Shown here piece after piece: positions 1 to 46,612 of a DNA stretch of 46,612 bases (positions within the stretch are counted from its first letter, which is position 1; each line of letters starts with the position of its first letter). This stretch comes from Actinotalea ferrariae. GTDB taxonomy: Bacteria; Actinomycetota; Actinomycetes; Actinomycetales; Cellulomonadaceae. The stretch is from assembly GCF_019733465.1 (NCBI RefSeq), contig NZ_JACVQL010000061.1, forward strand, positions 1 to 46,612. Direction: 5' to 3'. The notes beneath the pieces were generated by a model. That model saw nothing but the letters and a program-made list of their open reading frames with translations. It did not search any database and had not been told where the DNA came from. The translations under genes were made by a program, and so were the position numbers.

Positions 1-845
1 TGCTCGGCGGCGCGGGCGGCGGCGCCCGTGCCCCCCATGGTGGGGCGGTTGCGGTCGAGCGCCGCGGCGCCGACGACGTGCGACGTCGTCGCGGGCGCGG
101 CGCCGTCGCGCATCGTGTCGACCTCGACGACGTCGCCCAGCACGACGGTGACGTTGTCCGGTGCCCCGCCGCGCAGCGCGAGCTGGACGAGCTGGTCCGC
201 GCACGCGTCGATGTCCGTGACGTCGCGCATGGTCTGGGCGAGCGTGTCGGCGCTCACGACGCCCGAGAGCCCGTCGGAGCACAGCAGCCACCGGTCGCCG
301 GCGCGCGCCTCGCGCACCGACATGTCGGGGACGATCTCCATGTCGAAGTCGCCGAGCACGCGCAGCAGCACCGACCGCTGCGGGTGGCGCTCGGCCTCCT
401 CGGCCGTGATCTTGCCCGTGTTGACGAGGTGCTGGACGAACGAGTGGTCCGTGGTGACCTGGGTCAGCTCGCCGTCGCGCAGCAGGTAGGCGCGCGAGTC
501 GCCGATGTGCGCCATCGCCAGCTTGTTGCCCGAGCGCAGCAGCGCGGTGACCGTGGTGCCGAGGCCCGCGAGCTCGGGGTTCTCCTCGGCGCGGGCCAGC
601 AGCTCGTCGTGCGCGGTGGTGAGCGCGCGGCCCAGCTCGGCGAGGACGTCGTCAGGCCCGTGCGCCTCGTCGTCGAGCGGCGCGAGGTGGGCGACGGCGA
701 CCGACGACGCGACGTCGCCGCCCGCGTGGCCGCCCATGCCGTCGGCGACGGCGAGCAGGTGGGGACCGGCGTAGGCGGAGTCCTGGTTGTTGGCGCGCAC
801 GAGGCCGACGTCGGACCGGGCGGCGTACCGCAGGGCGATGGTCAC
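1..845 (-). CDS. pstP: PP2C-type Ser/Thr protein phosphatase PstP (3' end beyond window)
   Basis: Dephosphorylates targets of the PknA/PknB-type Ser/Thr kinases that control actinobacterial cell-wall growth and division. The reverse-strand reading from the GTG at 843-845 begins VTIALRYAARSDVGLVRANNQ and continues with VADGMGGHAGGD, AHIGDSRAYLLRDG, CSDGLSG and GGAPDNVTVV. These are the metal-binding aspartates and conserved motifs of the PP2C (PPM) family in the correct order. The catalytic domain is nearly complete here; a linker, membrane segment and extracellular tail would lie beyond position 1. It starts 6 bp after the fhaB stop, so the three genes form one operon. The same gene order is known from other Actinobacteria. 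Assignment is firm; only the 3' end is missing. Confidence 0.95.
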   Translation of the reverse strand, partial: MTIALRYAARSDVGLVRANNQDSAYAGPHLLAVADGMGGHAGGDVASSVAVAHLAPLDDEAHGPDDVLAELGRALTTAHDELLARAEENPELAGLGTTVTALLRSGNKLAMAHIGDSRAYLLRDGELTQVTTDHSFVQHLVNTGKITAEEAERHPQRSVLLRVLGDFDMEIVPDMSVREARAGDRWLLCSDGLSGVVSADTLAQTMRDVTDIDACADQLVQLALRGGAPDNVTVVLGDVVEVDTMRDGAAPATTSHVVGAAALDRNRPTMGGTGAAARAAE

Positions 846-851
846 GGGCGC

Positions 852-1361
852 CTACCGCTGCAGCTCGAGGATCGACTGGCCCACCTTGATCTGCGCGCCG
901 GCGCGCACGGCGGTGGGCTGCTCGACCTTCTCGCGGCCCAGGAAGGTGCCGTTGGTCGAGCCGAGGTCCTCCACGTACCACTCGCCGTCCTGCGGGAACA
1001 CGCGTGCGTGCCGCTGGGAGGAGTAGTCGTCGTCGAGCACGAGCGTGCACGACGGCGCGCGGCCGATGAGGATCGCCGAGGAGCCGAGCGGGAGCGTGGT
1101 GCCCCGCAGCGGGCCGGCGGTCACGACGAGGCGGCGCGGCATGACCTCACGCTTGGGGAAGGGCTGCGAGCGGCCCTCGGTCGCGACGGGCGGCGCCGGC
1201 CGGGGTGCGGCGGGAGCCGACTGCCCGCCGCGGCGCAGGACGCGGTTGACGATGCGCGTGCCGTACAGGTCCCGGCGCAGCACGCCGATCGCCGCGAGGA
1301 CGAACACCCAGAGCAGCACCAGGTAGCCCAGCCGCAGCAGGGTGATCGTGAGCTCACTCAT
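852..1361 (-). CDS. fhaB: FHA domain protein FhaB (FipA-like)
   Basis: 169 aa. Residues about 5-25 form one hydrophobic membrane segment (LLRLGYLVLLWVFVLAAIGV), followed by a Pro/Ala-rich linker and a C-terminal forkhead-associated domain from about residue 75. The phosphothreonine-binding signature is clear: IGRAPSC, then SSQRHARVF, then DLGSTNGTFL. FHA proteins dock on phosphothreonine in kinase partners; FhaB/FipA links Ser/Thr kinase signalling to division and wall synthesis in mycobacteria. It lies between fhaA and pstP with gaps of 9 and 6 bp, so one transcript is expected. The start is the ATG just upstream of the membrane segment. Confidence 0.94.
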   Translation of the reverse strand: MSELTITLLRLGYLVLLWVFVLAAIGVLRRDLYGTRIVNRVLRRGGQSAPAAPRPAPPVATEGRSQPFPKREVMPRRLVVTAGPLRGTTLPLGSSAILIGRAPSCTLVLDDDYSSQRHARVFPQDGEWYVEDLGSTNGTFLGREKVEQPTAVRAGAQIKVGQSILELQR

Positions 1362-1370
1362 GCCGGGCGA

Positions 1371-2078
1371 TCACCCGTCCTCGTCGTCGTCCGCGCCGGT
1401 CCAGAACAGGATCCGGGTGCGGCCGATCGTGATCGTGTTGCCGTCGACGAGGGTCGCGGCGGGCACCTGGTGCCCCTCGACGTACGTGCCGTTGGTCGAG
1501 CCGAGGTCGCTCGCGACGACGCCGTCGGGCGTGACGCGGATCTCGAGGTGGCGCCGGGAGATGCCCGGGTCGTCGACGATGATGTCCGCCTCGCTGCCGC
1601 GGCCGATGACCGTGACGGGGCCGGTGAGCAGGTAGCGCTGGCCGTCGATGTCGACGAGGGGGTGGCGCGGGCTCGCGGCGACCGACGCCGCGGGCGCGAC
1701 GGCGCCGCGCACGGTCGCGCTGCGCACCTGGAAGCGGCCGGTCTCGAGCTCGTCGTTCTCGACGAACGCCACCGTCACGGGGCCGACGAAGGCGTAGCGC
1801 TGCTGGGTGGCGTGCTCGGTCACGTTCGCGGCCAGCTCGTCCGCGAGCGGCTCCGCTCCCCAGTCCTCCACCTGGTGGTGATCGGCAGGTGAGAGCTCGA
1901 TCGTGAACTCGTTGGGCACGACCGTGCGGTCGCGGCCGACGACGGCGGCGCGGTCGTCGACCTCGCGGCGCAGCGCGCTGGCCAGCTCGACCGGCTTGAC
2001 CTCGCTCTTGAAGGCCTTGGCGAACGCGCTGCTGACCACGCGTTCGACGCCCTTCTCGAACCTGTCGAGAACTCCCAT
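1371..2078 (-). CDS. fhaA: FHA domain protein FhaA
   Basis: 235 aa. The N-terminal domain (MGVLDRFEKGVERVV..., about residues 1-125) is the DUF3662 region typical of FhaA. A variable linker and a C-terminal FHA domain follow (IGRGSEADIIV, GISRRHLEI, DLGSTNGTYV). FhaA is a phosphothreonine-binding scaffold of the PknB pathway that regulates peptidoglycan assembly. The ATG at 2076-2078 is chosen because a near-perfect ribosome binding site (GGAGGAGGTGGC) lies directly before it. A start 69 bp further upstream is also open but has no such site and adds residues not expected in the family. First gene of the fhaA-fhaB-pstP operon. In many Actinobacteria a tRNA-Leu lies beside fhaA, as it does here. 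Confidence 0.94.
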   Translation of the reverse strand: MGVLDRFEKGVERVVSSAFAKAFKSEVKPVELASALRREVDDRAAVVGRDRTVVPNEFTIELSPADHHQVEDWGAEPLADELAANVTEHATQQRYAFVGPVTVAFVENDELETGRFQVRSATVRGAVAPAASVAASPRHPLVDIDGQRYLLTGPVTVIGRGSEADIIVDDPGISRRHLEIRVTPDGVVASDLGSTNGTYVEGHQVPAATLVDGNTITIGRTRILFWTGADDDEDG

Positions 2079-2294
2079 GCCACCTCCTCCCGTCTCCGGC
2101 GGGGCTGCGCCCGTCCGCCGCACGTCACGGCACGGCTGCCGGGCCACCCTCGCTGACGGCCTCGTGCGGGGCGGCGGCCGACCGGGGGTCGACGGACCGA
2201 CCCTGAGGTCCGCTGCTGATCGTATCCGTCGGCACGCCGATCGGCCGCGAGCCCACGCACGCGACGAGGTTCAGGTCGTCCCGTCCGTGCGTGC

Positions 2295-2300
2295 TAGCCT
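2295..2300 (+). promoter_or_regulatory. Probable -10 element of the tRNA-Leu promoter
   Basis: TAGCCT fits the actinobacterial TAnnnT -10 consensus and lies 10 bp upstream of the mature tRNA 5' end, as expected for a tRNA promoter. No good -35 is visible; TTCAGG at 2270-2275 is 19 bp away. Confidence 0.4.
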
Positions 2301-2310
2301 TCTGCGGCGC

Positions 2311-2393
2311 GCGCGAGTGGCGAAATGGCAGACGCGCTGGCTTCAGGTGCCAGTGTCCGAAAGGACGTGGGGGTTCAAGTCCCCCCTCGCGCA
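2311..2393 (+). tRNA. tRNA-Leu (anticodon CAG)
   Basis: The acceptor arms GCGCGAG (2311-2317) and CTCGCGC (2386-2392) pair perfectly, with discriminator A2393 and an encoded CA behind it. The anticodon stem CTGGC/GCCAG encloses the loop TTCAGGT with anticodon CAG. A long variable arm (TGTCCGAAAGGACG) marks class II tRNAs such as Leu. The T-arm GGGGG-TTCAAGT-CCCCC is intact. The gene lies next to fhaA on the opposite strand. Its 3' part is repeated at 45144-45161, making it the integration target of the island. Confidence 0.96.
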
Positions 2394-2396
2394 CAG
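2378..2396 (+). other. Putative attL: tRNA-Leu 3' end, left boundary of the island
   Basis: The sequence agt-c6-tcgcgcacag covers the 3' half of the T-arm and the acceptor 3' strand. It recurs at 45144-45161 as agt-c5-tcgcgcacag. Fifteen bases, ccccctcgcgcacag, are identical (2382-2396 and 45147-45161). Such duplication of a tRNA 3' end is the usual footprint of site-specific integration. Confidence 0.75.
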
Positions 2397-2431
2397 CGGG
2401 CTCTTTGGATGATCAAGGAGCCGCAGTTTGG

Positions 2432-2469
2432 ACAACCCCCGGTCAGACCTCGGTCCGGCCGGGGGTTGT
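2432..2469 (+). terminator. Rho-independent terminator downstream of tRNA-Leu
   Basis: An 11-bp inverted repeat, ACAACCCCCGG (2432-2442) and CCGGGGGTTGT (2459-2469), is followed by the T/G-rich stretch TGTGTCTTCT. It lies 39 bp after the tRNA. Because it is inside the putative island, it probably replaces the original tRNA terminator, which now appears to be at 45161-45194. Confidence 0.65.
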
Positions 2470-2497
2470 TGTGTCTTCTGGCTTGGGGGCCTCTGGG

Positions 2498-2516
2498 TAG
2501 CACACTGGCGTGCTAA
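2498..2516 (+). repeat. Left end repeat of the transposon-like unit
   Basis: TAGCACactggcGTGCTAA is a palindrome with 6-bp arms and a 6-bp spacer. It matches the reverse complement of 6218-6236 in both AGCAC and CGTGCTAA. Confidence 0.5.
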
Positions 2517-2637
2517 TGGTGACATCTTTGCCGGTTGATTACCTTCACGTGCGGGCCCGGCGCACGCCAGTGAGCCCGCGCACCTTGCGGTGGCGGGCTG
2601 CTGGTCAGGCTGTTCAGCTTGAGGGAGAGCGGGAAGC

Positions 2638-4383
2638 TCACCTCAGGAGCGGCGGAGGCTCCTTGAGGCCGAGGCGGACGTGGAGCGCGACCTTCCGGGG
2701 CTTGCGGAACTTGTGCCCGTGCTCCTTGCCCCAGTCGGTGTCGCTGATGTCTCCGATGGCTGCCATCCAGGGGTCGCGCAGGAGGCGGAGGGCGTGCCAG
2801 TCGCGCAGGAGCCGGACGTTGAGTCCGACGAGGCCGAACGTGAGCAGGAGGTGGTTGAGGACCCTTCCCCAGACTCGGGAGTAGAAGCGTGCGAGGCGCA
2901 CACCGCGGTTCCCCTTGAGCTCGGAGTTGAAGGACTCGATGGCGCTGCGGCGCCCGTAGCTTCCGGCCCAGGCCGTCGTTCCCCAGGCGAGGCGCTGACG
3001 GTTCTTCAGCTCTGTGTCGGCTTCAACGGTCAGCGTGACGCCACAACCGCACGCGGTGCCCTTGACGCACTTGGTGGTGGGCAAGTCGTAGCCCTTGCGC
3101 ATCGAGAGGGGGTTGTTTGGGCAGCGAAGGCGAGGGCGCTTGACCGCCGGTCCCCGGTACCGGCGCGCGCCGGTGCGCGGGTCGGGAGCCGTCATGGGCT
3201 CGAATAGGTAAGGCAGCCGCTCGTCGTACTTCTCGCTGAGCGCGGCCTTCTCGGCCGCGGACATGCTGAAGTGTGGCTTCGGCAGGTCCCGCAACCTCTG
3301 CGGCAGGGCTGAGGTGAAGAGCCCCCCGTCCACCCAGATCGTTCCCGGCCGCGGCCCGGGAGTCTCGCCACGCTGATTGGTGTGCAGGTCGTGCACGGAC
3401 TCGATGCCTCGGGCCCGAAGGGGCGCACCCCAGTCCTCTGCCACCCGGTAGCTGTAGCCGCGGTCGTTCAAAAGCGTGTTGAGCGTGGCGCCGGCCGCCC
3501 TCAAGGCGTCGACGGCCTCGATCCCTGCCGCAGCCTTGTCGCCACCCCCGGGCGCGGTGAAGAGGCCGAGCGCGACGTGGGGCACCGGGTCCTGACCGAG
3601 CTCGGGAACCGGCACGATGATGTGCAGGTCGAATCCTAGGAAGACCGACTTCGGGCACCCGTTCTTCCCGGACCGGTACCCGGCGCGTGCGTCCGGGTCG
3701 AGGCTGTGCTGCTCACGTCCGTCCGCTCCCCTCTTGGGCCAGTCAGATGTCGTGAAGTCACTCTGCGAGGCGGCCGTCGGGTCGATCTCGTCCTGCACCA
3801 CGACGTCGGGCAGCTTCTTCCAGCTGTGGCGGGCCGCGGACGTCTCGTAGTCGGTGGAGTCGATCGCGAACGACGTCGTACGAATGACGTCGTCCGGGAC
3901 GGAGGCGCGAAGGAGCCGCGCCGAGAAGAGGGCTGGAGTCAGGAGTCCTCCGCCGCTGCACTTGGAAGGGCCGTCGTGCAGCTCGCCCCTGAGCATCGTG
4001 CAGAGCGCCGGATCGTGCGGCACCAGGATCGCGCCGTCCTCCAGGCCCTTGGCGATCCGGCGCAGGTTGTGCCGGATCTGGTCGTAGGTCACCCCGCCCT
4101 TTCGACGTACGCCGGGCAGGAGCCCTTCGTTGAAGAGTTCCTGGGCGGTCTCCTCAATCTTGAGCAGGATCATGTTGCTCTCCTGGATCCCGTGCACGGT
4201 GAAGATGACCAGGAGCGTCCGCCACGACACCTGCATCGGTGAGCCGTGCCGTGTGTCCAGGCTCGAGCCGAGGATCTCTGCGAGACCTGAGCGGACGACG
4301 ATCTTCTCGGCGATCCGCACTGCCTGGCGGTTGGTGATCCGGGCGGGCTTGACCTGGAAGCGCTGGAGCGGCCCGGGGTTCAC
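2638..4383 (-). CDS. DDE transposase, IS4-like signature
   Basis: 581 aa. Cuts and joins transposon ends through an RNase H-fold DDE active site. Visible catalytic residues are D175 (FAIDSTDYET), D307 (LLNDRGYSY) and E483. The last lies in a perfect Y-x2-R-x3-E-x6-K box (Y476, R479, E483, K490), the IS4-type signature. A cysteine-rich insertion (C421, C439, C445, C447) lies before the box and could bind metal. The GTG start at 4381-4383 overlaps the stop of the upstream gene by 4 bp (GTGA), so the two are translationally coupled. The reading frame is intact, suggesting recent or continuing activity. The exact IS family was not assigned. Confidence 0.85.
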   Translation of the reverse strand: MNPGPLQRFQVKPARITNRQAVRIAEKIVVRSGLAEILGSSLDTRHGSPMQVSWRTLLVIFTVHGIQESNMILLKIEETAQELFNEGLLPGVRRKGGVTYDQIRHNLRRIAKGLEDGAILVPHDPALCTMLRGELHDGPSKCSGGGLLTPALFSARLLRASVPDDVIRTTSFAIDSTDYETSAARHSWKKLPDVVVQDEIDPTAASQSDFTTSDWPKRGADGREQHSLDPDARAGYRSGKNGCPKSVFLGFDLHIIVPVPELGQDPVPHVALGLFTAPGGGDKAAAGIEAVDALRAAGATLNTLLNDRGYSYRVAEDWGAPLRARGIESVHDLHTNQRGETPGPRPGTIWVDGGLFTSALPQRLRDLPKPHFSMSAAEKAALSEKYDERLPYLFEPMTAPDPRTGARRYRGPAVKRPRLRCPNNPLSMRKGYDLPTTKCVKGTACGCGVTLTVEADTELKNRQRLAWGTTAWAGSYGRRSAIESFNSELKGNRGVRLARFYSRVWGRVLNHLLLTFGLVGLNVRLLRDWHALRLLRDPWMAAIGDISDTDWGKEHGHKFRKPRKVALHVRLGLKEPPPLLR

Positions 4384-5324
4384 GAGGCACCGCCAGCGAG
4401 CACTGTCGCGATCTCCTCGAGGGACCGGCGGGGAACGAAGTCGATGATGTCCTGGAAGTTCTTCGTGCTCGTGATCCCCGCCAGGGCGGTCACCTCAGAG
4501 AGCCGAGCGCCCCGAACCAGCAGCGTGACCATCCACGTGGTGCGCAGGCGCACCGAGTCGAACCGCGGTGCGCCCTCGGGGACCACGAGGTTCGCGACGA
4601 CGCCTGCGCCGGCCGTACGAGATGGGCGCACGTCTGCCAGCACGGTCGCGTCGTAGTGGTCCGCTCGCATGGCGATCAGGTCCGCGTGGGCTTCCGGGAG
4701 GGCGGGAACGATCCGGGCTCGCTCACCGGTGACCTCCACGAGCACTCCGGCCTCGGACACCTTGATCTGGCATCCGGGGAAGACCACGATCTCCGCCAGG
4801 CTGAGTCCGGCTCCGTAGCCCAAGGCCATCAGCGCGCGTGCAGCTCTGCGACGGCCTATCGAGGGCTGGCTGCGGGCAATCTCCCAGAGCCAGTCGATCT
4901 CCTGGTGGGTGTACGGAGCTCGAAGCGACCGGCGCCCGAGTGCCTGGGGAGCGGGGGACCACAAGGCGTGCCGGGTGGCTGCCCGGCCGGTACGGCGCAG
5001 TGCAGCCCTGTAGCTGTTCCGCGAGTGCGACTGCAGGTGCGGCATCCCGGTGGAGACGAAGTGTTCGACGTTCGCCTCGGTGAAGAGCGTCTCGATGTCG
5101 AGGGGCTCGTCTCGCTCCATGCACCACGCCACGAAGAGGCTGGTGGCATGCAGCACGGCGTACGCCCCGGTGAACGTGGTCGGCGCCGCCTTCGTCGCAA
5201 CCTCGCGCACCAGAGGTCGGATCTGCTTCCACGTGCTGGCCGGCAGGGATGACGGGGTGTAGGTGCCGATGGTCCGCGCGATGTCCTGCGCGCTTGCCGG
5301 ACCGCTGGCCTGGGACCTAGGCAC
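4380..5324 (-). CDS. Tyrosine-recombinase-like protein lacking catalytic residues
   Basis: 314 aa. The N-terminal 40-115 region resembles a SAM-like core-binding domain, and 140-300 follows the layout of a phage-integrase catalytic domain. ALMALGYGAGLSLAEI (165-179) aligns with the box I region, RLRTTWMVTLLVRGARLSEV (259-278) with box II, and LAGITSTKNFQDIIDF (281-296) with the end of the fold. The box I arginine is missing, the box II His is Thr, the Gly-His pair is Gly-Ile, and no tyrosine occurs where the nucleophile should be. I infer a DNA-binding pseudo-recombinase that assists the coupled transposase downstream (4-bp overlap). It could instead be a decayed integrase, but the open frame and coupling argue for retained function. 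Confidence 0.65.
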   Translation of the reverse strand: MPRSQASGPASAQDIARTIGTYTPSSLPASTWKQIRPLVREVATKAAPTTFTGAYAVLHATSLFVAWCMERDEPLDIETLFTEANVEHFVSTGMPHLQSHSRNSYRAALRRTGRAATRHALWSPAPQALGRRSLRAPYTHQEIDWLWEIARSQPSIGRRRAARALMALGYGAGLSLAEIVVFPGCQIKVSEAGVLVEVTGERARIVPALPEAHADLIAMRADHYDATVLADVRPSRTAGAGVVANLVVPEGAPRFDSVRLRTTWMVTLLVRGARLSEVTALAGITSTKNFQDIIDFVPRRSLEEIATVLAGGAS

Positions 5325-5723
5325 GGGCCCACCCCGCAGTCGGCCCGAGGGCGGCTGCCCGGTTCTCTGGCGCGCTCGAGGCGCGCCGGTCTACAGTGCC
5401 CATGAGGGCACCTCCTTCGCTTTTGCTGGCGTGGCGGACCCGACGTTCCTGGAGGTGCAACTCCAGGGGCCGCGAGGCGTCGCCCTTCGGGCGGCGCCTT
5501 TCGCGTACCCGGCGAGGGGCTCGCATCTTCGGTTGTCGGGGCACTGGGCCCCACGGCCTCTCCCGGCCGCTTCTCCATCCTTCCGTTCGCTCCGTACAGC
5601 GCGGTGGCTTAACGGGAGCACTTTTCCTACGCGCTGTCGACCCCCAGTTTTCCGCACATACCGCGATGTCTTTCCGCCTCGCTATACACTTGCCTGACCT
5701 GCGGACACATCGAAGGGCCAGCG
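5325..5723. other. Divergent intergenic region with a strong hairpin
   Basis: No gene with convincing codon use is visible. It separates the leftward recombinase-like gene from the rightward 148-aa gene and probably holds both promoters. A hairpin with arms GGCGTCGCC (5476-5484) and GGCGGCGCC (5490-5498), followed by TTT, could end transcription rightward or act as a regulatory structure. Confidence 0.4.
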
Positions 5724-6170
5724 ATGACGTCGTCACCAGAGAGTCGACAATCCGTAAGAGTGCTGCGCCTCACCAACGGTCTGCTCGCTTGCGTGGACTG
5801 TCTCGGACTCGGACATGCGCGAGAGGGGGAAGGTCGGCCGGCCAGGTGCGCGGCACACCGCAAGGAGTTCCGTGCCTGGTACCAGCGGCGGTGGCGGTAC
5901 GAGCAGCGACACGGCCCGGGCAGCTACCCGGAGGAGTACTCGCCGGCCTGGGTACACCCGGCAACGGCCCCGGCGGTCATCGCACTCAGCGAGGCGGACG
6001 CCCTGGACGAGGTGGTCGCCAGTCTCCGTCGATCGGTTGCCGCCGCCCTGGGCGAGGTCCACCGCAGCGTACGACCAGACGATCGGGCGTTCTTCGTGAG
6101 CAAACTCTCCGAGTTCGCGCGGGCGAGTAATGAGATTGAGCGGATCAGTTCGCGTTTGCGAGGCCGCTGA
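5724..6170 (+). CDS. Small Cys/His-rich protein of the transposon-like unit
   Basis: 148 aa, family not recognised. Residues 22-45 contain LACVDCLGLG and, about 17 residues later, RCAAHRKEF, a C-x2-C...C-x2-H pattern that could bind zinc. A basic, aromatic stretch follows (AWYQRRWRYEQRHG), suited to nucleic-acid contact, and the C-terminal half is predicted helical. GAAGGG about 6 bp upstream can serve as ribosome binding site for the ATG at 5724. It lies inside the end repeats and is divergent from the transposase pair, so it may be the third component of the element, for example a regulator or target-selection protein. That role is inference from position only. Confidence 0.6.
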   Translation: MTSSPESRQSVRVLRLTNGLLACVDCLGLGHAREGEGRPARCAAHRKEFRAWYQRRWRYEQRHGPGSYPEEYSPAWVHPATAPAVIALSEADALDEVVASLRRSVAAALGEVHRSVRPDDRAFFVSKLSEFARASNEIERISSRLRGR

Positions 6171-6217
6171 TCAGCCCGGCCGGCCGTCTAGGCAATGGGG
6201 CATCGGGTTCCCCCAAG

Positions 6218-6236
6218 TTAGCACGAAACGTGCTCT
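6218..6236 (-). repeat. Right end repeat of the transposon-like unit
   Basis: TTAGCACgaaacGTGCTCT carries AGCAC/GTGCT arms around a 5-bp spacer. Its reverse complement shares the inner CGTGCTAA and outer AGCAC with the left end; the spacer is one base shorter. Confidence 0.5.
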
Positions 6237-6302
6237 GACGTGCAGTGATGCTTGGGACGAGGGCCTTGCCCAGGTGCGACAGAGGTGCAAGTCTCCGCAC
6301 TC

Positions 6303-6737
6303 ATGAAGCCACAGGCGACACCTCCGACGGAGCCGGTCGCGACGCTCAACCTCGCCACCGACACGGGTGCCTGGACCGTCAGGTCGTCGTCCGCGACGGT
6401 CTACCTGCTCGACCTCGACCGTCGGCGCATGATGCGCATGCGCGGGCCTGGCTCCGGGCGGTTCGATTTCGACGACGAGTGGGTTCCGCTCGTCGGTGTT
6501 ACCAGCATCGACCCCTCAGACGGCACAGTCACTGAGGGGCGGGTGCGGGTTGGGCATCGGCCGCGGTACCTGACCGACCCACTCGGCGGTCACCACGACA
6601 ACCACTGGCGGATGCAGCGCACGGTCACCGCGATCGAGCCGCTCGAGAGTCTCCAAGGGCTGAAGGGCGTCCCAGCGGGCGACCGGACTCATCTCCGAGG
6701 TCACGCGGACGTTCGCGGACATCGGCACACCCGGTGA
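6303..6737 (+). CDS. Orphan protein with the island's recurrent ~100-aa domain, copy 1
   Basis: 144 aa from the ATG at 6303. Function unknown. The pattern TVRSSSATVYLLDLDRRRMM...WVPLVGVTSI...VRVGHRPRYLTDP...WRMQRTVTAIEPLESL matches the protein at 10783-11346 (WAVQSDSQTQYLVDLRGAPR...WVRLTSMRDVEVGQRAYYTT...WWLQRRITGI). Two conserved Trp positions, a YL-x-DL motif and a closing W-x-x-(Q)R-x-(I/V)-T-x-I motif define the shared domain. Its end overlaps the next gene by 4 bp (GTGA), suggesting coupling. The last 25 residues (VPAGDRTHLRGHADVR...) have odd composition; another frame reads more naturally there, so a frameshift near 6665 is possible. A start at 6252 is open but less likely. Confidence 0.5.
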   Translation: MKPQATPPTEPVATLNLATDTGAWTVRSSSATVYLLDLDRRRMMRMRGPGSGRFDFDDEWVPLVGVTSIDPSDGTVTEGRVRVGHRPRYLTDPLGGHHDNHWRMQRTVTAIEPLESLQGLKGVPAGDRTHLRGHADVRGHRHTR

Positions 6738-7804
6738 GCCGCCGCGCGCTGCGCTCTCGCGACCCGGGCGGCCGCGGCGAGTACCCCTGGGACATCCCGT
6801 TCCGCCGTGCCGTCCGGCACCTGCGTCTCGGGCGGATGGACCCTCGCGTCTTGGAGCAGGGTCGGGTGTGGGTCGACTCTGCCAGCCGCGTGCTCCCTCT
6901 GCGGTCACTGTCCGACGCGCACCTCGAGAACGTCATCACGATGCTCCGCAGCCGGGCGGTAGTGCTCCTCCTCGACTACGCCCTCGCGGCCGGCCTTGGC
7001 AGGTTCTCCCCTCGCCTGGAGGTGCCGCTGCGAAAGGGCGATGCGGACTCCGTGGCACTCGAGTGGCTGACGTCGACCCCCCTGTGGCTGGCGCTGCATC
7101 GTGAGGCCGCCCGTCGCGCGGGGCGCTCCGGGCCCCAGAGTCTCGGTGCGACAGCGCGCGGCGCGTGGGTAGTGCGGACCGACGGCCCGACAGTCGTGGT
7201 GGACCTGGACGGCCGACGGGTGATGGCAGTCCTGGCCAACGAGTCCGATCCCGCTCGTGGCACGGTTTGGCGCCACGTGGTCGTCAAGCTGCCCGTTCGG
7301 ATTGGATGCCCCCTAGTCGTCGAGCCAGTCCCTGGAGGCGTCGGCGAAGGTGACGGCGTGAACGCCCGGCGCGTCGTCTCCTTGCATGAGGTGCCCGCGG
7401 CCGTTGCTACCAGCGACCAGGCGATCGCAGAACATGCCCGCACCGTCACCAGGTTGTCGTCGGGGCGGAGTCCCGACGCGATTGCCACTGAGTTCCGAAC
7501 GCGACAGTTCATCGAGGCCGCCACGGACGTTCGGGCGGTGTGGGCGGCTCTCGACGTACTCATGCACCGGCACGGTGTCGAGCAGGCCGCCCTCGTGCCA
7601 TCGAGACTCCGCGACTGCAGCGCCACTGTCAACGACGTGGACCTCTTCGTGCAGTCGAGGGCCGACGTCGACCTGCCTGCCCTACAGCGGGAGGTCGATG
7701 ACGTCCTCGGGTACCGCGTCGCGATCACCACCCCTCGGAGCTACGGCGGCCATGCGATCGACGACGTGGCTGACCACGCGCTCCCGCTGGCGCCAGGCTC
7801 GTGA
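6734..7804 (+). CDS. Multidomain orphan protein with recurrent domain and possible nucleotidyltransferase-like tail
   Basis: 356 aa, function unknown. Three regions are visible. Residues about 35-80 hold MDPRVLEQGRVWVDS...LRSLSDAHLENVITMLRSRA, a motif recurrent in actinobacterial hypothetical and phage-like proteins. Residues about 145-205 (WVVRTDGPTVVVDLDGRRVM...VWRHVVVKLPVRIG) resemble the recurrent domain of its upstream neighbour. Residues about 290-345 (LVPSRLRDCSATVNDVDLFV...LQREVDDVLGYRVAITT) look like a degenerate nucleotidyltransferase core, where GS and paired aspartates are expected but GS is PS. The GTG start overlaps the upstream stop; the ATG at 6836 is an alternative start. Confidence is fair that the gene is real and low for any activity. 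Confidence 0.5.
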   Translation: MSRRALRSRDPGGRGEYPWDIPFRRAVRHLRLGRMDPRVLEQGRVWVDSASRVLPLRSLSDAHLENVITMLRSRAVVLLLDYALAAGLGRFSPRLEVPLRKGDADSVALEWLTSTPLWLALHREAARRAGRSGPQSLGATARGAWVVRTDGPTVVVDLDGRRVMAVLANESDPARGTVWRHVVVKLPVRIGCPLVVEPVPGGVGEGDGVNARRVVSLHEVPAAVATSDQAIAEHARTVTRLSSGRSPDAIATEFRTRQFIEAATDVRAVWAALDVLMHRHGVEQAALVPSRLRDCSATVNDVDLFVQSRADVDLPALQREVDDVLGYRVAITTPRSYGGHAIDDVADHALPLAPGS

Positions 7805-7884
7805 AGTAGCGCGAGAGCGAGACAGGCGGACGAGGCAAACGCCACACCGGTCCCGACGCACCCGACCCGGGAGAGGAAGCGCTT

Positions 7885-8206
7885 GTGGCAAGGCGTGCGG
7901 TTCGTGGTCCAAAGGTCGCGACATCGGCTGTCCTCGCTGGCGAGGCCGCAGCGAGGCTCCGCATCGATGCGGCAACAGAGTCCTCAGGCTCGACCCGCAC
8001 GTGGTGACGGGCCTCTTCGCTTGCGGCCTCGCGGGCTCGTGGAGCGCGACCCCATCTTGTGGACGTCCAGCGGAACCCGCGAGGTCGACGAATCTGTCCC
8101 CTTCCTCGTAGGGGAGACCGCGGTTCTCACCGAGGTGGCTGTCGAAGCAGCGCGCCGGGGCATCGAAGCGGCCCTCATGGCCGTCGTGAAGGAGGAGCTG
8201 CCGTGA
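7885..8206 (+). pseudogene. Possible broken small gene
   Basis: One frame from the GTG at 7885 reads MARRAVRGPKVATSAV then LAGEAAARLRIDAAT for 39 codons and stops near 8004. A second frame, open to the TGA at 8204-8206, reads DPILWTSSGTREVDESVPFL then AVEAARRGIEAALMAVVKEE with natural composition. The two pieces would make one protein of about 105 aa if joined by a frameshift near 8000, but I recognise neither. The second piece could also be a separate 55-aa protein from a GTG near 8039. The rest of 7805-8396 shows no gene. Confidence 0.25.
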
Positions 8207-8396
8207 CCTGAACTTGCTGGCCCCACCGGGAGCAAGGCCGTGCCGTTCATGCCGGGTGCTCGCAGCTGTACTGGGTTCCCGCCTATCCCCCGACAGAGTG
8301 ATGGGCCTGTGGAGAACAGGAGGCGCTCGACCGCGGTGCGCTAGCGTCGCGCCATCCCGAGGGTGCGTTGGCTCGGGCTGGCCGGGGGGCACTTCA

Positions 8397-8720
8397 GTGA
8401 GCGACGACTTCGAAGTTGAGATCGAGCAGGTCAGCAGTGCAGGGTCCGCGATGCTGGGCGTCGGTGACGACGTTGCTGTGATCGGCGCGGTCCGCATACT
8501 CGACGGCCGTGACAGTTACGGGCACGCGGGCCTGACCGCGGCGGCCGGCCGGTTCTCTGAGCGGTGGGGACACTTGGTCCGCAGCCAAGGACGCCAGCTG
8601 TGCGATGCCGGTGATGTCCTGAAGGCCACCGCAGCGGACTACGCAGAGATGGAGATCCTCGCGCCGGCACGGTTCAACCAGCTCGCGTCGGACCTGCCAG
8701 CGGGCACGGAGCTCATGTGA
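8397..8720 (+). CDS. Small ESX-like (WXG100 superfamily) partner protein
   Basis: 107 aa, largely helical, acidic, without signal peptide or membrane segment. Residues 1-100 (SDDFEVEIEQVSSAGSAML...TAAAGRFSERWGHLVRSQGR...VLKATAADYAEME) fit the two-helix layout of small type VII secretion (ESX) proteins of the EspC/WXG100-related kind. The GTG at 8397 is preferred because a G-rich site (GGGGGGC) lies about 10 bp upstream; the frame is open to 8214 but that part is unlike coding sequence. Its TGA overlaps the start of the toxin gene, so both are made together. It probably pairs with the toxin's N-terminal helical domain for export. No ESX motor genes occur in this window. Confidence 0.65.
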   Translation: MSDDFEVEIEQVSSAGSAMLGVGDDVAVIGAVRILDGRDSYGHAGLTAAAGRFSERWGHLVRSQGRQLCDAGDVLKATAADYAEMEILAPARFNQLASDLPAGTELM

Positions 8721-10162
8721 TGGCGACGCTCGCAACCACCACCGACCCGGTGGCGTTGATCCCAGGCTCACTGGAGGCGTTGCACGGTGACGCGGATCAG
8801 CTCGACCAACAGGCTGATGACCTCACGGATGCCGCTGAGCGAGTTCGGCGAGGTGAAGTGGCTGACTGGCTCGGCCGAGCCGCGGCCGGCTGGGACGAAC
8901 GTCGACCGATCTTCGTGGACACCCTCGACGCTGCTGCTGACGTGCACCGGGCCAGCGCGAGCGTCCTGCGCGCTCACGCCGAGACCCTTGCGTGGGCTCA
9001 AGCCATTGCTCAGGACGCCATCGATCTGTACGCCGAAGGTCGCGCCGAGCTCGGCCCGCTCGGACCAGTCCGCCTTCAGCTCGCTGAGCGACACCCCTCT
9101 AACACCACCTACGGCCCGTTCGGTGCCTCCGCGCCAGCCACTCCCAACCCCTTCGGCTCTCCGACCGTGCTGCGGGCTGCAGTGGCAAAGCAAGCAGAAG
9201 CCGAAGCGCTCCTCGCCAGCGCACGCGCCGACGTCGACGAGTCGGCTGCGGCGGCAGCCGCGATCCTCGACCAGATGTGCGAGGGCATGCCCGACGGACA
9301 GTGGCACACCTCGGAGTTCTTGGCTGGCCTGTGGTCTTGGGTGACCGGGATCGCGATGCTCGTCGCCCGGTTCAACAGCGTCCGCGCGACCCTCGACTGG
9401 AACGGCTTCGTCACGGACGGCAACGCACTCGGCGAAGGGATCCGCGCGAACCTCACAACTGTCAGCGACAACCCGCACGACTTCGGCCGCGTGTTCCTCG
9501 ACACCCAGACCCTCCACGACAACCCCGCCCGCTGGTGGGGCGCGATGGCACCCGACGCAGCGCTCACCGTGGCTGGAGGCATCGGAGCCGGCTCGCGCTC
9601 TCTCAGCGCAGTCTCGGCTCAGCTGCGCGCGGTGGACTGGGCGAGCGACTCCGGCGCCATCGACATCGCGGCGTTCCTACGGCGCGACCCGCTGCCCTTG
9701 GCGAACGGCTCCGTGCTTGACCCACTCGACGCGACGCAGATCGCGGGGGCTGAGGCGCGCTTCGCCGACCTGCCTGAGAGCCACCTGCGGTCGCGCGGGG
9801 CTGAGCAGGCGTACCAGGTTGACGTTTACGGCGTGAACGAACGGGGCATCACGCTGCCGAGCGGCAGGCACGTGTACCCGGACGGATTCACGCCCGGGTA
9901 CGGTGCGCTCGGGGACGCGAAGTTCGTGTCGAGCCCCCGATCCTTTTACGTCCCGGACTCGATGAACAGCCCGGCTCTCGCCCAGTTCGCCATGGACAAG
10001 ATGGACGCGACACTGGCGAACCTTGCGCAGGCCGCGCGCGTTCATGGCGCTGGTGCGGTCGAGCTCACGACGAACAGTGCCGAAGCGGCAGCGTTCATCC
10101 AGTCCAGGATGAGCGCCCTGGACATCCCCGGGTACGTGCGGATCGTGGAGAGTGGACCATGA
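8720..10162 (+). CDS. Type VII-secreted polymorphic toxin with restriction-endonuclease-fold C-terminus
   Basis: 480 aa. Residues 1-110 (DPVALIPGSLEALHGDADQL...LAWAQAIAQDAIDLYAEG) form the helical domain typical of T7SS effector N-termini, and the middle contains an Ala-rich helical region and WW motifs. Residues 355-415 hold EQAYQVDVYG, YPDGFTPGYGALGDAKFV: a polar residue pair followed by D-x-K (D399, K401), as in restriction-endonuclease-fold toxin domains of polymorphic toxins. I infer a secreted contact-dependent nuclease. The ATG at 8720 overlaps the upstream TGA; a GTG 3 bp earlier is also possible. The stop overlaps the immunity gene by 4 bp (ATGA), the classic toxin-immunity arrangement. 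Confidence 0.75.
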   Translation: MATLATTTDPVALIPGSLEALHGDADQLDQQADDLTDAAERVRRGEVADWLGRAAAGWDERRPIFVDTLDAAADVHRASASVLRAHAETLAWAQAIAQDAIDLYAEGRAELGPLGPVRLQLAERHPSNTTYGPFGASAPATPNPFGSPTVLRAAVAKQAEAEALLASARADVDESAAAAAAILDQMCEGMPDGQWHTSEFLAGLWSWVTGIAMLVARFNSVRATLDWNGFVTDGNALGEGIRANLTTVSDNPHDFGRVFLDTQTLHDNPARWWGAMAPDAALTVAGGIGAGSRSLSAVSAQLRAVDWASDSGAIDIAAFLRRDPLPLANGSVLDPLDATQIAGAEARFADLPESHLRSRGAEQAYQVDVYGVNERGITLPSGRHVYPDGFTPGYGALGDAKFVSSPRSFYVPDSMNSPALAQFAMDKMDATLANLAQAARVHGAGAVELTTNSAEAAAFIQSRMSALDIPGYVRIVESGP

Positions 10163-10533
10163 CAGAAGCGTTGATCGGCGTCGCCGAGGGCGACTACACC
10201 TTCGACTTCCCTGCCCTCGTCGACGATGTGCGTGCGCACTGGCCCGAAGCGCGCTGGTTCCCAGCCGAGTCGTTCATGCCACCGACCCACTTCGGCACCA
10301 TCCAGATCCCGCGGTCCGACGGTCACGTAGCGGTCGATGTGGGGTTGCAGAGCGCTGGCAAGGGCATCGGGTTGGACGGCTACCACGAGGACGTCGCCGA
10401 GTTCGTTGCCTGGCTTACGCAGCGTCCGGGCTTCCCCGGTGACGGCTCGGTGGTCATCATCAACTGGGCGGCCGACCTGCTGGCCCTTGAGCCGGGCACG
10501 ACCACCGACAGCCTGCTCGCCGCAGCAGAGTGA
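10159..10533 (+). CDS. Putative immunity protein to the adjacent nuclease toxin
   Basis: 124 aa, acidic, soluble, no signal peptide. I do not recognise the family. The sequence (DYTFDFPALVDDVRAHWPEA, VAVDVGLQSAGKGIGLDG, VAEFVAWLTQRPGFPG) suggests a compact alpha/beta fold. The role is inferred from position: its ATG overlaps the toxin stop by 4 bp, it is small and acidic, and it ends the cassette. An immunity protein would bind and block the toxin's C-terminal nuclease in producing cells. Confidence 0.6.
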   Translation: MTEALIGVAEGDYTFDFPALVDDVRAHWPEARWFPAESFMPPTHFGTIQIPRSDGHVAVDVGLQSAGKGIGLDGYHEDVAEFVAWLTQRPGFPGDGSVVIINWAADLLALEPGTTTDSLLAAAE

Positions 10534-10679
10534 GTATGGGCAGGCGACCTTCCGTGCCGTCCTTCCTGGACGCCCCGACGCCGTGCCGAGAGAGTTTCGG
10601 ATCGCCCGCGGCCCGCTGCCCGTCGTCCCTCTTAGTCGCAGCGCCCGTCTGCGCATCTAGGCACCCAGACGTGTGGCTA

Positions 10680-10715
10680 CTCATCTAGCCGCGCATCCAT
10701 CTGCTCATCTAGCCG
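10680..10715 (+). repeat. Short direct repeats in a non-coding stretch
   Basis: CTCATCTAGCCG occurs at 10680-10691 and again at 10704-10715, a 24-bp period; a weaker copy, GCATCTAGGC, lies at 10652-10661. They are in the 249-bp space between the convergent immunity gene and the next leftward gene, where I see no gene. Confidence 0.4.
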
Positions 10716-10782
10716 TCCATAGCCGCAGCGATCGCCGCGGCGATGGCCGGACCCGCCGCGAGTACCCGGGCACGGCGCGCAC

Positions 10783-11346
10783 TCATCGCGCGGTGCCGCC
10801 AGGATCAGCGCCCCGCTCGTCGAGCTCCTGGTCGATCCGTGCGAACTCCGCGAGGGCGATCATGACGGTTTCGCTGAGGGCGGCGGCGAGCTCGGCGGTG
10901 CGGCCCGTGACTCCGCGCTCTTCCAGCCACGCACCGAGCTTGGCCCGTCGCGCCCGTAGCGACTCGATCGGCTCCGGCGGGCTCGGTGCCCCGCCCAGCT
11001 CACCAGCCGCAGCGGCGGTGAGCATTGCGGGCACCGCGTCGTCGGTGATCGCCACGATGCCGGTGATCCGCCGCTGCAGCCACCAACCCTCCCCCGCCAG
11101 CTCGTGGCGGGTGGTGTAGTACGCGCGCTGGCCCACCTCGACGTCGCGCATCGACGTCAGGCGGACCCACTGACCATCACCGGGCCCCCGGCTCGATGCC
11201 GGCCCGGGCTGGCGCAGCAGACGAGGAGCACCGCGAAGGTCGACCAGGTACTGGGTCTGGCTGTCGGACTGGACCGCCCACAGGCCGGCGTCGTCGAAGG
11301 TCAGTGACTGGCGGGTCTGCGGGGGTACGTCGGGGGTCGTCGTCAT
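10783..11346 (-). CDS. Orphan protein with the island's recurrent ~100-aa domain, copy 2
   Basis: 187 aa from the ATG at 11344-11346; an in-frame ATG at 11376 would add 10 residues. Function unknown. Residues about 15-100 carry the recurrent domain: WAVQSDSQTQYLVDLRG, WVRLTSMRDVEVGQRAYYTT, WWLQRRITGI. A helical C-terminal region follows (IESLRARRAKLGAWLEERGV, LSETVMIALAEFARIDQEL) that may form a coiled coil. It is the most complete example of the domain in the window. The domain's mix of beta-like strands and conserved tryptophans suggests a small beta barrel, but that is a guess. It lies alone on its strand and converges on the toxin cassette. Confidence 0.6.
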   Translation of the reverse strand: MTTTPDVPPQTRQSLTFDDAGLWAVQSDSQTQYLVDLRGAPRLLRQPGPASSRGPGDGQWVRLTSMRDVEVGQRAYYTTRHELAGEGWWLQRRITGIVAITDDAVPAMLTAAAAGELGGAPSPPEPIESLRARRAKLGAWLEERGVTGRTAELAAALSETVMIALAEFARIDQELDERGADPGGTAR

Positions 11347-11577
11347 GCCGCGGAAGGTAGCGGGCCCCGCTGACATCGCAGGGGCAGCCGGCGCGAGCGG
11401 CTAGACTGTTGGTCACTTGGATGCACCGTGGCACGCCTTGTGGGACACACCTGGTAGACGCTCAGACGTGTAGCCGGTGAGGACCGGCCTGGCGCCGTCG
11501 GGCGCCGGTCTGGTGGTGTCCTGCGGCGGGTTCTGGGGGATCGGTCCGGATCAGGTTCGGTGCCGGTGGCCTTTTGA

Positions 11578-11787
11578 CTACGCCGCCTGGCCGAGAGCGC
11601 CGGGGCGGCGGCCGGGACGCAGCGTCTCAGCTGGTCCCGGCGCGTCGGCGCGGCCGCTCTGTCGTCGGGGCGTACCGGGCGCCGGCGGCGCTGCTGCCTC
11701 GCGTGCCCGCCGCTCGGCCTCGGTCGCGGCCTCGATGCTCTGGTCGGCCTCATCGTTGAGGGCGACGATCAGTTCGCTGACTGGCAT
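11578..11787 (-). CDS. Possible small hypothetical protein
   Basis: 69 aa from the ATG at 11785-11787, with the frame open upstream to 11931. The first 35 residues (MPVSELIVALNDEADQSIEA, then EAERRAREAAAP) look like a genuine helical N-terminus; the remainder is Pro/Arg/Gly-rich and disordered. A GC-rich hairpin at 11482-11510 lies about 70 bp downstream and could be its terminator. No ribosome binding site is obvious. I do not recognise a family. Confidence 0.3.
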   Translation of the reverse strand: MPVSELIVALNDEADQSIEAATEAERRAREAAAPPAPGTPRRQSGRADAPGPAETLRPGRRPGALGQAA

Positions 11788-11985
11788 GTGCCACAAGGTC
11801 GGCGACGTCTTGCAGGGAGAAGGCACACTCTCGAGCCGGGCACGCTCATCCTCGTCAACCAAGTGGGGCTCAGTTGAGGGACTCCCGCACGACACGCGCC
11901 TCCCGCTTGACCAGTAACCAGTGATACACAAGCGAGCACGGGTGAGAAGAGGCCAACACCCTGGTCAGGACACCGAAACCTGCTG

Positions 11986-11991
11986 GACAAT
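11986..11991 (+). promoter_or_regulatory. Candidate -10 element for a leaderless transcript
   Basis: GACAAT, one mismatch from TAnnnT, is followed by exactly 6 bp and then the ATG at 11998, with no ribosome binding site between. Transcription would start at or next to the start codon, as is common in Actinobacteria. Confidence 0.35.
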
Positions 11992-11997
11992 CCGGGC

Positions 11998-13137
11998 ATG
12001 ACGCGACGCCCGCGAACGACCGTGCACCGCGTCGCCGGCCATCGCCGAACTCGACCATCGCGCCCGGGTGCCCACAGCGCCCCAGCAGTCGTGGCAGCTC
12101 CATCACCCACGCCCGTGGCAGTTCCAGCACCAGCGGCAGCAACCCCGTCCGCCGCGACGACACCGCCTCCCGGCCCGCCACCCGTGGTCCGCACCGGACA
12201 AGGTGCGGTCGGAGGAATCCTCATCTTGGGCGACGACCCGTCTTTCGAAGAGCACCCGTACTGGGGCATCGCCCTGATCTCGATCGCCCTGCTCGCCCTG
12301 AGCGGCGCCTTGTTCATGGTCCGCGACTGGTGGACCGACCCACTGTCAGTGACCACCTCGACCGACTGGTCCCAGATCACGTTCCAACCCGCCGACGACG
12401 ACGGCAACATCATCAACAACCCGACCGACGAACTGAAGATGTACACCGCGCAGTACATCCATCAAGACCGCGACGTGGTCGACATCGTCTCGAGCTCACC
12501 GCAGATTCAGCTCATCTGGGACAGCACCTTCGACATCCCGTTCAAGTGCGCGTCCATCCGGGCCAACCACGTCGTCCAGCCCATCACGTTGCAGTCCGGC
12601 GTCGCCGTCACGTTCCACGCACCACCGGAAGAAGACCCGAACGACCCGTACAAGACTCGAGTGCAGTGCTCCAGAGACGGCGACCTGTGGGACCGCGGCT
12701 CTCACGGAACCGTCCTGGTCACCAAAACCTTGACGGCACCCGCCGACGGCTGGGAGTACAGACAGCAAGTCACCGACAACCTGCTGTCCCTGACGATGAC
12801 GTCCTACACGGCGCTCCCGACCACGTGGACGCCCGACGCCACTGCGACAACCGACGAGTACTGGGCCCTGCGCAAGTTCGAAGACACGCCCTCCTGGACC
12901 ACCGATCGCCCGCTCGCGCAGATGCACATCACAGTCGAACCCTGGATGGTTTCCTCCGACGGGCGTGAGAGCCGACTGCTGTTCATCGACACAGACGCCG
13001 TCTCATCCCAAGAGCGACTCGCGTGGTCGTCCGCCCTCATCGCCGGCCTGGCCCTCGGAATGCTCCCCGTGGGACTCGGCCGCATCCGCCGAACCCGAAA
13101 CAATAGACGCCAAGCTCAGGAGCGCACCACCACGTAG
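11998..13137 (+). CDS. Two-pass membrane protein with Pro-rich cytoplasmic tail and large external domain
   Basis: 379 aa, unknown function. Residues 1-75 are basic and then Pro/Ala-rich, probably disordered and cytoplasmic. A membrane segment at about 88-108 (WGIALISIALLALSGALFMV) leads into an external domain of about 220 residues with two cysteines (FKCASIR and VQCSRDG) that could form a disulfide. A second segment near 343-361 (ALIAGLALGMLPVGLG) precedes a short basic tail (RIRRTRNNRRQ). The topology suggests a surface or envelope sensor. No family was recognised. The start matches a leaderless promoter. Its 3' end overlaps a possible small convergent gene. Confidence 0.6.
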   Translation: MTRRPRTTVHRVAGHRRTRPSRPGAHSAPAVVAAPSPTPVAVPAPAAATPSAATTPPPGPPPVVRTGQGAVGGILILGDDPSFEEHPYWGIALISIALLALSGALFMVRDWWTDPLSVTTSTDWSQITFQPADDDGNIINNPTDELKMYTAQYIHQDRDVVDIVSSSPQIQLIWDSTFDIPFKCASIRANHVVQPITLQSGVAVTFHAPPEEDPNDPYKTRVQCSRDGDLWDRGSHGTVLVTKTLTAPADGWEYRQQVTDNLLSLTMTSYTALPTTWTPDATATTDEYWALRKFEDTPSWTTDRPLAQMHITVEPWMVSSDGRESRLLFIDTDAVSSQERLAWSSALIAGLALGMLPVGLGRIRRTRNNRRQAQERTTT

Positions 13138-13287
13138 CCCAAAACGTCCGCGAGAGCCGCGGTGATGGTCTCGCCGTCCGCACCGGCCGCGACGAGCTCG
13201 CTACGTTGGTCAGGGTCCGGAGGCGGCATCGCTGGTAGATCCCACGGCGACAGCGGTGGCGTCTAGCCGGCGGAACTCATACCCCAT
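13116..13287 (-). CDS. Possible small or frameshifted gene
   Basis: On the reverse strand, the ATG at 13227-13229 opens 37 codons (MPPPDPDQRSELVAAGADGE, then TITAALADVLGYVVVRS) that stop at 13116-13118 with natural composition. A second short frame from the ATG at 13285-13287 (MGYEFRRLDATAVAVG) overlaps its start and ends at 13210. The two could be one gene of about 55 aa split by a frameshift, or a short overlapping pair. No family recognised; weak evidence. Confidence 0.25.
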
Positions 13288-13354
13288 GCCTGCTCGGCAC
13301 GCTCACGCGCACTCGACCCATCGCCCACGGCCGCGACGGTAGCGGCCTGACCGG

Positions 13355-14041
13355 TCAGGTCTCGTCCGGCCACCCGCGACCAGCGGTCGCGCGTTCGATC
13401 TGACCGTTCCGCAACTGGTCCCACGCCAGGTCATAGGTGCTAGCTGGCGCGTCACCGGCCCCGACAACGCCCGGTCCGAGAGCGGCGACGGCCTCATCCC
13501 ATGTGAGGCGCATCGCAGGAGCGTCGAGCACGGCGCGCGCGAGCCGCAGCAGCGCCAGCCAGTGGTGGCGGATCAGCGCGAGAGCTGCGACTTCTGCGGC
13601 GGGTGCCCACGCGTAGGGGTGGATCGAGTCCAGGTCACGGTCCATGCCCATCAGCGCGGCGGCGGCCCGCACGTCTTCTCCGTTGTACGTCATCAGCGCG
13701 ACCAGTTCACCCTCGGCGACGCCGCCCATCATGCTGACGGTCGCTGCGTCGGCGCGGTCGACCTCGATAGGAACGAGCCCTGGTTCGGAGAGCCCGCCGA
13801 AGGCTGGAAAGGAGCCGGTTGGTACCTGGTGGATCGAGATGTCACCGCCCTGTCCGTAGAGCGCGGCTCGCGCGACGTGGTGCGCTGCCTCGTGGACGGC
13901 TGCGCAGACGCTGTCGTTGAGGTCGTCGAGGGCCGCCACGTCCCAGTCGGTCATGTGGTGGCCGAGGACGTCCAGAACGACCTGCTGCCCGACGGATGGA
14001 GCTGCGATCACGAGCAGAGACGCTAACCGGCCACTTGGCAT
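13355..14041 (-). CDS. Putative zinc metalloprotease with HExxH motif
   Basis: 228 aa. The motif AAVHEAAHHVARAALYG supplies the HExxH zinc site (H50, E51, H54), resembling the HEAGHA motif of FtsH-type (M41) peptidase domains. Further on, GGVAEGELVALMTYNGEDVRAAA aligns loosely with the helix carrying the third ligand in that family. No AAA+ ATPase domain and no membrane segment are present, so this is a stand-alone peptidase-like domain. The substrate is unknown. The ATG at 14041 is used; a start at residue 30 (MTDWDVAAL) would keep the zinc motif. It lies on the same strand as the 652-aa gene and the broken gene upstream, and may share their transcript. Confidence 0.6.
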   Translation of the reverse strand: MPSGRLASLLVIAAPSVGQQVVLDVLGHHMTDWDVAALDDLNDSVCAAVHEAAHHVARAALYGQGGDISIHQVPTGSFPAFGGLSEPGLVPIEVDRADAATVSMMGGVAEGELVALMTYNGEDVRAAAALMGMDRDLDSIHPYAWAPAAEVAALALIRHHWLALLRLARAVLDAPAMRLTWDEAVAALGPGVVGAGDAPASTYDLAWDQLRNGQIERATAGRGWPDET

Positions 14042-14083
14042 CCCAGCCGGGACTAGCGGGTGATCCCGGGACGCCGTTCCGGG

Positions 14084-14377
14084 TCAGCGGAGCGGCAGCC
14101 GGTCGATGCTGCGGTTCGGTCCGGTCGTCCAGGTGCTCGTAGTGCCGCCCTGGTCAGCCACCAAGAACCGGACCGGGACGCCCACGGCCAGCGGCCCGGT
14201 GACACGCCCGTCGAGCCAGCGCACCGGGCGCACGTCGCGGGGCCCGCTCGTCATCGGCAGTACCCGGCCTTCGTCGACGGCCTACGCGAGCGTCACCACA
14301 CCGCCGCCCTCGTCCGGGTCGTCCGCGTTGAGCAGCCACCGCTCGGCCGTTGGCACGCTCAGCAGGTCACCACGCAT
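14084..14377 (-). pseudogene. Recurrent-domain gene interrupted by an in-frame TAG, copy 3
   Basis: The ATG at 14375-14377 overlaps the 3' end of the 652-aa gene by 11 bp and reads MRGDLLSVPTAERWLLNADD. After 31 codons it meets a TAG (14282-14284). The same frame then stays open for 65 more residues of natural sequence: GRVLPMTSGPRDVRPVRWLD, GVPVRFLVADQGGTTSTWTT, NRSIDRLPLR, ending at TGA 14084-14086. The second part carries the recurrent domain's features (VRWLDG, a G-V-P-V-R-F motif, W-TT and SI). I read it as one gene broken by a nonsense mutation. The downstream part could also start from an internal ATG or GTG. Confidence 0.5.
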
Positions 14378-16325
14378 CCGGAGCACCACCCAGGTTCTCG
14401 TCACGGGCGTCAGCGGCGTCCGCTCGAGCCTGATCCAGCCACCGCTCACGGCGCAGGATGCCCAGCAGCGCGCGGATCGTCGCGATGAGCTCACTGGCGC
14501 CGTTCGTCTCGGCCAGGGCGCGGCGGACCTCAACGGTGTCGTGATCCATCAGCGGTGGCCCAAGTGGTGCGTGCTGCGGGCCGCTCGGAGGATCGATCAA
14601 CCCCGCATCGATCAGCTCCTCGAGCCGGCCACCGGTGTCAGGGCCGCCCGCGCCACCGAGCTCCTCGTCCGCCCATACGCGCTCGGCTTGCGTGAGCCGC
14701 CCGCCTGTCGCCTCCAGAGCGTCCGTCCAGGGTTCAGCCGCCTCGAGGAGGAGCTCCGCCGCCGCAATCGCGCCCTCGTCCGTCGCGGTCACGAGCACGG
14801 CGCGGCCCGGGATGTGTGGGTCGCCGCTGCCCGGCATGCTCAACGAGTCGACTCGGATGACCAGGGGCACGTCGTCGCCCGGGACGCCCAGGGCGGCGCC
14901 GAGGAGCGTCCGCGCGACCGGCTCGACCTCGTGAAGTGCGGTGACCGTCACCACCTGTTCCGCCGGCGCCGGGATCGCGGCCGCGAGCGTGCTGAGCGAA
15001 CTTGCTACGACGTCAACCACGTACGGACCGGTGCCGTGGTCGTCATACCAGGTGAGGTCGGCTTGGTCGCGCGGGACGCCCTCGGTGTAGGCGGTCGCGG
15101 TCGCTCGCCACGCGCGCAAGACGCCGGCGAGCTCCTGGACTATGGCGGCCCGCTCGTGATCGGACAGAGCTGCCATCCACGACAACCTCGTCGACTCAGG
15201 GACGTCAGCGCAAGCCGCGGCGTCGGCGCGGTCTACATCGAGCAGGGCGGCGTGGTCCGCCACGGCCCGGTCCGCGTCATCGCCCGCCTCGAGCTCGGCT
15301 CGGGTGTAGCCGAGCGCCTCGATCACGTCGTCGAGGGCTGTGCGCGCGCCGGCGTCGGTTGCTGCGCGCGCGGTCACCAGTGCCGCGTCGGCTAGGTCGT
15401 CGCTCAGCGCAGCGTCGAGCTCGGCGGCACGGCGGGGGTCCGGTAGGTGCCGCGCGGGGAGCTCGAGCTCCGCGTCGTCCTTCATCCGGAGGATGTCAGC
15501 CAGGGAACGCGGCGCAGCGGCTCCCCGTGCAGCGGCCTCTTGAGCACGGAACGCGTCGAGGATCGCGAGCCGCTCGTCCTGGGGCAGCAGGCCCGCGAAC
15601 GGAGCCTGTAGCCGTAGGTCGCGGCATCGCTGGGTAGCGCCCATGAGCACGGCGAGGAGCTCCTCGACCGGACCGTCGAGCAGGGACTCCCACGCGGCGA
15701 AGTCCTGAGCTCTCCCGTGCCCGCCGCCGGTCGTACGCATGAGCGCCAGGTTCCGTCGGCCGACCTCACGGGCCCGCTCCTGGTCCCCCGCGATGCGCCC
15801 CGCGACCGCGGCCGCGAGCCACATCGACCGGCGCTCTTCGCGTCGCCACCCGGCCGTGGATGGTTCCTGGCCGCGGCGCCAGCCCGCGATGAGCTCGGCC
15901 GTCGTCACGACCCGACCAGCCTTGATGTCAGCGTCCGCCTCTCGGATCGTGGCCATCAGCTCGGAGTCGGAGAGGATCTCGCTCGTCTCGTCGAGCGCCG
16001 CCTGCTCGGTATCTGGTGTGGCGAGGGTGACCCCCACGAGTGCCAAGGCAGACTGGATGTCCGCCTCGAGGTCGGGGTCCAGGTTCGCACCTGCGCGCAC
16101 CAGTGCCTCGCCGAGCTTCCGGCCCGCCACCACGGCACGAAGATCACCGAGGTGCTCAGCACCAGACACTCCCGCCAGAGCGGCCCGCTGCTCGTCGTCC
16201 GCGCCTTCCCATGCCGCGATCTCATCCTCAGGCAGCGGGTCGTCGAAGTTCTCCGGCGGGACCGGGACGCCCACGCCACCGAAGTGCCGGCGCGGCTGCG
16301 GTTCGTCGACGTCGTCCGTGCTCAT
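14367..16325 (-). CDS. Large soluble helical protein, unknown function
   Basis: 652 aa, acidic, no membrane segment or signal peptide. Residues about 118-152 (LSDSELMATIREADADIKAG, then RVVTTAELIAGWRR) resemble the short N-terminal motif seen in Phd/RelB-type antitoxins, but here it lies inside a large protein. The rest is rich in Ala, Asp, Glu and Leu and mostly helical, with a possible alpha/beta segment near 440-530 (VVTVTALHEVEPVARTLLGA, VPLVIRVDSL, GRAVLVTATDEGAIAAAELL). I recognise no catalytic motif. The long open frame with good codon use makes the gene itself certain. It is divergent from the broken regulator gene at 16379 across a 53-bp spacer and is followed by an overlapping gene. 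Confidence 0.6.
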   Translation of the reverse strand: MSTDDVDEPQPRRHFGGVGVPVPPENFDDPLPEDEIAAWEGADDEQRAALAGVSGAEHLGDLRAVVAGRKLGEALVRAGANLDPDLEADIQSALALVGVTLATPDTEQAALDETSEILSDSELMATIREADADIKAGRVVTTAELIAGWRRGQEPSTAGWRREERRSMWLAAAVAGRIAGDQERAREVGRRNLALMRTTGGGHGRAQDFAAWESLLDGPVEELLAVLMGATQRCRDLRLQAPFAGLLPQDERLAILDAFRAQEAAARGAAAPRSLADILRMKDDAELELPARHLPDPRRAAELDAALSDDLADAALVTARAATDAGARTALDDVIEALGYTRAELEAGDDADRAVADHAALLDVDRADAAACADVPESTRLSWMAALSDHERAAIVQELAGVLRAWRATATAYTEGVPRDQADLTWYDDHGTGPYVVDVVASSLSTLAAAIPAPAEQVVTVTALHEVEPVARTLLGAALGVPGDDVPLVIRVDSLSMPGSGDPHIPGRAVLVTATDEGAIAAAELLLEAAEPWTDALEATGGRLTQAERVWADEELGGAGGPDTGGRLEELIDAGLIDPPSGPQHAPLGPPLMDHDTVEVRRALAETNGASELIATIRALLGILRRERWLDQARADAADARDENLGGAPDAW

Positions 16326-16366
16326 GCCCTCATCGTGGCACCACCTACCGTCACCACCCCTCCCGA

Positions 16367-16372
16367 TAGCGT
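16367..16372 (+). promoter_or_regulatory. Candidate -10 element for a leaderless transcript
   Basis: TAGCGT fits TAnnnT and is followed by exactly 6 bp and the GTG at 16379, the same spacing as at 11986 and 39308. No ribosome binding site intervenes. Confidence 0.4.
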
Positions 16373-16378
16373 TCGAGT

Positions 16379-16797
16379 GTGATGCTTCCGTCGCACATGG
16401 CCAGTGCTGCGGGCGCGGCCGCCGCGATCGGTGAGGACCTCACCGCTGGTGCTCCGGGGTGGGCGATGCGCATGCTCGCCGAGGCGGTGACGAGCGGCTT
16501 CCGGAGCCTCGATCGCGCGGGGCAGGCCCGGTGGTTGGCTGCTCCGCCACCCTCGACCGGAGACCTCGCTGGGATGCGCTGCTGTGCGGGATCGCTGCGC
16601 ACCTCGCCGCCACGTGGAGCCACCCAGAGCCACCGTGGGCATCCCTGCATGAGCCCTTGACGGAGGACTGGTATCCGGCTGTGGAGAGCGCTGGCATTGC
16701 GCTCGAACGCCACCGTGAGCGGGCCCGCGCGGCCTCGTGGCTCGAGGTCGCTCGCCTTCGGATCTGGCTTGATCCGAACGACCTGATCGCGGTCTGA
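16379..16797 (+). pseudogene. Frameshifted actinobacterial antitoxin/regulator-like gene
   Basis: The frame from GTG 16379 reads AVTSGFRSLDRAGQARWLAA, PPPSTGD and then loses sense. The frame one base back continues with PRWDALLCGIAAHLAA, LHEPLTEDWYPAVESAGIAL and SWLEVARLRIWLDPNDLIAV to TGA 16795-16797. Joined, they give about 140 aa resembling a C-terminal domain common in actinobacterial antitoxins and XRE-like regulators: ...PP-TGD-RWDALLA...AEHLA...P-W...FRRRGIWL-P-DL. One missing C in the GACC run at 16562-16565 would restore the frame exactly (GAC CCT CGC TGG). Either a decayed gene or a sequencing error. Family identity is from memory of the pattern. Confidence 0.5.
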
Positions 16798-16899
16798 ACG
16801 TGCGTCCCCGCCCGCCTGGTGGTGCGCGACCACCACGGGACGACGAGCACCTGGACGACCGGACCAGTGCGATCCCTGGACCGGCTGAGCCGGCGCTGA
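16798..16899 (+). pseudogene. 3' remnant of a recurrent-domain gene, copy 4
   Basis: Directly after the previous stop and in the same frame, TCVPARLVVRDHHGTTSTWTT, then GPVRSLDRLSRR, runs to TGA 16897-16899. It matches the end of the gene at 14084-14377 (VPVRFLVADQGGTTSTWTTG...SIDRL). The DNA is also very similar, with 23 identical bases around the STWTTGP codons. No start codon or domain beginning remains, so this is a fragment left by rearrangement or recombination between copies. Confidence 0.5.
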
Positions 16900-16918
16900 G
16901 ACGGGCCGCCCCATCCCG

Positions 16919-17596
16919 TCAGGTAGGGCGGCCCGTCTCGGACGCCCTTACGCGACCCGGACCTCGTTGCAGCGCCGAGCGGACACGACCCCACCGCCGC
17001 GACCACGGCAGCCCCCGCTCAGCGGCAGGCGGCGAGACCGCGACTAGTGCGGCGGCCTCCTGCCGGTCCGCTGCCCACTGGTACGCGGCCGTCAGCTCCT
17101 GGGCCTCCAACGACGCGGTCTCCAGCTGACCGACCAGCGCGAGGACGACCATCGCGAGGACCAACGGGGCACCAGCGCCAGAGAAGACCTCGCCCCACCG
17201 GGTCACCGCGGCGAACGACTCTTGCGGATCGACCGGGGCGCTGATCACCTTCCACGCTGCGACGATCCCCGGCCACCACTCCGCGATCAGGACGCCAGCG
17301 ACGACACCCAGGACGACCGTGACCGGTCGCAGCGCCTGACCTCGTGTGGCAGCCAGGCGCGCATACGACCGGCACTGCACCACCGACAGGTTCCACCGGC
17401 CCGGCCGGCCCGGGTCAGGCCAGCGCCGCCCCCAGTCCCACGCCTCCAAGTGGGCGGTGAGCGCCTCCTCGGACGCGACGATCAGCGGAAGGTGGCGGGT
17501 CGCCCGCCACTGACGGAAGTTGCACCGTGCCGACCGGACCGCCACGACCAGGAGGCCCGTCACCACGATCAAGGTCAGAGCCAACCGCCACGTCAT
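16919..17596 (-). CDS. Membrane protein of a three-gene operon (third gene)
   Basis: 225 aa. Three hydrophobic segments are visible near residues 4-20 (RLALTLIVVTGLLVVAV), 90-108 (VTVVLGVVAGVLIAEWWPGI) and 146-162 (GAPLVLAMVVLALVG), with a basic C-terminal tail. Function unknown. The ATG at 17594-17596 is chosen because it overlaps the preceding gene's TGA (TGATG), indicating coupled translation; the frame is open upstream to 17746 but that region encodes the preceding protein in another frame. With its two neighbours it forms a leftward operon of small membrane proteins, perhaps subunits of one envelope complex. Confidence 0.6.
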   Translation of the reverse strand: MTWRLALTLIVVTGLLVVAVRSARCNFRQWRATRHLPLIVASEEALTAHLEAWDWGRRWPDPGRPGRWNLSVVQCRSYARLAATRGQALRPVTVVLGVVAGVLIAEWWPGIVAAWKVISAPVDPQESFAAVTRWGEVFSGAGAPLVLAMVVLALVGQLETASLEAQELTAAYQWAADRQEAAALVAVSPPAAERGLPWSRRWGRVRSALQRGPGRVRASETGRPT

Positions 17597-18012
17597 CACC
17601 GCCGGACCCCAGAAGGTGTCGCCGAGCGTCCGACCTGTCGAGGACGCATCACCCACCCCGGCAGGGCCAGCATCATCCCGAGCGTAGTGAACATCGCCCC
17701 CAGGACGACCGACAAGCCCCGTAGGTTGCCGAGGATGTACCACCACGCCCGAGGCCAGTGCGGCCCGCCCGTGACGATGGCGAGGTCAACGAGCAGCAGC
17801 ACCATGCCCGTGGCGATCAGCGACCACGCCAGTCCGTGGAGCAGGGAACGTCGCGGGGTGTTCACCAGGTCGGTGGAGCGGTACCCGTGACAGACGTGGC
17901 CGGCGAGCGCTCGCACGACGTGGACGACCCGTGACATGGAACGGAGCATGGTGCCCGCGTCGGCTCCCGCGGAAGACCCTGCCGGTCCGGCGCCGCCGCG
18001 CGCCGGTGACAC
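17596..18012 (-). CDS. Membrane protein of a three-gene operon (second gene)
   Basis: 138 aa from the GTG at 18010-18012; an ATG at 17949 (MLRSMSRVVHVVRAL) is an alternative. Two hydrophobic segments, about residues 60-77 (LAWSLIATGMVLLLVDLAIV) and 95-118 (LRGLSVVLGAMFTTLGMMLA), span the membrane. The N-terminal 40 residues are Gly/Ala/Ser-rich or basic. No family recognised. It begins 19 bp after the first gene's stop and its own stop overlaps the third gene's start, so the three are co-expressed. Confidence 0.5.
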   Translation of the reverse strand: MSPARGGAGPAGSSAGADAGTMLRSMSRVVHVVRALAGHVCHGYRSTDLVNTPRRSLLHGLAWSLIATGMVLLLVDLAIVTGGPHWPRAWWYILGNLRGLSVVLGAMFTTLGMMLALPGWVMRPRQVGRSATPSGVRR

Positions 18013-18031
18013 GGGGCCGCGGAAACGGGAG

Positions 18032-18754
18032 TCAGCGCCCGGGAAGTCGCCTCTCGAGCGCCCTGATGCGGGCGGACGTCAACAGCATGACGACCCCGCA
18101 CGCAGCCGCAGCCGCCGCGACGCGTGGCAACAGCGCGTGCGCGTCCAACGCCACTACGGCTGCGGCCCCGATCAGCGCCGCGCACCACCTCATACCCACC
18201 ATCGCCCTGCGCGCCCGTGCCAAGGACGTCTCATCGCGCGCGTCCTGCGCTCGCCCGGCAGCGATCTCCTTGTCCTGTTGGACGCGTCGGCGGTCTTGGG
18301 CGGCTTGGCGGCGCCGTTCGGGCGCGGCGACCACCGTCTCCCACTCCCCGACGAGGAGCGCTGGGTCGATCACTCTCACGGGCACCTTCACCTTGTTGCC
18401 CTGGACCCAGTGCGGCGACTTCTCCGGGTCGTCGCGCAGGGTCAGGACGTCCTGTGAGAGCACCTCGTCCAGCTCGGCGAGCCGCTCGTTCGTGGACATC
18501 ATCAACCACGTGTAGTCGCGAGACGGGAAGCCGGCGACCAGCACTCCGTGCGCCTTCGCAGGCCCCCACGGCGTCGGCACGCCGGGGTCGATCGTCCACC
18601 GGTCGTCTGGTACCCACATGGGTGTCCCACCTTCGTCGCCGGACGGCGGACCTTGAAGGGAGTACGTGCGTGCCGCGTCGATGACCTTCACCGGGGTCAG
18701 GGCGTCACGGAACGTGGTCGCGTAGACGGTGGCAGCCCGGATGTCGTCGTCCAT
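18032..18754 (-). CDS. Coiled-coil membrane protein of a three-gene operon (first gene)
   Basis: 240 aa, function unknown. Residues 1-135 form a soluble domain (SRDYTWLMMSTNERLAELDE, SPHWVQGNKVKVPVRVIDPA). Residues about 145-185 are rich in Arg, Gln, Asp and Ala (ERRRQAAQDRRRVQQDKEIA) and predict a coiled coil. Two membrane segments follow at about 188-203 and 207-225 (ALIGAAAVVALDAHALL, AAAAACGVVMLLTSAR). A strong ribosome binding site (GAAGGAAAG) precedes the ATG at 18752-18754, which settles the start. As the head of the operon with the only recognisable soluble domain, it may be its sensor or effector; that is inference. Confidence 0.6.
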   Translation of the reverse strand: MDDDIRAATVYATTFRDALTPVKVIDAARTYSLQGPPSGDEGGTPMWVPDDRWTIDPGVPTPWGPAKAHGVLVAGFPSRDYTWLMMSTNERLAELDEVLSQDVLTLRDDPEKSPHWVQGNKVKVPVRVIDPALLVGEWETVVAAPERRRQAAQDRRRVQQDKEIAAGRAQDARDETSLARARRAMVGMRWCAALIGAAAVVALDAHALLPRVAAAAAACGVVMLLTSARIRALERRLPGR

Positions 18755-19075
18755 GCGTCTTTCCTTCGGCGGGTGCGAGGTGTCAGGCGGGGAACGAGAC
18801 GATCAGTTCGGCGACGCGCTCACTTCGAAACGCTAGCGTGCTACTTCGCGGTCCCGAGCTCGCCACCGCCAGACGACCGCGCCGACTACGGTGCGACCGC
18901 TCCGTTGAGGTGCCTCGTAAGCCGCGTTGAGGCTCCGCCATAGGGTGCCGGCACCTCAGCCCGGGTGGTACACGACGCTCTTGCGCGGAACTGCGCGGTG
19001 TATGGCGCTGTTGCCGCGTCAGAGCACGCGGATACGTTGCCGACCAAGAGCCGTCGAAGTTAGTGATGAGGTCCC
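18755..19075. other. Divergent intergenic region before the helicase operon
   Basis: About 320 bp without a convincing gene. A leftward reading near 18783-18830 (SERVAELIVSFPA, then stop) may be a remnant. It must hold the promoter of the leftward membrane operon and that of the rightward helicase operon. For the latter, TTGCCG (19037-19042) and TAGTGA (19061-19066), 18 bp apart, are a weak candidate just before the GTG at 19076. Confidence 0.35.
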
Positions 19076-20881
19076 GTGCCCAAGAGAAACCGGCATCGCG
19101 AGATCCAGCGCGCCGGGAAGGCGGCCGGCCACCAGGAGGGCAACCGAGCTCCGTCCCCGAGCGCGCATCCACCGCGGGCCGTCGGAAGGATCGGCACTGC
19201 CGACGACGCCCGGAGCCTGGCGGAACGGCTCCTCCGCGGCGCACCGTGGCCCGTCGCGGTGATCTCGATCTCATCCACCGCCTCGGAGCCGTACGTCGAC
19301 GCCCAGGCGCTGAAGGCAGAGGTTGGTGACCTCGCCGAGGTCGTCGTGATCCCGACCAACGAGATCACCTGGGCTTTCTCCGACGTGATGCCTCACATGA
19401 CGCAGGTCTACGGGGGCGCAGCACGTGTCTACCCCGTGGACCGCGGCTGGCAGTCCGACCCCTACAAGAGCCCGCTGCGGTTCGCGTGGTCTCGGGCGGA
19501 CTCGGCCCGCGTCGTAGAGGCGCTCGCTCGCGACGTCGCCAGGTTCGCGCTTCAAGCCGGGTCCGCGCACTCCACGAGCGCCGCTGACGGCGCGGTGCAG
19601 CGCTCCGGCACCGTGGAGGGCGTCGCGGGGGAGTCGCGCGCCATCGTGAAGCTCGACGACGGCGGCTACGCCACGATCTGGGCAGAGATGACCCTGGTCG
19701 GAGTTCTTATCGACCAGATCGCGCGTCGCGGGCAGGCGGTCTGCGGCTCGCTGGACGAGACCCGACGCCTCGACGTGCGCGCTCAGCTGCGGCCGGCCCA
19801 CGACGCACTCGCGGACTACGCACCCAACGCCAACGTGCTTGCGCGCGTGGCCTCAGTCGGGCCAGACCAGGTGACACTCGAGCTCTATCCGGGAGCCACT
19901 TCAGCGGTCCCCAAGGCGCTCATCACGGACAACCCCATGGACCATCTCGAAGACCTCTTCACGGAGGGGGAGGTGATCATCGCGCTCCTGGACTCGATCC
20001 AGCTGGGCTCGGACACCGTCAGCGCGAGCCTGCGGCTCGACGTCGTCGACGAGGAGTTGGGATGGACCGCGCCGCCTGCCGTGCTCAGCGGCGGACCGCC
20101 GTGGCTCCTGTTCCCACCCGTCGCAGCGGCTTCAGCAGCGCCGCCGCCGGGCCTCGACGGGGGCGCCCTCCTGCGCGACGTTACGGGCCCCGAACCCCTG
20201 GTCGAACGCATCATGCCGGCGGTCAACGACGGCCCTCCTCCCTTGGCGCGCTCAACGCCGGGCATCCGGGTGGCCACGCAATCATCAGACCACGCCGCGG
20301 GTCTGCAGGAGATCGAGAGCCTTCGCGCGGAGCTCCGTCAGCTCGAGCGAAAGCTCAACGAGGTGACACGCGACCGGGACGCATTGCGCACCCGGCTGCG
20401 CACTAGCGGTAGCCAGCGGCGCAAGGCTGAACGGGCTGTTCGGGACGGGGCACCGCGTGATGTCCACACGAGTGAACTTTTCGTCGACCCAGAGGAGCAG
20501 TTTCGCTTCGAGGTCCTCGTCGAGTGGGCGTCGCGAATCCCTGCCGGCCAGAAGGAGGAGCGTCCCCTCAGGCCGTACGCAGTTGGTCCTGACTTCCTCT
20601 CCAGTATCGATCGGACCCACGGCGCGGAGCGGAGCAAGGTCGTATCTGTGGCTGTAGAGGTCCTGACCGGTCTCGCAGCAGAGCTCGACTCGCGTGAGCT
20701 CCATCCCCTGCGCGTCGACGTATCGGGCGGCTCGCCCCCCGTCCGCCGTGGTGACGGTGCGACGTGCATGCGGGTCGCACTTCAACGGAACTCCCCGGCA
20801 GCACGGCGGATGCACTTCTGGCAGAACGGCGAACACGTCGAGTTCTCTCGCGTGGTCTCTCATGACGACTTCCGCCCATGA
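19076..20881 (+). CDS. Helicase-operon protein 1, unknown family
   Basis: 601 aa, soluble. A very basic N-terminus (PKRNRHREIQRAGKAAGHQE) is followed by two alpha/beta-like regions: about 60-230 (PWPVAVISISSTASEPYVDA, VVVIPTNEITWAFSDVMP, MTLVGVLIDQIARRG) and 235-330. A Pro/Ala-rich linker (about 340-400) leads to a coiled coil at about 408-455 (LQEIESLRAELRQLERKLNE) and a final domain of about 130 residues. I recognise no catalytic motif. The GTG at 19076 has a GATGAGG-like site just upstream. It heads a rightward operon with the 59-aa, 1,023-aa, helicase and 263-aa genes. A role as DNA- or partner-sensing subunit of an anti-phage helicase system is inference from context. Confidence 0.6.
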   Translation: MPKRNRHREIQRAGKAAGHQEGNRAPSPSAHPPRAVGRIGTADDARSLAERLLRGAPWPVAVISISSTASEPYVDAQALKAEVGDLAEVVVIPTNEITWAFSDVMPHMTQVYGGAARVYPVDRGWQSDPYKSPLRFAWSRADSARVVEALARDVARFALQAGSAHSTSAADGAVQRSGTVEGVAGESRAIVKLDDGGYATIWAEMTLVGVLIDQIARRGQAVCGSLDETRRLDVRAQLRPAHDALADYAPNANVLARVASVGPDQVTLELYPGATSAVPKALITDNPMDHLEDLFTEGEVIIALLDSIQLGSDTVSASLRLDVVDEELGWTAPPAVLSGGPPWLLFPPVAAASAAPPPGLDGGALLRDVTGPEPLVERIMPAVNDGPPPLARSTPGIRVATQSSDHAAGLQEIESLRAELRQLERKLNEVTRDRDALRTRLRTSGSQRRKAERAVRDGAPRDVHTSELFVDPEEQFRFEVLVEWASRIPAGQKEERPLRPYAVGPDFLSSIDRTHGAERSKVVSVAVEVLTGLAAELDSRELHPLRVDVSGGSPPVRRGDGATCMRVALQRNSPAARRMHFWQNGEHVEFSRVVSHDDFRP

Positions 20882-21057
20882 GCGACGTGTGGCGCGACAC
20901 ACCGTCCCGCCGACACCTTGGCGAGGCTTGGAGCCGCCTCCCCGTAGGTCTGCGCCGTGACGGCAGGACTGTGCGCGCGCATGATGCGGTCACCAACGCG
21001 GTGATCGCTGGCTCGTTTCCGACAGCGACTAAGCTTCGTGCTTCCTCGTGGCGATGA
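20878..21057 (+). CDS. Helicase-operon small protein
   Basis: 59 aa, basic: MSDVWRDTPSRRHLGEAWSR, LPVGLRRDGRTVRAHDAVTN, AVIAGSFPTATKLRASSWR. Its ATG overlaps the TGA of the preceding 601-aa gene by 4 bp (ATGA) and its stop lies 22 bp before the ATG of the 1,023-aa gene. It therefore fills what would otherwise be a roughly 200-bp hole in a tightly packed operon. The coupling and natural composition support it as a real gene; I recognise no family. Its charge would suit nucleic-acid or helicase binding. It could also be the displaced 5' end of the following gene after a frameshift. Confidence 0.55.
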   Translation: MSDVWRDTPSRRHLGEAWSRLPVGLRRDGRTVRAHDAVTNAVIAGSFPTATKLRASSWR

Positions 21058-21079
21058 CCTTTGCGATGAGGCACGAGCG

Positions 21080-24000
21080 ATGAAGCTGGTCGAGTGGAAC
21101 GAGGTGCTCCTAAGCGACCTCCGCAGCCGAGGGCGTCCCGAGCGACGCCTCTACCTCTATGTCGACCGCGAGACCCTCGCGGAGGCCGGCGCCCTTGACC
21201 AGCAGGAGGCGTTTGACGACTTCTGCCAGGCGTTCCGCGACGCACGTGGGTCCCGGCCCTTCGCGCTGGGTGCCAGCGCAGCGGCCCGGTGGGCCGGACG
21301 TGGCTTCGACGGCGAGCCGCCGTTCGTCGCGGACCTGGCCATGACCGTGCTCGCAGTGACGGAGGAACCGATCGGTGCGCCGCACGGTGTGTACCGGACC
21401 CAGAACAGCCTCCTGGGTCGCCCGGCTGAGGCGGAGGCCCCTGCGGGGTACGGCGACGACGTCCCGACCATGTGGCAGGTCTGGAACCGGTGGCTCGAAG
21501 GCGCAGGGTCTGCACTCGGCCGGTCTAGTGCGAAGACCCACCACGTGTGGCGCTGGCAGGGCTGGGCCAGGAGCCAAGGACTGGTACGCCACCGCGACCG
21601 CTTGGTCATCGAGCAGTTCGTGCAGGAGTGCGGCGGCGGCACCGGGGCGATCGACGTGAAGGACCTCGTTGTCTGGATGCGCTATCGCGGAGCGGTATGC
21701 GCGGAACTCTTAAGTCGTGTCGAGCACGACGAGGCGGCACTGGAAGTGGTTCAGGACGTCGTTGACGACGAGGTGGCCCGGTGGCGTCGAGAGGGTCCCC
21801 GGGAGTCGAGGCAGCGCACAGCACGGGGACTGCTCCTCTACGACGACTGGTCTGAGGAGCTTTGCGGTGTCGTCCACGCGGACGTGGCTCTCGTCGGTCA
21901 GGTTGTCAGCGTGGGACACGGGGAGTCCCTAACGGTCGACGAGTACACCCCGACCGTGCGGGTCGCTGTCAACGGAGCACCCTCCGCCTGGCTGCATGCC
22001 GGTATGGAGCACGCCCTCACGCCGAAGCGGTCCGTCATGTTCGGCGGCGGGAGCGTGTTCGTGTTCCACGACGAGCCTGAGCTCGAGGGTCGGGTGCAGA
22101 CCCAGGCCGCGTCGCACCACGTGCCTCATCACGTCCTCGTTCACGACAGCCGTCGGCGAGATGTGGAGCAAGCCCTTCGAGCGGGAGGCTCGACCGCGAC
22201 CTCGCGGCCGGTGTTCGACGGCTGGTCCTGGTTCGACGACGTCGTTCTCCCCCGCGAGGCGCCGCTCCTTCGCGCACTGGGTTTGAGCGCGACTATGCCG
22301 CCTGTTGCCGAGTCCCTGTCCCTGGTGGGAGGCATGCGCCTGGGGCGAGCCCACCAGTACCTCTGCGGCCACGAGCCCGACGTGGCACTGCCCTCCTCGG
22401 ATGCCCGTGTCGTCGTTGACGGTACGGGTGTCGCACCAACTCACGAGGCCCCGCCGCGGGTGCGCCTCGCGGAGATCGGCCTCGCCCCCGGTGACCACGC
22501 GGTCGAGGATCCCAAGAGCAGGCTCACCTTCCGGACGCTGGCGTTCGTGCGGCAGCACGCCGAGCACGAGCCCGTTCTCCGTCCCGGACGACACGACAGT
22601 GGAGACACCTGGACGTTCGCCGATGCGCGCCATGGCCCCGGAGAAGGGCCCGGCCTGGCCGGTGCCCGCGCCATTGGCATCGACGTGCGTGAGCCGGTGC
22701 TGCTACACCGGCCGGGATCCGAGTACCTCGTGCTGACTGAGGACGGTTCGGTGCAGCAGGTGCAGCCACTGCGACCGCGATGGCTCGGCCGTCAAGGTCT
22801 CGAGCCTCAGGGCCTGGACGTCGACGGCCTGGCGTCGCGCATGGAGGGCGCCGCCGTCGCACTCGCGAGGAGCCCTCGGACTGGCGCCGTTGTGGCCGCT
22901 CGGTGCGGCGCGGTGCGTCACGTGGAAGGGGCGGTGCAGCACGTGCCCCGCCCGGACCTGGTTGCCGCCCTGATCTCCGGGCCGGAGTGGAAGTGGGCGG
23001 GAGAGCAGGCAGACGATCTCGCCAGGAAGCTCCTCTCACGCGCACTCCGGTGGAACGCTCCGGCCTCGAAGAGCAAGCCGCCGACATCAGCACCCCAGGT
23101 CGCCCAGCGCCCCGGAGTCGCCGAGGGAACGCTCGACAACCCGTTCGACGAGGTGCTGATCTGGCTCTCTGAGCGAGAGAGCGCGTCCGCGACTCGCGAG
23201 GACTTCATGAGGTCATGGGTCTGGGTCTGCGAGAAGCTCGGACGGCACGACATCGCGAGCGACTGGCGTCGTTCGCTGCAGACTCTGGCCGATCTCGGGC
23301 ACGTCGAGCAGGACTTCTCGCGGGGCCGTGTCTTCGCCGCACCGGCCGCGGCAGTCGCGCTGCCCGAGGCCAATGGGCTGTTCTGCCTTGCCGGCGCTCG
23401 CCCGGCACGCCTGATCGAGCGTCTCGACGACCCCGACGACACTGACCCCGTCGTGGCTGACGGCGTCGCGGTGACGAGCCTCGAAATGCGCACGGCGGTC
23501 GACAGCCGCGGCCGAGCGACCGCACCCACCGCCGTGTACATGGAGATGGAGCCACGTCACGCCACTCTGGTGCGTGCCGCGTACGAGCGGTTGGGCGTCG
23601 TACTCCACGGCTGCACCGGTCGGTGGCTCATCGACACGATGCCGAGTCTCGACCGCCGAGTGAAGTCGGGACAGCACTTCAGCCATCCCCCCGGGGCGGA
23701 CGCGCACATCTACGCGGCGGTGCAAGGCGAGTGGCGATGGATCCGGACTTACGACATCGACCGCAAGGGCATGTACCGGTTCCGGCAGGGGCACAGGAGC
23801 GTGTTCGCGTGGCGGTCACAGCCGGGAGGGCAGCTCGTCGAAGTAGAGCCGGCCGCCGGGCGCTGGCTCGCCCGCCGCTCTCTCGCGCGCGTGACGCTCG
23901 TCCACGAGCACTTCGCCGACCGGCTTCTGGTCGCTGAGGACCTACCGCTCCCCGCGACGCTCCGTCGCGCGCTCGTGCTCCGGTCCGGCATGCCCGGCTA

Positions 24001-24151
24001 CGACGTCCGGTGCCGGCTCCCGAGCGGTGGCGCTGAGGTGCACATGCGGGCGTACGAGAACGTCAACGCTGCCGTTGCGCAGCAGGTGGCCCACATCCTC
24101 GGAGCGGAGCTGCGCTCTGAGTACGACCAAGTGAAGGACATCGATGTCTGA
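21080..24151 (+). CDS. Helicase-operon protein 2, large unknown (possible DruH/DruG- or DISARM-type partner)
   Basis: 1,023 aa from the ATG at 21080, preferred over the GTG at 21038 because GATGAGG lies 8 bp upstream. No membrane segment. The N-terminal half has a basic, Trp-rich helical region near 130-165 (WRWQGWARSQGLVRHRDRL). Residues about 689-757 (FDEVLIWLSERESASATRED, WRRSLQTLADLGHVEQD) look like a winged helix. The C-terminal 250 residues have conserved-looking aromatic motifs (EWRWIRTYDIDRKGMYRF). No nuclease or ATPase motif is obvious. The stop overlaps the helicase start by 8 bp, so it is very probably its obligate partner. Large partners without recognisable motifs are known beside DruE-type helicases; which family this is cannot be settled by eye. 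Confidence 0.6.
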   Translation: MKLVEWNEVLLSDLRSRGRPERRLYLYVDRETLAEAGALDQQEAFDDFCQAFRDARGSRPFALGASAAARWAGRGFDGEPPFVADLAMTVLAVTEEPIGAPHGVYRTQNSLLGRPAEAEAPAGYGDDVPTMWQVWNRWLEGAGSALGRSSAKTHHVWRWQGWARSQGLVRHRDRLVIEQFVQECGGGTGAIDVKDLVVWMRYRGAVCAELLSRVEHDEAALEVVQDVVDDEVARWRREGPRESRQRTARGLLLYDDWSEELCGVVHADVALVGQVVSVGHGESLTVDEYTPTVRVAVNGAPSAWLHAGMEHALTPKRSVMFGGGSVFVFHDEPELEGRVQTQAASHHVPHHVLVHDSRRRDVEQALRAGGSTATSRPVFDGWSWFDDVVLPREAPLLRALGLSATMPPVAESLSLVGGMRLGRAHQYLCGHEPDVALPSSDARVVVDGTGVAPTHEAPPRVRLAEIGLAPGDHAVEDPKSRLTFRTLAFVRQHAEHEPVLRPGRHDSGDTWTFADARHGPGEGPGLAGARAIGIDVREPVLLHRPGSEYLVLTEDGSVQQVQPLRPRWLGRQGLEPQGLDVDGLASRMEGAAVALARSPRTGAVVAARCGAVRHVEGAVQHVPRPDLVAALISGPEWKWAGEQADDLARKLLSRALRWNAPASKSKPPTSAPQVAQRPGVAEGTLDNPFDEVLIWLSERESASATREDFMRSWVWVCEKLGRHDIASDWRRSLQTLADLGHVEQDFSRGRVFAAPAAAVALPEANGLFCLAGARPARLIERLDDPDDTDPVVADGVAVTSLEMRTAVDSRGRATAPTAVYMEMEPRHATLVRAAYERLGVVLHGCTGRWLIDTMPSLDRRVKSGQHFSHPPGADAHIYAAVQGEWRWIRTYDIDRKGMYRFRQGHRSVFAWRSQPGGQLVEVEPAAGRWLARRSLARVTLVHEHFADRLLVAEDLPLPATLRRALVLRSGMPGYDVRCRLPSGGAEVHMRAYENVNAAVAQQVAHILGAELRSEYDQVKDIDV

Positions 24152-27100
24152 GACTTCGCACGCCCCTCTGACCCCTCTTGGGCTGAAGTCCTACCTTGAA
24201 GAGGCGTTCCTGCGGTTCTACGAGACGGCGTACGAGGTTCGGGATCGGGGAGTACGAGCCGAGCGCCGACGGCTGCTGACTGAGTCCGGCGCGGCCTTCA
24301 CCGAGCCGCTCATCGAGCTCCTTCCGCGGTACCGGTCATCGTCTGCATCGGTGGCCGAGGTCACTGAGCGGCTGGGGGTCCCCGAGGCGAGTGGGCTGGT
24401 GCGCGCTGGACTCCTGCCCTACGACCACCCGTACACGCACCAGGACGCCGCGCTTCGAGCGAGCGACGCAGGGCGAGACGTCATCGTCGGAACCGGCACG
24501 GGTTCGGGCAAGACCGAGGCGTTCCTTCTGCCGGTGCTCTTGGACCTCGTCCGGGAGTCGCGGGACTGGGGTCCCGCCGCTGCAGACACGGCTGCCACGT
24601 CGTGGTGGCGGCGCTCCGGTGCCTACGTGCCGCAACGACAGGGCGAGAGCGGCCGTGACCCGGGGGTGCGCGCGTTGCTGCTCTACCCCATGAACGCTCT
24701 CGTCGAGGACCAGTTGATCAGACTTCGAGCGGCGCTCGACTCGCCAGCCGCACGTGAGTGGTTCGACGCGAACCGGCCGGGTCACCGCTTCTACTTCGGC
24801 CGCTACACGGGGCGCACGCCAGTGCCTGGGTCCCGAGCGTCGGCGAGCGTCGACCGGGTCAACCGTCTCCGGTCGCTGATGAAGGACGCAGACCGTCGGC
24901 ACGAGCAGCTGCTGCGCCGTATCGCTGAGGGCGCGATCACCGACGACCACGCCCGCTACTTCCTCCCCGCGCTGGACGGGGCGGAGATGCGGTCCCGCTG
25001 GGACATGCAGGACCGCGCTCCCGACATCCTGATCACGAACTACAGCATGCTGTCGATCGCACTCTCGCGGTCCGATGAGCAGAGCATGATCCACCAGACC
25101 CGTCGCTGGCTGGATGGCGGCGAGGGCCGTCGGTTCACTCTGGTAGTTGACGAGCTGCACATGTACCGCGGTACCGCGGGGACCGAGGTCGCCTACCTGC
25201 TGCGCCGGCTGTTCCACGCGCTGGGGCTGGACGAGAATCTGGACCGCCTGCGGGTCATCGGAACCTCCGCCAGCATCGTCGACGACGAGGAAGGCCGGCA
25301 GTTCCTGCGTGAGATGTTCGGAAGGCCCGCCGCGCGCTCGTTCGACTTCGTGCGGTCCTCCCAGGACCTTCCTCCTGGTGCTGGTGACCTTCAGCAGTGG
25401 GCCCCGGGACTTGCCGCAGGAGGTGGTGGGAGCTCACTTGGTGTCGCGCCGTCGGACGAGGACATCGCGCATGCTCTCGCGAACGCCCTCACGACCGATG
25501 GACATGTTCGACCGGCCCGCGTCTCCACGGTCTCGGAGCGACTGTTCCCCCAGAGCTCGCCAGAGCTCCGGGACCGAGCCCTCGAGGGCCTGGTCGAGCA
25601 CGTCGCGAGGCAGGAGCAGCCGGCCGTCCGGCTCCGCGCGCACTACTTCGCCCGGACTCTCCAGGGACTGTGGGCGTGCGCGCGTCCCGACTGCCCGGAG
25701 GTCGAGGCCGAGGACCGTTCCGCGGGGCGACGCATAGGAAAGATCTACGCCGCCGCGCGACTGACGTGCGAGTGCGGGTCCCGAGTCCTCGAGCTTCTCT
25801 ACTGTCAGTCGTGCGGGGAGAGCATGCTCGGCGGGTACGTCGCCCTCGCGGGTACTCGGCAGTTCCTAATCCCGACGACGGCGAACCTTGACGACCTGCC
25901 TGACTACGCGACCATGCAGCGCGACGCGTCGAGCTACCGGGTGTACTGGCCTACGGACCGCTCACCGGTCGTGGGCAAGCCGTGGGAGCGCAAGGGCACG
26001 ATGCTCCCGGGTGACTCACGAGCGCCGGTCTACAAGATGGACTTCGTACGTGCCGCGCTCAAGTCCGGGACCGGACAGCTGACCCACACAGCCCAAGGCG
26101 CGACCGGGATCACCTACAGGCTCCGAGCGGACGGCGCGGAGTCCCGTATGCCGGCCTTCCCGACCCGGTGCCCGTCGTGCGGCGACGACTGGGAGTACGT
26201 CAGCAAAGGCTCGGTCGAGGACAGGCGACGGTCCGGTTCGCCGATCCGCACGCAGGGTGTCGGTTTCGACCGCGCGAACCAGGTGCTCACCGGGGCACTC
26301 AAGCGCCGGCTGCAGTCGAGCCTCGTCGTCTTCTCCGACAGTCGGCAGGGCGCCGCCAGAGTCGCGGCCAACCTCGAGCTCGCGCACTACCTCGACCTCG
26401 TCCGAGCCCTCGTGCTCGAGGCGCTGTCCGGTGCGCAGGGAGCCGTTGACCTCGCCGAGGCGTACGTCCGCGGAGCCGACACCAGCGAGGCGGCGCAGGC
26501 GGCGTACTCGGCGATCGAGGCCGAGTCTCAGCCGACGGCTACCGCTCTGATGAAGCGGGCCAACGGGATGTCACTGACCAAGCTCGACGAGGAAGCGCTG
26601 GCGGCCTTGGCGCGCCGGGACACGGGCAGCCTCAACCTCGTGGAGGTCGTCACCAAGATCGGTCCGCGCCTGCTCGACGTCGGGGTCAACCCCGCCGGTC
26701 CCGCCCCGAGCCTGCAGCAGACCAAGTCAGGGAGGCCCTGGTCGACCCTCTACGACTGGGAAGCGAGCCCTGTCCGGGTGCGCCCAGTTCTCGACCAGGA
26801 GGGGCGAGAGCTGCTCGGGAACATCGAGGCGGCCCTCGGGACCCAGGTGATCCGGACCGTCTTCGCCGGTGGCGACCGTGATGTCGAGGCGCTGGGCATC
26901 GCCCGCGCGGTGCCGACGACGCCGTTCCGACCGTCGGGAGTGCCGACTGACGTCGCCGACGAGGTGGCCTCCTCGCTGATCCGTATCGTCGGCCGTCGGC
27001 GTCGCACGATCTGGACGAGCGACGGTGGAGACAAGTGGCCGACCCATACCCGCGACTACGCGCAGGCGGCGGCGGACGCGGCGAAGCTGCCGATCACCGG

Positions 27101-29489
27101 TGAGGACCTTCTCGACGCGTTCACCTCGCACATGAAGGCCGGTGCGGCGGCCGGCTTCCGGCTGACCCCGGACTCCATCAGGCTGGACCTCGCCGCCGAC
27201 AACGACCTCTGGCGGTGCTCCACGTGCCAGACCCGGCACCTTCACCGCAGTGCCGGCGTCTGCGTCGCCTGCCTCCGCCCGCTGACGGAGGTGCAGGCCC
27301 GGTCCGAGATCGACGAGCCGTACTACACCTGGCTCGCCACGCAGGACGGAGGCGTCTACCGACTCCACTGCGAGGAGCTCAGCGGGCAGACCGACGTGCA
27401 GGAGGCACAAGCCCGCCAGGCGCGGTTCCAGGGCGTCCTCGTCCAGGACCAGGACGAGCGCCCGGAGGTCGATGTCGTCGACACGGTCGACGTCCTCTCG
27501 GTCACGACGACGATGGAGGCCGGGGTCGACATCGGCGCACTGAAGGGCGTCGTCATGGCCAACATGCCCCCGCAGAGGTTCAACTACCAGCAGCGCGTAG
27601 GTCGGGCAGGCCGACGCTCGTCGCACTTCTCGGCCGCGCTCACCGTGTGTCGGGGTGCTCGTAGCCACGACGAGCACTACTTCGCCAACCCCGAGTCGAT
27701 CACTGGTGACGACCCGCCCCAGCCGTTCCTCGACACGTCCTCGCTTGCGATCCTCCAGCGAGCCTTCGCGGCCGAGGTCCTCACCCGCGCCTTCAGAAGG
27801 TGCGAGACAGAGGTCGCAGGGTTCGAGCCCGGGCGCAGCGTCCACGGGCAGTTCGGGTCGGTCGAGGAGTGGCAGAGCTCGGACGGCCTCAGGAACTTTA
27901 TTGCCACGGTGCTCACGGAGATGCACGACGACGCAGAGCGGATCGCGAGAAGTCTGCTGCACGAGGCACGCGTGGAAGTCACTGCGAGGGAGCTGGCTGA
28001 TTGGGCGTCGCGTGACCTCCTCCACCTCGTGTGCGAGGCCGTCGAGTCGGCACGTGTCCCCGATCTCTCGGAGGCGCTTGCGCAGCACGGGGTACTGCCG
28101 ATGTTCGGCTTCCCGACCACGACGCGGGTCCTCTACACGTCATGGCCGAAGGGCAACCAGGAGGGCGCACTCGACCGGGACGCCCCGATCGCCCTGTCCG
28201 AGTTCGCTCCGGGCGCTGAGCTCGTCAAGGACAAGCGGATCCACACGGCTGTGGGCGTCGTGGACCTCCGCCAGCGGACGAACGGCAGCTGGTACGAGGG
28301 GGACGCGCCGCTGTCGCAGCGTAGGCAGGCCGGCGTCTGCCGGTCGTGCCTGGCGTTCTCTGACACGCCCGGCTTGGCGTGCGCTGTGTGTGGAGCGACT
28401 GCTCCTGAGTACGAGGTCATCGAAACCGCGGAGCCAGCTGGTTACCGGACGTCCTTCAAGCCGCGCGACTACGAGCAGCTCGGCGAGCCCACTGCACGGG
28501 CGTCGCAGCCCCGCATGACCCTGGGTGATGTCGAGTACGTCGAGCGCGGCGAGAACGCGGTCGTGCGCTCGGCGAACACAGAGATCGTGTCGGTCAACGA
28601 CAACCGTGGCCGGCTGTTCACCTTCGTCAGAGCGAGCCGTCCGTACGAGGGCAAGCAGAACGAGCAGGCGGGGCTGCTAGCCACCGACCTCCTGGAGCGA
28701 GACAGGCGTCAGCAGGTCGGTCTGAACTATGTCGAGGCGAGCGGGGAGCCGCTGTCACCCGTCGCGCTCGCCGCCCGTCGACGCACCGACGTCCTGAGCC
28801 TGGGAGTGGCGTCGATGCCGACCGGCCTTGCGATCGACCCACGCGAGCCAGCGGGCCGTGGGGCGTGGGGCTCGCTGGGATTCCTCATCCGGGATGCGGC
28901 AGCGAAGTGGCTCGACATCGGCTCCGACGAGATGGAGGTGGGCGTCCACCCGGTGACCAACGGCTCTGGGGTTCGTGGTGAGGTCTTCATCGCTGACACG
29001 CTCGAGAACGGCGCTGGGTATGCCGTCCGGTTGGCCGAGCGCTTCGAGGAGCTGCTCGATGTCGCCGACGAGCACGCGGGGCGACTGGCGCGGCACGGCG
29101 CCCCCGCTTGCGACTCCAGCTGCTACCAGTGCCTCCGCGACTACAGCAACCGCAGCTGGCACGCTCTCTTGGACTGGCGGCTTGGAGTCGACCTGCTCGA
29201 CCTGCTCCGGGGAAGGAGCATCGACCTCGGACGTCACGCCGAGCGCGACTTACGTGCGGCATCGGCCGTCGCGGGCGACTTCGGGCTGCAGGTGGAGGGC
29301 ATCGAGCTGCCGACGGTCATCGGCCGGCGAGGAGTGCTCGCAGTAACCCATCCTTTTGAGTCCACCACGCCGGTGGACGCGGCAGAGCGGGTCCGGGCAG
29401 TCCGCGACCGGTACCCGGACGCGCGGTTCGCGTCTTCGTTCGAGATGCTCCGGCGGCCGGGAGCACTCCTGGCCGGGCTGATGGGCTGA
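24144..29489 (+). CDS. DruE-like DEAD/DEAH-box helicase with C-terminal DUF1998-type domain
   Basis: 1,781 aa. Superfamily 2 helicase motifs are clear: Walker A GTGTGSGKTEAF (about 116-127), DELHMYRG as motif II (about 336), TSAS as motif III, TTTMEAGVDIGALKG and QQRVGRAGRR (about 1118-1155) as motifs V and VI. Four cysteine pairs that could bind zinc are interspersed (CECG...CQSCGES near 555, CPSCGDDW near 675, CSTCQ...CVACLRP near 1025, CRSCLA...CAVCG near 1399). The C-terminus has CDSSCYQCLRDYSN plus WHALLDWRLG near 1655, the DUF1998 signature. The size and layout fit DruE of Druantia; MrfA/YprA helicases share the domains but are less than half as long, and DISARM splits them between two proteins. 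Likely moves along DNA using ATP to recognise or process foreign DNA. Confidence 0.85.
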   Translation: MSETSHAPLTPLGLKSYLEEAFLRFYETAYEVRDRGVRAERRRLLTESGAAFTEPLIELLPRYRSSSASVAEVTERLGVPEASGLVRAGLLPYDHPYTHQDAALRASDAGRDVIVGTGTGSGKTEAFLLPVLLDLVRESRDWGPAAADTAATSWWRRSGAYVPQRQGESGRDPGVRALLLYPMNALVEDQLIRLRAALDSPAAREWFDANRPGHRFYFGRYTGRTPVPGSRASASVDRVNRLRSLMKDADRRHEQLLRRIAEGAITDDHARYFLPALDGAEMRSRWDMQDRAPDILITNYSMLSIALSRSDEQSMIHQTRRWLDGGEGRRFTLVVDELHMYRGTAGTEVAYLLRRLFHALGLDENLDRLRVIGTSASIVDDEEGRQFLREMFGRPAARSFDFVRSSQDLPPGAGDLQQWAPGLAAGGGGSSLGVAPSDEDIAHALANALTTDGHVRPARVSTVSERLFPQSSPELRDRALEGLVEHVARQEQPAVRLRAHYFARTLQGLWACARPDCPEVEAEDRSAGRRIGKIYAAARLTCECGSRVLELLYCQSCGESMLGGYVALAGTRQFLIPTTANLDDLPDYATMQRDASSYRVYWPTDRSPVVGKPWERKGTMLPGDSRAPVYKMDFVRAALKSGTGQLTHTAQGATGITYRLRADGAESRMPAFPTRCPSCGDDWEYVSKGSVEDRRRSGSPIRTQGVGFDRANQVLTGALKRRLQSSLVVFSDSRQGAARVAANLELAHYLDLVRALVLEALSGAQGAVDLAEAYVRGADTSEAAQAAYSAIEAESQPTATALMKRANGMSLTKLDEEALAALARRDTGSLNLVEVVTKIGPRLLDVGVNPAGPAPSLQQTKSGRPWSTLYDWEASPVRVRPVLDQEGRELLGNIEAALGTQVIRTVFAGGDRDVEALGIARAVPTTPFRPSGVPTDVADEVASSLIRIVGRRRRTIWTSDGGDKWPTHTRDYAQAAADAAKLPITGEDLLDAFTSHMKAGAAAGFRLTPDSIRLDLAADNDLWRCSTCQTRHLHRSAGVCVACLRPLTEVQARSEIDEPYYTWLATQDGGVYRLHCEELSGQTDVQEAQARQARFQGVLVQDQDERPEVDVVDTVDVLSVTTTMEAGVDIGALKGVVMANMPPQRFNYQQRVGRAGRRSSHFSAALTVCRGARSHDEHYFANPESITGDDPPQPFLDTSSLAILQRAFAAEVLTRAFRRCETEVAGFEPGRSVHGQFGSVEEWQSSDGLRNFIATVLTEMHDDAERIARSLLHEARVEVTARELADWASRDLLHLVCEAVESARVPDLSEALAQHGVLPMFGFPTTTRVLYTSWPKGNQEGALDRDAPIALSEFAPGAELVKDKRIHTAVGVVDLRQRTNGSWYEGDAPLSQRRQAGVCRSCLAFSDTPGLACAVCGATAPEYEVIETAEPAGYRTSFKPRDYEQLGEPTARASQPRMTLGDVEYVERGENAVVRSANTEIVSVNDNRGRLFTFVRASRPYEGKQNEQAGLLATDLLERDRRQQVGLNYVEASGEPLSPVALAARRRTDVLSLGVASMPTGLAIDPREPAGRGAWGSLGFLIRDAAAKWLDIGSDEMEVGVHPVTNGSGVRGEVFIADTLENGAGYAVRLAERFEELLDVADEHAGRLARHGAPACDSSCYQCLRDYSNRSWHALLDWRLGVDLLDLLRGRSIDLGRHAERDLRAASAVAGDFGLQVEGIELPTVIGRRGVLAVTHPFESTTPVDAAERVRAVRDRYPDARFASSFEMLRRPGALLAGLMG

Positions 29490-29502
29490 GGAGGAGTGAC
29501 TG

Positions 29503-30294
29503 GTGGCTGACGACGAGTACATCGAGGTTCCGGCTGTCGTCCGGATGCCCAAGGGTGAGCGCCTCGCCGACTCCAGGAAGACCGAAGGATGGAGCCGTGG
29601 CTTCACCCCGAAGTCCTCGGACAAGGGGCCTGAGCACGTAGAGATCCGCCTTACGGGGAAGGGTGACGCGTCGGCGGACGGGCCGGAGCCGGAGGTCGTG
29701 TACATCCACGAGTATGTCGAGCCGCAGAAGACGCGCGAAGAGGAGGAGGCCGAGGAGCTGCTGCGGCTGCTCGTTGTCATCGCAGTAGTCAAGGCCGCCG
29801 AGTGGGCTCAGCCGCACGTGCGGCGTCTCCTCACCGAGCACGTCCTCCCGTTCCTGGTCGAGAAGCGCAAGCAGTGGCGAGAGCGGGTGGCGAGACGCAG
29901 GGCGGCCAAGGGGAGATCGAGTGGAACAGGGCCTGGTGCGGTTCGACCTGCCGAAGGCACCCGCGCGGCCCTGAGCGTCTACGAGGCCGACATGACCAGC
30001 GACGAGGCTCGTCGGCACCTGGTGGAGCTGCTGATCGCCGAGCACTTCGTCAACGAGAAGCGGCGGCTCCTCGCGAACGCAAGGATCGCCGAAGATGTCC
30101 CCTCGGAAGTCGCCGGTGCGGTCCAGGCTCTGACACCGAAGCAGGTCGCAAAGGCGCTCGAGTCGATCTTGGCCTCGAAAGCAACCGTGCTCGATGACAT
30201 CAGGTGGGTGCTCGCGGCTGGGGGCGAGGGGTATCCGCGGCAGCTAGAGGGCAGCCGCCTGCACGAGGTGCTGCGCCTCACGCAGAACGAGTAG
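29503..30294 (+). CDS. Helicase-operon protein 3, unknown, charged
   Basis: 263 aa. The GTG at 29503 follows the helicase stop by 13 bp with an excellent ribosome binding site (AGGAGG), so it belongs to the same operon. Residues about 75-100 (QKTREEEEAEELLRLLVVIA, VVKAAEWAQPHVRRLL) form a strongly charged and then hydrophobic helix, possibly amphipathic or membrane-associated. A basic patch follows (EKRKQWRERVARRRAAKG). The last 90 residues are helical (MTSDEARRHLVELLIAEHFV, TPKQVAKALESILASKATV). No family recognised. Hydrophobic-helix proteins often act as the killing subunit in defence operons, but nothing here proves that. Confidence 0.55.
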   Translation: MADDEYIEVPAVVRMPKGERLADSRKTEGWSRGFTPKSSDKGPEHVEIRLTGKGDASADGPEPEVVYIHEYVEPQKTREEEEAEELLRLLVVIAVVKAAEWAQPHVRRLLTEHVLPFLVEKRKQWRERVARRRAAKGRSSGTGPGAVRPAEGTRAALSVYEADMTSDEARRHLVELLIAEHFVNEKRRLLANARIAEDVPSEVAGAVQALTPKQVAKALESILASKATVLDDIRWVLAAGGEGYPRQLEGSRLHEVLRLTQNE

Positions 30295-30530
30295 GAGCGC
30301 CACCGAAGGCGGTCGGCGACGCGCCGTCCAAGCCGCCCTGTGGCAGGTCGGCCACCACGCATGAGAGTCAGGTCGGCCGCCGCGACGCTGCCCGGAGTGC
30401 TGGCGAGCACCCTGAGTCTTGCCGGGGGTGCGAACCGGTGGCCCTTGCACGGCGCGTCGTGCTTGCGCGTTAGGCTCGTCCGCGGCAAGCTGCAACACAT
30501 GTTCGATCACATGACGACTGAGGTGGCACG

Positions 30531-31991
30531 ATGAGTGAGGCCGGGGGCTTCCGCTACGCCGACCTGTTCGCAGGTATCGGCGGCTTCGCCGCGGTGCTCG
30601 AGGCACTCGGTGGCGAGCACGTGTACTCGGTCGAGATCGACGAGCACGCCTCCAGGGTGTACGCCCTCAACTGGGGCCGCAGCCCCTACGGCGACATCAC
30701 CAAGGACGCCACCGATGACGTCATGAACGTCGGTCAGCACGACGTCCTCGCCGCCGGCTTCCCTTGCCAGCCCTTCTCCAAGAGCGGTGCTCAGAAGGGT
30801 ATGGACGAGATCCGGGGGACACTCTTCTTCAACATCATGGAGGTGGTGCAGGCCCACCACCCCACCCTCGTGGTGCTGGAGAATGTCCGCAATCTCGCGG
30901 GCCCACGGCACGTCCACGAGTGGGAGGTGATCATCGAACGCCTGCGCGCGGAGGGTTACCAGGTCTCAGAGACGTCGGCGATCTTCTCCCCTCACCAGAT
31001 CGACCCGGCGTTCGGAGGGGCCCCGCAGGTCCGGGAGCGGGTCTTCATCACCGCGACGCTTGTACCCGAGGGGCACGTGGCCGATCCTCATGTGCCGCCC
31101 GTTTCGCTGCCCCCCCACGTCCGCATGAGCCGCGAGTGGGACCTCGCCGATGACCTCCCGCTTGACCCGAGACGCCAGGTGCCCGGTACGGACCTCGGCG
31201 ACGACGAGATCGTGTGGGTCGACCACTGGGAACAGTGGGTGCAGTTCATGTACGCGCTACGGGCGTCGGACGCTGACGCCGCCGGTGAGCCGGCACGCCG
31301 CCTACCCGGCTTCCCGATATGGGCCAACGTGTGGGTGGCCGAGAGGCTGCGGAACGAGTTGATGTACCCGGGAGGGGTGCGTGTCCCGGCGTGGAAGGCC
31401 AACTTCTACACGAAGAACTGGGACCTGTACGACCGGCTTCGTCGCGTCGACGGCCCATGGCTCCGCAAGTGGCTGGCGACGACGCGGACATTCCCGGAGA
31501 GCCGACAGAAGCTCGAGTGGCAGGCGCAGGACGAGACTTCTCTCTGGAAGTGCGTCCTGTCACTGCGGCCGTCCGGCATCAGGGCGAAGCGCATGACGCA
31601 CCTGCCTGCGCTCGTCGCGATCACGCAGACACCGATCCTTGGTCGGCGTGACGAAGAACATCGCTCTCCTCGAGAGGCCGCTCGTCGCCTGTCTCCTCGG
31701 GAGGCCGCTCGACTCCAAGGACTCCCCGACGAGTTCGCCTTCGGGCAGCAGCGGGACGCGCTGACGTACAAGCAGCTCGGCAACGGAGTCAACGTTGGCG
31801 TGGTGTGGAACGTGCTCAAGGCCCACGTCGAGCGCGACAGGGACCTCTTGCTGGCCTCCGAGCGCGGCCACGCGATCTACGACTCGATCGCGTCGGCACC
31901 GGACTCGCCCCAGGAGCCGGTGCGAGAGGCGCTGTCCCGTAGACGAGTTGCTGTAGATGCCGACGAGCTGGTGCCGGCTGGCACGTCCTGA
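30531..31991 (+). CDS. DNA (cytosine-5)-methyltransferase
   Basis: 486 aa. Motif I DLFAGIGGFAAVLEALGG (11-28) binds S-adenosylmethionine. GFPCQPFSKSG (76-86) carries the catalytic Cys of motif IV; LENVRNL (116-122) is motif VI; QVRERVFI is motif VIII; RLQGLPDEF and KQLGNGVNVGVV at the C-terminus are motifs IX and X. The variable target-recognition region lies between about 200 and 370. It starts 236 bp after the helicase operon, with GAGGTGG as ribosome binding site and a -10-like TAGGCT at 30471-30476, so it may have its own promoter. Followed by vsr and a nuclease gene. It probably protects host DNA from that nuclease; it could also be the modification arm of the upstream system, as DruM is in Druantia type II. 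The target sequence is not predictable here. Confidence 0.92.
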   Translation: MSEAGGFRYADLFAGIGGFAAVLEALGGEHVYSVEIDEHASRVYALNWGRSPYGDITKDATDDVMNVGQHDVLAAGFPCQPFSKSGAQKGMDEIRGTLFFNIMEVVQAHHPTLVVLENVRNLAGPRHVHEWEVIIERLRAEGYQVSETSAIFSPHQIDPAFGGAPQVRERVFITATLVPEGHVADPHVPPVSLPPHVRMSREWDLADDLPLDPRRQVPGTDLGDDEIVWVDHWEQWVQFMYALRASDADAAGEPARRLPGFPIWANVWVAERLRNELMYPGGVRVPAWKANFYTKNWDLYDRLRRVDGPWLRKWLATTRTFPESRQKLEWQAQDETSLWKCVLSLRPSGIRAKRMTHLPALVAITQTPILGRRDEEHRSPREAARRLSPREAARLQGLPDEFAFGQQRDALTYKQLGNGVNVGVVWNVLKAHVERDRDLLLASERGHAIYDSIASAPDSPQEPVREALSRRRVAVDADELVPAGTS

Positions 31992-32019
31992 CGTGTGCAC
32001 ACCCAGGGGGTGAGCGCCT

Positions 32020-32484
32020 GTGTCGAGAGAGCGGAGCGAGAGGGCCGGCGCCGAACCGTCCCGCCGGCGACCCGCACCCGGTGTGTCCGCGCGGTACTCC
32101 CGACTCGCCCGGACGGGAACAGCACCGGAGATGCTGCTCAGGCGTGAGCTGCACCGACGAGGCAAACGGTTCCGCGTCGACACGCGCATCGAGGGTCTAC
32201 CGCGTCGCAAAGTCGACATCGCATTCATCCGGTGGCGCGTGTGCGTGCTGGTGGACGGCTGCTTCTGGCACTCATGCCCTGACCACGGGACCGTGCCGCG
32301 GACCAACCGGGAATGGTGGGTGTGGAAGCTCGAGCGCACCCGTCAGCGGGACGCTGACACGGACGCAGCGCTGAGCGCTCTGGGCTGGACGGTGGTCCGT
32401 GTGTGGGAGCACGTGCCGCCCGTTGTCGCCGCTGATCTCGTGGAGGCCGCGTTGAGGCGCGCTGTCGCCGACCGCGACGACTGA
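32020..32484 (+). CDS. vsr: Very short patch repair endonuclease Vsr
   Basis: 154 aa. Nicks beside T:G mismatches left by deamination of 5-methylcytosine, protecting the sites modified by the adjacent methyltransferase. Visible family motifs are RYSRLARTGTAPEMLLRREL, KVDIAFIRWRVCVLVDG with its metal-binding Asp, GCFWHSCPDHGTVPRTN (the Cys/His zinc site) and the C-terminal ALGWTVVRVWEHVP. The 28-bp gap after the methyltransferase gene indicates co-transcription, as is usual for dcm-vsr pairs. GTG start with an AGGGGG site upstream. Confidence 0.93.
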   Translation: MSRERSERAGAEPSRRRPAPGVSARYSRLARTGTAPEMLLRRELHRRGKRFRVDTRIEGLPRRKVDIAFIRWRVCVLVDGCFWHSCPDHGTVPRTNREWWVWKLERTRQRDADTDAALSALGWTVVRVWEHVPPVVAADLVEAALRRAVADRDD

Positions 32485-32596
32485 GGCCGCCAACGGCGGG
32501 CGCACCTTCCGATGGAGCACGGTGCGGCCCCCGGGCTACAGAGGGACCGAGCGTGTCGACCGCGCGGTCGATGGCGGCGCTGGTAGCAATGGCGCC

Positions 32597-33820
32597 ATGG
32601 GATCCGAGATCGTCGATCAGATCGCGCTGGATGGTTCGCTCGTTCATGACAGGGACGTGACCCTGTCGCCACGCCGGAAGCGCGAACTCGTGTTCGACGC
32701 CCTTCCGGGAGCCTGGAGCGAAGAACTTGGTGGACGCTCGGTCGTTCGCTTCCACGACCAAGTCATCTTGACCAAGCAGGTCACGCACCTCGGTCGACCG
32801 TGGGAGGCATTCAAGAAGCGGATCCAGATCCCACGATACTGGGTCGATGTCGAGGAGCGCGGACGCGCTCACGGCCTCACCGTGCGGTTTATAGGCGTCT
32901 ACCACCATCACGACACGACGATCTTCGTCGACTTCGACCCGGCGACGTACGTCAAGCGCAAGGCGAACAACTCAGCGGCGCACGTCTCGACAAACGACCT
33001 CTTCCAAGCGCAGACGCTCGGGCAGTTCTCACGAGAAGACAAGAACGGCAACCGACTCACCAGCGTGCGTGCCGACCAGTTCGCAACCTACCTACTCGAA
33101 GGCTACGAGGAGAAGAACCCGCACATCGAGGTGCTTGACCGCTTCAGCGAGGTGTTCCTTGACGGGGCCCGCGTCGACGGCCTGACCGCGGTGCAGGAGA
33201 TGCACGCCAGCCGCTGGCCCGATCGTTTCCAGAACGAGTGGGCGGGCTTTTACGTCGAGTACCGCTTGAGTCGTTACCTGGCCGAGCACGACCTTACTGG
33301 CCTGGTCAGGGTACAGAAGGAGAAACGCAGAGGGGAGTTCGACTACGACCTGCGGTTCCTCAGGGACGGCGTACTGGAGCACTACGGTGATCTCAAGGCT
33401 TCGAGCGTCGCGGTCAAGGACTCGCCGGGAAACGATGCAGCGAGCTTCTTCCGCTGCCTTGCCGAAACCGGGAGGTTCTGGTACGTCATCTACGAGCACG
33501 AGACCTGGCACGGGCGCGACAGCGGTAACACTTCAACGATTGCCTGGAATGACTGGCGCATGTCAGTCGGACACGTCGGGAGAAGCAAGGTCTACGACCC
33601 TCTGTCCTACGCTGGGCGCTTCAAGGAGGCGGTGCGGTTTGTCAGCGTCAAGGTCCTCGAGGTCAACCAGGCGAACGTCAGCAGCGTCCTCGGGGATTTT
33701 CAAGAGGGATTCAGGCAGCCTGACGGATCAACCCGGAAGGGGAAGGTTATGATTAAGAAGAAGGACATCGACAACTTCCTGATCTACACGAAGTCGATCG
33801 AGTTGCTGCCCGAGTCGTAG
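32597..33820 (+). CDS. Putative Type II restriction endonuclease, PD-(D/E)xK
   Basis: 407 aa. The C-terminal part contains GEFDYDLRFL (E247, D249, D251) and, 14 residues on, YGDLKASS (D265-x-K267), the acidic residue followed by D-x-K expected of a PD-(D/E)xK nuclease. Other conserved-looking blocks are PWEAFKKRIQIPRYW, FIGVYHHHDTTIFVDF, SREDKNGNRLTSVRAD and FQNEWAGFYVEYRL. With the cytosine methyltransferase and Vsr immediately upstream it completes a Type II restriction-modification unit. The ATG at 32597 is chosen because the earlier part of the frame (from 32522) overlaps non-coding-like sequence. GC content is lower than in the upstream operon, hinting at a separate origin. The recognition site is unknown. 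Confidence 0.75.
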   Translation: MGSEIVDQIALDGSLVHDRDVTLSPRRKRELVFDALPGAWSEELGGRSVVRFHDQVILTKQVTHLGRPWEAFKKRIQIPRYWVDVEERGRAHGLTVRFIGVYHHHDTTIFVDFDPATYVKRKANNSAAHVSTNDLFQAQTLGQFSREDKNGNRLTSVRADQFATYLLEGYEEKNPHIEVLDRFSEVFLDGARVDGLTAVQEMHASRWPDRFQNEWAGFYVEYRLSRYLAEHDLTGLVRVQKEKRRGEFDYDLRFLRDGVLEHYGDLKASSVAVKDSPGNDAASFFRCLAETGRFWYVIYEHETWHGRDSGNTSTIAWNDWRMSVGHVGRSKVYDPLSYAGRFKEAVRFVSVKVLEVNQANVSSVLGDFQEGFRQPDGSTRKGKVMIKKKDIDNFLIYTKSIELLPES

Positions 33821-33857
33821 TCCCAACAATGCACCTAACCGGTGAGTGAGACTGCAG

Positions 33858-33894
33858 CCAGGGCGACGGCCCTGGGTTCTCCCCTGACGGGGAG
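33858..33894. other. Twin hairpins between convergent genes
   Basis: CCAGGGC/GCCCTGG (33858-33875) and CTCCCC/GGGGAG (33879-33894) are two perfect stem-loops between the convergent restriction enzyme and HEPN genes. No T-tract follows on either strand (an A6 run lies at 33900-33905 on the plus strand), so they may slow or end transcription without being classical terminators. Confidence 0.4.
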
Positions 33895-33920
33895 CGCCCA
33901 AAAAACACCAGCCAGCCCGG

Positions 33921-34550
33921 TCACGGCCAGGGATGGGTGCCGGTCAGTGCGTGGGTCTTCAACTTGGCAGCCTGGTCGATCAACTCGACGACTCGTTTCA
34001 CACGCGCAAGGTGCTCCTGAGCCAGGCCCTTCTTGAAGTTTGTGGGCGTGCCGCCTGTATGCGCCACCTCGCCACGCAGTCGGACGAGCGATTCGATCCC
34101 TGACTTGTCCGCCTCTTCAAGCGCGCCCCACACATCCACGCCGACTCGTTCAAACAGCGCGATGGTGTTCTTGGCGTTCGCGGTGTTCATACCAAACGGG
34201 GGTTTGTCGCCCTCGGTCCCCTTGGCGTACTCGGTGACGCACCGGGTCCAGAGTCCTTTCCAGCCGGGGTGGACGGAGTACTCCCACTGAGAGGGTTGCA
34301 TCGCCTCGATCGCTTTGCGTGCGGTCGCCGGCACGTTTTCAGGTCTGGTGTCCTTGGCAAGGTGTCGGGTGACTTCGACCGCTAGGTCCTCGACGTACCC
34401 TTCCCAGGCGGCGTACGTGAGCACGACCGCTGCGACGAACATGCTTGTCTCTTGCGCGGTCGGTTTGCCCCTGCCTTGCTTCGTACCTTGCATGAGACGT
34501 TCGGGGTGTCCGATCGCTGTCTGGAAGGCCGCGAACGCACTACTGCTCAT
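33921..34550 (-). CDS. HEPN-domain protein (RiboL-PSP-HEPN type), putative ribonuclease
   Basis: 209 aa, helical. AAVVLTYAAWEGYVEDLAVE near residue 40-60 and LVRLRGEVAHTGGTP near 155-170 are the paired motifs of this HEPN group; RGEVAH gives the R-x4-H active site of HEPN ribonucleases. It lies 30 bp after the Rad50-like ATPase gene on the same strand, so it is probably the last gene of the ABC-three-component operon. HEPN RNases in defence loci degrade RNA and stop growth when infection is sensed. I infer it is a second, RNA-directed effector beside the DNA nuclease of the system. The motif is clear; the link to the operon rests on spacing. Confidence 0.75.
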   Translation of the reverse strand: MSSSAFAAFQTAIGHPERLMQGTKQGRGKPTAQETSMFVAAVVLTYAAWEGYVEDLAVEVTRHLAKDTRPENVPATARKAIEAMQPSQWEYSVHPGWKGLWTRCVTEYAKGTEGDKPPFGMNTANAKNTIALFERVGVDVWGALEEADKSGIESLVRLRGEVAHTGGTPTNFKKGLAQEHLARVKRVVELIDQAAKLKTHALTGTHPWP

Positions 34551-34580
34551 GGGGTTGCCCTCCCAAGCGTTTGCCTCGAC

Positions 34581-36581
34581 TCAGTCGACAGCGTCCGTGA
34601 TGAGGCCGTATGGCGCGACCTCGGGATTGCGGGTGTAGTGCGCTACCACGTGATTCTCGACGAGATTGGGCGGAGAGTTGTCGATCACAACCAACTGCGC
34701 GCCCAGGCCATCCCTTCCCAGCCACCCCAGGACATGGCGGTAGAAGTTCTCGACGAGACGAGTGTCAGCGAAGTCTGGGTCAGTCTCCGTGACTCCGTGA
34801 CCAAGGTTCTTCTGCGGACTGTCGATGACGAGCAATCCGGGCGCAGCCGCCCCGCGCTCGAAGGCAAGTTCCCAGATGGCAAGATGGTAAGCCAGACTGA
34901 TAAGGACGAGGCCGCCGCTGCTGGCGCTAGAGTAAGGCATGGCACGGACGACCGGAATCAGGTCGCTGCCAATGCTAGCGTCCCGCAACTTCGGATATTC
35001 GAAGTCTTCCAGTATGGACGCGAAGCGATCCGACAACGCCCGAATGACGGCCTCCCGGTCAGGCCGGTTCTTGGCTGCGGACCTTTGCTTTCGCAGACGA
35101 TCCAGCGCTGTCTCGAGTCTCTCACGCCGCTCTGTGGCGTCCGCTACTCGCTGCCAAACGCGCAGTCCGCTGTCAGCAAACTGCATCCGAAGACGTGCTT
35201 CTGCCCGGAGGGAAGTCAGCCCATCACGCTCAGCGAGCCAAGGAGCTGGGGTCTCAACGACCCGGTCGACCTCCGATGCCAGGCGCTCTACTTCGGCCTC
35301 AGCGGTGCGAAGTTCCTGACGCAGGCGGGCTCGGTCGTCGTCCAGCCGGCTCCAGTAGTCGTTCAGATCGTTGAGGCGTCGACTCGCCGCACGGAGCTCT
35401 GACTCGATCAGGTCTCTCCCGGGTGACGACGGGGTGAGGTGGGCCTCTTCGCTCTCGGCGGGGGGAACGGTGCTGCGGCACAGCGAGCAGACGCCGTCGG
35501 CGACCGCGGGGGGTTCGGTCAGCGCCGAAAAGCAAGCCGGGCACGTTGTCACGTCCAGTGGGTTGAAGAGCCGCTCGGCTTCGCGCAGGAAGGTGAGCTT
35601 TTTCTTGTCGTCTGCGTACTGTGCCCGGAGCGCAGTTAGGCGGCTGAGCAGACTGTCCCGGTCCCGAAGCCGCACCGCCGCCCTGGAGGCCGCCCGTTGT
35701 GCTCGACCAAGCGCGATGCGCACTTCAGAAATCGCTCCCGAGGTGGTGAGTTGCATCGAATCGAGGGATTCGATCGCCGTGCCCACGGCCACGACGGTAG
35801 CCGCGGCCTCCTCCAAAGTCCGCTCCAACTCCAGGATGCCCATCGGGTAGTCCTCGCGTGCCACCTGTTCCAGGGCGGCCTCCGCGCGCCTCGCGGCGGT
35901 CACCGCCTCAGAAGCCTCCCTAATGTTTGCTTGAAGTTCGGCCGCTTGTGGGTCGTGGACGCCGAACATGACATCGACGAGTTGCCGGAACTTCTGCCGA
36001 ACCATCGGGGCCGAGCGTTCGAACGCTAAGTCCATATTGTCTAGGCGTTGATTGGGAAGAAACATCACACGGAAGACATCGCGGATGCTCAGGAGCTGGA
36101 ACCTGGACTCCTCCTTTGTGGGCGCTTCGGGCAGTCGCACGCCATCCAGATCGAAAGCCCCGAGGACGAGTTGGGAGAGCCCTTCAGGATCACTCGGCGG
36201 ATCGGTGCTGACGCGCTGCTCACGTGCGTGGGAGAGCTCGTTCAGCGGCCCGCGCCAGACCGAGGCGAATGGTGACGGGCTGCCTACTGCGGACCGCTCG
36301 ATGGTGTTGATTTCGCCGCGGAGTTCGAGTTCGAGCATCGCGGACCTGACAGCTCCCACGATCTCGGGATGCTGGGGGTGCTCCTTGCCCCCCAAGAGAT
36401 ATTGGACGAACTCCGCGGTGCTGGTCTTTCCGGTGTGGCTCGGACCGGCGATCACTGAGAGCGGGCGGACATCACCGTGGTCATCAACGAACCTCACCCC
36501 GTAGGGGCCCTTGCCGGCGACACCAACCAGTCGCAGTTCCCGTAGCCGGAGGCCGGTTGGCCCCGTCTTGGCGTCGGTCAT
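34581..36581 (-). CDS. ABC-3C system ATPase, Rad50/SMC-like
   Basis: 666 aa. Walker A is GPSHTGKTS (46-54). Long coiled coils on both sides flank a zinc-hook-like cysteine cluster near 346-367 (CPACFSALTEPP...VCSLC). An ABC signature-like SSASSGGLVLISL leads to Walker B GLLVIDSPQKNLG near 580-592. This is the layout of SMC/Rad50-type ATPases of ABC-three-component conflict systems (DUF3732-like). Such ATPases are thought to sense invading nucleoprotein and license the effector. The ATG at 36579-36581 is fixed by a 4-bp overlap with the middle-component stop; the frame is open to 36785 but that part is antisense to or out of frame with the neighbour. Confidence 0.85.
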   Translation of the reverse strand: MTDAKTGPTGLRLRELRLVGVAGKGPYGVRFVDDHGDVRPLSVIAGPSHTGKTSTAEFVQYLLGGKEHPQHPEIVGAVRSAMLELELRGEINTIERSAVGSPSPFASVWRGPLNELSHAREQRVSTDPPSDPEGLSQLVLGAFDLDGVRLPEAPTKEESRFQLLSIRDVFRVMFLPNQRLDNMDLAFERSAPMVRQKFRQLVDVMFGVHDPQAAELQANIREASEAVTAARRAEAALEQVAREDYPMGILELERTLEEAAATVVAVGTAIESLDSMQLTTSGAISEVRIALGRAQRAASRAAVRLRDRDSLLSRLTALRAQYADDKKKLTFLREAERLFNPLDVTTCPACFSALTEPPAVADGVCSLCRSTVPPAESEEAHLTPSSPGRDLIESELRAASRRLNDLNDYWSRLDDDRARLRQELRTAEAEVERLASEVDRVVETPAPWLAERDGLTSLRAEARLRMQFADSGLRVWQRVADATERRERLETALDRLRKQRSAAKNRPDREAVIRALSDRFASILEDFEYPKLRDASIGSDLIPVVRAMPYSSASSGGLVLISLAYHLAIWELAFERGAAAPGLLVIDSPQKNLGHGVTETDPDFADTRLVENFYRHVLGWLGRDGLGAQLVVIDNSPPNLVENHVVAHYTRNPEVAPYGLITDAVD

Positions 36582-37192
36582 CGAGCGGCCTCCCCCTGAA
36601 TCGTTCCTGACTCCCTGGTTACGTCGTCGAAGAGGTCGACCTGGAGCCACGACGTGCCAAGCCAGTTCTGCACGTTGGCACGTAGCCGGGCGTCCGAGAG
36701 TTGAGCGAGACGCCGCACGACCACCCGAGCGGACGTGCGGTAGGCGTCGGCATACACCGTTGACATGTCGTTGCCGAGAGCACATCCCTTCTCAGTGAGA
36801 GCGATTGTGCCGCCGTGTAGGGAGACCAACCCATAGGCCACCAGGAGTGCGAGGTCGTGCTGCAAGCGGCGCCGTCGCGACACCCACCTCTGGCCAGTCG
36901 ATGCGTAGGACAACTGATCCTCGGTGAATCCCGCGAGCTTCAACTCGAGGCGGTCATTGTAGTCACGGGTGGTCCCGTCGGCAGGAATCACGACGAAAGG
37001 GTTGGCAGCGAAGAAGTCGTAGTACCCGAGTCGGTCCAGGTTCGGCACTGGCTTCATGACATCGGTGGCTGCCGACAGGAGCAAGATCAGTTGCGAAAGG
37101 CGGAAGAGGTCATGCGCCTCCGCGTCCCATGGGGTGACGTCAAGACCTACTCTGGGATCTCCTGGTAAAGAACTGTCTGACAGCGGGCTCAT
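36578..37192 (-). CDS. ABC-3C system middle component
   Basis: 204 aa, soluble and mostly helical, with a winged-helix appearance. Diagnostic stretches are LFRLSQLILLLSAATDVMKP, LDRLGYYDFFAANPFVV and RRRLQHDLALLVAYGLVSLH. The DRLGYYDFF-ANPF motif is the one I associate with middle components of ABC-three-component systems. It connects the effector nuclease to the ATPase. Both ends overlap neighbours by 4 bp, so all three proteins are made in fixed proportion, as expected for subunits of one complex. Assignment rests on the motif together with the two neighbours. Confidence 0.75.
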   Translation of the reverse strand: MSPLSDSSLPGDPRVGLDVTPWDAEAHDLFRLSQLILLLSAATDVMKPVPNLDRLGYYDFFAANPFVVIPADGTTRDYNDRLELKLAGFTEDQLSYASTGQRWVSRRRRLQHDLALLVAYGLVSLHGGTIALTEKGCALGNDMSTVYADAYRTSARVVVRRLAQLSDARLRANVQNWLGTSWLQVDLFDDVTRESGTIQGEAAR

Positions 37193-38253
37193 GCGTCGAT
37201 CTCCAAACCCGTGCTGGAGACCGCAGTCCTATACGTACCAGCGATTTCCCTCCAGTGAGAGACCCACCCCGCGTGCGCGTTCTCAACCAGCCGGTGCGCG
37301 ATTCCTCGCCGGTGTGCCGGTCGGAGCAGGAGCGGCTCAGGATCAGCCACCCCCTCGGCGTCGGCCAGGACCTCGTCGATAAGCCCTGCGATGCGTCCGG
37401 CGGGGTCAGCGTCTGGGATCCGACGATTGAAGCGCTGCTCCCAGCGGTACTGGATTTCGAGATGGAGCTCGTTGATCGCCGCCCTCGCGCTTTCGTCACC
37501 GCGCGCAGTCAGGTCCCGGAACAGGGCGTCCGCAGCGAAGAAGAGGCCGCGGGCAGCGTCGGTCTCAACTGTGCCCGCTTCCTCGAGTTGCCGGACGAAT
37601 AGCGCGTCGTCGAACGCTGATAGGTCATCGGTAGTGCTCACCGGCTCGGCGCTCCGTGGCAGAGTGGCGAGAGACGCGAAGTACGATGCGCGGATGCTGT
37701 CGGCGTCCGCCCGCATGAGCTGCCGGCGGAGTTCGGACCCCCCTAGGAGGTAGATCGGGACCTTAGCTTTCCGGCTGGCTCTGCCCGACCAGCCGTCGAA
37801 CCACTGACGTTCTTCGGGCGACATGTCACACGGAATCGCTAGGTACCAAGCATCGAGGCGTAGCCCGTGTGTAGCCGCTTCCTTGCAGACTTGCTGGAAG
37901 GAGTCCCGGATCTGTTGCCGCTGACTGGGTCCGATGCCGTCGAGGAAGAACTTCGACTGCCAGACCGTCAAGGTCTCGTCGAACCGCCCCGCGTAGGTAT
38001 CGATCCCCCAGTCGTAGCCGCCGGGTCCGGCCACCGTGTCCGCGGTCGGGTGCTTGAGCGACACGAGGTCGGTGACGAGTGCCTGGAACTGCTGCCGCGC
38101 GCCGCCCTCGGTGAGCGCCATCGTCTGGAACAGTTGGAATAGCAGCCTCGGCTCAGGGAGCACGGCGCACTCCAGCGTCGCGGGGTCCGCTTCCATCTCG
38201 GCACGTACATGTCCCGCGCGGGGTCGGCGCGATCGGGGACATGGACCTACCAT
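37189..38253 (-). CDS. ABC-3C system effector with Mrr-like nuclease domain
   Basis: 354 aa. The N-terminal domain has QQFQALVTDLVSLKHPTADT, then YDWGIDTYAGRF and VWQSKFFLDGIG: D85 and Q99-x-K101 form the D...QxK site of Mrr-like PD-(D/E)xK nucleases. An inhibitory or adaptor C-terminal domain of about 150 residues (INELHLEIQYRWEQRFNRRI, RRGIAHRLVENAHAGWVSHW) corresponds to the ABC-3C C-terminal domain that tethers effectors to the middle component. The start is uncertain: ATG 38253 is used, but MEADPATLECAV (ATG at 38196) fits the domain better. First gene of a leftward operon with the middle component, ATPase and HEPN genes. Likely cuts DNA once the ATPase is triggered. Confidence 0.75.
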   Translation of the reverse strand: MVGPCPRSRRPRAGHVRAEMEADPATLECAVLPEPRLLFQLFQTMALTEGGARQQFQALVTDLVSLKHPTADTVAGPGGYDWGIDTYAGRFDETLTVWQSKFFLDGIGPSQRQQIRDSFQQVCKEAATHGLRLDAWYLAIPCDMSPEERQWFDGWSGRASRKAKVPIYLLGGSELRRQLMRADADSIRASYFASLATLPRSAEPVSTTDDLSAFDDALFVRQLEEAGTVETDAARGLFFAADALFRDLTARGDESARAAINELHLEIQYRWEQRFNRRIPDADPAGRIAGLIDEVLADAEGVADPEPLLLRPAHRRGIAHRLVENAHAGWVSHWREIAGTYRTAVSSTGLEIDA

Positions 38254-38443
38254 GCCAAAGCCTCATGTCGGATGTGCTCGGTTGCGGTCAGACGCGCAGG
38301 GAACTCTCTGACTGGGCCCAAGTGGGGCGGGTCTGCTGCACCGATAGGTGACACCTGATCTGGCTCGCCTCGCGGCGGCCGGGGGCGTCGGAGCCACGAC
38401 GGTCGGCATGCCCGTACGGTGTCTACCCCCAGCGGGCCGAGGA

Positions 38444-39271
38444 CTAGCGACGCGGCAGCTTGCTGACGGCGCGCTGCCACCGCTGTCGAATCCAATCACC
38501 CACAGCCTCACGGCCCGCCGGCTCGGTTGTGGGCCCACGCGATGGCTGCACTCGGGCGACGAGGCGCTCGTGCTGCTCTCTCCGCGCCGCGTGCTCAGCT
38601 GCTCGTTCCGCCCAGGGGTCACGGCCCGCAAGGACGGCTGCAACGTCTGGGATCTCCCTACTGATCTCGGTGACAGCTGTCGACACAGCCTTGAGGTGCT
38701 CGACACCCTTCGCCAACTGTCGTTCGGGCGAGCGCGAACCTGTCGACTCGGTTCCGGTGCGCACGAGGTCAACGTCCAGCGGAAACACGTCGGTGTACTG
38801 ACCCTGCTGGTCGTCGCGGTAGTTGACCAAGACGGTGACTTGGTCGGGCACGCCCTCCGCGTTTGATGACTCGCCAGCGCCGACGTAGTAGACGTTCGAG
38901 AGTTCCCGTCCTGGGGGCAGGACTGTGATCGGCTTGCTGTACCGGCGCACGATGAACGGGACGATCGATCGCTCCCCATCGGGAGCCCTCTCCGCAGTGG
39001 GCAACGGTGGATCGAAGGTCACCATGAGATTGCGCGCCGTCGACTGCCCGTAGTTCCTCACCACCAGAGCGATCGACGTCGTGTACGGCGTCGGAATGAA
39101 GTCTGCGACGACGACCGGCCGGGACCGTGCCGTGCTATCGCGTGCCTGCTGACGGAAGGAGCGGATCGCCACGACAGCGGTGAGGACTGCAGCGAGTCCC
39201 AGCACGCCATTGATGGCAACGAGCGCACGATCGACGTTCCACCACTCGGCGAACGACCCCAACCAGTCCAT
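38444..39271 (-). CDS. Single-pass membrane protein, unknown function
   Basis: 275 aa. One membrane segment near residues 18-36 (VAINGVLGLAAVLTAVVAIR) is followed by a domain with beta-strand character (SRPVVVADFIPTPYTTSIAL, VVRNYGQSTARNLMVTFDPP, DQVTVLVNYRDDQQGQYTDV). The pattern of N-terminal anchor plus a domain with NYGQSTARN is seen in many uncharacterised proteins that may sense or bind at the membrane. The C-terminal 70 residues are charged and helical. The ATG at 39269-39271 precedes the anchor; the frame stays open upstream to 39694 but that stretch is antisense to the HIRAN gene. Divergent from that gene. Possibly a defence accessory; no motif proves it. Confidence 0.55.
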   Translation of the reverse strand: MDWLGSFAEWWNVDRALVAINGVLGLAAVLTAVVAIRSFRQQARDSTARSRPVVVADFIPTPYTTSIALVVRNYGQSTARNLMVTFDPPLPTAERAPDGERSIVPFIVRRYSKPITVLPPGRELSNVYYVGAGESSNAEGVPDQVTVLVNYRDDQQGQYTDVFPLDVDLVRTGTESTGSRSPERQLAKGVEHLKAVSTAVTEISREIPDVAAVLAGRDPWAERAAEHAARREQHERLVARVQPSRGPTTEPAGREAVGDWIRQRWQRAVSKLPRR

Positions 39272-39307
39272 GCCGCATGGTCCACCACGGCAGCGGTGTC
39301 GGGCTAC

Positions 39308-39313
39308 TAGGGT
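39308..39313 (+). promoter_or_regulatory. Candidate -10 element for a leaderless transcript
   Basis: TAGGGT fits TAnnnT and is followed by exactly 6 bp and the ATG at 39320. This is the third case in the window with the same spacing and no ribosome binding site. Confidence 0.4.
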
Positions 39314-39319
39314 GCGGGA

Positions 39320-40024
39320 ATGTCGTGGCTCCAGCGAGTGCTCGGTCGCCGAAGCGACCCGGCCGTCAAACCCCGCTCGCGGACGCCCCCGCCGTCTCCG
39401 GGTCAGCCCGTTGAGCCCACCCCATGGGACATCGAAGCGCTCCGAGGTCGCGACGCCCACACACTGACCGACACCGAGTTCGAAGCCGTCAAGGCGGACC
39501 GCGCCGACGGTATCAAGCGCCGGCCGCACATTACCCCGATCCGTCGGGACGAGTACCTCAGCCCGGCAGCCGAAGCCCATCACGTGACCACCGATGCCGA
39601 CGGCCTGCCCAACCTCAAGCTCTCCCGGCATCGCAAGCAGCTCGTCCTCACCGTGGATCAAGGGATGATCAACTTCCGTTCCCGGACGCTGCACCGGCTC
39701 GACATCTTCACGTTCCGCCTACGAGGGGTCAGCCACTACGAGGGCGCAGTCACCAAGACCTCCCTCCAGCCCGGCACGACGCTGCGGCTCGTCCGAGAAC
39801 CCGAGAACCAGTTCGACCCCAACGCCGTCGCGATCTACCCGGCTCGTGGACGTGAGTGCCTCGGGTACGTGAACCGTCAGAACGCTGCCCGGCTCGCGCG
39901 CCGCCTTGACGCTGGTGAGGAGTTCACCGCCATCACAATGAGCGGGAGCCCTGCTGGGCACAACGGTGACCCGGTGACGGTCCTCATCGCCCCCCCACGA
40001 GTGCTCGAACGCCTCCGGCGATGA
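39320..40024 (+). CDS. HIRAN-domain protein
   Basis: 234 aa. The C-terminal half (about 130-225) is a HIRAN domain: FRLRGVSHYEGAV, LQPGTTLRLVREPENQFDPN, AVAIYPARGRECLGYVNRQN, AARLARRLDAGE. HIRAN binds 3' ends of single-stranded DNA and, in bacteria, is found alone or with nucleases and helicases in repair or defence settings. The N-terminal 130 residues are Pro-rich, then charged, without a clear domain. No catalytic residues are seen, so this is likely a DNA-end-binding adaptor. It lies alone between a divergent membrane protein gene and the GmrSD-like gene 600 bp downstream. Start set by the leaderless promoter arrangement. Confidence 0.8.
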   Translation: MSWLQRVLGRRSDPAVKPRSRTPPPSPGQPVEPTPWDIEALRGRDAHTLTDTEFEAVKADRADGIKRRPHITPIRRDEYLSPAAEAHHVTTDADGLPNLKLSRHRKQLVLTVDQGMINFRSRTLHRLDIFTFRLRGVSHYEGAVTKTSLQPGTTLRLVREPENQFDPNAVAIYPARGRECLGYVNRQNAARLARRLDAGEEFTAITMSGSPAGHNGDPVTVLIAPPRVLERLRR

Positions 40025-40633
40025 CGCCCTTCGTCCCCCGTGATCATTCTCGAGTATGGGCGTGCTCTCGCGGGAGCACCGAGCAGGGCTAACGGCGATC
40101 AGCGGTGGGCAACGGCGTGCCGGCGCGGCGCGGGCAGCGATCCGGTGCCGTCGACAGGTGTGCCCGCCATGACCCAGGCAGGGCGGCGAGCTCCTGCCCC
40201 GAGCGTGTCTGCGTCTGACGACCAGGGCTGCGTTGGGCGCTAGGTCATCCCTGTACCACATGAGGTGTTGCACAGCACGCAGGTGAGGAACCCGGACGGT
40301 TCTCTGGGGTGTCGGTCGTGACAAGGAGGGAAGCGCCGGGCCTAGCGCCCGTCGCATCGGGGGATCGTTGGCCGCGGCGCTCGGGAAGGGCGCGCCCTGT
40401 AGTTGCACAGACGACGCTCCACCGCTGCTGCGCCAGACAGGCGGCCAGGGCGCTGACGCAGGCAGGTCGCCGCTGACGGTGTTCGGGCGCGGGACCGCTG
40501 CTCCAGCCATGAGGGTGCGGAGGGCCGCAGTTCGAGGGCAGGGACCCCCTCGGCTCCAGACTTGCACCGACCGCAGACGCCTTCGGGTACGCCGCTGGCA
40601 TCATGAGCATCGCCGCAGATGGGAAGGAACCCC
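40025..40633. other. Non-coding stretch between HIRAN and GmrSD-like genes
   Basis: About 610 bp without a gene I can support; open frames here have poor codon use on both strands. The 3' end carries GGGAAGGA (40620-40627), the ribosome binding site of the next gene. The promoter of that gene should lie in the last 100-200 bp but I see no clear -10/-35 pair. Confidence 0.4.
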
Positions 40634-42832
40634 GTGGACGCCAAGACCTACCCGTTGCAGGAGATCCTCAAGCCTGAGCGCCGATACATCATCCCGACGT
40701 TCCAGCGCGACTACGAGTGGACGCTCGATGGTCAGTGGAAGCTCCTGTTCGAGGACCTGGAGAGCACGGCTGACAGGCTGGTCGATGCGCGCGCGAGTCA
40801 GAGTGAGAGTTCGGCCATCCTGAAGAACAAGGAGCAGAACGTCACACCCCACTTTCTAGGGGCGATCGTGTGCGCAAGCCTCCCGTTCGCCACGGGCGGT
40901 GTCGCGTTGCGCTCGGTGATCGACGGTCAACAGAGGCTCACCACGATCCAGCTCCTTGTGCGGGGGCTGCTCGACGTCCTGCAAGAGACCGGGTCGGATA
41001 GGCGCAAGTCCGTCCGTCGCATGCTCTTCAACCCCGACGACGTCGTGGACTCGCCCGAGGAGGTGCACAAGCTCTGGCCGCGGCGACGGGACCGGGAGGT
41101 GTGGCCGACCGCGATGGGGGATGCGGTCCCGGCCTACGCCGGAAGCAAGGACCACCTGTACCTGCAAGCACGCCGCTACTTCGCCGAGGCCGTGCGCGAG
41201 AGCGTGCGCAACGACGCAGGCGAGCCCGCCCCCGAGCGGCTCCAGGCCCTTGCCGACGCGTTGTCGAGCCTGTTCAAGCTCGTTGTCATCGACCTCGAGG
41301 ACAACGACGACGCGCAGGTGATCTTCGAGGTGCTCAACGGACGGCAGACGCCCCTCGCTGCGATCGACCTCGTGAAGAACCTGCTCTTCCTTCGCGGTGA
41401 GCTTGCCGACGACGACGTCGACCGGCTCTACGACACCTACTGGGCGGGCTTCGACGACGACTGGTGGAAGGCCGTCGTTGGCCGGGGCCACGCGGCCCGC
41501 GGGCGCCGCGACGTCCTGCTATCGGTCTGGCTCACCGGTGTCTCAGGTCAGGAGGCGAACGTGAGCCACCTGTACCGCGAGGCGCGGGAGTACCTCAACG
41601 GACCGGGCGCACCTGACACGGAGCACGTCCTGCGCGAGCTGAGCGACTACGCCAAGGCGTACCGCGCCATCTACGGCGCAGAAGCCGTCGATCCGCGCCT
41701 GCGTGCGTCGTACGACAGGCTGAACGAGTTCGAGATCACGACGGCAGTGCCCCTGCTCGCCTGGCTGCGCATCGCATCGCCTGATGTGATCAGCCTCGAC
41801 GACGAGGTTCGCGCCGTCCGCGCAGTGGAGTCGTGGGCGATGCGCCGCTCGTACGTGGGTTGGCAGACCCGTGGATACGGCACACACCTGGCTCGCGTCC
41901 TGCGCGCGGCGAAGAACGCGTCCGACGCAGGCAAGAACGTCGGGGATGCCGTGGTCGATGCGCTTCAGAACGGCGCGCTCGCCTGGCCCTCGGACGCCGA
42001 GGTTCGCGAGGCGTTTCGAACACGGCCGTTCTACAACGCCGTCGCGCAGTACCGCATCCGCGCACTGTTCCGTGCAATCGACGACCAGCTACGCAGCGAG
42101 GACCCGCACGAACCGCCCGCGGCGATCGGGTTCGATGGCCTGCAGATCGAACACGTGATGCCACGTAGTTGGATGACGCACTGGCCGCTGATCGGCGTCG
42201 ACGGCACGCCGGTCGATCCTGATGCCGGAGACGCCGCGTCCGTGCAACGGGTCTTGGAACGTCGCCAGGCTCTCGATCGACTGGGCAACCTGACGCTCGT
42301 CACGCAGGCGTTCAACCTCGACGTGTCGAACTTGGGGTGGCCCGCGAAGCGGCCGGAGTTCGCGAAGCAGGGCGCCCTCGTGATCAACAAGGGCGTCGCC
42401 GCCGTCGAAGACTGGACGGAGTCCGAGATCGACGCACGAGGCGCGCTCCTCGCAGCCGTGGCAACCCGCGTCTGGCCAGGCCCGATTGCTCTCGGTGGGA
42501 CGGTACGAGTGAGCTCCGCGCCGGCGCCGGGCCGGCCCGCGGCGGTCCGGGCGGAGCCTGGCGGTACGGGGTCTGACGGGCCCGTGCCAGGACAGCCTGT
42601 CGGCTCCGTCGCACCCTTGGTCACAGCGCTCGAGACCCTCGGCATGCGTGTGGTCGACGCCGACGCTCCGTGGCCCGGCTGGGGGGTCGTCGTGAAGTGC
42701 ATCGGCGGCAGCGCCTATCTCAATCGGACCAACGTCGACGTGCGGGGCGACCAACCCGGCCAGGTTGCAGCGTGGGCAGCGGCGGGGCATGGGGAGGAAC
42801 GAGGCAACTACCTTCGGATCGCGCTCCGATGA
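40634..42832 (+). CDS. GmrSD-like Type IV restriction protein (DUF262-DUF1524)
   Basis: 732 aa. The N-terminal DUF262 domain has YIIPTFQRDYEW, FLGAIVCASLP, then VIDGQQRLTTIQLLVRGLLD and VLNGRQTPLAAIDLVKNLLF, the nucleotide-binding and ParB-like motifs of GmrS. The C-terminal DUF1524 domain has LQIEHVMPRSW and LDRLGNLTLVTQAFNLDVSN, the His-Asn nuclease core of GmrD. Such single-chain proteins cut modified phage DNA (for example glucosylated cytosine) using NTP. About 110 further residues at the C-terminus may be a modified-base reader. GTG 40634 is chosen because GGGAAGGA lies just upstream; an ATG at 40619 would add five residues. Monocistronic. Confidence 0.85.
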   Translation: MDAKTYPLQEILKPERRYIIPTFQRDYEWTLDGQWKLLFEDLESTADRLVDARASQSESSAILKNKEQNVTPHFLGAIVCASLPFATGGVALRSVIDGQQRLTTIQLLVRGLLDVLQETGSDRRKSVRRMLFNPDDVVDSPEEVHKLWPRRRDREVWPTAMGDAVPAYAGSKDHLYLQARRYFAEAVRESVRNDAGEPAPERLQALADALSSLFKLVVIDLEDNDDAQVIFEVLNGRQTPLAAIDLVKNLLFLRGELADDDVDRLYDTYWAGFDDDWWKAVVGRGHAARGRRDVLLSVWLTGVSGQEANVSHLYREAREYLNGPGAPDTEHVLRELSDYAKAYRAIYGAEAVDPRLRASYDRLNEFEITTAVPLLAWLRIASPDVISLDDEVRAVRAVESWAMRRSYVGWQTRGYGTHLARVLRAAKNASDAGKNVGDAVVDALQNGALAWPSDAEVREAFRTRPFYNAVAQYRIRALFRAIDDQLRSEDPHEPPAAIGFDGLQIEHVMPRSWMTHWPLIGVDGTPVDPDAGDAASVQRVLERRQALDRLGNLTLVTQAFNLDVSNLGWPAKRPEFAKQGALVINKGVAAVEDWTESEIDARGALLAAVATRVWPGPIALGGTVRVSSAPAPGRPAAVRAEPGGTGSDGPVPGQPVGSVAPLVTALETLGMRVVDADAPWPGWGVVVKCIGGSAYLNRTNVDVRGDQPGQVAAWAAAGHGEERGNYLRIALR

Positions 42833-42986
42833 CCAGGGCCGCAGCCGCTGGGCGTCCACCGCCCTCTTGATCGGTGCCCACGCCGGGGCGGCTGTGCCCA
42901 GTTGCAGTCCTAACCTGTGCCCTCCTTGACCTGCGGAGATGCAACGCTGCTGGTCACGAAGTTGTCCAAAGAAGCCACAGCCAGAC

Positions 42987-43004
42987 CCTGGGAGATCTCC
43001 CAGG
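42987..43004. repeat. 18-bp perfect palindrome
   Basis: CCTGGGAGATCTCCCAGG reads the same on both strands. It lies about 155 bp past the GmrSD-like gene, just before a terminator hairpin. It could be an operator-like protein-binding site or a recombination site. A partial relative, TGGGGATCTCCCA, lies at 45117-45129 just before attR. Confidence 0.6.
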
Positions 43005-43006
43005 TT

Positions 43007-43046
43007 GACGAAGAGCCGGGGACTCTAGGGCCCCCGGCTCTTCGTC
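43007..43046. terminator. Strong bidirectional terminator-like hairpin
   Basis: Arms GACGAAGAGCCGGG (43007-43020) and CCCGGCTCTTCGTC (43033-43046) pair over 14 bp without mismatch around a 12-base loop. There is no long T-tract, but stems of this kind between convergent genes commonly end transcription in Actinobacteria. It serves the GmrSD-like gene from the left and the nuclease gene from the right. Confidence 0.55.
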
Positions 43047-43545
43047 GTCCAGCGGACAGCAGCTACGCCGATGCCCGGCATCCCGGACCGTGCGGCGAGG
43101 CGGCGACGGCGCAGTGAGCCCGGACGGTCGGCGGTCCGATGAACAGCCGCGGGATGGGGGCATCGCCGCTGCGGGCGGTCTGCGGACCGGTGGCGCCATG
43201 GACACGGTCCCGGCTCTCTCCGCCGTTCCCGCGCACGGGTGACCGCGACGCTCGGTCGGACAGCGGCCGCTACGACGCCGGAGCCGACTGCCCCGCCCGT
43301 CGTGGGCATGTCGGCACGTCGCCGTGATGTGCGCGTGCCGAGGTGCCGCGCGTCCTCGTCGCTCTTGGTGACGACCGGCAGGCATCACGATCACCAACCT
43401 GGCCCCGCACCTCGAAGGCCGACGACATGAGCTCGTGGTTCGGTAGGGAGGCCCGCACGGTCGGTACTGGAACCGATACGGCGCTGGCCTACCGCCATTG
43501 GGCTGGGGGACGAGGCCACTCTCGCGGGCACTCCGCTAAGCGCGC

Positions 43546-43731
43546 CTACTCGACCGTCTGGAAGCTCAAACCACGGTCGGCGATGCGCTGCAACAGGACC
43601 GACAACGTCGCGTCTGACTTGCCTGTTCGGCAACCGCCGCCAAGGATCATGTCGCAGTTGGCGTCTGTGTGCCGGCTTCGTCGTCCCTCGTCGCTGGTGA
43701 CGATGCACTCGCTGGCGATGGCCAGCGCCAC
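43546..43731 (-). pseudogene. Out-of-frame continuation of the PD-(D/E)xK nuclease gene
   Basis: 61 codons from GTG 43729-43731: VALAIASECIVTSDEGRRSR, then MILGGGCRTGKSDATLSVLL and QRIADRGLSFQTVE. The composition is natural, whereas the main frame over the same bases gives a Ser/Pro/Thr-rich tail. A -1 shift at the GGGAAGG run (one base missing near 43733-43734) would join the two frames seamlessly into about 495 aa. Frameshift by mutation, programmed shift or sequencing error are all possible; an overlapping small gene starting at the GTG is the alternative. Confidence 0.4.
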
Positions 43732-44954
43732 CTTCCCACGGCCGCCTGCATGGATGAGCGGACTGCGTCGGCATCAGCAACGCCCTCGCGCACGTCACGC
43801 CAAGCCGCGAAGAGGTCCCGCGTGTCGATGAGGCAGCCGTGGGCCTCAGCGAGGACCGCCAGATCGTGTTCCTGGGGAACGGCGACCTCACGCGTGCCTG
43901 GCTCGGTGCCTCGCCAAGCGTTGACGATGTGCCACACGGCGTCTGGCGCGCGACCCTCTGTCGCGGCGAACCTAACGCTTGGACGGCCGGTGATGCGCGG
44001 GACGTCACGGACCCTTGCACCCGAGGTGTAGCCCTTCACCTCCACGAGGCAGGTCCAAGCTTGCCCTGGCACGCTCACACGCAAGTCCTCGAGCCGTCCC
44101 CCGGATTCAAGCGAGTGATGCGAATCCATCTGCTCGACCATGTAGCCGAGGTCGGTGAGAAGGCCGGCGACGGCGGTTTCGAGGTCTGGGCCGTCGGCCG
44201 TCAAGGCTCTCTGCGGGCCGCTCGCTGCCTCGGATGCGGCAAGTTCCAGTTCCACGCGGGCACGCGCTTCGCGGGAGGCAAGCTCGTCAAGTATGGCCCT
44301 TCGTTGATTGTCGATCGTCGCCAGTGCGGTGATGGCTCGACGGGTCTCCGGTGTCCCCCAGGTGTGCTTGCGCTGCCAATCGGGAGACCCTGGGAAGCGG
44401 TCCGGGTCCACGTCGTGAAGGAGCTCCAAGACGGATGCCAGCCACGCGACGTGGTCGGTTGTCTCCTCGGGCAACGCCCAGACCCAGGCACCTTCGCGAC
44501 GCCTGAAGAAGGCTGCCCATGGTTCGCGCTCTGTGCCGGCGACGGCCAGATTGAACCGCCCCTTGCCCGGCGGCAGTCCGCTGAGGCCGACCCTCCCCGG
44601 ACCAGGATCCCGAGCGATGACAGATCGCTGAACGAGCGAGCGGAGGGGCCCCTGCAAGTTGTCGGGGACAACGACCGAACGCGCGTGCAGCGCAAGGTTC
44701 CGGCGTGGCGCGTACCACGAGTGACCGAAGTACGTCTGACCGAAGTTCGCACCGCCGAACGCGAGAACGTGGACTCCCTCGGGTTGCTCCGGCTGCGGGT
44801 GGAATGACACAACGAGATCCCAGTCGCTGGCGTGGACCTTCAAGACGTCCTCGCCGAGCACCCCGTTGGTAGGCGCCAACGCGGTGAGGGAGGTCAGCAG
44901 GGTCTCGTCCGCCACTGACTCGAAGAGGACTCGAGGATGGGGCGCGTCGTCCAT
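43647..44954 (-). CDS. PD-(D/E)xK nuclease-like protein, 3' end probably frameshifted
   Basis: 435 aa as read. The N-terminal 200 residues (VLAFGGANFGQTYFGHSWYA, WAAFFRRREGAWVWALPEET) belong to no family I recognise. A helical linker (220-245) leads to a nuclease-like domain: LLTDLGYMVEQMDSHHSL, GGRLEDLRV with D290, and CLVEVKGYTSG with E305-x-K307, the D...ExK site of restriction-endonuclease-fold proteins. The ATG at 44952-44954 is preceded by a -10-like TATCGT 8 bp upstream, consistent with a nearly leaderless start; the frame is open to 45353 but that part crosses attR and is not coding-like. The last 25 residues look wrong-frame. Last gene of the island, probably a stand-alone defence nuclease. 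Confidence 0.6.
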   Translation of the reverse strand: MDDAPHPRVLFESVADETLLTSLTALAPTNGVLGEDVLKVHASDWDLVVSFHPQPEQPEGVHVLAFGGANFGQTYFGHSWYAPRRNLALHARSVVVPDNLQGPLRSLVQRSVIARDPGPGRVGLSGLPPGKGRFNLAVAGTEREPWAAFFRRREGAWVWALPEETTDHVAWLASVLELLHDVDPDRFPGSPDWQRKHTWGTPETRRAITALATIDNQRRAILDELASREARARVELELAASEAASGPQRALTADGPDLETAVAGLLTDLGYMVEQMDSHHSLESGGRLEDLRVSVPGQAWTCLVEVKGYTSGARVRDVPRITGRPSVRFAATEGRAPDAVWHIVNAWRGTEPGTREVAVPQEHDLAVLAEAHGCLIDTRDLFAAWRDVREGVADADAVRSSMQAAVGRWRWPSPASASSPATRDDEAGTQTPTAT

Positions 44955-45143
44955 AGATCGAGACGATAGCCGCGGTGCGTGGCTAACGGTCCGAACTGAA
45001 GGCGATCGGGTCGTGGCGCGGTCGTACGATCCGGTTAGGGCCGTCAAGAGGCGCGGGTAGCTGGGCATGGCTGGCATCGATGATGCGGGTGTCACAGGTT
45101 GCGCAGCACCGGCATCTGGGGATCTCCCACGGATGTGCGTGTG

Positions 45144-45161
45144 AGTCCCCCTCGCGCACAG
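45144..45161 (+). other. Putative attR: displaced copy of the tRNA-Leu 3' end
   Basis: The sequence agt-c5-tcgcgcacag repeats the 3' end of tRNA-Leu (2378-2396) with one C fewer. No other part of a tRNA is present. Immediately after it lies a strong terminator and then a core-type gene, as expected if this was the original downstream flank of the tRNA. Confidence 0.75.
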
Positions 45162-45194
45162 GACCCCGATCGGACCGCCGTGCGGCCGGGGTCC
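45161..45194. terminator. Terminator hairpin, probably native to tRNA-Leu
   Basis: GGACCCCG (45161-45168) pairs with CGGGGTCC (45187-45194), and the inner CGG-CCGC/GCGG-CCG extends the stem with one bulged base. It touches attR, so before integration it would have followed the tRNA directly. It also faces the convergent leftward gene ending at 45232. Confidence 0.65.
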
Positions 45195-45231
45195 TGCTGC
45201 GTCCGGGCTCGTCGCGCGTCGCCGGAGCGGC

Positions 45232-45825
45232 TCAGGCGGTCGGGGACGGATCGCCCTCGAGCGAGCGCTCGTACCACGTGCTGGCGAGGCCGAGGGCGCC
45301 CGCGACGAGACCCGAGACGACGCCGATCGTCGTGTGCGGTGCGCGGACGCCACGCGCGCGGCGGCGCTCGCCCCAGCGGAAGATCGCCCGCTCCATCGCG
45401 ACCGTCACGGCGACCGTGGCGACGACGCCCACCGCGGCGGCCGCACCCAGCGCGAGCGTGCGCGTGCGCGACCGGCGAGGGCCGGCGTCGAGGCCCGCGC
45501 TCGCCGCGTCGAGCACGGGGACCGTCGACGTCAGCGCCTCGATCCGCTCGCGCGCCGAGGTCTCGACGCCCTCGGCTGCGCCGCGCCCGGCTGTGTCTTC
45601 GGCCCTGCCCCGCCCTGCCGTGTCCTCGGCCCTGCCCCGCCCTGCCGTGTCTTCGGCCCTGCCGCGCGCTGCGCCGTACGCGCCGCCCGCCACGAGGAGG
45701 CCAGTCTTGAGCACGCCGCGCCATCGCCGGGAGCGGACGACGTCGGGCATCGCGTACCAGAGCGTGACGACGGCGGCCGAGACGACCCCCTCGACCACGG
45801 CTCCTCGAGCCGAGCTGCTCCCCAC
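45232..45825 (-). CDS. Membrane protein with 9-residue tandem repeats (core genome)
   Basis: 197 aa, unknown function. Membrane segments are predicted near residues 9-25 (VVEGVVSAAVVTLWYAM), 119-141 (LALGAAAAVGVVATVAVTVA) and 162-180 (GVVSGLVAGALGLASTW). Between the first and second lies GRAEDTAGR repeated three times in tandem, followed by a helical stretch. The GTG at 45823-45825 is preferred because GAGGAGG precedes it by 5 bp; the frame is open further upstream but crosses the inverted repeat region and reads poorly. Located outside attR, so probably part of the chromosome rather than the island. Converges on the tRNA terminator. Confidence 0.65.
   Translation of the reverse strand: MGSSSARGAVVEGVVSAAVVTLWYAMPDVVRSRRWRGVLKTGLLVAGGAYGAARGRAEDTAGRGRAEDTAGRGRAEDTAGRGAAEGVETSARERIEALTSTVPVLDAASAGLDAGPRRSRTRTLALGAAAAVGVVATVAVTVAMERAIFRWGERRRARGVRAPHTTIGVVSGLVAGALGLASTWYERSLEGDPSPTA
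45576..45673. repeat. 27-bp in-frame tandem repeats
   Basis: A 27-bp unit is present in two full copies (45603-45629, 45630-45656; one base differs) with partial copies on both sides. It encodes GRAEDTAGR-type nonamers in the membrane protein, and copy number is likely to vary between strains. Confidence 0.7.
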
Positions 45826-46226
45826 GGCGTCCTCCTCGTGCGTCCGGGTGACGGTCCTGCCTGCCGAACGGCTCGCCACCGCGCGGAGTTCCTCGGCTGA
45901 GCACGCCCCGGGAGCGCGCGCGCCAGCACGTGACCCCGGGGAGCACCCCAGGATGTGCGGCGCACGTGACCCCCGGTGCCGGCGGGACCGGTGAGACCCC
46001 CACGAGCCACAGCGGCCCCACAGGTACCGAGCGCCGCACATCCTGGGGCGCGCCGCCGGCCCCGTCCGGTGACGACGGCCGGTCGGGTGCGTCACGGACG
46101 CTGATGACTCGTGCGTCCGGGTGAACGTCCTCCCCGTTCGGGTGGATATGGCCGATCCGGCGCTCGCCGTCGGGCACTGTGGGCGCGGCCCCAGCCGATC
46201 ATGCTCCCTCGTCCCACGGAGGACCC
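45826..46226. other. Divergent intergenic region with long inverted repeat
   Basis: About 400 bp between the leftward membrane protein gene and the rightward secreted protein gene, containing their promoters. No gene seen. Its main feature is the 18-bp inverted repeat at 45946-46048. The direct repeat GCACGTGACCCC also occurs at 45926-45937 and 45962-45973. Confidence 0.45.
45946..46048. repeat. 18-bp perfect inverted repeat with 67-bp spacer
   Basis: CCCCAGGATGTGCGGCGC (45946-45963) is the exact reverse complement of GCGCCGCACATCCTGGGG (46031-46048). Could form a large stem-loop in RNA or mark the ends of a very small non-autonomous element. Confidence 0.65.
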
Positions 46227-46612
46227 GTGCGCCTGCACGCACCCCGAACGATCCTCGTCGCCCTGCTGTCGGTCCTCGCGCTCGTCGCGGCACCGATGAC
46301 GGCTGCGGCCCACCCCGCCTCCACGTCGTCGATGACGGGCGCGGGAGCCTGGGTCACCGTCGCGCCCACCGTGGCGTGGGGCGGGTCGAGCGGGACGCAG
46401 GTCGCGGGCGGTCAGGCGCGCGTCGTCACGCTCTCGCCGGGCCGGCAGGTCCCGGTCGACGCCGCAGCGCTGGTCGTGCAGGTGCAGGTCACGGGCGCGT
46501 CCGCCGCGGGCGAGCTCGCGCTGTGGGCAGCCGGGGCGCCGCAGCCGGCCGACGCGGCCGTCGCCTTCCCGGCGGGGGCGTCGTCCTCGACGGCGCTCGT
46601 GGTGACCGACGC
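46227..46612 (+). CDS. Secreted protein with signal peptide (5' part only)
   Basis: At least 128 aa, continuing beyond the window. The GTG at 46227 follows the ribosome binding site GGAGGA. The N-terminus MRLHAPRTILVALLSVLALV, then AAPMTAAAHPAS, is a typical signal peptide with a cleavage site near TAAA-HP. The mature start (VTVAPTVAWGG, VVTLSPGRQVPVDAAALVVQ, ASAAGELALWAAGAPQPADA, VAFPAGASSSTALVVTD) resembles the beta-rich repeats found in many secreted actinobacterial cell-wall enzymes, with the pattern A-x-V-V-x-V-x-V...G-x-L-x-x-W...G. The catalytic domain, if any, lies outside the window, so the function stays open. Confidence 0.7.
   Translation, partial: MRLHAPRTILVALLSVLALVAAPMTAAAHPASTSSMTGAGAWVTVAPTVAWGGSSGTQVAGGQARVVTLSPGRQVPVDAAALVVQVQVTGASAAGELALWAAGAPQPADAAVAFPAGASSSTALVVTD

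Follow-up and report, generated by a model that had tools for sequence, protein, structure and literature searches.

Does the large DruE-type helicase in this stretch of actinobacterial DNA belong to a new defence system, or to one that already has a name? The original prediction had placed it in a five-gene operon, thought to be a candidate new Druantia subtype in which no DruF partner could be recognised. We analysed the whole stretch of 46,612 nt (the window, to which all coordinates refer) and found the five reading frames where they had been placed, with every ORF of the cluster on the + strand. Judging from sequence comparison, we put the probability at about 75% that two of the genes, druFL and druE, form a two-gene anti-phage system of Druantia type IV.

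The druE gene (24144..29489, + strand) encodes a protein of 1,781 aa with the general hallmark of Druantia, being a large YprA-like superfamily 2 helicase with an MZB/DUF1998 zinc module. The size and motifs predicted for it were confirmed: GTGSGKTE is found at residues 118-125, DELH at 336-339 and the zinc motif at C1656-C1660-C1663-L1664, and Pfam detected DEAD, Helicase_C and MZB domains. In an alignment of five DruE sequences, DELH and the zinc cysteines were invariant, and Walker A was so at six of its eight positions. The DruE profile (A1) matched the solved helicases 9wae and 9tu7. With PADLOC, the protein scored 1,741 bits against DruE4, 1,571 against DruE2, 654 against DruE1 and 408 against the best DruE3 profile.

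The ORF preceding druE (21038-24151) would give 1,037 aa from a GTG and 1,023 aa from an ATG at 21080. The ATG agrees with the N-termini of relatives, and we take druFL as 21080..24151 (+ strand). PADLOC matched residues 4-575 of its product to DruF4 (E 3.3e-31, 106 bits, against 87 bits for the DruF2 profiles that match the same part) and residues 690-1013 to DruL4 (E 1.4e-29), the latter as a fused domain with no separate gene. All three type IV components (DruE4, DruF4 and DruL4) were thereby matched, and the claim that the helicase has no DruF partner does not stand. By eye the 1,023-aa partner looks unknown, since it joins two known Druantia proteins, and the two-gene layout of the locus most likely results from this fusion. 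The overlap of 8 bp between the 1,023-aa and 1,781-aa genes is as predicted, and the two are probably translated jointly through it.

According to Payne et al. 2021 (PMC8565338), type IV comprises DruE, DruF and DruL and lacks the type II proteins DruM and DruG; a literature search for Druantia type IV, and for DruE together with DruF, returned this paper alone. With a partner that carries DruF and DruL and lies beside DruE, the locus most likely belongs to type IV. No match named DruG was found among the 19 window proteins scanned (for two of them, among the best 25 matches), the presence of a DruG model in the profile library not being established. About 1 kb downstream there is a methyltransferase with a DruM2 score, adjoining a Vsr gene and a restriction enzyme. 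Because the DruE4 and DruE2 scores are close, DruF2 profiles match and this methyltransferase is near, the locus may also be read as type II-like.

DruF and DruL themselves appear to have no convincing likeness to any solved structure or Pfam family. Against solved structures, the DruF profile gave a single, unconvincing match (E 0.19) and the DruL profile none. When every member of the two alignments was scanned with Pfam, only single members matched, at best with E 0.002 for DruF and 0.05 for DruL. A search of plasmids with the DruFL protein gave no match. We had also considered that the fusion might be an unmodelled form, and rejected this: the DruF2 profiles PDLC00016 and PDLC00023 (1,030 and 1,011 positions) match the 1,006-aa F+L protein of another locus, L011, from end to end, so the profiles already cover fused proteins of such length.

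We next compared the window with 91 other DruE loci, a ranked sample with flanks of varying length. Among the 92 loci, DruF was present in 85, DruL in 85 and both in 81; the two were fused in eight, that is, in seven besides the window. In a DruE tree (FastTree on a quick MAFFT alignment), the window grouped with loci of Dactylosporangium, Micromonospora, Intrasporangiaceae and Agromyces, with a support of 0.988 for the five members and 1.0 for the subgroup of the window, L016, L037 and L017. The order F-L-E was kept in the four closest relatives. Beyond these genes, the only families seen in common between the window and the four were cytosine methyltransferases and Vsr. The identities of DruE, DruF and DruL, the F-L fusion and the conserved gene order can thus all be read from sequence.

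The prediction that a DruE-type system sits in an actinobacterial tRNA island was upheld. A tRNA-Leu (2311-2394, + strand; ARAGORN) marks the left end. We searched 18 other genomes of the genus and viewed the junction in three, in which the end of the tRNA and the match to window positions 42985-42987 lie 1-5 nt apart. This near-contiguity indicates that 2397 to about 42986 is inserted in the window and supports an island of about 40.6 kb at tRNA-Leu. No exact copy of the tRNA's final 14 bases occurs elsewhere in the window, and a scan of three ORFs beside the tRNA gave no recognisable integrase. Two further genomes, G402 and G398, have a different spacing behind the tRNA. A sigma-70 scan of 18700-34000 gave no promoter-like site.

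The five-gene reading, in which the 601-aa and 263-aa proteins would be working parts of a new system, draws on a shared strand, on a partial match of the 601-aa protein (19076-20881, + strand) to the PADLOC candidate defence family HEC-07 (E 2.5e-11, residues 38-163), and on the position of the 263-aa gene (29503-30294, + strand). The latter starts 13 bp after druE, a spacing that fits co-transcription, and is possibly co-transcribed with it. However, at E 1e-3 no member of the 601-aa family turned up in the 91 other DruE loci. Of these, 76 extend at least 2.1 kb upstream of the core; 15, including L037 of the window's clade, extend less far, and an upstream copy might escape notice there. 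All ten loci fetched for 601-aa homologues lack DruE, DruF and DruL. This gene is separated from druFL by 198 bp, and its protein had no match in phages or solved structures. A 263-aa homologue was seen in one of the 91 loci (L038), where it is distant, more than 7 kb from druE and on the opposite strand; two homologues in other genomes lie in stretches of 16-17 kb devoid of DruE, DruF and DruL, and a search of plasmids gave no match. The 59-aa ORF (20878-21057, + strand) is most likely not a gene: it was not called by the codon model, its coding score was -0.045 per codon compared with 0.16 to 0.30 for seven other ORFs scored (three of which served to train the model), and nothing in the loci matched it at an E below 0.29. 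All five genes together occurred in 0/91 other DruE loci within the available flanks. The original prediction was to fall if its partner proteins belonged to a named subtype, or if the five genes were found together nowhere else. The partner proved to be of a named type and the gene set was not seen together in those 91 loci, so both outcomes have largely come about, though the former applies to the 1,023-aa protein, the one conserved partner, and not to the 601-, 59- and 263-aa ORFs. We therefore regard a five-gene system as very improbable, and neither the operon nor the new subtype is retained.

Nearly as improbable is a decayed Druantia that lost its nuclease and with it the ability to defend. 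A six-frame search of the window for DruK, a PD-(D/E)XK nuclease, gave E 0.23 at best, and none was found in its four closest relatives; for DruE of types I and II, Bell 2025 predicts a Vsr fold at the C-terminus that is inactive. Yet both genes have open reading frames of full length that retain the helicase and zinc motifs. DruK lies beside druE in 25/92 loci (leaving out L035, whose matches are on the other strand at a distance of more than 5 kb) and was not seen there in 67/92, 14 of the 92 loci having less than 0.9 kb of sequence after druE; its absence is thus common. A 199-425-aa gene that follows druE in 25/92 loci had been considered as an unlisted Cas4-like nuclease, and this was rejected when PADLOC named DruK in all three scanned. 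A literature search found no paper on a Cas4-like nuclease in Druantia.

A better case, though still an unlikely one, can be made for coupling to methylation, as supposed for type II: the methyltransferase would be a working DruM-like part that marks host DNA, so that DruFL-DruE would target phage DNA only. This cytosine-5 DNA methyltransferase (30531-31991, + strand; PF00145, E 5.6e-67) scores 566 bits against the DruM2 profile PDLC00034, and also scores as a type II methyltransferase. It is followed by a Vsr mismatch endonuclease (32083-32484, + strand; PF03852, E 5.8e-11) and a type II restriction enzyme with an MTaX1 domain (32522-33820, + strand; PDLC03409, 523 bits; PF20296, E 7.5e-25), the latter with no match in a search of plasmids. 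A profile search of called genes placed cytosine methyltransferases within 10 kb of 34/92 DruE operons; a search of all ORFs gave 35/92 loci and differed in seven of them. The genes cluster near the operons: 31 lie at most 4 kb away and another 4 at 4-10 kb, whereas other genes of at least 250 aa number 238 at the shorter and 226 at the longer distance (odds ratio 7.4, p 1e-5; kinship and ranked sampling ignored). Against eight other defence families (13 near, 10 far), the excess is weaker (p 0.01, with the same factors ignored). Four of the five loci of the window's clade have such a gene, on both strands and from at least two subfamilies, but the fifth, L024, lacks one. Moreover, the methyltransferase-restriction enzyme pair occurs without DruE in 2/2 relatives (L125 and L126), and the methyltransferase here thus has a reason of its own to be present. 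More speculative still is the idea that F-L-E Druantia work jointly with cytosine methylation. Within 4 kb of the operons one would repeatedly find restriction-modification cassettes that differ in origin, and DruFL-DruE, here without a nuclease gene of its own, would act on phage DNA that is either unmethylated or freshly cut and has been exposed by the restriction enzyme and host nucleases. For the present, the restriction cassette and the 601-, 59- and 263-aa ORFs are best regarded as island neighbours and not as established parts of the system.

If the locus is a two-gene Druantia type IV system, DruE would load on single-stranded or 3'-tailed phage DNA arising from entry or replication, and would then unwind or block it. 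DruFL might recognise the infection and control or dock DruE, the role envisaged for DruH in type III. Since neither DruF nor DruL is convincingly like a solved structure or a Pfam family, this sensor role is a guess by analogy with the type III layout. As no DruK turned up in the window, host nucleases or neighbouring restriction enzymes would have to destroy the DNA; alternatively, the helicase may block phage DNA metabolism.

These results correct a tempting false lead, the supposed unknown partner being a fusion of known Druantia proteins. Detection rules that require a separate DruL gene may miss such fused loci. The druFL-druE pair (two genes, 8.4 kb) offers a compact natural construct for finding the functions of DruF and DruL, and the clustering of cytosine methyltransferases near DruE operons provides a testable idea on self-recognition.

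Among known systems, Druantia type III (DruH-DruE) shares the layout of two genes, one large partner and a helicase. According to PMC13192584, type III DruE unwinds DNA that is forked or has a 3' overhang, and DruH is the likely sensor. The window partner, however, is DruFL and not DruH: DruE3 scores 408 bits against 1,741 for DruE4, and none of the six cluster proteins had a match named DruH (for the methyltransferase, among the best 25 of 62 matches). DISARM and ARMADA both employ a YprA-family helicase, according to PMC12458937, and window DruE is of this family. In DISARM, the DrmA helicase works with a separate DrmB (DUF1998) and the PLD nuclease DrmC, whereas the window has helicase and MZB in one protein, its best DrmA profile scores 30 bits and Pfam gave no PLD match among the cluster proteins. 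DruE matches a BrxHI/BrxHII profile weakly (41 bits), the methyltransferase downstream is of the cytosine-5 type, and PADLOC named no PglX- or BrxHII-like neighbour. Type II (DruE and DruF with DruM and DruG, according to Payne 2021) resembles the window in that DruE2 and DruF2 profiles match its proteins and a DruM2-scoring methyltransferase is near, but the type IV profiles give the higher scores for its DruE and DruF, and the methyltransferase adjoins Vsr and a restriction enzyme. From other type IV loci the window differs in having DruF and DruL as one protein, no DruK found and a cytosine methyltransferase nearby; it shares with them the F-L-E order, and type IV profiles recognise its DruE, DruF and DruL.

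All five reading frames of the predicted operon (19076-20881, 601 aa; 20878-21057, 59 aa; 21080-24151, 1,023 aa; 24144-29489, 1,781 aa; 29503-30294, 263 aa; all + strand) were found in the window, including the 8-bp overlap (24144-24151) that joins the 1,023-aa and 1,781-aa genes. The 1,781-aa protein carries the expected helicase motifs and C-terminal cysteine cluster and matches Pfam DEAD, Helicase_C and MZB. An alignment of five DruE sequences shows no variation in DELH, in the cysteines or at six of the eight Walker A positions. PADLOC scored the protein highest as DruE4 (1,741 bits), followed by DruE2 (1,571), DruE1 (654), DruE3 (408) and DrmA (30). The DruE profile also matched PDB entries 9wae_A (1,017 bits) and 9tu7_Y (342 bits), both labelled just 'helicases'; among the Druantia cryo-EM papers listed by one search, none was recognisable as concerning 9wae.

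The original prediction recognised no known partner for this helicase. We found that the 1,023-aa protein matches PADLOC DruF4 at residues 4-575 (E 3.3e-31) and DruL4 at residues 690-1013 (E 1.4e-29). By these matches it is a DruF-DruL fusion (gene druFL), and two known partners had been overlooked because the fusion conceals them. DruF2 profiles match as well (best E 1.9e-25).

We used the five-sequence DruE alignment as a query to fetch related loci. The best 80 of at least 537 confirmed matches on genome contigs, five loci from viral contigs and six from other genomes gave, with the window, a sample of 92, chosen by similarity rank without thinning of related loci. Flanks were uneven: 15 loci, including L037 (Micromonospora), had less than 2.1 kb upstream of the core and 14 had less than 0.9 kb after druE. 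Our own profiles detected DruF in 85/92 loci, DruL in 85/92 and both in 81/92, usually arranged F-L-E. DruF and DruL share a single reading frame in eight of the 92 (the window, L011, L016, L017, L024, L044, L080 and L094). In a genome-sample search of the phylum, the 1,023-aa protein was matched only in the window's own genome (1/396) and the helicase in 6/396, own genome counted; the F-L-E system is rare in whole-genome samples.

A FastTree of 91 DruE proteins (built on a quick alignment, with local support values and midpoint rooting) grouped the window with L016 (Dactylosporangium), L037, L017 (Intrasporangiaceae) and L024 (Agromyces), with support of 0.988 for all five and 1.0 without L024. 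DruF and DruL are fused in four of these five loci; in L037 the match to the window's protein moves to another frame near residue 680, through either a genuine split or an error in sequencing. Cytosine methyltransferases (4/5 loci) and Vsr (window, L016, L017) are further families common to the window and its clade. L050 (Poribacteria) has, between DruF and DruL, a gene for a 676-aa protein (5385-7415) with a match to DruC1 from Druantia type I (E 2.6e-15), a possible link between Druantia types. The window's Vsr protein has a match (E 3e-28) in the long DruF gene of L039 (Streptomyces; 6319-9030, 903 aa), which may thus carry a Vsr domain. In four sister-clade Streptomyces loci (L018-L021) a gene encoding 510-515 aa begins 91-142 bp downstream of druE; its L018 copy matches PDC-M01A and PtuA-like ATPase profiles.

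The proposal of a new five-gene system was not borne out by the three remaining ORFs. Within the flanks available, the 91 other DruE loci yielded no homologue of the 601-aa protein (threshold E 1e-3), and 198 bp separate its gene from druFL. Ten loci of 19 to 22 kb around 601-aa homologues (6 of 12 plasmid records and the four other genomes with a homologue) contained no DruE, DruF or DruL at the same threshold. Residues 38-163 match PADLOC candidate HEC-07 (E 2.5e-11). Large plasmids of Arthrobacter, Pseudarthrobacter, Curtobacterium and Glaciihabitans carry further members of the family; on Streptomyces, Frondihabitans and Tsukamurella plasmids the match is restricted to the C-terminal part. 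Inspection by eye of six annotated plasmid stretches revealed no constant neighbour. The 59-aa ORF is most likely not a gene, because its coding score is negative (-0.045 per codon versus 0.16 to 0.30 in seven other ORFs, three of which trained the codon model), the model did not call it and nothing better than E 0.29 matched it in the loci. A gap of 13 bp separates the 263-aa gene from druE, so the two are likely co-transcribed. Its only homologue in the 91 other DruE loci (L038) lies more than 7 kb from druE on the opposite strand, and homologues in two other genomes (of 296 searched) lie in 16-17-kb stretches without DruE; a role as Druantia partner is not supported.

Downstream of druE, 25/92 loci encode a 199-425-aa protein with PD-(D/E)XK motifs and a Cas4-like cysteine set, which PADLOC named DruK in all three members scanned. 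The gene starts between 124 bp before and 101 bp after the druE end in 24 loci and 473 bp after it in one; L035, with matches more than 5 kb away on the opposite strand, was left out. This nuclease is absent from all five clade loci, the best six-frame match in the window being E 0.23.

The window's operon is followed by a cytosine-5 methyltransferase (30531-31991, +; PADLOC DruM2 profile, 566 bits), Vsr (32083-32484) and an MTaX1 restriction enzyme (32522-33820). Restriction enzyme relatives in two other genomes (of 246 searched) both adjoin the same methyltransferase family, in one case with Vsr, and the 17 kb covered contain no DruE in either. Since the pair occurs without DruE in both, the cassette looks like an independent restriction-modification unit. 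Cytosine methyltransferases, sought by profile among called genes, nevertheless lie within 10 kb of 34/92 DruE operons (the window and 33 others), 31 genes within 4 kb and four at 4-10 kb, on either strand. Other genes of at least 250 aa numbered 238 and 226 (odds ratio 7.4, p 1e-5, relatedness uncorrected), and eight other defence families pooled numbered 13 and 10 (difference from methyltransferases, p 0.01). An all-ORF search gave 35/92 loci; against it, gene calls missed four (L018, L019, L021, L027) and added three. In 35 hand-picked genomes, PF00145 gave 75 match rows, or roughly two for each genome, a count that includes genes matched in two pieces; 21/35 have such a methyltransferase inside the fetched DruE locus. 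The clustering exceeds random placement in this ranked, relatedness-uncorrected sample, with the caveat that defence islands collect restriction systems anyway.

The predicted tRNA island with other defence genes was supported. At the junctions inspected in three same-genus genomes (G408, G410, G407; of 18 others searched), the tRNA-Leu end lies 1 to 5 nt from sequence matching window 42985-42987; because the two nearly abut there, the window's genome carries an insertion of about 40.6 kb, from 2397 to 42986. G402 and G398 show a different spacing after the tRNA. The insert holds druFL-druE together with a Lamassu-like system (PADLOC; 34581-38253, - strand; LmuA 37189-38253, LmuC 36578-37192, LmuB 34581-36785) and a type IV-like restriction gene (40619-42832, +), whose 737-aa product matches PADLOC Orf5, type IV restriction and HEC-06 profiles. 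A 481-aa protein (8717-10162, +) has a putative T7SS signal domain and a Tox-REase-2 domain; a 124-aa ORF overlapping the end of its gene is perhaps the immunity gene.

Sequence comparison establishes gene identity, the F-L fusion and gene order; the mechanism is drawn from related systems. The type III DruE helicase is described as a dimer able to unwind forked and 3'-overhang DNA, DruH being the likely sensor (PMC13192584), and mycobacterial DruH-DruE as stopping the circularisation and replication of phage DNA (PMC13316683). The C-terminal part of type I and II DruE is predicted to adopt an inactive Vsr fold (Bell et al. 2025, PMC12458937). By analogy, DruE would engage exposed phage DNA and DruFL would sense infection and control DruE. 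The role of DruF and DruL is a guess, because neither has a solved relative detectable by sequence. Since no DruK was found, cleavage would be left to host or neighbouring nucleases, or phage DNA would be blocked uncut. Long fused F-L forms are already modelled: two PADLOC DruF2 profiles, 1,011 and 1,030 positions long, match the 1,006-aa protein of L011 over its whole length (1,402 and 1,088 bits). Druantia type IV is described as consisting of DruE, DruF and DruL and lacking DruM and DruG, which belong to type II (Payne et al. 2021, PMC8565338). The system is most likely of this known kind, a two-gene fused form of Druantia type IV from a small actinobacterial clade.
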